NCBI GenBank assembly: GCA_026984515.1
Contig: JALSRZ010000142.1
Location: 1-40,457 of the forward strand
DNA length: 40,457 nucleotides
From: Thiohalobacter sp.
GTDB taxonomy: Bacteria > Pseudomonadota > Gammaproteobacteria > DSM-19610
Direction: 5' to 3'
Shown here: positions 1 through 40,457 of the stretch, piece by piece
How positions within the stretch are numbered: position 1 is the first letter of the stretch
Layout: each line of letters begins with the position of its first letter
The notes under the pieces: generated by a model
The model's input: the letters and a program-made list of their open reading frames with translations, nothing else
The model's database searches: none
Told to the model about the DNA's origin: nothing
Made by a program: the position numbers and the translations under genes

Positions 1-1464
1 ACTGACATAGTTGCCGATACTCACGGTAAACAGGGGAGCAAGACCGCCATCCAGGTACTCGGTATCGGGAAGCGCGCGTAACGCATCGGCCGGCGCAGCC
101 GGTGCCCCCGTGCCGGACAGGAATGCTGCCGTGCGGGCTTTCTGGACCGACACATCGGTGCCGAATATCGGCGCATCCCGTCCTCGCACCAGGCCCAGGA
201 TGGTACCGTTGGTATCCACCACCGTGATCGACACCCGCGCGGCGGTACCGGTTGGCCTGCGGATCTGGGCACGCGCGCGGTTGGCCACCGATAGCGCACT
301 GCTTAAAATCTGCCGGACCTCGGCTGCCGTCAGGGCATTGGCGGGATTACCCCCGGGCGTGTCGGTACCGGCGATCGGCCGGAAACGTTCGGTATTGGCA
401 TTGTCCACCAGCACAAAAGCATCCAGGGCGGCCGGATAATCCAGGGTATCCGGGCGAATACCCGAAGCCGGCTGTCCGAACGCGGTGCCGGCGATCACAG
501 ACGCCGCGTTATAACCGTTGACCGCCACCAGCTGCCCCACCCCGCCCAGTCCCGCAAAGGGCGGCGCGCTCGCCGGGTCGCTCAACAGGTCGGAAAACAG
601 GGCGTCCGAGAAACGCAGGGTCTTACCGGCCACGGTAATCCGGTCGGCGCGGCGCTCAACGGGGGCGGCAAAGCCAAAGCTTCCCGCCACCGCGATCTGC
701 TCATCCACGGCCTGGTCGAAATCGACGATGTCCTTGTCGAGGCTGTAGATGCCGTCGGCGATGACACCGATAGCCCCCACCGGCGTACCGTCCTTGTACA
801 GGGGCAGGCCACCGGGATCGGCCGCCAGCCCCAGTGGTGATCGCTTCGGACCTGCATCGGCCGATCCACCGGCGAAGCGGCCCGACAGGTCGGAACAGGG
901 CAACTGGCTGAACTGCACACCGAACAGCGGTCCGGAGCCCTGGTCTTTTTCGCGCGGATTGAAATGTTCCTGGATGATCTGGCTGGCGCTGCGCGTGGAG
1001 AACGCATTGCCTTCCGTCGACAGGTAGGCACCGGTAACAGCCTTGGCAATCGCAGCCAGTGTATCCGGGATGATATTGACCTCTTCGAGACCACCCGTGA
1101 TACCTCCGCCGGAAGTAATCGTCACCGAAGTCAGCGCACCGTTCATCCGGAACACTGCCAGCACGTTACCCACACGGTCGACTACGGCGATGGTTGCCGC
1201 TACGCCGCGCGCCTGCGCCTCACCGACTGCCTGTGCGATCACGGTTTCCACGTCGGCCACGCTGAGGAAGCTCGAGGCGTTGGCGCAGGAACCGTCGCAG
1301 GATATCGCGACCGTCCCGGGACCGACACCGGTACCCCGGTCCCCCTTCGCATTACCGCCGCCATCGCTCAGACAGGCGCCCAGCAACAACGTCAGGCCGG
1401 CGACCATCAACGCACTGCAAAAGCGTTTTCCCATTGCTGTGTATTCAAGACTGGCAACACTCAT
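1..1464 (-). CDS. Lipoprotein with two GlcG/HbpS (DUF336) haem-binding-type domains, partial (C-terminus beyond left edge)
   Basis: The minus-strand frame stays open from 1464 to base 1, so the C-terminus lies outside the window. The N-terminus has a hydrophobic stretch ending in lipobox LLGAC (Cys31 from the 1464 start), so an exported lipoprotein is predicted. Two GlcG/HbpS-type repeats can be seen: one around 'VETVIAQAVGEAQARG...IAVVDRVGNVLAVFR', a second around 'EVRQILSSALSVANRARAQ...ITVVDTNGTILGLVRG'. Members of this family bind haem or corrinoids, and several act extracellularly as haem sensors or stores. The ATG at 1464 overlaps the stop of the decahaem cytochrome gene (ATGA), which suggests translational coupling, and GGAG lies 11 nt upstream. 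An in-frame ATG at 1434 would give a more usual signal length (Cys21) but has no visible ribosome binding site. A role in receiving or buffering haem or electrons from the cytochrome is inference from position. Confidence 0.8.
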   Translation of the reverse strand, partial: MSVASLEYTAMGKRFCSALMVAGLTLLLGACLSDGGGNAKGDRGTGVGPGTVAISCDGSCANASSFLSVADVETVIAQAVGEAQARGVAATIAVVDRVGNVLAVFRMNGALTSVTITSGGGITGGLEEVNIIPDTLAAIAKAVTGAYLSTEGNAFSTRSASQIIQEHFNPREKDQGSGPLFGVQFSQLPCSDLSGRFAGGSADAGPKRSPLGLAADPGGLPLYKDGTPVGAIGVIADGIYSLDKDIVDFDQAVDEQIAVAGSFGFAAPVERRADRITVAGKTLRFSDALFSDLLSDPASAPPFAGLGGVGQLVAVNGYNAASVIAGTAFGQPASGIRPDTLDYPAALDAFVLVDNANTERFRPIAGTDTPGGNPANALTAAEVRQILSSALSVANRARAQIRRPTGTAARVSITVVDTNGTILGLVRGRDAPIFGTDVSVQKARTAAFLSGTGAPAAPADALRALPDTEYLDGGLAPLFTVSIGNYVS

Positions 1465-3221
1465 TGGCTGCTTGACTCCTCATTCGGAAGGACAGGGCGT
1501 GCTGCAACACCGCGCTCCAGCGCAGTGTTCAGTAATCCCATCGACGGGTTATGAAAGACGTGGCAATCGACACAGCTGGAATCCAGTTTGGCGGCACTGG
1601 AGGTTCCGCCATGACATTCCCGGCAGGAATCGATCCCGGGCATGAGCACATCACTGCTCTGCTCCGACTCGCGGGCCTCGTGACAATCCTCGCATTCGAC
1701 CATGGCGTGATCGCGATGAGCAAACACGGCATCCGGCATCCAGTGGCTGTTGATGCGTACCGGCTGTATACGCCACTCAGCTTCACCGGGTTCCGGCTCC
1801 TCGATGCGTTCCACCTCGTGGCAGGTATCGCATACCGAACGCTCGAAAATATCTTCGGCGGTCAGGTTGGCCTCCTTTTCCGCCCAGGCCAGCACCTGGT
1901 CGGGCGCCGGTGCGGGGCCGGAGCGGCCGGGTCGGCGCGGCGCCCGCCTGCGGACACTCGAACGCCGGACTTCCGGGTTCTGTTCCAGCGCCAGCTTGCT
2001 GTAATACTCATCCAGCGTGGCCAGCACCACGTCCACATCACCATGCGGCACTTCCCGGTCCGGGGCCTGCTCGTCAAATGCGAGACTGTGGCATGCCTTG
2101 CATTCACCGGCCATGGTGAACGGCTTCATCAGTGCCCCGGCAGCGTCTTCCACGTGGCAGTCTGCACATTCCATCACCTTGCGTTTGCCGCCGACCAGTT
2201 CCACGCCCTCCGGGTCCAGGTGTTTTTTATGATCGAACTTCAGGTTGGAGTGCTCCAGCAGCGGCGCCTGGTCCGTGCCGGCTTTCCGCGCCTGCCACCG
2301 GGTATCGCCGTCAGCGAATTCCGGTTCCAGCAGGGTAAGCCGGAAAGCGGGATGATCCTGTTCAAAATCCGCTACGGTGTCGAAACCGGTTGCCGCTGCA
2401 TCGATGGCGTCCGCGTCGTCATGGCAGTCCGTACACAGGGCCTGGTCGCGGCGCACGATCTGCCCCGGTTCCTTGTGCTCCTTGTGGCAGTCCTGGCACT
2501 GCTGGTCCGACAGGGCGGCATGATGGTCACTGTCTTCGGGGACATGGTGATGCATTTCCCTGTGACAGGAAACGCAGGCCTGGCTGGATACCTGGTGGAA
2601 TGCCTGCTGGTGGCAGACGTTGCAGTCATTGCCGATCTCCGGTGTACGGTGGGCGGTCGCCAGCGGCCCGGTGGACCAGAAGTTGTCGCTGGGCAGAAAA
2701 CGCTGATCTCTCAACATTCCGGCAATGTCCTCACTGAAGAGTCCGGCCAGCGGCACAATGAACGCCAGCAACAGCACCACTGACGATAGCAACCAGGCCA
2801 GCCTGGATTTCGAGATCCAGGTGTACTGCGCACGCTGCTTGACGAAGTCACCACTCGCCAGCATGGCCTCATCGTCTGTCGTGCCGTACTCGACCTGGAT
2901 GGCGAGATCGAAACCCGGCTGTTCCGGCAGCAGCACAAGCCGGTGTGCCCCGACCCGGATCTCGTCGCCCGGGCTGAGTACCGCCACCCGGACCGGCTTG
3001 CCATTGAGTTCGACCTGCGCCGTGCTGCTGGCGCGCAGTTCCAGGCTGCCGTCGTGCTTCCTGGCAATGCGGGCGTGGTGCACCTCGATGTCCGGACCCT
3101 GCAGGGAAATACCCTGGTCCGCACCCCGGCCGATGGTAAGCACGTCGGTAAGCAGCTCGCTGTCACGATATTCCAGGCTCTCCTTTCCACGACCGGTTAC
3201 ACGGCGAATCAGGCAATACAT
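1461..3221 (-). CDS. Membrane-anchored decahaem c-type cytochrome with N-terminal FHA domain
   Basis: This 586-aa protein has three parts. Residues about 27-95 form an FHA-like fold (GRGADQ, HHARI, ELNGKP). One transmembrane helix spans about 140-162. The rest carries ten CxxCH haem-attachment motifs, with first Cys at 200, 216, 242, 263, 352, 374, 464, 510, 533 and 550, grouped 4+2+4. Because c-type haems are attached in the periplasm, the FHA domain must face the cytoplasm. The FHA keeps the GR arginine (Arg32), but the usual Ser of S-x-x-H is Glu46 and the Asn of the NG turn is not obvious, so phosphothreonine binding may be altered. A basic, Pro-rich linker (about 419-442) separates haems 6 and 7. 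It follows the cytochrome b gene by 4 bp and overlaps the lipoprotein gene. The likely role is a transmembrane-anchored periplasmic electron wire under cytoplasmic control; the electron acceptor is unknown. Confidence 0.9.
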   Translation of the reverse strand: MYCLIRRVTGRGKESLEYRDSELLTDVLTIGRGADQGISLQGPDIEVHHARIARKHDGSLELRASSTAQVELNGKPVRVAVLSPGDEIRVGAHRLVLLPEQPGFDLAIQVEYGTTDDEAMLASGDFVKQRAQYTWISKSRLAWLLSSVVLLLAFIVPLAGLFSEDIAGMLRDQRFLPSDNFWSTGPLATAHRTPEIGNDCNVCHQQAFHQVSSQACVSCHREMHHHVPEDSDHHAALSDQQCQDCHKEHKEPGQIVRRDQALCTDCHDDADAIDAAATGFDTVADFEQDHPAFRLTLLEPEFADGDTRWQARKAGTDQAPLLEHSNLKFDHKKHLDPEGVELVGGKRKVMECADCHVEDAAGALMKPFTMAGECKACHSLAFDEQAPDREVPHGDVDVVLATLDEYYSKLALEQNPEVRRSSVRRRAPRRPGRSGPAPAPDQVLAWAEKEANLTAEDIFERSVCDTCHEVERIEEPEPGEAEWRIQPVRINSHWMPDAVFAHRDHAMVECEDCHEARESEQSSDVLMPGIDSCRECHGGTSSAAKLDSSCVDCHVFHNPSMGLLNTALERGVAARPVLPNEESSSQ

Positions 3222-3225
3222 GGCG

Positions 3226-4110
3226 CTACCAGTACAGGAACACAGTAACGATATGCACCGTCAGTACGACCAGCAGCGCGAACGTCACCGGCAAATGAAT
3301 ATACAGCCAGGTCCTGAGACGTGACTGCAGACGATTATCGATGCGCAGCACGTTCAGCAGCCTGCGCCGTTCGGTAAACAGGTCGATGAGGTCCCTGAGC
3401 ACCACCGTCTCTTCCCCGCCCCGGCTGGCAGCCAGCTGATCCGCCAGGTAGGCCAGTATCGCGCCCTGGTTGCGGTTGCCGGACAGTTTCGACCCGGAGC
3501 CGTCTGCGCCCGGCAGCAACACCCTGGAACGATCCTGACCGAGTACCAGCTGGTAGGCATCCGGTAATACCGCGGTGCGTTCAATGGCGCTGCTGACCGC
3601 CGTCTGCACATCGGGCAGCGTGGCTGTCGCCAGGCGCTGGCCGCGTCGATCCAGCTCTGCGATCCGGGTATAGATCTCGTTACGACCCTGTCCCGCAAGA
3701 TTGGCGGCGATCTTCTGCGGCAGCACCCGGTACAGGTAGACGCCGTAGAAGCCGCTGAAAATGACTACACACATCAGCAGGTAGGCGAGCGAGTGCACGT
3801 TCCAGCCGAGCTCGCCGGTGGAATGCAGGGTAGCGACGACCAGCAGCGCCATACCGAAATACACGTGGCCGGACAACCAGCCCTGCAAAGTGCCTGCACC
3901 GGATTCGTAAGCGCGCTTGCGAACCCCGAACAGGGCCAGCCAGACAATCAGCAGTGCACCAATGGTTCCGGTCGCATAGCCGTACCAGGTGCCGCCGTTC
4001 GCCCCCTCCGGCGAGTCATACAGCAGGAACAACAGCACGGCAATCGCGGTCAGGGAGAACGCCTGCAGCAGGTATCTTGCGTTGCCGAATTCAAGAAAGG
4101 ACTGGTACAT
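3226..4110 (-). CDS. Cytochrome b-like integral membrane protein
   Basis: From the ATG at 4110 the product is 294 aa. Four N-terminal membrane helices (about 12-31, 45-63, 81-97, 108-130) precede a soluble region of about 135 residues, and a fifth helix (about 271-293) ends the protein. Histidines in or near helices (His82, His96, His106, His272, His286) are suitable haem b ligands, as in cytochrome b561 or succinate-dehydrogenase-type anchors. The reading frame extends upstream to 4374, but that part lies in the inverted-repeat element at 4136-4321 and is not protein-like, so 4110 is the better start. It sits between the flavin/ferredoxin gene and the decahaem gene, 4 bp before the latter. 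The inferred job is to carry electrons from the cytoplasmic ferredoxin domain across the membrane to the decahaem protein. The family was recognised only in general terms. Confidence 0.75.
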   Translation of the reverse strand: MYQSFLEFGNARYLLQAFSLTAIAVLLFLLYDSPEGANGGTWYGYATGTIGALLIVWLALFGVRKRAYESGAGTLQGWLSGHVYFGMALLVVATLHSTGELGWNVHSLAYLLMCVVIFSGFYGVYLYRVLPQKIAANLAGQGRNEIYTRIAELDRRGQRLATATLPDVQTAVSSAIERTAVLPDAYQLVLGQDRSRVLLPGADGSGSKLSGNRNQGAILAYLADQLAASRGGEETVVLRDLIDLFTERRRLLNVLRIDNRLQSRLRTWLYIHLPVTFALLVVLTVHIVTVFLYW

Positions 4111-4135
4111 TATCCATACACCCGCTGCTGGCCGG

Positions 4136-4321
4136 TCTAGCCCGCATTTCTCCCCGGGTTCCGTAGCGAGGCGGTGGCAGGTCGTGTGATAAGCGGCGTT
4201 CGCGACCGAGGGCCGCGCAGGCATAGTCGACACGATGTCGAGCAGCCCGACCGAGTGAACGCCGCTTAGCGCGCGGCATGACGCCGCCGCAGCAGGAAGT
4301 CGGTGAGAAATGCGGGCTAGA
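4136..4321. mobile_element. MITE-like inverted-repeat element inside the redox operon
   Basis: A perfect 17-bp inverted repeat, TCTAGCCCGCATTTCTC at 4136-4152 and its complement at 4305-4321, bounds a 186-bp segment with no believable gene. A second, nested inverted repeat (TAAGCGGCGTTC at 4190-4201, complement at 4258-4269) makes it foldable. CTAG occurs at both ends (4137-4140 and 4317-4320), so an equally good reading is a 12-bp terminal repeat CCCGCATTTCTC with a 4-bp CTAG target duplication, as made by some IS5-type transposases. The right CTAG supplies the TAG stop of the flavin/ferredoxin gene. The left end is 25 bp before the cytochrome b start. No transposase is encoded, so it would be non-autonomous. 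Confidence 0.7.
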
Positions 4322-6722
4322 ACAGCACATGTCGATTGGCCACTTTGCTGAATGCCTCCGGCTTCACCCGCCACGCCGCACCGGTAGGACAGGACCGCAC
4401 ACAGGCCGGACCGCTATCCAGATCCTTGCACAGATCACATTTCACGGCCTTTTTCCCGGCGCCACCGGCGCTGCTGCCGGCCGGAGAACGCCGCCTGCCG
4501 CCGAACAGGCGTCCGAGAAAACCGTTACCGGCCGGTTTTGCCAGCGACGCCATACTGATGACCCCGTAGGGGCAGTTGTTGTAGCAGTTGCCGCAGCCGA
4601 TGCAGGTCGTATGGTCGATAAAGACCTCCCCGCCCTGGGTGCGCAAAATGGAATTGGTGGGACAGTCCTTCATGCAGTGAGGCTGTTCGCAGTGCCGGCA
4701 GGAGACCGGCACATGGATACCGGCAAACGACGGGCCCGCCTCGCGCCTGAGGCGGGAAACACCCTGGTGGGTACCCGCACAGGCGGCCTCGCAGTTGTCA
4801 CAGCCGATACACAGGGATTCATTGATGATCAGGGCATCCGTGGCCTCACCCAGCCCGTGATCCATGAGAAAACGCACAATCTTTCCCCGCGCCGGCACGG
4901 ATTCCATGTCGATGTAGGTAGCCATCCCGGCACGCAAGCGCTCCTGCATCCGCCCGACCAGCGACGGGTCTTTCCGGATCAGTTCCAGCAGTTCGCTGCG
5001 ACCTGTTTTGATGGTTTCCAGCGCCACCTCCGCGCAGGCCGTCTCGGTATAGCGGCCGATGTTCATGATCGAGGCTTCGCCGATATAGCCGCCGGAATGT
5101 ACATAACCGACGATCACGGGGCCATCATCGGTTTCCCGGTGCAGGGTTACGGAACCGGAGCGTATGACATGCAGGCATTCGCCGGTTTCGCCTTCGCTGA
5201 ACACCGCTTCCCCGGGGGCATAACGTTTCAGTTCCACCCGTGCGGCGATCCCGAGTAATTCCTCGACGGACAACGAGGGAGTGAATACCTCCTGCAGCAC
5301 CCGGGCGATAAACAGCTGGTCTATACCCTCGCGGACGGAATCGATACTGGCAAGCAGCTTGTTCATGATCCGCCGCGGGGTCTCGATCAGCAGGCAATCG
5401 CTCTGTGCAGTAGCGGTATTGCTGCGCCGGCGTCCGGATATCAGGCTGATCTCGCCAAAAAACTGCCCCTGTCGTACCAGGTGGGTATAACCCTCCCCTG
5501 AAGAAAGCCCGATTGTGATTTCACCATCGATGACCGTAAAAAAGCTGTTGGTGTATTCACCCTCGCGGTAAATAATATCACCGGCACGGAAGGTCGCGAT
5601 ATCACTCTCCAGCATGAACTCGCGGAACATCAGCGGATTGATCTCGGCAAACATGGGCACGCGTTGCTGCAGCAGGTTCATGCAGACATCGACATCCAGT
5701 TCGTAGGGCAGGCGCTGCAGACGTTCCGCCAGCAACTCGTGATCCGCGGGTTTGATGTCCCGCCCCAGCAGGTATTCAACGACCTCGTAGCCCTGGTTCA
5801 TTGCCTGCTTGATGAGTGGGTAGCCACCCAGTGCGCCGACCACGTACAGGCCCTGTACGGAGGATTCATAACGGGTGCTGAGGGTGGGCAGCGCGGTGGG
5901 CTTGTCATTGGGAAATTCGATACCGCAGGATTCGACAAACCGCCTGGGGGGGATTGCTCCCAGGCGCGCAATGATGCGGTCACAGGCCACCTCGGCTTCG
6001 CCGTTCTCCGTCTTCAGCACCAGCAGACCCGGTTTCCCCGCTGCCTTGCCGGTCTCAACCCTGGCCACCGTGCTTTTGTAAAAACACTGGATGGATCCTT
6101 CCTCGATCGCCGACAGCATCTTGTCGATATTGGCCGGTTTGGCGCGGGCAAATTCATCGCGGCGATTGACGATGAACACTTCGTTCTGTCTGGCCAGCCC
6201 AAGCGCATTCTCGATGGCCGAATCACCCGCCCCGATCACGACGATGGATTCATCCCGGTATTCGTCCGGGTCATCCAGGGTATACTGGATAAAAGGCAGG
6301 TCACCCCCGGGCGCATCCACCTTGCGCGGGTTGCCCTGCACGCCGATTGCCAGCACCACCTGCTCCGCCCGAACCGTGTCGCCGTCCGCCAGGGTCAAGG
6401 TAAAGTCGCCTTTCTGACCCTGGATGGCGGTGACTTCCGCCTGGTAGCGGATATTCACCCCGTGTTCGCGGAGACCGGTATCCCACACGCCGAGCACCTG
6501 CTCCCGGGTTCCGACATCAAAGCCGATGTCGCTGCGCAGCGGCAGGTAGGATGGCTCTGCCATCACCAGCTTGCCCTTCTGGTAACGCTGGATGGTATTG
6601 GAAAACGTCCCGGTGGATTCGAGCAGAATGTGCGACTGGCCCAGTTCGGCGGCGTGCACGGCTGCACTCAGGCCGCCGGGACCCGAGCCTACGATAGCCA
6701 CTGTGACTGCTTCCTGAGTCAT
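4317..6722 (-). CDS. Fusion oxidoreductase: NAD(P)/FAD (thioredoxin-reductase-like) + two cNMP-binding domains + 4x[4Fe-4S] ferredoxin
   Basis: The product is 801 aa from the ATG at 6722; longer upstream starts only add residues unlike the family. Residues 1-320 form a two-dinucleotide-domain flavoprotein (GSGPGG at 12-17, GAGDSA at 164-169) lacking the CxxC redox disulfide of true thioredoxin reductases. Residues about 355-460 and 485-580 are cyclic-nucleotide-binding domains with phosphate-cassette motifs GEISL...R and GEASI...R. Residues about 630-790 form a ferredoxin with four 4-Cys sets (638-648, 675-687, 707-717, 762-778), enough for four [4Fe-4S] clusters. There is no signal peptide, so it is cytoplasmic. 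Expected reaction: NAD(P)H oxidation with electrons passed through Fe-S clusters to a membrane partner, modulated by cNMP or a related ligand. GGAA lies 6 nt before the start. The stop codon lies within the adjacent inverted-repeat element. Confidence 0.88.
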   Translation of the reverse strand: MTQEAVTVAIVGSGPGGLSAAVHAAELGQSHILLESTGTFSNTIQRYQKGKLVMAEPSYLPLRSDIGFDVGTREQVLGVWDTGLREHGVNIRYQAEVTAIQGQKGDFTLTLADGDTVRAEQVVLAIGVQGNPRKVDAPGGDLPFIQYTLDDPDEYRDESIVVIGAGDSAIENALGLARQNEVFIVNRRDEFARAKPANIDKMLSAIEEGSIQCFYKSTVARVETGKAAGKPGLLVLKTENGEAEVACDRIIARLGAIPPRRFVESCGIEFPNDKPTALPTLSTRYESSVQGLYVVGALGGYPLIKQAMNQGYEVVEYLLGRDIKPADHELLAERLQRLPYELDVDVCMNLLQQRVPMFAEINPLMFREFMLESDIATFRAGDIIYREGEYTNSFFTVIDGEITIGLSSGEGYTHLVRQGQFFGEISLISGRRRSNTATAQSDCLLIETPRRIMNKLLASIDSVREGIDQLFIARVLQEVFTPSLSVEELLGIAARVELKRYAPGEAVFSEGETGECLHVIRSGSVTLHRETDDGPVIVGYVHSGGYIGEASIMNIGRYTETACAEVALETIKTGRSELLELIRKDPSLVGRMQERLRAGMATYIDMESVPARGKIVRFLMDHGLGEATDALIINESLCIGCDNCEAACAGTHQGVSRLRREAGPSFAGIHVPVSCRHCEQPHCMKDCPTNSILRTQGGEVFIDHTTCIGCGNCYNNCPYGVISMASLAKPAGNGFLGRLFGGRRRSPAGSSAGGAGKKAVKCDLCKDLDSGPACVRSCPTGAAWRVKPEAFSKVANRHVLF

Positions 6723-6798
6723 GTCCTGTTCCGTCCCGGCACCGGTCAGCACCAGCGCTTGATTACAAACAATATCGTACGGTTTAAACGCGGCCCCA

Positions 6799-9700
6799 TT
6801 ACCTGCTCGCCAGTGCTGCGCGCATCCCGCCAGGTACAGGCAACCGTGCGCTGCCGCCGACCACCGGCGGGAACAGGAACTCACCGGCTTCATGCCCGGC
6901 ATATTTGATAGGCGCATATTGCGGGTTCTGCGCAATACGTGCAGACGCGGCATCGCTCTTCACCCTGGCCTGCACATTACGATACAGGGTGAACCCCTCC
7001 AGGATGCCGGTATTGTTCTGCAATACATCCAGGAAAGCGGTGGCAAACACGGAATGTTCCCCGCCACTTGAATCCAGTACCGGCTGCACCCCGCCCGAGC
7101 TCAACACCAGGCGAGCCCGTACCCGGGACATCGCCGCGTACCATTTCTGTTTCTTGTTCGCTGTCATGCCGGTATCCAGGCGTGACACGGAAGAGCGCGT
7201 CAGTGTGCCTGAATAACAGGAATCCGCCACCACCAGGATATGTTTTGCTGCCATTACATTGAGGATATCGGTAATCGCAACATTCGATATCCAGTTTGTG
7301 CTGCTGTCGGTTTCCGAATCGACCGGCAGCCAGTAACCGCGCAGGTTCCGGTTGTCCAGCTCACCGTGGCCGGCATAGTAAATCAGCAGGTTACTATCTT
7401 CATCCAGCTCCTTTCGCAGCCGGTTCAGGGCGGAAAGAATGGTGTAGCGGTCCGCGTCCAGCAACAGCGTCGTTTTAAAGCCGTACCGCTTCTCCAGCAC
7501 GGCCGCAACGGCACTGGCATCACTGCGCGCAGTGCCCAGGTCAGGCAGATTGCGGTAATGGTCATTGCCGATCACCAGTGCATGAAAGGTTCCGAATGAA
7601 ACGCCTGCCATACGGGCTTTTCCGTGGCCGGGCTCTGCAGCAGGGCTTGCTTTCTTCTCTTTGGCGGGCTGGATGACAAAATCGAGTTTGGTGCGCTGCC
7701 CTGACCGGTCCACTGCCACAGCATGGACCGGGGCATCAGCGGCCTGCAAGCGGATGCTTGACTGGAACAGGCCTTGCTCGTCAACCTTCTGGGACACGTC
7801 GTTGACCCGGAACGACAGCAGCTCCTCGACCGGTGTCACGCGGCCGATGATCTCGATCTCGGGGACGATGGAGCGCAGGCGTATCACCGGGGTACCGCGC
7901 GTCAGTGCAATCGGTGGCTCAATGATCTCGATGGACGGACCCAGCGCTACCGGAATCTCTACCGCTGCAAATTCCGACACGTCAGTGACTGCTGCTGTAC
8001 CGACCGACGCCGGGGCAGCTGCCGCCTGCATTTTTTCGATCTCCTGTTTCTGCCTGTCAATCTCCGCCTGCCGGTTCTGCAACTCCTTTTCCAGCGCGGC
8101 AATGCTGGTTGCCGACGCAGCGCCCTGTACCGCCAGCGCCTGTTGCGATAACTCCAGCTGGGACTGCAGCGACTCAATCTCCCGGTTGCGGGTGTTCAGC
8201 ACCAGCTCCAGCTGCGAACGCTTCTGCTGTACGTCGCGCAGCTGTTTGTTCAGTTGCGCCTCCCGTTGCCGTGTCTGTGCTTCCAGTCGGCTGATTTCGT
8301 TTTGCTGGTTTTTCACTGCCGCGTCCAGCTCCTGAACCCGGCTCGACCACAGCGCTGCGCGGGCTGCATCGCGGTCCTGTTGCTGCGACAGGGCGCGCTT
8401 TGCCATCGCCAGTTCGTTGCGCGTACTGTCAAGCTCGATCCTGCGTCGTTCCATCAATCGACCGGACTGCTCGAGCGCTGCCTGCAAGCGCCCTGCCTCT
8501 TCCTGCTGTTGCTGTAATTCGGTGCCCAGCCGTTTCTGATCACTGCGCGTATCGCTCAACTCACGCTGCAGTGACGATACCGCTACACCACGCTCCTCGA
8601 TCTGCACGCGCAAGGCGGCAAGTTCCCGGTCCCGCTCCCTGAGCTGCCTGCGCAGGGCCTGGTCCCTGTCACCCGAGGATGCCTGAGCACCTTGCAACTC
8701 GCTATGCATGCTGCGGTTGGCCTGCTCCAGCCTGGCAATGTCACCCTTCAGCCTGTCGATCTCGCTTGCCAGGCTGTCACTCCGGGTCTGAAGGCGCACT
8801 TTCTCCAGCTCTGCCGCCTCGCCACCGGCGCGGCTGACTGAAAGCTGACTGCGGGTCTTCTCCAGTTCTTTCTGCAGGGCTGCCACATCCCGGTTGCGCT
8901 GTACCACACCGGCCTGCCCCTGCTGCAGTTCACTGCGCAACTGCTCGATGTGTTGCTGCTGTGCCGCCATCTTCGCGATCAGCTGCTGCCGTTCGCTGGT
9001 CAGCTGGTCCAGCCGTTTTTGCAGTTCATCCGCTGACTCGCTGCCGGCAGGTGCCGCAAGCGGTGCGCCCGCAGTCGTTTCCGCTCCGGCCTGTTTACGC
9101 ACCTCGATCTGCTTTGCCAGCTGCACCACTTCCGCCTCGGACGCCTGCAGGCGCGCCTGGCGTTCCCTGATTTCGCGCTGCATACGTGCGGTTTCGCTGC
9201 GTAAACCGCTGACCTCGGTGCGTAACTGCTCCGTCTCGGCCGCTGCGGATTTGCGCCGGGCCGCCTCGATCGACGAGACAAACTCCAGCTCACCCGTGGA
9301 CAGGCCGGAGGCCTTACGGTACCAGTTCATGGCTTTCACCAGGTCCTGCTCGACACCCAGTCCGCTTTCATACAGGTAACCCAGATTGATCTGCGCGCGC
9401 GAATAATTCTGTGCCGCAGCTTTCAGGTACCACTGCAGGGCCACCTGGTAATCAGGCAATACGCCCAGGCCCTTTTCATAGATTTCCCCGACGTAGGTCT
9501 GCGCCGCGGGGTCACCTTCCTGTGCACGGGGCAACCAGATTTTCAGGGAAGTGGAATAGCTGGCCCGGTCATAGGCCACGTACTCGCCACCGCGGATCTC
9601 ACAATCCACGGCCGTGGTTTTGATAGCGCGTCGTTGCGTAAGGTAGGTAAATTGCTGACCGAGTTTATGCAGCTGGCCTGGCAGGAGACAATCAACCACC

Positions 9701-9828
9701 AGCAGCTGATCGGGATCGCCGGCGGCGGCAGCACTGTCCGCCCGGTCACCGGTGGTGCTGCAACTAAAAACAGAAAGAGCGAGGGTCAGTGCGCTGGCTG
9801 ACCGTACAAACCGTTTGACGGGCAACAC
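6799..9828 (-). CDS. Caspase-like (peptidase C14) lipoprotein with SEL1 repeats and a long coiled coil
   Basis: Numbered from the GTG at 9828, the product is 1009 aa. A signal sequence ends in lipobox SVFSC (Cys23), then come two SEL1-type repeats (about 103-173, YEKGLGV and YESGLGV), about 400 residues of heptad-like coiled coil (200-605, Gln/Glu/Arg/Leu rich), a beta-sandwich-like segment (625-720) and a C14 caspase-like domain (about 740-980). The catalytic dyad is intact: His821 in YYAGHGE and Cys871 in VADSCYSG. No ATG start fits; GTG 9828 has AGG 5 nt upstream. GTG 9843 and TTG 9888 are alternatives. It lies downstream of the kinase on the same strand. Bacterial caspase-like proteins (orthocaspases) cleave after basic residues in characterised cases; the substrate here is unknown. 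The lipobox places it outside the cytoplasm. Confidence 0.85.
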   Translation of the reverse strand: MLPVKRFVRSASALTLALSVFSCSTTGDRADSAAAAGDPDQLLVVDCLLPGQLHKLGQQFTYLTQRRAIKTTAVDCEIRGGEYVAYDRASYSTSLKIWLPRAQEGDPAAQTYVGEIYEKGLGVLPDYQVALQWYLKAAAQNYSRAQINLGYLYESGLGVEQDLVKAMNWYRKASGLSTGELEFVSSIEAARRKSAAAETEQLRTEVSGLRSETARMQREIRERQARLQASEAEVVQLAKQIEVRKQAGAETTAGAPLAAPAGSESADELQKRLDQLTSERQQLIAKMAAQQQHIEQLRSELQQGQAGVVQRNRDVAALQKELEKTRSQLSVSRAGGEAAELEKVRLQTRSDSLASEIDRLKGDIARLEQANRSMHSELQGAQASSGDRDQALRRQLRERDRELAALRVQIEERGVAVSSLQRELSDTRSDQKRLGTELQQQQEEAGRLQAALEQSGRLMERRRIELDSTRNELAMAKRALSQQQDRDAARAALWSSRVQELDAAVKNQQNEISRLEAQTRQREAQLNKQLRDVQQKRSQLELVLNTRNREIESLQSQLELSQQALAVQGAASATSIAALEKELQNRQAEIDRQKQEIEKMQAAAAPASVGTAAVTDVSEFAAVEIPVALGPSIEIIEPPIALTRGTPVIRLRSIVPEIEIIGRVTPVEELLSFRVNDVSQKVDEQGLFQSSIRLQAADAPVHAVAVDRSGQRTKLDFVIQPAKEKKASPAAEPGHGKARMAGVSFGTFHALVIGNDHYRNLPDLGTARSDASAVAAVLEKRYGFKTTLLLDADRYTILSALNRLRKELDEDSNLLIYYAGHGELDNRNLRGYWLPVDSETDSSTNWISNVAITDILNVMAAKHILVVADSCYSGTLTRSSVSRLDTGMTANKKQKWYAAMSRVRARLVLSSGGVQPVLDSSGGEHSVFATAFLDVLQNNTGILEGFTLYRNVQARVKSDAASARIAQNPQYAPIKYAGHEAGEFLFPPVVGGSARLPVPGGMRAALASR

Positions 9829-10090
9829 GCGCACCTGACTCACCAGCCTTCCGGTCGGGCCGTCAAACAGCCCTGACCATAACGACAAAGCGCACCCGCT
9901 TCGTCACCGGATACTGGCATCTCCCGCTCCTCGTCCCGACTGGTATTATTATCCGCTGCGACAATCGGACCAAAGTCGACAGTCACGCGATTGTTTTTCC
10001 TGCTATTTATTCTTGCCCGGATTTTTCACCGGTAGACCATAAATTTAGCACACCCCGTCAACAAGTCAATGAACCGGCTGCTTGCCGGAT
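9829..10090 (-). promoter_or_regulatory. Intergenic leader between the kinase and caspase-like genes
   Basis: This 262-bp stretch contains no convincing gene and is AT-richer than its surroundings between about 9940 and 10070. Read on the minus strand it includes TTGGTC, a 17-nt spacer and AATAAT, a weak sigma70-like arrangement, so the caspase-like gene may have its own promoter rather than relying only on readthrough from the kinase gene. No terminator hairpin with a T-run is visible after the kinase stop. Confidence 0.3.
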
Positions 10091-11491
10091 CTATTCGGAG
10101 GACTCCAGGCGCTCGATCTCCTGGATCCCCTGCCGCGCTGCCTGGTTATCCGGGTCCATGCTCAGCACCATCTGGTAGGCGTCCCAGGCATTGGCCCCGG
10201 GTGGTTCCTTCAAACGCCCGATGGCCATGTGCGCCTCGGCACCCTGCAACAGGCGATTGATCCTCTCCTGGCTGGCGGCGTCACGCCGCGGTGGATCCGC
10301 CGCAACCGGGACTTCAACCCCTGTTTTTTTTCCGCTTACCTGTGCTGCGCTTTCCGGTTCCTGTATGGAGCGCCAGCTGTCCGCATAGAAATAATAGCCA
10401 AGGCCCGCCAGCGCAAATACCGGGACCAGGACAAGTAACGCCACGAACCACCGCTTGCCCGGTATTGTTTGCGCTCCACCAGGTAACACAGGTTCAGCAG
10501 CCAGGTCACCCGCTCCTCCCGGCACCCCGATCTCGGTCGGGGCTTCTGCGCTGTTTACCGGCGTTTGCGCTGCGGAGGTGCCGGCAGCAGCCTCCACGCT
10601 GCTATCTGACCGGTTACCCGGATCGTAGACCCTGGAAGAAGGCGCCATCACCGTCCGGTCGTCGGAACCCGGGCCGTACTCAACGGCCCGGTTCCCCATC
10701 ACGTTGTCCAGGGCCTGGATCAGCTGCCGGGCATCGGCATATCGCTCATCCGGGTTCTTGGCAAGCAGTCGATCCACGATCGGCTGATAAACCGACAGGT
10801 GTTCGGGCAATGGCGGTGCCGGCTGATTGAGGTGCATCAGGGCAGTGGCAAAGGCATCATCACTGCTGAACGGACGCTTGCCGGTCAATAGCTCGTACAG
10901 GACGATACCCAGGCTGTACAGGTCGGAGCGCCCGTCCAGTTTTGCCGCACGCGCCTGCTCTGGGCTCATGTATTCCGGGGTACCGATGGCATAGCCCATT
11001 TGCGTGAGCTGCTTGTCCGATTCCAGTGCCTTGGCAATGCCAAAGTCCGTGAGCGTAGCCTCGCCACCTTCCCGGAACAGGATATTGGCCGGTTTGATAT
11101 CGCGGTGAACGAAACCGTGCTCGTGCGCGTAGCCCAGCGCGCCGGCGATACTGCGGATGATAGTCAGTGCTTCCTGTGCACCCAGCGGTGATTTCAGACG
11201 ATCGGTGAGACTGCCGCCATCGACGTACTCCATGGCCATGTAGTAGGTGTTGTTATGGCAGCCGATATCGTAGATATTGACGATGGAGGGATGCCTGAGC
11301 CTGGCAACGGTTTTACCCTCTTCGATAAAGCGGGCACAGAATGTCTTGTCCATCACCGGCGCGGAATGCATGACCTTGAGCGCAATCTGGCGCTCCAGCG
11401 ACTCCTGTATACTCAGGTACACGGTGGCCATGCCCCCTTCGCCGAGCACCGACTGAATCTGGTAACCGGGAATTTCCAGGGAATCCGTCAT
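10091..11491 (-). CDS. Transmembrane PknB-type serine/threonine protein kinase
   Basis: The 466-aa protein has an N-terminal Hanks-type kinase domain (about 10-270): glycine loop GEGGMATV (17-24), ATP-binding Lys39 in ALKV, catalytic HRD at 129-131 with Asn136, DFG at 149-151, and GTPEYMSPEQ (170-179) after the activation segment. A Pro/Ala/Ser-rich juxtamembrane region follows, then one transmembrane helix (about 348-370) and a short C-terminal tail of about 95 residues, possibly a small helical repeat. All catalytic residues are present, so it should be active. The kinase faces the cytoplasm, the same side as the FHA domain of the decahaem cytochrome, and FHA domains typically bind phosphothreonine. 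It is the first gene of the leftward cluster. The start has no visible Shine-Dalgarno, and a TATACT box sits only about 8 nt upstream. Confidence 0.93.
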   Translation of the reverse strand: MTDSLEIPGYQIQSVLGEGGMATVYLSIQESLERQIALKVMHSAPVMDKTFCARFIEEGKTVARLRHPSIVNIYDIGCHNNTYYMAMEYVDGGSLTDRLKSPLGAQEALTIIRSIAGALGYAHEHGFVHRDIKPANILFREGGEATLTDFGIAKALESDKQLTQMGYAIGTPEYMSPEQARAAKLDGRSDLYSLGIVLYELLTGKRPFSSDDAFATALMHLNQPAPPLPEHLSVYQPIVDRLLAKNPDERYADARQLIQALDNVMGNRAVEYGPGSDDRTVMAPSSRVYDPGNRSDSSVEAAAGTSAAQTPVNSAEAPTEIGVPGGAGDLAAEPVLPGGAQTIPGKRWFVALLVLVPVFALAGLGYYFYADSWRSIQEPESAAQVSGKKTGVEVPVAADPPRRDAASQERINRLLQGAEAHMAIGRLKEPPGANAWDAYQMVLSMDPDNQAARQGIQEIERLESSE

Positions 11492-11527
11492 GTCGGCCAG
11501 TATAACAAGTTAACCCACTGTTTATAG
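11492..11527. promoter_or_regulatory. 36-bp divergent gap with overlapping -10-like boxes
   Basis: The kinase (minus) and the alpha/beta hydrolase lipoprotein (plus) start only 36 bp apart if both annotated starts hold. On the minus strand, TGTTATACT (extended -10, box at 11499-11504) would place initiation within a few nt of the kinase ATG, implying a leaderless or nearly leaderless mRNA. On the plus strand TATAAC (11501-11506) could serve the other gene. No -35 element is clear for either. Confidence 0.3.
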
Positions 11528-12427
11528 ATGGAAAGCAAACCCGGAACTCAAACAAACCCGGCAATTCCCCTGCACGTGAGACCGGGAAGGCGCCTGGCGT
11601 ACAGCCCGTACCCGGGTTTCCTGCTGTGGGCACTGCTGGCTGCCGTACTGACGGGTTGCGCGATTTCGCAGCACAGAGACATCGATCAAACGGCCCGTGC
11701 CTCGGGGTTTGAACGCCGCGTGGTGCAGGGCAAGCGTTTTCAACACGTAATATGGCTGAACCGGCCTGCCCGGCCCGGTGACGTGCTGCATGTCTACCTG
11801 GAGGGCGACGGCAGTCCCTGGATACGGCAGGTGTGGGTTGCCTCCGATCCTACCCCGGAACGACCACTCATGCTGAGGCTGATGCGGATGGACGATGTCC
11901 GCAGTGTGTACCTGGGCCGACCCTGTTATTTCGGCCTGGCAAAACAGCCGGTCTGTGAAGCCCGCTACTGGACCGGCGCCAGGTACTCGGAAGCGGTCGT
12001 AGCCAGCCTGCAACAGGCGCTGCAGCGGATCATCGACGAGACCGGTGCCGGCGAGCTGGTTTTTATGGGGCACAGCGGCGGTGGCACCCTGGCCATGCTG
12101 CTGGCCGAACGATTCCCGCAAACGCGCGCACTGGTAACGCTTGCCGGCAACCTGGACATCGACGGCTGGACCGAACTGCACGGCTGGCTGCCGCTGCACG
12201 AGTCGCTGAACCCCGCCACCCGCGAGCCGCTTTCCCCGGCCATCTACCAGTTACACCTGGCCGGCTCCGATGACCGGGCCATCCCGCCCGCCCTGATCGA
12301 AGCGGTAGTCGCGCGACAGCCCGGCGCCCGCCTGGTCGTCATCCCGGGCTTCAGTCACACCTGCTGCTGGGAAAGGATCTGGCCCGATGTCCTGCGGGCT
12401 AGAATTCCCAGCGCCCCCCGGCCGTGA
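11528..12427 (+). CDS. Alpha/beta-hydrolase (lipase/esterase-like) lipoprotein
   Basis: The 299-aa product has a hydrophobic N-terminal segment ending in lipobox VLTGC (Cys44 from this ATG). An in-frame GTG at 11576 would give a more typical signal with Cys28, and neither start has a clear ribosome binding site. The nucleophile elbow is GHSGGG with Ser183, followed by a likely acid in AGSDDR (248-249) and His277 in FSHTCC, so the full catalytic triad is visible. It resembles uncharacterised lipoprotein serine hydrolases; the substrate is unknown. It is divergent from the kinase gene, and its 3' end overlaps the convergent autotransporter gene by 29 bp. Confidence 0.8.
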   Translation: MESKPGTQTNPAIPLHVRPGRRLAYSPYPGFLLWALLAAVLTGCAISQHRDIDQTARASGFERRVVQGKRFQHVIWLNRPARPGDVLHVYLEGDGSPWIRQVWVASDPTPERPLMLRLMRMDDVRSVYLGRPCYFGLAKQPVCEARYWTGARYSEAVVASLQQALQRIIDETGAGELVFMGHSGGGTLAMLLAERFPQTRALVTLAGNLDIDGWTELHGWLPLHESLNPATREPLSPAIYQLHLAGSDDRAIPPALIEAVVARQPGARLVVIPGFSHTCCWERIWPDVLRARIPSAPRP

Positions 12428-13865
12428 AGATATGCTCACTGATATCCTCCAGGCCCAGCCAGGTTTCATATTGCAGGAAGCCCTGCAGCCCGCCCTTCGA
12501 TACCGCCGAAATCCCCAGTGAAAGCGAACCATAATCAGAATCCAGTGAATCCGTGCGGGTAATCAGCGGTGTACCGGTAAAATCACTGACATAGCGCGTT
12601 TTGACCACATCCGCATCGCTGCTGAACTCGTGTATCCACTCCAGACTGGCCCGCGGCACCAGCACTCCAAAACTCTGGCTCATCGCATAGGCGATCTGCC
12701 CGCCCAGCACACCGGTCAGTGAATCCGCGCTCTGGTCTTCCACAGCAATATTGAGCCCGCCCGCGCCCTTTTCCTGGTAGCCGTCAACGTCCAGGTCCAC
12801 ATAGGTCACCCGTGTGTACGGGCCATAGGACAATGCCCTGTGATTGAACGTATACCCGGCACCGCCACTGAGAGTAACCGCGTCACCATCGGTATTCGCC
12901 TTTGCCGTTGCGTTCTCGCCGGGCTGCGCCGTGTTGGAGGTATAAAGGACCCGGCGCTTGATGTCATAGTCATTGCTGACATAACCGGCCATCCCCTCCA
13001 GGTAGAAACTGTCCAGGTAATAGGTGCTGTAAAGCGTGACGCCATAGCCGTCCAGGTCCACGTCACCGCCGGCCACGGTGGCCGATTTGTCGTAGTCTGC
13101 CTTGACCCGGTTGTAACTGCCGGCCACACCCATTACAAAGTTGCCGGTAAAGCGGTAGTCCACTCCGGCAGTGATACCCAGAGTGTCGAAATCAAAGCCG
13201 TCTTCCTTGTCCGTCCCGTCCTTGTCGCCGGTACTGACCAGGCCGTTGATAAATGCACCGAGTTTGCTGACCCGGAGACCGCTGTCGTCACCGGCTGCGC
13301 CTCCACCGCGCCGTCCGTCCCGGGCGGCCATCCGGTCGTAGGCCAGCAGGGACGATTCGTTGCCCTTCAACTGCAGGTGCGCAAGACTGACCCCGCTTAC
13401 ACCGGTACGCAACTCGGTCAGCCGCAAGCCCACGTTGGCAACCTGTCCACTGGAGGTTTCCGTCGTAAATGAACGCGCAGTGAGTCCTTCTTCGCCGGAC
13501 ACCTGCTGCAACGCGGCATTGAGGTCACTGTCGGACAGACCCAGGCTGAAGTTGGAACTCCCGGTGCCATCGTTGTCGTTGGCAGTCTGCACCAGGCGGC
13601 GACAGGCCTCGAACAGGGCCTGCTGGTCCGGGGGCAACGTGCCCGCCCCGCCACCGGCTGCGCCCATCTGCGGGCACAGCACGTTGATCGCCGTTCCCGT
13701 ATTGGACTGCAACTCGCTTTGCCCCGGACGGTTACTGAGCGCAGCGCTCACTGTAGCCGGAACCAGTAGCGCGGCGACCACGCCTGCACCCAGGACCCGG
13801 TGTGGATTGCATCTTACGGAAGGACTGTACTTTCGGTCGACCAGAAAACCTGCGTGATCAATCAT
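12399..13865 (-). CDS. Outer-membrane beta-barrel protein of autotransporter-domain type
   Basis: The 488-aa product has a signal sequence (GAGVVAALLVPATVSA, about 27-42) and an N-terminal region of about 190 residues rich in Gln, Asn, Ser and Gly. A C-terminal barrel of about 270 residues follows, with alternating aromatic strands (GVDYRFTGNFVMGVAGSYNR, GAGYTFNHRALSYGPYTR) and the closing signature GRWEF ending in Phe, as needed for BAM insertion. The passenger part is short and lacks repeats, so it may be a display or porin-like protein rather than a classical secreted-passenger autotransporter. The ATG at 13865 is preceded by GAGGAG at 10 nt spacing. The 3' end converges on, and overlaps by 29 bp, the hydrolase gene. 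Confidence 0.82.
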   Translation of the reverse strand: MIDHAGFLVDRKYSPSVRCNPHRVLGAGVVAALLVPATVSAALSNRPGQSELQSNTGTAINVLCPQMGAAGGGAGTLPPDQQALFEACRRLVQTANDNDGTGSSNFSLGLSDSDLNAALQQVSGEEGLTARSFTTETSSGQVANVGLRLTELRTGVSGVSLAHLQLKGNESSLLAYDRMAARDGRRGGGAAGDDSGLRVSKLGAFINGLVSTGDKDGTDKEDGFDFDTLGITAGVDYRFTGNFVMGVAGSYNRVKADYDKSATVAGGDVDLDGYGVTLYSTYYLDSFYLEGMAGYVSNDYDIKRRVLYTSNTAQPGENATAKANTDGDAVTLSGGAGYTFNHRALSYGPYTRVTYVDLDVDGYQEKGAGGLNIAVEDQSADSLTGVLGGQIAYAMSQSFGVLVPRASLEWIHEFSSDADVVKTRYVSDFTGTPLITRTDSLDSDYGSLSLGISAVSKGGLQGFLQYETWLGLEDISEHIFTAGGRWEF

Positions 13866-14168
13866 CGCTGCCTGACTCCTCTATCCCGTTTTATACTCTT
13901 ATAGAATCCCTGACTGGTTTGTTACCCGTCCTCCCGGACAGTGCCGGTTAGACAGATGAATCAGGGGTTCCCTTTATTTTCATTTTTTACCTGCCCGTTG
14001 CTCTGCGGGCAGTTAACTCATTCTGGCTGCTGCCGTTTATTTGTCAAGTTTTACGACGGCTTCGCGTGGGACAGGCGGGCATTGCGCCCTGAAAAGGTTA
14101 GTGGCGCGCTGCGTGCACTACTCACCCGCTACGGGTATTTGGATCCCGCGGGTCAGAGCACACATGCA
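13866..14168. other. Intergenic stretch upstream of the autotransporter gene
   Basis: I see no gene in these 303 bases. The end next to the autotransporter gene is AT-rich, with TATAAG and TATAAA boxes on the minus strand (about 13890-13905) that could be its -10. A 7-bp stem (CTGCCCG/CGGGCAG, 13991-14012) is present, but the T-run lies on the wrong side for a terminator of the leftward gene. Confidence 0.4.
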
Positions 14169-15716
14169 TCAATTCGAATCCTGTGCAGTCTTCGCGACAA
14201 ACAGAAAATCCCCGAACTCGTGGTTGCTGCCTTTCAGGGCAGCGTATTCCGGCACCTGGTCGAGACCCAGTTCATTGGCCCTGCGCGTAACCTGCTCCCG
14301 CACCTGCTGGAACAGTCGACCGCCATCGAGCACCGAATCGTTGGCTTCCAGCGCCTCGATAAAGGCACTGGCAAATACGGAATGGCCGCCGCTGCCGCCA
14401 TCAAGCACCGGCTCCAGTCCGCCCGACGTCAGCACAATACGGGCCCGGTTGGCCGCCATTACCTGCAACCAGCGATTCCTCGCGTCTTCTGACATACCAG
14501 GATCGAGATCCGAAGTGGCTGCCCGGTTCATGGCACCGCTGTAGCAGGAATCCGCGACGATCATGATGTGTTTGGCGGACATGCGGTTGATCGCATCGGT
14601 AATATCTACGGTGGAGATCCAGTTGGCGGGAGTATCCGGCTCTGCGTCCGCGGGCAGCCAGTGCCCGCGCATATTGAGCCGGTCGTACTCACCATGACCC
14701 GCATAGTAGATCAGCAGGTTATCCTTCTCGGTAAGCTCCTTTCGCAACTCGCTGAGTGTTTTCAGGATCTCATAACGGGTGGGATTCATGAGCAGTCGCG
14801 TGGAAAAACCGTATTGCTGTTTGAGTATTTTATTAACCGCCTGTGCATCGGTCACCGCGGTTTCCAGGTTTCGATAGTGGGCGTAATCATTGATGCCGAT
14901 AACCAGCGCATGGTACCGGCCAAAATCTGAACCGGAATCCACTGCACCACCCGGCGGCGCAGATGCAACATCGTCCGGCGGCAAAACCAGCCAGAAATCA
15001 CGCTTGTCCCGGTTGCCGTTTACATCAACGGCCACAATTTCAACATGGGTGCGTTGCTTGTCTATGGGTACGGCATGTTTGAATACGCCCTGGTCAGACG
15101 TTTCCAGCAGCTGCCCGTTAAGGCTCAGCGAAACCAGCTTTGCCGGGCCGCTCACCTTGCCGACAATCAGTCGCTGGTCGGTATCCCTGTCGGACAGCAC
15201 CTGGCTGGCAGACCGCGTCAGCGGCGGGTCGAGTATGTCAATCAACAGCTCGCCAACGGTCTGTCTGGCAACCACCGGGACCGGGCGTGCGGAAGGCGCC
15301 GGAACAGCCGGTGCCGCCGGTGGGGGTGACGGCGCGGCAGCAGGCGGCGCTACGGGAGCCTGCACAGCGGGCTGAACCCGGATATTGATATCATCACGCC
15401 GGCGCCGGTAATCACGGTTCTCCCGTGTTTGCGCCATCACCGACTTTGCCTCTTCGCGAGTCACCCACAACACTTCATAACGGGTGAGCGAAGAACTGGA
15501 CCTGAGCAATATCTGGTAGAGTTTTTCGCCGGGCCGGTCCGGGTGGTCGCAGTCGCCCTGCTGGATCTTGAACAGGCGGCTCTCTTCGAAACTGCTGAAG
15601 CCGTTGCCTCCGTAGCACTCGGTAGTCTCAACGGTCACCTGCTCGGACAGCGCGTCAAAACTGGTCAGTGACAGCAGCAGGGGAAGCAGGTACAGGGCAT
15701 ATCGGCAGCGAAGCAA
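14169..15716 (-). CDS. Secreted caspase-like (peptidase C14) protein
   Basis: The 515-aa product has a signal peptide (1 to about 24, LYLLPLLLSLTSFDALS), an N-terminal region with Cys34 and Cys56, a Pro/Ala-rich linker (about 116-148), a beta-rich segment (155-245) and a caspase-like domain (265-500). The catalytic dyad is His341 in YYAGHGE and Cys391 in VADSCYSG. The domain is closely similar to that of the protein at 6799-9828, sharing ALVIG, RKEL, NLLIYYAGHG, NWIS, AKHI and ADSCYSG, so the two are paralogues. The start is TTG at 15716, supported by AGGAG 9 nt upstream; the nearby ATG is out of frame. It lacks the coiled coil and lipobox, so it may be soluble in the periplasm. The substrate is unknown. 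Confidence 0.87.
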   Translation of the reverse strand: MLRCRYALYLLPLLLSLTSFDALSEQVTVETTECYGGNGFSSFEESRLFKIQQGDCDHPDRPGEKLYQILLRSSSSLTRYEVLWVTREEAKSVMAQTRENRDYRRRRDDINIRVQPAVQAPVAPPAAAPSPPPAAPAVPAPSARPVPVVARQTVGELLIDILDPPLTRSASQVLSDRDTDQRLIVGKVSGPAKLVSLSLNGQLLETSDQGVFKHAVPIDKQRTHVEIVAVDVNGNRDKRDFWLVLPPDDVASAPPGGAVDSGSDFGRYHALVIGINDYAHYRNLETAVTDAQAVNKILKQQYGFSTRLLMNPTRYEILKTLSELRKELTEKDNLLIYYAGHGEYDRLNMRGHWLPADAEPDTPANWISTVDITDAINRMSAKHIMIVADSCYSGAMNRAATSDLDPGMSEDARNRWLQVMAANRARIVLTSGGLEPVLDGGSGGHSVFASAFIEALEANDSVLDGGRLFQQVREQVTRRANELGLDQVPEYAALKGSNHEFGDFLFVAKTAQDSN

Positions 15717-16123
15717 CTTGATTTTCTCCTGGGCGGAAAGCGGGTCTGCGCTACTTTATATATCAACTTGTTTTCACCATCCGGCGAACAGGCCCGAGCG
15801 GGCATCGTAGCGAATACCCTCGATAAATCAAGCTCCGCCCGGCTGACCCCGCCACTGTTCAGGGCAGCACCCATGGGCCCGCCCGCCAAAGAGTCCTTCC
15901 TCATAACCCGGGCAGGGATCTTTGCCCACCGTGCACCGGACTCCTGGCTGAGGTGATGTACAGGCGGGGTTCAAACATCGAAAACCCCTTTTACTACAAC
16001 CCTCTGCCACAGCCCATGTAGAAAACAGTGGGTAGATAGGAGTATAGTCCAGATACTGGCTCACGCCAGCGCCCCCTCACAGCGGGCATCAAAAACATAA
16101 GATCACCAAAGGGAGAAAATCGA
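15717..16123. promoter_or_regulatory. Long divergent intergenic region between the second caspase-like gene and the CsgG-like gene
   Basis: The 407 bp separate two divergent starts and hold no credible gene. On the minus strand TTGATT, 16 nt and TACGAT (about 15807-15834) form a possible promoter for the caspase-like gene, and TATATA occurs near 15760. On the plus strand TATAGT (16043-16048) may serve the CsgG-like gene. Both genes share nearly the same ribosome binding sequence, GGAGAAAATC(A/G)AG, before non-ATG starts. The GC-rich centre (about 15835-15935) has several short complementary runs, but I cannot assign a known RNA. Confidence 0.35.
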
Positions 16124-16900
16124 GTGAACAGAATTTTCCGGCACTTACTTCTCGCAAGCGCATGCATTTCCCTGCCGGTATCAGCAGGCTGGAATCCATT
16201 CGAAGCCAAAACAGAGACCAAGGTCACCTCGGGCGCAGACGCACCAGGCATCCAGGATGCCCAGAACGAGGCCTACAATGGCCCGAAGGCAAGGGTCGCC
16301 GTATCCCGCTTTACCAACAAGTCGCACGGCGCGGGCTGGTACAACAGCCAGATCGGTGACGGCATGGCCGACCAGCTGACCACGGCGCTGGTCAACAGCG
16401 GCCGTTTCATCGTTCTTGAGCGTCAACAGCTCAGCGATGTCATGGCGGAACAGGACCTGGGCGCCACCGGACGTATCCGCGGCGATACGGCGGCCCCGAT
16501 CGGTCAGATCGAAGGCGCCGAACTGCTGATCACCGGCGCCGTCACCGAATTTGAAGGCAACTCCGAAGGTACACGAGCGACCGGAGGCGGGCTGCTGGGC
16601 AGCGTAGTGGGCGCGGTAACCGGTTCAGTAAAAAAGGCGCATATGGCCATCGATATCCGCGTCATTGACACCAAAACATCGCGCGTGCTGCTGGCAACCA
16701 GTGTTGAAGGGTCAGCATCCAACGTTGATGTCGGCGCACTGGCGGGCGGCCTGTTCCGGGCCAGCGGATCCACCAGCGCACTGGCGGGCGGCCTCAGGAG
16801 CTGGAAAAACACGCCCAACGAGAAAGCACTGCGAATCTGCATTAATGAAGCAGTCAATTTTATCGTCAGCAAAACGCCGCCGATTTACTACCGGCATTGA
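16124..16900 (+). CDS. CsgG/HfaB-like periplasmic or outer-membrane protein
   Basis: The 258-aa product has a signal peptide (LLLASACISLPVSA) without a lipobox. It then shows the CsgG-type pattern: KARVAVSRFTNKS strand, GDGMADQLTTALVNSGRFIVLER, and a central glycine-rich loop (GGGLLGSVVGAVTGSV, about 165-180) where CsgG inserts its membrane hairpins. It ends with an alpha/beta part and a C-terminal helix. CsgG forms the outer-membrane secretion pore for curli, but shorter relatives without a lipid anchor are common and uncharacterised, and there are no curli genes here. The start is GTG at 16124, with GGAG at 8 nt spacing. It lies between a caspase-like gene (divergent) and the M48-FHA gene (same strand, 96 bp downstream). 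Confidence 0.78.
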   Translation: MNRIFRHLLLASACISLPVSAGWNPFEAKTETKVTSGADAPGIQDAQNEAYNGPKARVAVSRFTNKSHGAGWYNSQIGDGMADQLTTALVNSGRFIVLERQQLSDVMAEQDLGATGRIRGDTAAPIGQIEGAELLITGAVTEFEGNSEGTRATGGGLLGSVVGAVTGSVKKAHMAIDIRVIDTKTSRVLLATSVEGSASNVDVGALAGGLFRASGSTSALAGGLRSWKNTPNEKALRICINEAVNFIVSKTPPIYYRH

Positions 16901-16996
16901 GCTTTCCAGGGCGAGTAGCAGACGTGGTCGGGATATACGCAGGGAAGCGTATGCAGTCAGGCACTGAGCACGGCGTACCATCTTGTAACGAAAACC

Positions 16997-18199
16997 ATGG
17001 AAAGAGCAAAACCGAGTCCCGGAACGGTAAGACTGAGCGACTACCGCTACCCGGGTGAGCTATGGTCCCTCATCATCACGTTCACACTGATCACCCTGGT
17101 CTATGCCCTGCTGATCTGGATATTCCCGAATGACCTCGGCCAGATAGGGAAAGCACTGGCGTTTACCCTGGCCGGTATCACCGTATACGTGCTTTTCGTC
17201 CTGATCCAGCAGCGCGCAGCCACTGGTACCCTGGTACGCGCCAGCCCGCGCCAGTTTCCCGAACTGCATGACCTGTCGATGGAAGCAGCCGCCCGGCTTT
17301 CCATGCGACCGGTGCGTGTGTATGTAAAGCGTGCGGCGGGGATGAAAGTGTACCCGCTGGGGCTGTGGAGCAAACCGCTGATCGTGGTTACCTCATCGAT
17401 GGTCGATCACCTGGAGAAAGAAGAGCTGCAATTTTTTATAGCGCGTGAACTGAGTCATATCCACGCCGGGCATACCTGGCTCAGGGTGCTGCTGAAACCG
17501 GTAGGTTCAGACGTGGCGGTCATCGGGAGACTGCTCAACACCATGATTTTCGGCGACTGGGTGAACCGCTCGGAACTGACTGCCGACCGGGGCGCGTTCA
17601 TAGTCTGTGAATCACTGACCACTTCCATCCGTGCCATGCTCAAGTTTGCCGTGGGCGTCAATCTGTTTAACCAGATGGACATCGAGGAATTTCTTGACCA
17701 GATACACGATGTGGACAATATAGGCAGCCGCCTGACGGCGCTGGTTGCAGGCCAGCCCTACCTGACACACCGGGTCCGGAAGCTGACTGAATTCGCCCTG
17801 TCGGCCGACGTGCAACGCCTCATGCGGGAGGAGCATACCCGGACCCGGATACTCAAGAACCTGCCGAACGAGTTTGTTCAGTCGGGCAAGCGCAACCCGC
17901 CATCGAGACAGCCGCAACCCTTGCTGGTATCTGCCGCTGACAGGCAGCGATTCATGCTGGACAAGGAATGCACCCGCATCGGCAGAAGCCAGGAAAATGA
18001 CATCGTTATAGAACACGGCAGGATCAGTCGTCGGCACGCCGAAATTACCAGACGCGGGCAGGCCTATTATATTGTGGACAAGGGCAGCAGTAACGGCGTC
18101 TGGTTAAACGGAAAGAAAGTAGCAGAACCGACCAGGCTGGCATTCGGAGATCACATCCTGATTGCCGAACAGGAATACCTGTTTACGCAGGAATCCTGA
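16997..18199 (+). CDS. Membrane M48-type peptidase-like protein with C-terminal FHA domain (zinc motif altered)
   Basis: The 400-aa product has two N-terminal membrane helices (about 22-43, 52-70), an M48/HtpX-like domain (80-270) and an FHA domain (about 326-385). The zinc motif expected to be HExxH reads RELSH (Arg150-Glu151-Leu-Ser-His154): the first zinc-binding His is Arg, encoded by CGT, one base from CAT. The downstream Glu ligand region is kept (ELTADRGA, Glu193). The protein is therefore probably not a normal zinc protease and may be a scaffold. The FHA is canonical: IGRSQENDI, SRRHAEI and SSNGVWLNG provide the Arg, Ser, His and Asn used for phosphothreonine recognition. It is a plausible partner of the kinase at 10091-11491. 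Confidence 0.82.
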   Translation: MERAKPSPGTVRLSDYRYPGELWSLIITFTLITLVYALLIWIFPNDLGQIGKALAFTLAGITVYVLFVLIQQRAATGTLVRASPRQFPELHDLSMEAAARLSMRPVRVYVKRAAGMKVYPLGLWSKPLIVVTSSMVDHLEKEELQFFIARELSHIHAGHTWLRVLLKPVGSDVAVIGRLLNTMIFGDWVNRSELTADRGAFIVCESLTTSIRAMLKFAVGVNLFNQMDIEEFLDQIHDVDNIGSRLTALVAGQPYLTHRVRKLTEFALSADVQRLMREEHTRTRILKNLPNEFVQSGKRNPPSRQPQPLLVSAADRQRFMLDKECTRIGRSQENDIVIEHGRISRRHAEITRRGQAYYIVDKGSSNGVWLNGKKVAEPTRLAFGDHILIAEQEYLFTQES

Positions 18200-18235
18200 G
18201 CCCTGGTAGACGTGCCGCCCCCGGGGAACGAGCGC

Positions 18236-19669
18236 TCAGGAAATCACCCGGCCGCAGAGCGCCATCAAACCGCCCGGGAACAGGCCCAGTAACAGTATCG
18301 CCAGACCGTTGGCCGTCAGGCCGAGGCGCAGGTCGAAATGTGGCGCCAGCGGCTGATCGTCTTCCGCCTTGTCGAAATACATGACCTTGATGATGCGAAT
18401 GTAGTAATAGGCGCCGATAACGGAGAAGAACACAGCTGCGGCAGCCAGCCAGATCATGTCGACATCAACTACGGCCTGCAGCACAGACAGCTTGGCATAA
18501 AAGCCAACGGTCGGCGGCACACCCGCCATCGAGAACATCAGGATCAGCATCATGAACGCAAACCAGGAATTGCGCTGGTTCAGGCCCCTGAAGTCGTCGA
18601 TCTCATCGGCCTCGAAACCCGCCCGGCTGAGCAGGATAATCATGCCGAATGCGCCGGCCGCCATCAGTGCATAGGTGATGATGTAAAACATGGCCGCGGC
18701 ATAGCCCTGCTGGGTACCCGACAGGATGCCCAGCAGCAGGAAGCCCACGTGCGAAATGGTCGAGTAGGCCAGCATACGTTTCAGGTTGGTCTGTGCGATT
18801 GCCACCACGTTGCCGATGGCCAGCGACAATACTGCCAGCACCACCAGCATCCCCTGCCACTCGGACTGCAGGGCACCGATGGATTCCACCAGCAGTCGCA
18901 TCACCATGGCAAACGCGGCGATCTTGGTGGCACTGCCGATAAACAGGGTAACCGGGGTCGGGGCGCCCTGGTAGACGTCAGGCACCCACATGTGAAACGG
19001 CACCGCACCCAGCTTGAAGGACAGGCCGACCACGATGAACGTCGCGGCAAAGACCAGCGGGACGCTGGCCTCCTGCCCTTTCAGGCTGTCTGCAATCAGG
19101 CCGATATCCAGCGTGCCGGTCAGGCCGTACAGGATCGACATGCCATACAGCAGCATGCCGGACGCCAGTGCGCCCAGCACAAAATACTTCATGGCGGCTT
19201 CGGAACAGGGATACGAATCGCGGTTGAAGGCCACCATCGCATACAGCGACAGCGACAGCAGTTCCAGGCCCAGGTAGACGGTCAGCAGACTGTGCGCGGA
19301 GACCAGGATCATCATACCCAGCATGGCGAACAGGCCCAGCACATAGTACTCGCCCCGGAACAGTTTTCGTTCCGCAAGATAATGTCGCGAGTACAGGAAT
19401 GCCAGGAAGGTGACCAGGTAGATAAACACCTTCAGTGTACTGCCCATGGCATCCGCGATATAGGTGCCGAAGAACGCCAGCTCGCCCTGCCCGCTCCCGG
19501 TCGTCATGGTGATGACCGCGGCAAATACCAGCGTGAACTGTGCCAGCCAGTAGCTGATGGCGCGCTCCCGGTCCTTCAGGAACAGGTCCAGCACCAGGAT
19601 CGCGCAGGTCATCGACAGCACGAAGATTTCGGGCAGGATCAGCATAAATTCAGCAGGCGCAACGATCAT
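18236..19669 (-). CDS. nuoN: NADH-quinone oxidoreductase subunit N
   Basis: This 477-aa polytopic protein is one of the three antiporter-like proton-pumping subunits of complex I and the last gene of the nuo operon. Its predicted helices include the family hallmarks [13 protein letters not shown] (with the conserved Glu), [21 protein letters not shown], and [18 protein letters not shown], which carries the Lys of the broken helix. The ATG start lies 9 bp after the nuoM stop. No further nuo gene follows; the next gene converges on the other strand, leaving a 36-bp gap without an obvious terminator. Confidence 0.96.
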
Positions 19670-19678
19670 GAGTTTCCC

Positions 19679-21193
19679 TTACAGCTTCGATACCGAAATG
19701 TGAGCGACCAGGTTCTGGATACTGACCTGCATCACTTCCACCAGCGGCGCCGGCCATAACCCGATCAGCAGCACCATGAACACCAGGCTGCCGAGAATGA
19801 CGATTTCGCGCCCGTTGACATCCTGCAGCGCCGCTACACGGTCGTTGGCGACTTCACCAAACATCACGCGTTTGACCATCCACAGGGTATAGGCCGCGCC
19901 CAGTATCAGGGTGGTCGCCGCCAGGAAGGCAATCCAGAAACTGGCCTTGAAGCTGGCGAGGATCACCATGAACTCGCCGACAAAGCCGGAAGTCCCCGGC
20001 AGCCCGGCATTGGCCATGGCAAACAGCATCATGAAGGCGGCAAACACCGGCATGGTATTTGCCACACCGCCGTAATCTGCGATCTCGCGGCTGTGCATGC
20101 GGTCATACAGTACACCCACGCACAGGAACATGGCCGCGGAGATGAAGCCGTGCGACACCATCTGTACCATGCCGCCTTCCATGGCCATCACCGAACCGTG
20201 GCTGCTACCGGCGTTGTTATCCATGATGGTGAACACCAGGAAGAAACCCAGCGTGGCAAAGCCCATGTGTGCAATCGATGAATAGGCAATCAGTTTTTTC
20301 ATATCCTGCTGCACCAGCGCCACAAAACCGATATATACCACCGCGGTCAACGACATGAAGATGATCAGCCAGTCCAGCTCGTGACTGGCATCCGGCGTAA
20401 TGGGCAGACTGAAGCGCAGGAAACCGTAACCGCCGATTTTCAGCATGATGGCCGCCAGGATCACCGAGCCGCCGGTGGGCGCTTCCACGTGGGCGTCCGG
20501 CAACCAGGTATGCACCGGCCACATGGGCACCTTGACCGCAAACGCCAGCAGGAAGGCCAGGAAGATCAGCACCTGCTCTGTCAGGCCGAGCCTGAGCACG
20601 TGGAAATCAAGGATCGCGAAACTGCCCGACAGGGTATGCATGTAGATCAGCGCCACCAGCATGAACACCGAGCCCAGGAAGGTATACAGGAAAAACTTGA
20701 TGGTCGCGTAGACACGGCGCGGCCCGCCCCAGATCCCGATGATCAGGAACATCGGGATCAGCATGCCTTCCCAGAACACGTAGAACAGCATGGCGTCCAG
20801 GGCAGCAAATACACCGTTCATCAGGCCTTCCATGATCAGGAAGGCCGCCATGTACTGCGCCGGACGCTCCTTGATCACTTCCCAGCCCGCCAGGATCACC
20901 AGCACACTGGTAAAGGTGGTGAGGATGATCAGCGGCATGGAAATACCGTCGATACCCAGCTGGTAATAGATATTGAACGCCGGCACCCAGGAGGCCTTTT
21001 CCGGGAACTGCATGTCCGCCGTGCTGACGTCAAAGCCGGTGTACAGCAACAGGCTGGTCAGGAACGTAATCACGGCCACAGCCAGTGCCAGCGGACGCGG
21101 GTTCAGGCTCGGCCACTGGCTGGTCGCGAGCACCAGCAGGCCGCCGACTATCGGCATCCAGATCACCAGACTGAGCAACGGAAACTCACCCAT
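19679..21193 (-). CDS. nuoM: NADH-quinone oxidoreductase subunit M
   Basis: This 504-aa antiporter-like subunit of the complex I membrane arm has about 14 helices. Typical features are FYVFWEGMLIPMFLIIGIWGG (the conserved Glu helix), VPMWPVHTWLPDAHVEAPT, and KKLIAYSSIAHMGFATLG. I chose the ATG at 21193; a TTG one codon upstream is also in frame, but AAAGGG lies 7 nt before the ATG. The 84-bp gap to nuoL is by far the widest in the operon and is relatively AT-rich, so an internal promoter or processing site there is possible. Confidence 0.96.
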   Translation of the reverse strand: MGEFPLLSLVIWMPIVGGLLVLATSQWPSLNPRPLALAVAVITFLTSLLLYTGFDVSTADMQFPEKASWVPAFNIYYQLGIDGISMPLIILTTFTSVLVILAGWEVIKERPAQYMAAFLIMEGLMNGVFAALDAMLFYVFWEGMLIPMFLIIGIWGGPRRVYATIKFFLYTFLGSVFMLVALIYMHTLSGSFAILDFHVLRLGLTEQVLIFLAFLLAFAVKVPMWPVHTWLPDAHVEAPTGGSVILAAIMLKIGGYGFLRFSLPITPDASHELDWLIIFMSLTAVVYIGFVALVQQDMKKLIAYSSIAHMGFATLGFFLVFTIMDNNAGSSHGSVMAMEGGMVQMVSHGFISAAMFLCVGVLYDRMHSREIADYGGVANTMPVFAAFMMLFAMANAGLPGTSGFVGEFMVILASFKASFWIAFLAATTLILGAAYTLWMVKRVMFGEVANDRVAALQDVNGREIVILGSLVFMVLLIGLWPAPLVEVMQVSIQNLVAHISVSKL

Positions 21194-21277
21194 CAATAAA
21201 CCCTTTCAATAAACTGCCCGACAGTGCACCCGTTTGCAGCAAGCAGTGGAGAATACCGCCCCAAAAATATAAATGTA

Positions 21278-23239
21278 TCATGCTCCAGGAGCCAACCAGA
21301 GAAACCAGCTCAGCAACAGCAGCAGGCCGATAATCATACTGAAGGCATAGTGATACAGGTAACCGGTCTGCACGTGCCGAACCACACCGGACACCCATCC
21401 CACCAGCCTGGCGCTGCCGTTCACCAGCAGGCCGTCGATCAGCAGCACGTCACCCAGTTTCCACAGCGTCCAGCCGGTACCACGCGCTCCGCCGGCAAAG
21501 AAAATCTCGTTGAAGCGGTCAAAGCCGTACTTATCGAGCATGATGCGGTAGACCAGCTGGAAACGCTGCGCCAGTTGCTCCGCAATCGAAGGCTTCTGCG
21601 TGTAGATGAACCAGGCCGTGCCCAGGCCCGCCGTGGCCAGCCAGAACGCCGGGCCGGTCAGGCCGTGCAGGATGAACGCACTGGTGCCGTGGAATTCCTC
21701 GGCCAGGTGGCCCACGACATCGTGTGCGTGACTGACGAAAATCGCATCACCGAAGTAGTCGCCAAACACCACCGGGTCGATCCAGTAGCCCGCCACCACG
21801 GACGGGATCGCCAGCATGATCAGCGGCACGGTCACGACCGCCGGCGTCTCGTGCAGGTGCGCACGGGTGTGCTCGTCAAAGCGCTCATGGGTATGGAACA
21901 CCAGGAAGAACATACGGAAACTGTACAGGGCGGTAATGAACACACCGGACAGGACCGACACGTAGGCAAAACCGGAACCGGCAATGTGCGAGGCATGCAC
22001 CGCCTCGATAATGGTGTCCTTGGAAAAGAACCCGGCAAACCCCGGAAAACCGATCAGCGCCAGCGAACCGACCAGTGAGGTCCAGTAGGTGATGGGCAGG
22101 TACTTCCTCAGTCCGCCCATCTTGCGGATATCCTGCTCGTGGTGCATGGCGATGATCACCGAACCGGCGGCAAGGAACAGTAACGCCTTGAAGAACGCGT
22201 GGGTCATCAGGTGAAAAATACCCACCGAGTAGGCCGACACACCCAGCGCCACGGTCATATACCCCAGTTGGGAAAGTGTCGAATAGGCGATCACCCGCTT
22301 GATGTCGTTCTGAACCAGTCCCAGGAAACCCATGAACAGGGCGGTAATGGAACCGATCACCAGTACGAAGCTCAGCGCGGTCTCGGACAGCTCGAACAAC
22401 GGCGACATGCGCGCCACCATGAAAATACCGGCCGTGACCATGGTGGCGGCGTGGATCAGGGCGGAAATCGGCGTGGGGCCTTCCATGGAATCGGGCAGCC
22501 ACACGTGCAGGGGCACCTGCGCGGATTTACCCATGGCGCCGATGAACAGCAGGATGCAGATCACGGTCATTACGGACCAGTCACTGCCGGGGAAAATCTG
22601 CATGGTGCTGCCGGCCATGGCCGGCGCCGCGGCAAACACCCCGGCATAATCCAGCGTGTTGAAATACATGACGATGGCGGCAATACCCAGCAGGAAACCA
22701 AAGTCGCCGACGCGGTTGACCAGGAACGCTTTGAGGTTGGCGTAGATGGCCGAGGGCCGCTTGTACCAGAACCCGATCAACAGGTAGGACACCAGGCCCA
22801 CCGCTTCCCAGCCGAAGAACAGCTGCAGGAAGTTGTTGGACATGACCAGCATCAGCATCGAGAAGGTAAACAGCGCGATATAACTGAAAAAACGCTGGTA
22901 ACCCGGGTCGTCACTCATGTAGCCGATGGTGTAGATATGCACCATCAGGGAGACGAAGGTCACCACCAGCAGCATCAGGGTGGTCAGCCGGTCGACCAGG
23001 AAGCCCACCTGCATGTGGATGCCATCCGATACCATCCAGGTATACACCGGGCCGTTGAACGGCTCGTTACCGTCGATCACCATATACTTGAAGACCACGA
23101 CCGAAAGCACGAACGAGGTGGCCACGCCGAGGATAGTCACCCAGTGCGCACCGCTGCGGCCGATCACCTTGCCAAACAGGCCGGCCAGCAGGGCACCGGC
23201 CAGGGGTGCAAGAACGATAGTGAGGTAGATATTCTCCAC
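21278..23239 (-). CDS. nuoL: NADH-quinone oxidoreductase subunit L
   Basis: This 653-aa protein is the distal proton-pumping subunit, with the extra C-terminal lateral helix that runs along the membrane arm. Seen here are [19 protein letters not shown] (Glu-bearing helix), [22 protein letters not shown], and [15 protein letters not shown]. The C-terminal part (about 540-653) corresponds to the lateral helix and final anchor. Its length is usual for the family. The start lies 5 bp after the nuoK stop. Confidence 0.97.
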
Positions 23240-23244
23240 GGCGC

Positions 23245-23547
23245 TTATCCTTTCATGCTGTCCAGGTCGTCGACATTGATGGTGTGACGGTTACGGAACA
23301 GTACCACCAGGATGGCCAGGCCGATGGCTGATTCCGCCGCGGCCACAGTAAGGATAAAGAACACAAACACCTGGCCGGAGATATCACCCGTGAAATGCGA
23401 GAAGGCGATAAAGTTGGTATTCACCGCCAGCAGCATCAGCTCGATGCACATCAGCAGGATGATAACATTCTTGCGGTTGATAAAGATGCCGGCCACGCTC
23501 AGCCCGAACAACACCGCACCCAGTATCAGATAGTCAGCAAGTACCAT
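23245..23547 (-). CDS. nuoK: NADH-quinone oxidoreductase subunit K
   Basis: This 100-aa subunit has three helices and lies next to nuoJ in the membrane arm. The conserved acidic residues of the proton path are in [13 protein letters not shown] and [13 protein letters not shown]. Its length and hydrophobicity match the family (MrpC-like). It starts with ATG 23 bp after the nuoJ stop. Confidence 0.96.
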
Positions 23548-23570
23548 AGCGTTTTACGGAAGTGACCGGA

Positions 23571-24179
23571 TCAGTCCTTCGTTTCCGCCTCCATTTTGAT
23601 AACGCGCACACGGTCTGTACTACGCACCTTGACCTGCTCGGCAGGATTCTGGGTCTTGGTGCCCTTGCGCTTGCGCATGGTCAGGGCAATGGCGGCAATG
23701 ATCGCCACCACCAGGATCACCGAGGCAATTTCGAATGGATATACATAGTCGGTGTACAACACACTGCCCAGCTCGCGGGTATTACTGTAGTCCGCCGCGT
23801 GCGGCACCGGTGCCGGCATCTGCCCGGCACTGAAATACCGGCTGTGCACCACCAGGTACATCTCGAACAGCATCAGGCCAGCCACCGACAGACCCACCGG
23901 CAGGTACCTGATAAAGCCTTCCCGGATGGGTGAGGTATTGATGTCCAGCATCATCACCACGAACAGGAACAGCACCATGACAGCCCCCACGTACACCAGC
24001 ACCAGCGTAATGGCGAGGAACTCGGCCTCCAGCAACAACCACAGGGCAGCGCAGGTGAAAAACGCCAGCACCAGGTGCAGGGCCGCGTGCACCGGGTTGC
24101 GCACGGTGATGACGCGCGTGGCGGCATACACCAGGATGGCAGCAAACAGGTAGAAAACGATTTTCTCGAAAGCGATCAT
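23571..24179 (-). CDS. nuoJ: NADH-quinone oxidoreductase subunit J
   Basis: This 202-aa protein has five predicted helices and a short charged cytoplasmic tail. The conserved third helix region, ITLVLVYVGAVMVLFLFVVMML, contains the Tyr-Val-Gly pi-bulge implicated in coupling quinone reduction to proton pumping. It begins 3 bp after the nuoI stop, so it is very likely translationally coupled. Confidence 0.96.
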   Translation of the reverse strand: MIAFEKIVFYLFAAILVYAATRVITVRNPVHAALHLVLAFFTCAALWLLLEAEFLAITLVLVYVGAVMVLFLFVVMMLDINTSPIREGFIRYLPVGLSVAGLMLFEMYLVVHSRYFSAGQMPAPVPHAADYSNTRELGSVLYTDYVYPFEIASVILVVAIIAAIALTMRKRKGTKTQNPAEQVKVRSTDRVRVIKMEAETKD

Positions 24180-24182
24180 GGC

Positions 24183-24674
24183 TTACCTGTAGATGGCATC
24201 GGCAGCACGGTCCGCTGCTATCTGCGCTTCGTATTTGTCACCCATGGCCAGCAATTTGTCCTTGGTCATGATGTTCTCACCACGGTTTTCAAAATGATAT
24301 TCGTACACCCGCGTTTCCACGATGGAATCCACCGGGCAGGACTCCTCACAGAAGCCGCAGAAAATGCACTTGAACAGGTCGATGTCGTAGCGCGTGGTGC
24401 GGCGCGTACCGTCCTCGCGCGGCGCGGCTTCTATGGTGATAGCCAGCGCCGGGCAGACCGCCTCGCACAGCTTGCAGGCAATACAGCGTTCCTCGCCGTT
24501 GGGATAGCGGCGCAGCGCGTGCAGGCCACGGAAGCGGTGCGACTGCGGCGTCTTCTCTTCCGGGTACTGCACGGTGATCTTTTTCGAGAACAGGTGCTTG
24601 CCGGTCAGGCGCATGCCTTTCAGCAGCTCCCACAGGAACAGGCTTTTTACCTGGTGCTTGATGGCAGGAATCAT
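24183..24674 (-). CDS. nuoI: NADH-quinone oxidoreductase subunit I
   Basis: This 163-aa ferredoxin-like subunit links the peripheral arm to N2. Two complete [4Fe-4S] motifs are present: [12 protein letters not shown] and [12 protein letters not shown], the ligands of N6a and N6b. I placed the start at the ATG of 24674 ([10 protein letters not shown]), preceded by GAGG at about 8 nt. The frame stays open upstream into nuoH, but those residues do not belong to the family. Confidence 0.96.
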
Positions 24675-24684
24675 ATCATTCGCC

Positions 24685-25725
24685 TCAGTCGAACCACGGC
24701 CCCAGGCCGCCCACCACCGCGGCGCCCTCGATCGCCAGCCAGACGATGGTGATGGGAATGAACACCTTCCAGCCCAGGCGCATGATCTGGTCATAGCGGT
24801 AGCGCGGGAAGGTGGCGCGGAACCAGAGGTAGCAGAACAGGAACAGCGAAGTCTTCGCCAGCAGCCAGAACAGGCCCGGCACCCAGTTGAACATCGGCTC
24901 CAGCACCGGGATGCCCTGGAAGGGTGACAGCCAGCCGCCCATGAACATCAGCGCAGCCAGGGTTGCAATCAGGATCATGTTGGCGTATTCGGCGAGGAAG
25001 AACACCGCGAAGGCCATGCCCGAGTATTCCACGTGGAAACCGGCGACGATTTCCGACTCGCCCTCCGCCACGTCGAAGGGCGCGCGGTTGGTCTCGGCGA
25101 CGCCGGAAACAAAATAGATGACAAACAATGGCAGCAGCGGCAACCAGTACCAGTGCAGGAAACCTCCTTCCTGCGCCCGCACGATGTCGCCGAGGTTGAT
25201 ACTGCCGGCCGCCATCAGCACACCGACCAGCGCAAAACCCATGGCAATTTCATAGGAGACGATCTGCGCCGCGCTGCGCATGGTGCTGAGAAAGGCGTAT
25301 TTTGAGTTGGATGCCCAGCCGGCAATGATGACGCCGTACACGCCGATGGAGGTCAGCGCGAGGATGTACAGCAGGCTGGCATCCACGTCCGCCAGCACCA
25401 GCCCGTCCGAAAACGGGATCACGGCCCAGGCCGCCAGCGCCGGCGCAATCACCAGGGTCGGGGCGATCACGAACAGGTAGGGGTTGGATTTCGAAGGAAC
25501 GATGATTTCCTTGAACATCAGCTTGACGGCATCTGCGATCGGCTGCAGCCAGCCACGCGGTCCGACGCGGTTGGGGCCGATGCGTAACTGCATGTAGCCG
25601 ATGATCTTGCGCTCGGCATAGGTCAGGTAGGCGACACTGAGCATCAGGGGTATCACGATGATCAGGATCTTGGCGAGGATGAATACACCCGTAAGGATCC
25701 AGTCGATATAGCTTGTCTCAGCCAT
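24685..25725 (-). CDS. nuoH: NADH-quinone oxidoreductase subunit H
   Basis: This 346-aa membrane subunit forms the quinone-entry chamber at the junction with the peripheral arm. Hallmarks seen are [20 protein letters not shown], the loop [20 protein letters not shown] with its conserved acidic residues, and about eight helices. Its length is typical. It starts 9 bp after nuoG ends, and nuoI follows after 10 bp. Confidence 0.96.
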
Positions 25726-25734
25726 GGCCCGTTG

Positions 25735-28134
25735 TTATGCCTTTTTTACCTGTAGTGTGCCAAAGGGTGCGCCCAGTGCAAGGGTGGCTTCGATCGCCAT
25801 CGGTACCAGCGCGGCGCCTTCGGACACACGATCGCTGACGATCACGTCGAGCTCGACCGCCTGATCGCCCTGCCGCACCGAGGCCCGGTCACCCGTGGCC
25901 AGCCCCAGTCGAGCCGCCTCGGAAGCATGCAGGCTCACGGCCGCGACATCGGCATCCGGGGTATGCTGCAGCGCAACAGCCCGGCGCACCAGGTTGTCGA
26001 CCGCGTACATGGGCAGACTGGCGATGCGTTGCAGACCCTCGGTGAAAGCCGGTAAGTCGCCTGCCTCCCCCGCCTGCGTGTTGTCCACCTGCACCGAACC
26101 GATCTGGTCCGCCAGGGCATCACGCACCTGCTCCGACGAGGTCTGCCCGAAACCTTCCAGTTCCAGCAGGTTGCCCAGCACGCGTAACACTTTCCAGCCG
26201 GGCCGACTGCCGCCCGGCGCACGCGATACCGCGGCAAAACTCTGCCAGCGCCCCTCACAGTTGACAAAGGTACCGGAGGTTTCCGCGTAACTGTTCATGG
26301 GCAGCAGCACATCGGCATAGTCACGCATACGCTCCGTTACAAAGGGCGTCATCGCTACCACGAACTCTGCCTGTTGCAGCGCGGCCAGCGCCTGCGCGCC
26401 ATTGGCGCAATCCAGTTCCGGCTCGATGCCCAGCAGAAAATAGTTTTTCAACGGCTGGTCGATCATCTGCGCAGCGCTCAGGCCGGCCCGGGTCCTGGCC
26501 TTGCCCGCCACGCTGCGGTGCGGCAATACACCGGCCAGGCAGGCGCCCGCGCTGTTGGCACCATCCGACAGGAAACCGACACGGGCGCCACTCAGCTCTG
26601 CGATCAACACCGCCAGCGCGCGCAACGCAGAAAACGCCGGGTGCATGCCGGCTTCCAGCCCCAACAGGAGTGTGGCCTGACCGGCCTCGCTCAGGGTCGC
26701 TGCCATCGCCTGCTCGGTGGCATCCGGCAGGGTCTGGTCGATGACGGCCTGCAAATCCTGCGGCGCACGCGCCTTTTTGCTCTGCAGCAGGGCGGCCGCC
26801 ACCCCTGCCAGTGACTGCACCAGGCGTGACGGGGCCACGATCGCCTTGTGCGCAACGGCAAAGGTATAGGGATGATCCACCGTATTGATCAACATGACAC
26901 GGGCGCCGGCCTGGGCGGCCTTGCGTATACGGTGACCGATGATTGGCTGGTCCTTACGCGGATTGGCACCGACCAACAGCAGTGCGTCGGCGTTCTCCAG
27001 TTCCTCGATGGTCTGACCGAGGAAGGGGAATACCGGCTGCGCCTGTTGGCCGCAGAAATCCGTCTGCCGCAGGCGATGATCGATATTGCTGACGCCCAGT
27101 CCCTCGGCGAGCCGGTTGACCAGCACCTGTTCTTCCAGGGTCGCGCTGGGTGACACCAGCACGCCCAGCTGGTCCGCTCCCTGGCTGTCGACCCGTTCAC
27201 GCAGGGCCTGCGCCACCACGTGCAGGGCTTCCTCCCATTCCACACTCTGCCAGCCATTGGCCTTTTTGATCATGGGTACATCAAGGCGGTCGTCACTGTT
27301 GACACCCTGGTAGGAAAACCGGTCACGGTCCGACAGCCAGACTTCGTTCACGGCTTCGTTTTCGCGGGGTACAGCACGCATCAGCCTGCCGTTGCGGGTA
27401 TGCAGGTACAGGTTGGAGCCGACACAATCGTGCGGCGCAACCGAAGGCGCCTGTACCATCTCCCAGGCGCGCGCCGAGAAACGGAACGGTTTGGAGGTCA
27501 GCGCGCCGACCGGGCACACGTCGATGATATTACCCGACAGCTCCGAACCGATATGGTGTTCGACCCAGGTGCCGATTTCGACATTCTCGCCACGTCCCAG
27601 GCCGCCCATCTCCTTGAAACCGGCTACGTGCTGCAGGAAGCGCACACACCGTGTGCAGTGGATACAGCGCGTCATGTCCGAGGCGATCAGGGCGCCAAAG
27701 TCCTTGTCCCTGACCACACGCTTCTTTTCACTGAAACGCGACACACCGCGGCCATACTCCAGCGCGACATCCTGCAATTCGCATTCCCCGCCCTGGTCAC
27801 AGATGGGGCAGTCCAGCGGGTGGTTGATGAGCAGGAACTCCATCACCGCGCGCTGCGCCTGTTTGGCGAAATCCGAACGGGTGCGGATCTTCATGCCATC
27901 CATGACCGGCGTGGCGCAGGCCGGCAGGGGCTTGGGCGCCTTCTCCACCTCCACCATGCACATGCGGCAGTTGGCGGCTACCGGCAGCTTCTTGTGGTAG
28001 CAGAAACGCGGCACGCTGATGTCGTTCTCGTCGGTGATCTCGATGATCATGGCACCCTTGCGCGCCGGGTACTCGACCCCGTCGATCTCCACCGTCACCA
28101 TGTCCTCGGCTACCGTGTCCGGTTTGGCGCTCAT
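25735..28134 (-). CDS. nuoG: NADH-quinone oxidoreductase subunit G
   Basis: This 799-aa peripheral-arm subunit carries electron-transfer clusters. The N-terminal [2Fe-2S] ligands are in CYHKKLP...CRMCMVEVE...CATP, the His-ligated [4Fe-4S] site is [18 protein letters not shown], and the third cluster is CIHCTRC...CPVGALT. The next region has only one cysteine (PHDCVG), so the extra N7 cluster of E. coli-type subunits is absent, as in many lineages. The C-terminal two thirds are molybdopterin-oxidoreductase-like without an active cofactor role. The start ATG overlaps the nuoF stop by 4 bp. Confidence 0.97.
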
Positions 28135-29444
28135 GCAGCGGCCCCCTTGCCGGCGACGCTGCGGTGGCTGCTGGTGCCGGGCATGCAGTTTTTATGCTGC
28201 ACGTGGTATTCAAATTCGTGGCGAAAGTGCTTGATGAAACTCTGTACCGGCCAGGCTGCGGCATCACCAAAGGCACAGATGGTATGTCCCTCGATCTGGC
28301 CCGCCGCGCTCGCCAGCAGGTCGATGTCCTCCATCGTGCCCTGCCCTTCCTCGATACGCTTGATCACACGGTACATCCAGCCGCAACCCTCGCGACAGGG
28401 TGTGCACTGACCGCAGGACTCCGCGTAATAGAAGCGCGAAATGCGCATCAGTGCTTTCACCATGCAGGTGCTGTCGTCCATCACGATCATCCCGGCGGAA
28501 CCCAGCGCCGAGCCCGCCTTCGACAGCGAGTCATAGTCCAGGTCCGTATCCATGATCTGCTCGGCCGTCATCACCGGCATGGAACAGCCACCGGGTATCA
28601 CTGCCTTGAGCGTGTGACCGCTGCGTACACCGCCCGCCAGTTCCAGCAGGTCTTTGAACGGCGCGCCCAGCGGGATCTCGTAGTTACCCGGTTTGTTGAC
28701 GTGGCCGGAAACACACCAGATCTTTTCACCGCCGTTATTGGGACGCCCCAGGTTCAGGAACCACTCGCCGCCGTTACGCAGTATGGCCGGCACAGACGCC
28801 AGGCTTTCAGTGTTGTTGATGGTGGTCGGCTTGCCGTACAGGCCGAAGTTGGCGGGGAACGGTGGCTTGAAACGCGGCTGGCCTTTTTTACCTTCCAGGG
28901 AATTCAGCAGCGCGGTTTCCTCACCGCAGATATAGGCGCCTGCACCCAGGTGGCTGTGCAGCTCAAAATCGATACCGGAGCCTTTCAGGTTCCGGCCCAG
29001 CAGGCCGGCCTCGCGGGCTTCCTTCAGCGCCTGTTCGAAACGTTCGTATGGCTCGTGGTGAAACTCGCCGCGCATGTAGTTGTAGCCAACGGTTGCGCCC
29101 ATCGCGTAACCGGCAATGGCCATGCCCTCGATCAACGCGTGCGGGTTGTAACGCAGAATGTCGCGGTCCTTGCAGGTGCCCGGTTCGGATTCGTCCGAAT
29201 TGCAGACAATGTACTTCTGGCCCGGCGCCGTGCGCGGCATGAAACTCCACTTCAGGCCGGTGGGGAAACCCGCACCGCCACGACCGCGCAGGCCGGAGCT
29301 CTTGACGATCTCGATAATCTCTTCCTGCGGTGTTTTTTCCGCCAGGATCTTCTTCCAGGCATCATAACCACCGATGCCGAGATAGTTCTCCAGCGTCCAC
29401 GGCTGGTCGAATTTCAGTGTGGTAAAACAGACCTGGTTGGTCAT
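28131..29444 (-). CDS. nuoF: NADH-quinone oxidoreductase subunit F
   Basis: This 437-aa subunit contains the FMN and NADH site and cluster N3. Visible motifs are [13 protein letters not shown] (NADH/FMN binding), [33 protein letters not shown], and the N3 ligands [12 protein letters not shown] plus a later Cys in ICAFGDAA. Its length is typical. It starts 3 bp after nuoE and overlaps nuoG by 4 bp, so the three peripheral subunits E, F and G are tightly coupled. Confidence 0.97.
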
Positions 29445-29447
29445 GGT

Positions 29448-29957
29448 CTACTCCAGCCCGTCCAGAATCTGATCCACTTTCTCAAGGGTCAGGTTCTCGT
29501 GATAGTGACCGTTCACGGTCATCATGGGGGCGCCGATACAGGCCGCCAGGCACTCTTCTTCCTTTTTCAGGGTAATGCGCCCGTCGGCGGTGGTCTCTCC
29601 CCATTGAATACCCAGCTTGTTCTCGATGTGGGCAATGATATCGTCCGCACCGCACAGCATGCAGGAAATGTTGTTGCAAACCGCCACGATATTACGGCCC
29701 ACCGGCTCCAGTTCCAGCATGGAATAGAAAGTACCGACCTCGTACACCGATACCGGCGGCATATCCAGGTACTCGGCCACGCTGTCCATCATTTCCCGGG
29801 TCAACCAGCCCTCGCCGTGCTCCTGTGCGGTGAACAGCGCCGTAATCACCGCCGACTGCTTCTGGTCCGGCGGGTATTTCTGCAACCAGGCATCGATCAC
29901 GTCGCGCACGGCCTGCGGCAGTTGTCGGTCTTCGGTTACGGGTGTCGGGGTACTCAT
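29448..29957 (-). CDS. nuoE: NADH-quinone oxidoreductase subunit E
   Basis: This 169-aa thioredoxin-fold subunit binds the off-path [2Fe-2S] cluster N1a. The ligand cysteines are in CNNISC and CLAAC, with the expected spacing between the pairs. Its ATG overlaps the nuoD stop by one base (TGATG), typical of translational coupling. Confidence 0.96.
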   Translation of the reverse strand: MSTPTPVTEDRQLPQAVRDVIDAWLQKYPPDQKQSAVITALFTAQEHGEGWLTREMMDSVAEYLDMPPVSVYEVGTFYSMLELEPVGRNIVAVCNNISCMLCGADDIIAHIENKLGIQWGETTADGRITLKKEEECLAACIGAPMMTVNGHYHENLTLEKVDQILDGLE

Positions 29958-31210
29958 CAGCGGTCAATCTCACCAAATACAATATCCATCGTGCCGATGA
30001 TCGCCACCACATCGGCCAGCATGTGGCCGCGCGCCATTTCGTCCATGGCGGACAGGTGCGCAAAACCCGGCGCGCGGATCTTCACACGGTAGGGCTTGTT
30101 GGCGCCATCCGAAATCAGATACACACCGAACTCGCCCTTGGGGTGTTCCAGCGCGGCGTACACTTCACCTTCCGGAACACAATAGCCCTCGGTAAACAGC
30201 TTGAAGTGATGGATCAGGGCTTCCATATCCTGCTTCATTTCCTCACGTGGCGGCGGTGCCACCTTGTGATCGCCCACCATCACGGGGCCGGGATTCACGC
30301 GCAACCAGTCGATGCACTGTTTAATGATGCGATTGGACTGGCGCATTTCCTCGATGCGCACCAGGTAACGATCATAACTGTCGCCGTTGGTGCCGACGGG
30401 AATATCGAAATCCATGCGGTCGTAGACTTCGTAGGGCTGTTTCTTGCGCAGGTCCCAGGCGATACCCGAGCCGCGCAGCATGGGGCCGGTAAAGCCCAGT
30501 TGCCGGGCGCGTTCCGGTGTAACGATACCAATATCGACAGTACGCTGCTTCCAGATCCGGTTGTCGGTCAGCAGGGTCTCGTACTCGTCGACGCAGGCCG
30601 GGAAGCGCGCCACGAAATCGTCCAGGAAATCCAGCAAGGAACCCTGGCGGTTACGGTTGAGGCGATCGACATCCCCCTGGCTGTGCCAGCGCGACGACTG
30701 GTACTGCGGCATACGGTCCGGCAGGTCGCGGTATACACCGCCCGGCCGGTAATAGGTGGCGTGCAGGCGCGCGCCCGACACGGCCTCGTAGGCATCCATC
30801 AGGTCTTCGCGTTCGCGGAAGGTATACAGGAACGCGGTCATGGCGCCGACGTCGAGTCCGTGCGCCCCCAGCCACAACAGGTGGTTGAGGATACGGGTAA
30901 TCTCGTCGAACATGACGCGAATGTATTGAGCACGCTCCGGCACTTCCACGCCCAGCAGTTTTTCGATGGCCATGACGTAACCATGCTCGTTGCACATCAT
31001 GGACACGTAATCGAGCCGGTCCATGTAACCGATACTCTGGTTATATGGCTTGCTCTCCGCCAGCTTTTCCGTGGCGCGGTGCAGCAGGCCGACGTGCGGA
31101 TCGGCACGCTGCACGGTTTCACCATCCAGTTCCAGCACCATGCGCAGCACACCGTGCGCAGCGGGGTGCTGGGGACCGAAGTTCAGGGTGTAGTTTCTTA
31201 TTTCAGGCAT
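29957..31210 (-). CDS. nuoD: NADH-quinone oxidoreductase subunit D
   Basis: This 417-aa 49-kDa-type subunit is derived from a hydrogenase large subunit and lines the quinone cavity. It begins [20 protein letters not shown], including the quinone-site His in [22 protein letters not shown] and the C-terminal DIVFGEIDR are also typical. It is separate from nuoC rather than fused as in E. coli. A REP-like palindrome lies in the 30 bp between its start and the nuoC stop, so ribosomes reaching it may meet an RNA hairpin. Confidence 0.97.
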
Positions 31211-31217
31211 GGGGATC

Positions 31218-31254
31218 GGGGGACAGATTTCGGACAGATTTCAAATCTGTCCCC
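31218..31254. repeat. REP-like palindrome at the nuoC/nuoD junction
   Basis: GGGGACAGATTT (31219-31230) pairs with AAATCTGTCCCC (31243-31254), and between them a second copy of GGACAGATTT (31232-31241) gives a tandem 11-bp direct repeat and an even tighter palindrome with a 1-nt centre. It encodes the last few residues (RRGQI) and TGA of nuoC and ends 8 bp before the nuoD ATG. GGACAGATTT-type palindromes resemble REP sequences mobilised by IS200-like (RAYT) transposases; that link is recall, not tested here. Confidence 0.65.
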
Positions 31255-31969
31255 TTCTGTCTGATTCATCGGATGTCGTTTCTTCACCGGCCTGCGTGCG
31301 AATCACCTTCGGCACCAGCACGCGCGGTTCAATACTGACCGGCTGGTAGATGACGCGCTTCTGCCCGGGATCATACCGGACTTCCACGTTCCCGCTGAGC
31401 GGGAAATCCTTGCGGAACGGGTGACCGATAAAACCGTAATCGGTCAGCAGGCGCCGCAGGTCCGGGTGCCCTTCGAACAGGATGCCAAACAGGTCGAACG
31501 CTTCGCGTTCGAACCAGTTGGCACTGCTCCAGATATCCAGCACCGAAGGGATCACCGGCAACTGATCGTCGACGGCAAATACCCGGATACGCAGGCGCTG
31601 GTTGTTTTTTATAGACAGCAAGTGATACACCGCCGCAAAGCGCCGGTCTTGTTGCGGCGTCTCTGTCGACAGTTCTTCCTCCAACCCTGGCAGGCGCCCG
31701 GCCGTCCTGGCGTCCACGCCACGGCTGAACCCTGTCCCGGTTGTCTCCTCCGTCGCCCACTCGGTCTCACCCCAGGCGAGGTAATCGACGCCACAGACGT
31801 CGATCAGTTGTTCAAAATGAAAATTCTTTTCGTCGCGCAGCGCCGTACAGGTTGCCGGCAGATCAGCGGGCGCCACTTCGATGGTCACTTCACCCTGTGC
31901 CACCACCGCAGCCTGCAGCGTGTCAGCGAAACGTGCCTGTAACTGCTCAAGAAGTTCCTGCGCCTGCAT
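31241..31969 (-). CDS. nuoC: NADH-quinone oxidoreductase subunit C
   Basis: This 242-aa subunit lies next to NuoD in the peripheral arm. The family core is present: [30 protein letters not shown], the [34 protein letters not shown] signature region and [13 protein letters not shown] charged insertion of about 40 residues sits between VDYLAWG and RFAAVYHL. The last residues and stop come from the adjacent palindromic repeat, so the natural C-terminus was probably replaced by repeat-encoded sequence, apparently without loss of the core. It starts 13 bp after nuoB. Confidence 0.95.
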
Positions 31970-31982
31970 CGATTACCCTTTT

Positions 31983-32459
31983 TTACCGCGCGATGGTGTT
32001 GGTACGGTGAATTTTATTCTGCAACTGCAGAATGCCATACAGCAGGGCTTCCGCGGTCGGCGGGCAACCGGGCACATAAATATCGACGGGAACCACGCGG
32101 TCGCAACCGCGCACCACCGCATAGGAATAATGATAATAACCGCCACCGTTGGCGCAGGATCCCATGGAGATCACCCAGCGCGGCTCCGACATCTGGTCAT
32201 AGACCTTGCGCAGCGCCGGCGCCATCTTGTTACACAGCGTTCCCGCCACGATCATCACGTCGGACTGCCGCGGGCTGGGACGAAACACCACGCCGAAGCG
32301 GTCCAGGTCATAACGGGAAGCACCGGCCTGCATCATCTCGACCGCGCAGCAGGCCAGACCGAAGGTCATCGGCCACATCGAGCCGGTGCGCGCCCAGTTG
32401 ATGAGCTTGTCGGCCGAGGTGGTAATGAAACCTTCTTCGAGAAGACCTTCCACACCCAT
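31983..32459 (-). CDS. nuoB: NADH-quinone oxidoreductase subunit B
   Basis: This 158-aa subunit holds the terminal cluster N2 that reduces quinone. The ligands are the adjacent pair in ACCAVEMM, the Cys in [15 protein letters not shown] and the Cys in VPGCPP. Its length is typical for the short form. It begins 7 bp after the nuoA stop. Confidence 0.97.
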
Positions 32460-32466
32460 CAGGCAG

Positions 32467-32823
32467 CTACTCCCATTCCAGCGCTCCCTTCTTCCACTCG
32501 TAGATAAAGCCGATCACCAGGATGCCCAGGAACATCATCATGGCGATATAACCGAACCAGCCGATGTCATCGAGCACCACAGCCCAGGGAAACAGGAACG
32601 CGATCTCCAGGTCAAAGATAATAAAAAGGATAGCCACCAGGTAGTAACGCACGTCGAAACGCATGCGCGTGTCTTCAAAGGCTTCAAAGCCGCATTCGTA
32701 GGGCGAGCGTTTTTCGCTGTCGGGCTTTTGGGTCCCGAGCATATAGCCCATCAGCGTCATCACCAGCCCTGTGCCCACGCCAATGGCGATGAAGATCAGA
32801 ACCGGTAAATAGTTTTCCAGCAT
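32467..32823 (-). CDS. nuoA: NADH-quinone oxidoreductase subunit A
   Basis: This 118-aa protein with three helices is the first gene of the operon. [20 protein letters not shown] and [16 protein letters not shown], with conserved Asp and Glu, identify it. The ATG at 32823 (MLENYLPVL) fits the family and has GAAGG 5 nt upstream; the frame extends 19 codons further up but without family likeness. A sigma70-like promoter lies 76-105 bp upstream. The usual neighbours secG and tRNA-Leu are not present. Confidence 0.95.
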
Positions 32824-32898
32824 GCCAGCCTTCTCCGACGCGCCCGGTCGATGCCGGGTGGTATTTTTATCTGGCCGCACTCATGCGAGCCGCCCCGC

Positions 32899-32928
32899 AG
32901 TCTAGGCCAGTTGGCGGAACAGAGTCAA
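32899..32928 (-). promoter_or_regulatory. Putative sigma70 promoter of the nuo operon
   Basis: On the minus strand TTGACT (32928-32923) is separated by 18 nt from TAGACT (32904-32899), matching 5 of 6 and 4 of 6 consensus bases. Initiation would fall near 32892, giving a leader of about 69 nt before the nuoA ATG. It is the best promoter-like match in the region between nuoA and the divergent sulfotransferase gene. Confidence 0.5.
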
Positions 32929-32989
32929 GCAAGGCCGGTTGTTGATTCCGGCCCAAAATCAAGAGCTTAAGTTATGCTTCTGGGGCCAT

Positions 32990-33031
32990 AAAAAAAGCCC
33001 GTGCAAACAGCAGGATTTTGACGCTTGCACG
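32990..33031 (-). terminator. Possible leftward terminator upstream of nuo
   Basis: On the minus strand a 7-bp stem (CGTGCAA/TTGCACG, loop of about 18 nt) is followed by GGC and seven T residues. It could stop antisense or readthrough transcription arriving from the right before it reaches the nuo promoter. The loop is long and no gene ends here on that strand, so confidence is low. Confidence 0.3.
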
Positions 33032-33121
33032 CCCCGGGGCGCAGACCGGACGACAGCCCGCCACTTGAATTCAGGCAGGTGCGCGCGTAGTCTCCACGCG
33101 GTATTTTTACACGGTCTACCC

Positions 33122-34066
33122 ATGTCCCACCTCCTCCATTCCGGAACCCAGGCCCTGCATTCTTTCCGCAAGATTGTTTCCCGGCGCCTGCTCAGGACCC
33201 TGATGTTCTTCCAGTCCGAAGAACGCAAACTGCTGGCGGAACGCCGGCTGCGCGGTCGCGAACAGTACCGGCGCCTGCAGAAGGCCGACGTCGCGGTGGT
33301 CTCCTTCGGCAAGAGCGGCCGCACCTGGTTGCGCGTCATGCTGTCGCGCCTGTACCAGCAGATGCACGGTCTGCCCGAACGTTCCATGCTCAGTTTTGAC
33401 AATTTTCACCGCATGAACCGCGCCATCCCGCGCATTTTTTTCACTCACGATACCTATATCGGCGATTACACCGGTCAGAAAGAGTCCAAGGCGCCCTTTT
33501 ACGACAAGAAAGTCGTGCTACTGGTACGCGACCCCAGGGATGTAGCCGTATCCCAGTTTTTCCAGTGGAAACACCGCATGAAGGAGCACAAACGCGCCAT
33601 CAACAAGTACCCCAAAGGCGGCGCCGATGTTTCTGTGTTCGATTTCGTCATGGAGTCCGACGCCGGACTGGTGTGGGTCATCGATTTCCTCAATGTGTGG
33701 GCCAGGGAAGCCGGGAAGATCGATCAGTTTTTCCTGCTGCGCTACGAGGACCTGAAGTCGCGTCCGCAGGAGATGCTGAAGAAACTGGCGGAATTCATGG
33801 GCACGCCGGCAACGGAGGAACAAATCCGCGAAGCGGTGGAATTTTCCTCCTACGAAAATATGAAAAAAATGGAAGCGAAAAACACCTTCTGGCTGAGCGG
33901 CGGCCGCCTCGCCCCCGGCGACCGTTCCAACCCCGACAGCTACAAGGTCCGCCGTGCCAAGGTGGGTGGCTACCGGGATTACTTCGACGATCAGCAGGTG
34001 GAACAGATCGAGGAACTGGTGTCCGCAAGGCTGTTGCCTTTTTTCGGCTACACGCGCGCAGAGTAA
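33122..34066 (+). CDS. PAPS-dependent sulfotransferase (first copy)
   Basis: The 314-aa product has the two PAPS-binding signatures of sulfotransferases: SFGKSGRTWLRVMLSRLY (5'-phosphosulfate loop, about 61-78) and VVLLVRDPRDVAVSQFFQ (3'-phosphate site). Residues such as RYEDLKSRPQEMLKKLAEFMG are also typical. It would transfer sulfate from PAPS to a hydroxyl of a glycan, lipid or other acceptor; no signal or membrane segment is evident, so it is cytoplasmic. The ATG at 33122 is chosen because upstream residues of the open frame are not family-like. Its C-terminal YKVRRAKVGGYRDYF recurs almost exactly in the second copy at 36298-37260. The neighbours suggest a surface-glycan target. Confidence 0.88.
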   Translation: MSHLLHSGTQALHSFRKIVSRRLLRTLMFFQSEERKLLAERRLRGREQYRRLQKADVAVVSFGKSGRTWLRVMLSRLYQQMHGLPERSMLSFDNFHRMNRAIPRIFFTHDTYIGDYTGQKESKAPFYDKKVVLLVRDPRDVAVSQFFQWKHRMKEHKRAINKYPKGGADVSVFDFVMESDAGLVWVIDFLNVWAREAGKIDQFFLLRYEDLKSRPQEMLKKLAEFMGTPATEEQIREAVEFSSYENMKKMEAKNTFWLSGGRLAPGDRSNPDSYKVRRAKVGGYRDYFDDQQVEQIEELVSARLLPFFGYTRAE

Positions 34067-34204
34067 TTCGTTCGCAGGCCGGACAAAAGCGCTTGCGCGT
34101 TGAACGCCGCAGGCGGCCCGAAGCGTGGGCGAAGCGCGTGGCGTACTCACCCTTCGGAGCACCTGCAGGAACGGCCGCCTGTTCACAAAAGCCTGCTGCA
34201 ACGA

Positions 34205-35107
34205 TCACGCTGCCAGCGAGGGTGTCCGCTCCAGCACTTCAAAAGCATCGTGCCGGATATGGTTTTTGGCCATTTCCTCGCGCAGCATGTCCTCCGTGAC
34301 GATGCCCTGCTCCAGGCACTCGCGCAACAGGCCAAAAAAGAAACGCTCCTGGTTGGGATCCGGGTGCCGGCCATAGCGGCCGGCAAACCGGTAATCGCCG
34401 AACAGCGCGCGCCGCGCGCGACGTATCCAGTGCTTCGGCGGGAACAGGCGGAAGGTATCCGCCGCACGGTAATCCACCGGCAGCCCGGTTTTCCAGGGCT
34501 GGTGCTTGCGCTTGGTGGTGTGCAGCATCCTGGTCTGCCCGGTCAGGCGGTCGAAGTCATTCCACTCCGGTTCGAAAAAACCGATGGTGTCGGGATCCTC
34601 GTACTTCAGGCATACCCACTTCATGTAGTCACGCTCGAAGCTGAACATGGCATTGAACTGCGCTTCGAACTTCCAGTGGGTGAGCTTCGCGTTATCCAGC
34701 AGCATCACACTGGTGGCCAGGCAGCCGCGCCGGCCCTTGGCGCCTGATTTTGGCCGGCACAGGATCGCCTTGCCCTGCATATCGCGCGACAGCAATTCCC
34801 AGATATCCGCGCGCGCAAACACGTCCGGGTCGATCACCACCGCGCGGCCCTGGTATTCCATCAGCTGCGGCGGCAGGAAACGCATCGGTGTAAACGACTG
34901 CAGGTCATCCTTCACCCACTCGCGCTTGCCACCGTCACGCAGATAGGTATTTCCCTCCTGGGCGCGCAGAAAAGGGAAATCGGCATAATTCATGATGCGG
35001 ACGGCAAACCGGTCGTTGTGCGTGGAATAGCGGCGCAGGGCGTACTCGGCGACCAGTGCGCCGAGATACTGCTTGTCGTTAGCCTGAATGTATACGCAGT
35101 ACTCCAC
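34205..35107 (-). CDS. Glycosyltransferase-like protein (GT8-type fold suspected)
   Basis: The 300-aa product has an N-terminal YCVYIQANDKQYLGALVAEY segment, typical of nucleotide-sugar transferases acting on stored glycans, and a metal-site-like IDPDVFA (replacing DxD) after GRAVV. A later WNDFDRLTG resembles GT8-family acceptor regions, and the tail is Arg-rich. I chose GTG at 35107 because AGGAGG lies 9 nt upstream; the frame continues 20 codons further up but with no family likeness. It is divergent from the acyltransferase gene and converges with the first sulfotransferase. Donor and acceptor are unknown. Confidence 0.7.
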   Translation of the reverse strand: MEYCVYIQANDKQYLGALVAEYALRRYSTHNDRFAVRIMNYADFPFLRAQEGNTYLRDGGKREWVKDDLQSFTPMRFLPPQLMEYQGRAVVIDPDVFARADIWELLSRDMQGKAILCRPKSGAKGRRGCLATSVMLLDNAKLTHWKFEAQFNAMFSFERDYMKWVCLKYEDPDTIGFFEPEWNDFDRLTGQTRMLHTTKRKHQPWKTGLPVDYRAADTFRLFPPKHWIRRARRALFGDYRFAGRYGRHPDPNQERFFFGLLRECLEQGIVTEDMLREEMAKNHIRHDAFEVLERTPSLAA

Positions 35108-35255
35108 TGCCGCTGTCCTCCTGCAAGATCGCCTCATTCTAAACTGCGGGCCGTGTTTTACCAACAAAGCCCGTCACCACGGTCTGGTCAATACCCCTCG
35201 CATGCCGCAAAATGGCGGCCTGCGAAGAACCACGGTTTATAAGGATTTATCCAGC

Positions 35256-36200
35256 TTGGCGAAACTCTTTCTGGGCAGCAAGCACACCGACTGGTCACCC
35301 CGGCTGCTGCGGCTACTGTGGGCACTGGAAGCCGGTGTCATCGGCCTGCTCGGGGCACTGGCGCGCTTGCTTCCCCCGGATGCCGCCTCTGCAACGGGGC
35401 GCGCTATCCTGTCCCGGCTGGGTCCGCGCCTCGACAAGACACGCCATATACGGCGTAACCTGAACATCGCCTTCCCGGGAAACAGTGCCGCGGAGAACGA
35501 CCGACTGGTGCGCGCGATCTGGGGCAACATCGGCTCCATACTCACCGAATACCCCCATCTCGGCCGCATCTGCCGCAAGGGACCGGGGCAGCGGCTGGAC
35601 TGTGTGATCGAGGGCGACCCGGCCGTGTTCCGCGACAGCGGCCGAGCCGCGGTGTTCGTTACGGCCCATCTCGCCAACTGGGAACTCGCCGCGGGCGCCG
35701 TCGTGCAGCAGGGCGTGCCGTTGAGTGTGGTCTACACCCGCCTGCAGAATCCCTGGATGGACCGTCTCCTGTACCGGGCCCGCACAGCCCTCGGATGCGG
35801 GCTGGTGGAACGCGACCAGGCTGCGCGTGAACTGCTGCGCTGCCTGAAAAAAGGCACCTCCGTGGGTCTGCTGGTCGACCAGCGCGTCGACACGGGGGAG
35901 CCGGTGCCCTTTTTTGGCCGGGATATGCTGACCTCGACCACCCCGGCCCTGCTGGCGCTGCGCTTTGATTGTGACCTGATCCCGATCCAGATCCAGCGTC
36001 TGCACGGTGCACGCTACCGGGTAATCTTTCACAAGCCGGTCGTCGCCACGCGTGACGATGCCGGGAACGCCGAAAAAATCCTGGAAATTACAGGGAAGAT
36101 CAACAGGTTGTTTGAATCCTGGATCCGCGAGCGACCACAGGAATGGATGTGCACCAAGCGCCGCTGGCCAAAGGACCGGCAACATCCCGGGAGCAACTGA
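35256..36200 (+). CDS. LpxL/HtrB-like lipid A (lysophospholipid) acyltransferase
   Basis: The product is 314 aa from TTG 35256. An N-terminal hydrophobic helix (RLLWALEAGVIGLLGALARLL) is followed by the RRNLNIAFPG motif and the acyltransferase site HLANWE (HX4E as in LpxL). LLVDQRVDTGEPVPFFGRDM and the C-terminal WMCTKRRWPKDR are diagnostic. These enzymes add acyl chains to lipid A at the inner membrane. TTG 35256 has AAGGA at 9-10 nt; an in-frame ATG at 35202 would add 18 residues but has no ribosome binding site. Placed among glycan-modifying genes, it may act on a special lipid A or lipid-linked glycan rather than be the housekeeping copy. Confidence 0.87.
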   Translation: MAKLFLGSKHTDWSPRLLRLLWALEAGVIGLLGALARLLPPDAASATGRAILSRLGPRLDKTRHIRRNLNIAFPGNSAAENDRLVRAIWGNIGSILTEYPHLGRICRKGPGQRLDCVIEGDPAVFRDSGRAAVFVTAHLANWELAAGAVVQQGVPLSVVYTRLQNPWMDRLLYRARTALGCGLVERDQAARELLRCLKKGTSVGLLVDQRVDTGEPVPFFGRDMLTSTTPALLALRFDCDLIPIQIQRLHGARYRVIFHKPVVATRDDAGNAEKILEITGKINRLFESWIRERPQEWMCTKRRWPKDRQHPGSN

Positions 36201-36236
36201 AGCCCGGCTGCAGGGTAAATCACTGGATGTTCAAAA

Positions 36237-36265
36237 ATGAACTCACCGCCACTTCCCTATATAAT
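36237..36265 (+). promoter_or_regulatory. Putative promoter of the second sulfotransferase gene
   Basis: A perfect TATAAT (36260-36265) stands 33 bp before the GTG start. The -35 region is poor (about TGAACT). It would give a leader of roughly 26 nt, so the second half of the locus could be expressed independently of the acyltransferase gene. Confidence 0.4.
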
Positions 36266-36297
36266 GCGCTGCCGTATACGCCCCCTGGACCCGCCGA

Positions 36298-37260
36298 GTG
36301 TTATTCACCGACAAAGACAACGCCAGAAAAGCCCTGATCATCGGCCCCACGGCCGTGCTGCCACGCCCGCTGCGCGTAGCGCTGCGACGCAAACTGCTCG
36401 GCAACCTGGAAGTCGACATCGCCCGCCGTTCCCGGCTGATCATCGTCGCGCACCCCAAGAGCGGCAACACCTGGCTCAAGGTCATGCTCACACGCCTGTA
36501 CGGCATCCGTCACGGCATCGCGCCGGAAGATTTTGCCCGCTACCCGGCACTCGCCGACCGCAACCCGGAGATCCCGCGCTTCGCTGCCACCAACGGCTGG
36601 TACAGCTATGAACGCGCGGTGGGTGATCTGTTGACACCGGAAGCCCCGGACTCGGAACTCAGGCACAAGCCGGTGGTGCTGCTGGCGCGTAACCCGCTCG
36701 ATATCGCCGTGTCCTGGTATTTTCAGTTCACCAAACGCCAGTCGGCACACAAACAGGAACTGATCAACGCCACCCTGGCACACCCGGTCGACCGCAGCCG
36801 CATCGAGATGTGGGATTTTGTACGCCACAGCGATATCGGCCTGCCGTCACTGATCGATTTCCTGAACTACTGGGTGCACAACCTGGCCGCGCTGGATCAC
36901 ACCCTGCTCACCAGCTACGAAGCCCTGCGCGCCGACCCGGCCGCAGTACTGAAACAGATCACCACACTGATGGGTGACCGGTTCAGCGACGAGGAAATCC
37001 GGCAGGCGGTCGAGTTCGGTTCTTTCGACAACCTGCGCAAACTGGAGAGCGAAGGCTTTTTCCGCTCCGGCGGCCTCACCCTGCGCAACCCGAAGGACCC
37101 GGAAAGCTTCAAGGTGCGCCGCGCCAAGGTCGGCGGTTACCGCGACTACTTCAGCGCCGAACAGGCAGACGAACTGGAAGCCCTGGTGCGCGCCCGCCTG
37201 TCACCCGCGCTCGGTTACCACGACCACCCGGGCGCACAGACCAGCAGTGCCGCCGTCTGA
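36298..37260 (+). CDS. PAPS-dependent sulfotransferase (second copy)
   Basis: The 320-aa product has AHPKSGNTWLKVMLTRLYG as the 5'-phosphosulfate loop and VVLLARNPLDIAVSWYFQF as the 3'-phosphate region; the Arg-Asp-Pro of the first copy is Arg-Asn-Pro here. LLTSYEALRADP and FKVRRAKVGGYRDYF near the C-terminus match the other copy, so the two are paralogues with probably different acceptors. The start is GTG at 36298, without a strong Shine-Dalgarno. Its 3' end overlaps the ELM1-family gene by 14 bp, which points to co-expression. Confidence 0.87.
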   Translation: MLFTDKDNARKALIIGPTAVLPRPLRVALRRKLLGNLEVDIARRSRLIIVAHPKSGNTWLKVMLTRLYGIRHGIAPEDFARYPALADRNPEIPRFAATNGWYSYERAVGDLLTPEAPDSELRHKPVVLLARNPLDIAVSWYFQFTKRQSAHKQELINATLAHPVDRSRIEMWDFVRHSDIGLPSLIDFLNYWVHNLAALDHTLLTSYEALRADPAAVLKQITTLMGDRFSDEEIRQAVEFGSFDNLRKLESEGFFRSGGLTLRNPKDPESFKVRRAKVGGYRDYFSAEQADELEALVRARLSPALGYHDHPGAQTSSAAV

Positions 37261-38377
37261 ATCACAGCCCCGCATCTGGTTGTTGCTGGGCGATAAAAAA
37301 GGCGACAACGGCCAGGTAGAGACCATCGCCGAAGCCCTGCAGTCCGTGCTCGGCTGGCACTGCGAACTGAAACGCATCAAGGTGCTGGAACCCTTCGTGT
37401 TCGGCAAGGCCAGGGTCGGGCCGACGCTCTACCACATCGACCGCGAACACAGCGACCCCTTGCAGGCACCCTGGCCGGACCTGGTCATCACGGTCGGCCG
37501 CAGCCCGGCCAACGTGGCCCTCTGGGTTCAGCAGCAGTCCGGCGGTCACAGCAAAATCGTGCTGGTCGGCAAACCCTCCGGCCTGATGGAGCGCTTCGAC
37601 CTGATTGTCATCAGCACGGAAATCCTGCTTGCACCCTATCCCAATGTACTGCGCATATCGATGCCGCTGATGCGCATCGATGCAGACGCTGTGCAACAGG
37701 CCACACGGGAGTGGACGGAAAGATTCGCCGACCTGCCACGCCCGCTGGTCGCCATCATGGTCGGCGGCCCCACCAATCCCTTTATCTACAACGATGCCGT
37801 AACCGACCGCCTGATCGAAGCCGCACGCGCCGTCTGTGCAGAAGGCGGAACCCCCTACCTCACCACCAGCCGCCGCACCCCGCCCGCCGTGGTCGAACGG
37901 CTGAAAAGCGGCCTGCCCGCAGAGGCACGGCTGTTTGCCTGGTCAGCCGATGCCGGCGACAATCCCTACATGGGGCTGCTGGGGCTTGCCGACCGTTTTA
38001 TCGTGACCGGCGACAGCATCTCGATGATGGTAGAGGTGACCCGGCTGGGCAAACCGCTGGCGATACTGCCGCTGCCCTGCGGCCTGCTGGGCAGCCTGGA
38101 CCAGCTGCGCCGTTCGCTGGCGCGCTGGCTGTTCAGCACTGGCGGCGACGGCTGGCGTGACCGGCTGCGCGCCTGGCTGGCACGACTGGTGTATCACTCG
38201 CGCTTCATCCGTCATACCCGACACTACCCGGGTTTCCACCAGAAGCTGGTCGACCTGCAGCTCGCCACCTGGTTCGGGGATACGCCGCGCGCGCCCACCG
38301 GCCGCTACCCCGACGATGTCAGTATCGTGGTCAGGCGTATCCGCGCCCTGCTGTCGGATCGGCCAGCCGATCAATGA
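37247..38377 (+). CDS. ELM1-family protein (DUF1022, GT-B-like)
   Basis: The 376-aa product begins at GTG 37247 within the end of the sulfotransferase gene (14-bp overlap). The recognisable core is IWLLLGDKKGDNGQVETIAEAL, DLVITVGRSPANVALWVQ, VAIMVGGPTNPFIYN, YLTTSRRTP, and DRFIVTGDSISMMVEV, typical of the mitochondrial-fission ELM1-like family and of GT-B-like folds. Bacterial members have no proven activity but often sit near lipopolysaccharide genes, so a glycosyltransferase role is plausible. The enclosing frame runs much further upstream only because it is a shadow of the previous gene. Confidence 0.8.
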   Translation: MPPSESQPRIWLLLGDKKGDNGQVETIAEALQSVLGWHCELKRIKVLEPFVFGKARVGPTLYHIDREHSDPLQAPWPDLVITVGRSPANVALWVQQQSGGHSKIVLVGKPSGLMERFDLIVISTEILLAPYPNVLRISMPLMRIDADAVQQATREWTERFADLPRPLVAIMVGGPTNPFIYNDAVTDRLIEAARAVCAEGGTPYLTTSRRTPPAVVERLKSGLPAEARLFAWSADAGDNPYMGLLGLADRFIVTGDSISMMVEVTRLGKPLAILPLPCGLLGSLDQLRRSLARWLFSTGGDGWRDRLRAWLARLVYHSRFIRHTRHYPGFHQKLVDLQLATWFGDTPRAPTGRYPDDVSIVVRRIRALLSDRPADQ

Positions 38378-38387
38378 GTTGTTGATC

Positions 38388-38639
38388 AATCGCAATCACT
38401 GCTGTCCCGTTAACCCGCCAACCACGTGACTGAAACATAAGCGGCAGGTACGTTTTGAGCCAGGTCGGGCAAACCGGACATGGGACCGGTATCACCCGGT
38501 CAAGACACGCAGAACCTGCCATCCCTGGCCGCTCGACTGCCGCATCCCTGCGGCAGACGGTCCTGACCGGGTGATACCGGCCCCATGTCCTCACCTGCAG
38601 GCTCGCTCCAACGTTAACGGGACAGCAGTGAATCGCAAT
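38388..38639. mobile_element. MITE-like element with 9-bp flanking direct repeats
   Basis: A 234-bp segment (38397-38630) is bounded by a perfect 18-bp inverted repeat (CACTGCTGTCCCGTTAAC at 38397-38414, complement at 38613-38630) and flanked on both sides by AATCGCAAT (38388-38396 and 38631-38639), the pattern of a target duplication. Inside, a second pair of arms (38476-38506 and 38560-38590) matches at 29 of 31 positions, and the centre holds a perfect 8-bp stem with a 4-nt loop (38537-38556). The whole element could fold into one long hairpin. No coding potential is seen. The long duplication would suit a DDE transposase that makes 9-bp repeats; the family is not identified. Confidence 0.85.
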
Positions 38640-38687
38640 GATTCCTCAATTCGGGGCAGCCGGATGCTACCGCCGGTGAAATTTCCG

Positions 38688-38696
38688 TGTGATAAT
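38688..38696 (+). promoter_or_regulatory. Putative extended -10 promoter of the dioxygenase gene
   Basis: TGTGATAAT fits the extended -10 pattern TGnTATAAT at five of six box positions; the -35 is weak. It lies about 63 bp before the dioxygenase ATG and about 50 bp beyond the MITE-like element, so the insertion sits just upstream of the promoter. Confidence 0.4.
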
Positions 38697-38758
38697 GTGC
38701 ACCTGTTTCGTGCCACGGTGGGCGCGCACGGACTATGGCCTCCCGCAGGACAAACATC

Positions 38759-39394
38759 ATGGCAATTCTGGACCTGACAAACTTCGAAAACGCGCCGCTG
38801 CAACACGACCCCTTCGAGTTCGTCGTGGCGCAGGGCGTGATGAGCCCGGAAGCCATTGAAGCGCTGAACCGCGACTACCCTGCTATCGATCTGCCGGCCA
38901 ACTACAGCCCCGAAGACCTCGAGTACGGACCCAGCTTCCGGCAGCTGCTGGACGAACTCAACAGCGCGGAATTTGACTCCATCATCGAAAGCAAGTTCGG
39001 CGTCGACCTGGAAGGCACCGAAAAGACCATCACCGTACGCAAGTATTCGGAAATGAGCGATGGCAATATCCACACCGACCACTGGAGCAAAATCATTACC
39101 GTGCTGATCTATTTCAACCCGGAGTGGACCCAGGAGGGCGGCCGGCTGCGCTTCCTGCGCTCCAAAGACGACATCGAGGATTACGCTGCCGAGATCATCC
39201 CGGTCGGGGGTAACATGCTGGCCTTCCGGCGCTGCAAAAACTCGTTCCACGGCTACAAACGTTTCAAGGGCGAACGCCGCATGGTCCAGGTCAACTGGGT
39301 CAAGTCCAGCCGCTTTGCCTGGTATGCGCAGCAACTGGCACGCCTGGGCACCCATACCGGCAAACGGCTGTTGCGGATGGCACAGGGGTCGTGA
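38759..39394 (+). CDS. 2-oxoglutarate/Fe(II)-dependent dioxygenase
   Basis: The 211-aa product carries the HxD...H iron triad: HTD in NIHTDHWSK, and the distal His in NSFHGYKRF. The 2-oxoglutarate-binding Arg follows in ERRMVQVNW, on the usual double-stranded beta-helix pattern (YFNPEWTQEGGRLRFL, VGGNMLAFRR). Such enzymes hydroxylate proteins, lipids or glycans in the cytoplasm. The second in-frame ATG (38759) is preferred because AGGA lies 9 nt upstream; the first (38735) has none. It sits among glycan genes, so the substrate may be a surface sugar or lipid, but nothing in the sequence proves this. Confidence 0.83.
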   Translation: MAILDLTNFENAPLQHDPFEFVVAQGVMSPEAIEALNRDYPAIDLPANYSPEDLEYGPSFRQLLDELNSAEFDSIIESKFGVDLEGTEKTITVRKYSEMSDGNIHTDHWSKIITVLIYFNPEWTQEGGRLRFLRSKDDIEDYAAEIIPVGGNMLAFRRCKNSFHGYKRFKGERRMVQVNWVKSSRFAWYAQQLARLGTHTGKRLLRMAQGS

Positions 39395-39422
39395 ACGCGA
39401 GCCCGCTCACCAGGCGCCCTTT

Positions 39423-39494
39423 CGTCATTGCAGGCGCAGGCGCTTTCGGTTCAGGCCAGGCCCTGGAGATTGCTGCGCTGCGCTCGCAATGACG
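39423..39494. repeat. Imperfect palindromic repeat of REP type
   Basis: CGTCATTGC (39423-39431) and GCAATGACG (39486-39494) are inverted repeats, extended by imperfect pairing of the adjacent GC-rich bases, with GGAGATTGCTGCGCTGCGCT leading into the right arm. The sequence strongly resembles intergenic repeats common in proteobacterial genomes. It fills most of the gap between the dioxygenase and the glycosyltransferase; no gene is seen there. Confidence 0.55.
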
Positions 39495-39510
39495 GCTATA
39501 TCCTGATCCC

Positions 39511-40457
39511 ATGAACGCACCATCGACGCACCGCCTGTGTCTGGCCTCACCGGTGTTCTACCCCACCTACGGCGGTTCCCAGCGACGTTTCATGAATTAC
39601 CTGCCGGGCCTGCGTGAACGCGGGCTGGACATCCGCGTCTATACCGGCACACCCAATGCAAAGGAGATGTCGACCGGGGAAACCGCGTTATGGGGCAACT
39701 GCCCGACCGGCGAGTTCATGCCCACCACCGAGGTGGCAGGGGTGCCGGTGCACCGCGTCAAGCTGCCGGACAAAAAAGGCACCGCACGCACCCGGACCTA
39801 TAACGACCGGCTGCTGGAATACTGCCGCATACCGGAATACCGTCCCGACGTGATCCAGATGGTCGGCCCACTGAAACCCATGTCCATGCCCCTGCTGCGG
39901 CAGTTGCGCGACATGGGTATCAAGCTGTTGTACGCCGTCACCATTGCGCCACCCGCCCCGAGCAAAAAAAAATGGTTCAAACGCTCGCATTCCAGGGGTG
40001 ACGAGACTGCGCTCTTCAACCTGCTGGACTGTATTGTCACCAATAACACGCCGCTGCGGGATTTCGTGCAGGCCACCGGGGTCACCACCCGTGTCGAGGT
40101 CATTGCCAACGGCGTCGACCTGGAGCGTTTCTACCCGGCGCACTCCCCCGCAGACCGGGAACCGCTGCGAACACAGCTCGGTATTGCCCCGGACGACATC
40201 ATGATCACCAGCATCGGTGGCATCAGCCCACGCAAGGGCAGTGACCTGATGATCGATGCCTGGGCGCAGCTTGCCGCCGAATTCCCCGGGCTGCACCTGG
40301 TGCTGATCGGGCCGCGCAAGGACCTTGAACAGCCCAAGCTGAAGAAATTCAGGCGCCGGATGGAAAAATCGATCCGCCGCTCGGGTGCACCCGGGCGGGT
40401 GCACTTCACCGGTCTGGTGGACAATGTAGAAGCGTACCAGCGTGCCAGCGACATCCT
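39511..40457 (+). CDS. Family 4 glycosyltransferase, partial (C-terminus beyond right edge)
   Basis: The frame is open from ATG 39511 to the end of the window (315 codons). The N-terminal Rossmann half shows FYPTYGGSQRRFMNYLPGL (the GG motif of GT4 enzymes), and the second half starts with VEVIANGVDLERFYP and ITSIGGISPRKGSDLMIDAW, typical of retaining GT-B glycosyltransferases. The conserved Glu-x7-Glu near the C-terminus is outside the window. It probably adds a sugar to a surface polysaccharide or lipopolysaccharide core. The sugar is unknown. Confidence 0.88.
   Translation, partial: MNAPSTHRLCLASPVFYPTYGGSQRRFMNYLPGLRERGLDIRVYTGTPNAKEMSTGETALWGNCPTGEFMPTTEVAGVPVHRVKLPDKKGTARTRTYNDRLLEYCRIPEYRPDVIQMVGPLKPMSMPLLRQLRDMGIKLLYAVTIAPPAPSKKKWFKRSHSRGDETALFNLLDCIVTNNTPLRDFVQATGVTTRVEVIANGVDLERFYPAHSPADREPLRTQLGIAPDDIMITSIGGISPRKGSDLMIDAWAQLAAEFPGLHLVLIGPRKDLEQPKLKKFRRRMEKSIRRSGAPGRVHFTGLVDNVEAYQRASDI

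Follow-up and report, generated by a model that had tools for sequence, protein, structure and literature searches.

Which of the genes standing together at one end of a Thiohalobacter contig form a unit, and what might that unit do? The window analysed here (40,457 nt) is the entire contig C142 (JALSRZ010000142.1) of Thiohalobacter sp., assembly GCA_026984515.1. A sequence-only reading had placed six same-strand genes in positions 1-11491; all six open reading frames (ORFs) were found there on the minus strand, and the domains that it had named were recovered with Pfam (Pkinase; Peptidase_C14 and Sel1; Pyr_redox, two cNMP and several Fer4 domains; FHA and c3/c7-type haem; HbpS-like). Most genes of the system are annotated in public records as hypothetical or by domain only. 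No description of this cluster was found in the literature, of which subscription papers were thinly covered, and the gene set is apparently both widespread and undescribed.

Results

The genes and domains in the window are as follows.

1..1464, minus strand: HbpS-like (PF03928) lipoprotein, truncated at the contig end (lipobox LGAC; Pfam 62.6 bits); remainder on C45 (19891-19142), another contig of this genome (G000)
1461..3221, minus strand: FHA10, with a cytoplasmic FHA domain, one transmembrane helix and a periplasmic decahaem cytochrome c (10 CxxCH; full-length homologues)
1560..2624, minus strand: ten CxxCH haem sites of FHA10 (invariant columns of alignment A3)
2949..3137, minus strand: FHA domain of FHA10, with a degenerate phosphothreonine site (Pfam FHA, residues 29-91; column frequencies of 83 members)
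3226..4110, minus strand: membrane cytochrome b with two H-x13-H pairs (alignment A2, His conservation; ORF runs to 4374)
4317..6725, minus strand: OxRed, an NAD(P)/FAD oxidoreductase with two cNMP domains and four 4Fe-4S clusters (Pfam, NCBIfam, alignment A1)
4356..4829, minus strand: C-terminal ferredoxin part of OxRed, 16 Cys for four 4Fe-4S sites (Fer4 families of Pfam; 16 invariant Cys)
4989..5240, minus strand: cNMP domain 2 of OxRed, with Tyr here in place of the cassette Arg (87/90 relatives keep Arg)
5349..5594, minus strand: cNMP domain 1 of OxRed, phosphate-binding cassette FFGEISLISGRRRSNT intact (Pfam; F-G-E and Arg invariant in 90/90)
5790..6704, minus strand: pyridine nucleotide-disulphide oxidoreductase (FAD/NAD(P)) domain of OxRed (Pfam Pyr_redox_2, residues 84-388, E 3e-26)
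6799..9888, minus strand: caspase-like (Peptidase_C14) lipoprotein with Sel1 repeats and a coiled coil (Pfam; local neighbour)
10091..11491, minus strand: transmembrane Ser/Thr kinase (Pfam; local neighbour)

A 152-bp stretch at the end of contig C45 recurs, with one mismatch, at the start of the window, within the HbpS gene that the contig end cuts; the system thus extends about 10 kb past the window on C45. This continuation was found by profile searches of the same genome, which placed an outer-membrane barrel (U630) and a decahaem LVIVD cytochrome (LVIVD10) both there, and C45 further adds a c554-like tetrahaem cytochrome, a PP2C protein, an FHA adaptor and a glutamate dehydrogenase. The joined order is kinase, caspase, OxRed, cytochrome b, FHA10, HbpS, U630, LVIVD10, c554-like tetrahaem, PP2C, two-FHA protein and ELFV-type (glutamate) dehydrogenase. 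The lipoprotein had been described as a double HbpS type; its HbpS-like domain was confirmed with Pfam, and the doubling belongs to a truncated gene, whose relatives encode about 650-750 aa; the single relative scanned over its full length holds three HbpS stretches. The start of OxRed lies probably near 6725, where its relatives begin in the alignment (the ORF itself runs to 6953), so that the gene does not overlap the caspase gene and leaves a gap of 73 bp; that of cytochrome b lies probably near 4110, judged from the conserved alignment with relatives. FHA10 is separated from the end of cytochrome b by 4 bp and shares 4 bp with the HbpS gene. A promoter scan gave nothing better than shuffled sequences.

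OxRed, cytochrome b and FHA10 are a conserved gene unit (the core). A profile scan of named genomes returned at least 490 relatives of OxRed, of which 80 were kept, and linkage was counted only at named loci with enough contig on the relevant side. Cytochrome b follows OxRed on the same strand at 70/72 such loci, and same-strand FHA10 and HbpS genes accompany it at 68/69 and 60/65. U630 was found at 54 of the 59 cores with room and LVIVD10 at 50 of 57, both on the same strand wherever present, and the median intergenic gaps range from -30 to +7 bp. Rare co-occurrence, the observation named beforehand as telling against a joint system, was therefore not what these counts gave for OxRed, cytochrome b, FHA10 and HbpS. 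The strongest argument for a partnership of OxRed and cytochrome b is their fusion into a single polypeptide at two loci, L179 and L180, where the OxRed profile covers residues 2-794 and the cytochrome b profile about 770-1118. The outer part is not universal, as HbpS and the barrel are missing from five named loci with enough contig.

Full-length relatives of FHA10, with 31-37% identity to the window protein, occur in 12 of 273 other genomes of the class, and all 12 adjoin cytochrome b, plus OxRed where it is not truncated or displaced. A phylum-wide sample held FHA10 in 15 of 398 genomes (this one and 14 others, another class included), with OxRed and cytochrome b beside it in 14/14 of the others; the fused proteins of L179 and L180 belong to two of these 14 genomes. 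The complete set is also carried by the conjugative plasmid pMSHV of Sphingobium herbicidovorans. LVIVD10 was found in 12/369 class genomes (about 3%) and is absent from two congeners of the window genome; this patchy distribution suggests that the genes spread in part horizontally.

The cofactor motifs of the core are conserved too. The FAD/NAD(P) domain of OxRed resembles YpdA and thioredoxin reductase, its ferredoxin part resembles AegA, HydN and NrfC (Pfam/NCBIfam), and all 16 Cys of the latter are invariant across 10 relatives. In cytochrome b, 84-85 of 85 relatives retain H170, H184, H194, H360 and H374; the pairs H170/H184 and H360/H374 would coordinate two transmembrane b haems. No Pfam or NCBIfam family, bc-type families included, matched this protein, and PDB sequence searches with cytochrome b, U630 and LVIVD10 gave nothing useful. 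FHA10 has exactly 10 CxxCH motifs in 82/82 complete relatives, and its periplasmic part holds 9-10 conserved His outside them, which fits bis-His ligation of 10 haems. These linked genes and motifs agree with the NAD(P)H-to-periplasm electron path that had been proposed from the window, and U630 and the second decahaem would lengthen it.

OxRed is probably under cyclic-nucleotide control, an input that the sequence-only reading had named and that the neighbouring genes strengthen. CHASE2 genes near cores came to 7 of about 30, against 0.4 expected (Poisson P about 2e-7, in a test that treats related genomes as independent), and at about a dozen loci the genes immediately upstream of OxRed encode a CHASE2 cyclase and TPR and FecR proteins. 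An SpdA/CpdA-like phosphodiesterase adjoins the core in five alphaproteobacteria-like loci and in Sphingobium, an assignment at family level only, since the scores fall below the equivalog cut-offs. The Thiohalobacter genome holds no class III cyclase and carries a class I CyaA unlinked to the locus. Together with the conservation of cNMP site 1, the CHASE2 enrichment and the phosphodiesterase neighbours make a cyclic nucleotide the best-supported candidate for a regulatory input; the degenerate cNMP site 2 of this genome counts the other way.

A second, independent input through the kinase had been proposed as well and looks doubtful: a same-strand kinase stands at the core only here and in L041, and the FHA10 site is non-canonical. 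Among 83 members, its FHA domain keeps GR in 73 and His in 76, the Ser of SxxH is mostly Ala or Pro, and the SxNG turn is absent, so that FHA10 was rejected as a canonical phosphothreonine reader; one member lacks the FHA domain wholly. The kinase was likewise rejected as a general part, being found at three loci, at the third of which it lies 5 kb off on the opposite strand, fused to an FGE-sulfatase domain. The caspase-like partner fell away, since a caspase adjoins the core in this genome only and is absent beside every other core examined. It scores 74 bits against the EACC1-associated family NF047832 (cut-off 140). The catalytic motifs of the kinase and of both caspases look intact, and of the genome's 4 kinase and 3 PP2C genes the locus has one each. 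In a comparison with defence proteins, the kinase matched many PD-T4-6 models, as any Ser/Thr kinase would, the caspase matched weakly, OxRed matched through its cNMP domains only, and FHA10 did not match.

PP2C genes occur at the locus in this genome, in L041, where PP2C and a kinase directly follow FHA10, and in G009, where the order c554-PP2C-FHA is as here; a phospho-signalling add-on thus exists in a few lineages. The first FHA domain of the two-FHA adaptor on C45 keeps GR and SRRH, and phospho-signalling may act through this separate adaptor rather than through FHA10. The full model proposed at the outset, with kinase, FHA domain and caspase as integral parts, gating by phosphothreonine and the caspase as effector, could draw on the kinase on one side of the Thiohalobacter core and PP2C with the adaptor on the other, and on the gene orders of L041 and G009. 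Given a caspase at a single core, kinases at three loci, one of them distant and on the opposite strand, and an FHA domain that lacks the SxxH Ser and the SxNG turn and is absent from one member, we regard it as very improbable.

Towards the outer membrane, U630 is by its structure model a barrel closest to AlgE. The AlphaFold2 (AF2) model (mean pLDDT 76.5) shows about 18 long strands, its best VIA-align match is AlgE (Z 28.1, rmsd 2.7 over 361 residues), and the C-terminus is Tyr or Phe in 62/62 complete members. AlgE and Occ channels are the top fold matches; MtrB is not among the matches listed, which excludes nothing. The MtrB barrel has 26 strands, and with its smaller number U630 may be a substrate channel instead of a cytochrome sheath. 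LVIVD10 combines 10 CxxCH (10 in 7/7 complete ORFs counted) with a C-terminal LVIVD region and has thirteen invariant His outside the CxxCH motifs; its structure model (pLDDT 46) is too poor to judge, the haem part not being modellable. With the barrel and this decahaem beyond the window, the electron path likely reaches the outer membrane.

The same proteins could instead form a periplasmic multihaem reductase, in which an oxidised substrate, such as an oxyanion, enters by the barrel and is reduced in the periplasm by LVIVD10 and the c554-like tetrahaem with electrons from OxRed. The likeness of U630 to AlgE and to Occ/OprD-type 18-strand channels, the thirteen invariant His of LVIVD10, a surplus over what ten bis-His haems require, and a weak match of LVIVD10 to ExtM of the Geobacter selenite/tellurite cluster all point that way. 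That match, at 51-65 bits, is far below the curated family cut-off of 800, leaving a distant relation possible; no catalytic haem site was identified, and the LVIVD10 model is too poor to judge. We think such a reductase rather unlikely, if a serious contender.

Discussion

On balance we favour a trans-envelope electron-transfer system that probably exports reducing equivalents, with a putative cyclic-nucleotide switch. The proposal builds on gene content, linkage, the OxRed-cytochrome b fusion, cofactor motifs, the barrel model and the cyclase enrichment, all established computationally. OxRed would oxidise cytosolic NAD(P)H via FAD and four 4Fe-4S clusters and pass the electrons to the two haems of cytochrome b, which would deliver them to the membrane-anchored periplasmic decahaem FHA10, and from there they would reach LVIVD10, the c554-like tetrahaem and a barrel/lipoprotein complex at the outer membrane. 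The final acceptor would lie outside the cell or come in by way of the barrel. The cNMP domains, set between the flavin and Fe-S parts, would respond to a cyclic nucleotide, probably cAMP, which would come from the unlinked class I CyaA here and from the adjacent CHASE2 cyclase in relatives, where the adjacent SpdA/CpdA-like phosphodiesterase would remove it. A few lineages would add the kinase/PP2C/FHA module.

Direction is not determinable from sequence, and multihaem chains are reversible. Electron uptake, with an external donor oxidised at the outer membrane and the decahaems and cytochrome b leading to reduction of NAD(P)+, would suit the glutamate dehydrogenase neighbours (the one checked is NADP-specific), which would consume NADPH. 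The cultured hosts Colwellia, Alcanivorax, Thalassotalea, Lysobacter and Sphingobium are aerobic heterotrophs, which counts against uptake. In its favour, a 10-CxxCH 'forkhead-associated protein', given in one table line with no function, occurs in 27/87 iron-oxidising Gallionellaceae (PMC10734462). We judge this reversed flow unlikely, more so than a periplasmic reductase, and continue with export.

Among characterised clusters, the closest is ext of Geobacter (extHIJKLMNOPQS), tied to selenite and tellurite reduction (PMC5877670). Like the present genes, ext is a conserved cluster that encodes a porin-like outer-membrane protein outside the pcc type, an Fe-S protein, a membrane cytochrome b and several multihaem cytochromes, among them a decahaem (PMC5877670). 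Whereas ext uses a bc-type cytochrome b and a Rieske protein (ExtO/ExtP), the present system has an NAD(P)/FAD/4Fe-4S/cNMP enzyme, as well as FHA, HbpS and LVIVD parts, which are not described for ext; ExtM has 12 haems and LVIVD10 has 10 CxxCH. No ext family in NCBIfam matched the U630-type barrels.

By linkage and the barrel model, an outer-membrane barrel is encoded together with multihaem cytochromes, as in porin-cytochrome conduits. With MtrCAB/MtoAB and PioAB the system would share in its working an inner-membrane electron source, a periplasmic decahaem, an outer-membrane barrel and a second decahaem. The source differs: here NAD(P)H would feed cytochrome b by way of a flavin/Fe-S enzyme, and in MtrCAB the electrons come from quinol through CymA. 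The barrel is predicted to be AlgE-like, with about 18 strands. Against the MtrA/DmsE family (TIGR03508, cut-off 192.2), FHA10 scored 19.1 bits and LVIVD10 (from L176) 6.1 bits.

NADPH oxidases and ferric reductases take electrons from cytosolic NAD(P)H through a flavin and two haems, whose ligands are two pairs of widely spaced His on two helices, and deliver them across the membrane. The His-pair pattern of cytochrome b resembles theirs, yet it had no match to FRD above the Pfam cut-off; here the flavin sits on a thioredoxin reductase-like protein with Fe-S clusters, and the likely acceptor is a decahaem, not oxygen.

PCC3 and Uet of Gallionellaceae and Tenderia are, like the present system, predicted conduits of a porin and multihaem cytochromes in Proteobacteria, and Uet has NHL repeat units next to its cytochromes, a further likeness. 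The periplasmic PCC3 cytochromes of 21-27 haems were not seen here; nor, comparing by description, were the undecahaem UetJ, the trihaems and the peptidyl-prolyl isomerase UetB that Uet has beside the NHL proteins UetHI (PMC10734462). No trihaem recurs among the clustered families of the core loci. No cNMP or FHA parts are reported for PCC3 or Uet, whereas the present system has both.

This study could add a common route by which ordinary aerobic Proteobacteria move NAD(P)H electrons across both membranes. We put forward, more tentatively than the conduit itself and at somewhat less than even confidence, that cAMP or cGMP, by binding the cNMP domains of OxRed, switches the flow of electrons towards the outer membrane on or off, making this a second-messenger-gated respiratory conduit. 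To our knowledge, no respiratory enzyme has been described with such direct cyclic-nucleotide control. If true, such gating would be an allosteric switching of trans-envelope electron transfer by a signalling nucleotide, and the system opens a direct test of cyclic-nucleotide gating of a respiratory chain at the protein level.

Only two Peptidase_C14 genes were found in the Thiohalobacter sp. genome; both are in the window, less than 8 kb apart, and two further genes are located near them:

6799-9888, minus strand, caspase-like (Peptidase_C14) lipoprotein
14169-15716, Peptidase_C14 protein
16124-16900, CsgG-like protein
16997-18199, fusion of an HtpX-like protease with an FHA domain

Directly past these genes, and on the strand of the conduit genes, the respiratory complex I (nuo) genes were read by eye at 18236-32507. 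The stretch 32939-40457, likewise read by eye, holds a number of sulfotransferase-like and glycosyltransferase-like genes; most of them are on the plus strand, and they possibly serve a surface polysaccharide.

Among the loci of other genomes, a glutamate dehydrogenase gene (ELFV family) recurred next to the cluster in L129 (4624-6003), L171, L173, L176 and L184, and was also present there in L043, L044, L058, L060, L065, L079, L109 and L118. The single copy checked, that of L171, was NADP-specific (NCBIfam).

The system is also carried by two Sphingobium plasmids (L185, L186), in both of which a very large hypothetical gene of about 6 kb adjoins a tetrahaem-type cytochrome gene; a ShlB/FhaC-type secretion gene is located near the system in L185. 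Two metagenome bins containing the system are labelled Xanthomonas sp. (L090) and Klebsiella pneumoniae (L096), which are probably mislabels.

In two loci, the oxidoreductase (OxRed) and the cytochrome b are fused into a single protein of about 1120 aa:

L179, 5350-8706
L180, 3052-6423

Six loci (L083, L087, L103, L114, L040, L041) encode OxRed, cytochrome b and the FHA-decahaem cytochrome, with the HbpS lipoprotein, the barrel and the decahaem LVIVD cytochrome absent nearby; L040 and L087 encode instead two c554-like tetrahaem cytochromes, a pentahaem cytochrome and an unknown protein of 540-550 aa. This subtype, with other cytochromes in these two loci, suggests that OxRed, cytochrome b and the FHA-decahaem cytochrome form a reusable NAD(P)H-to-periplasm module.
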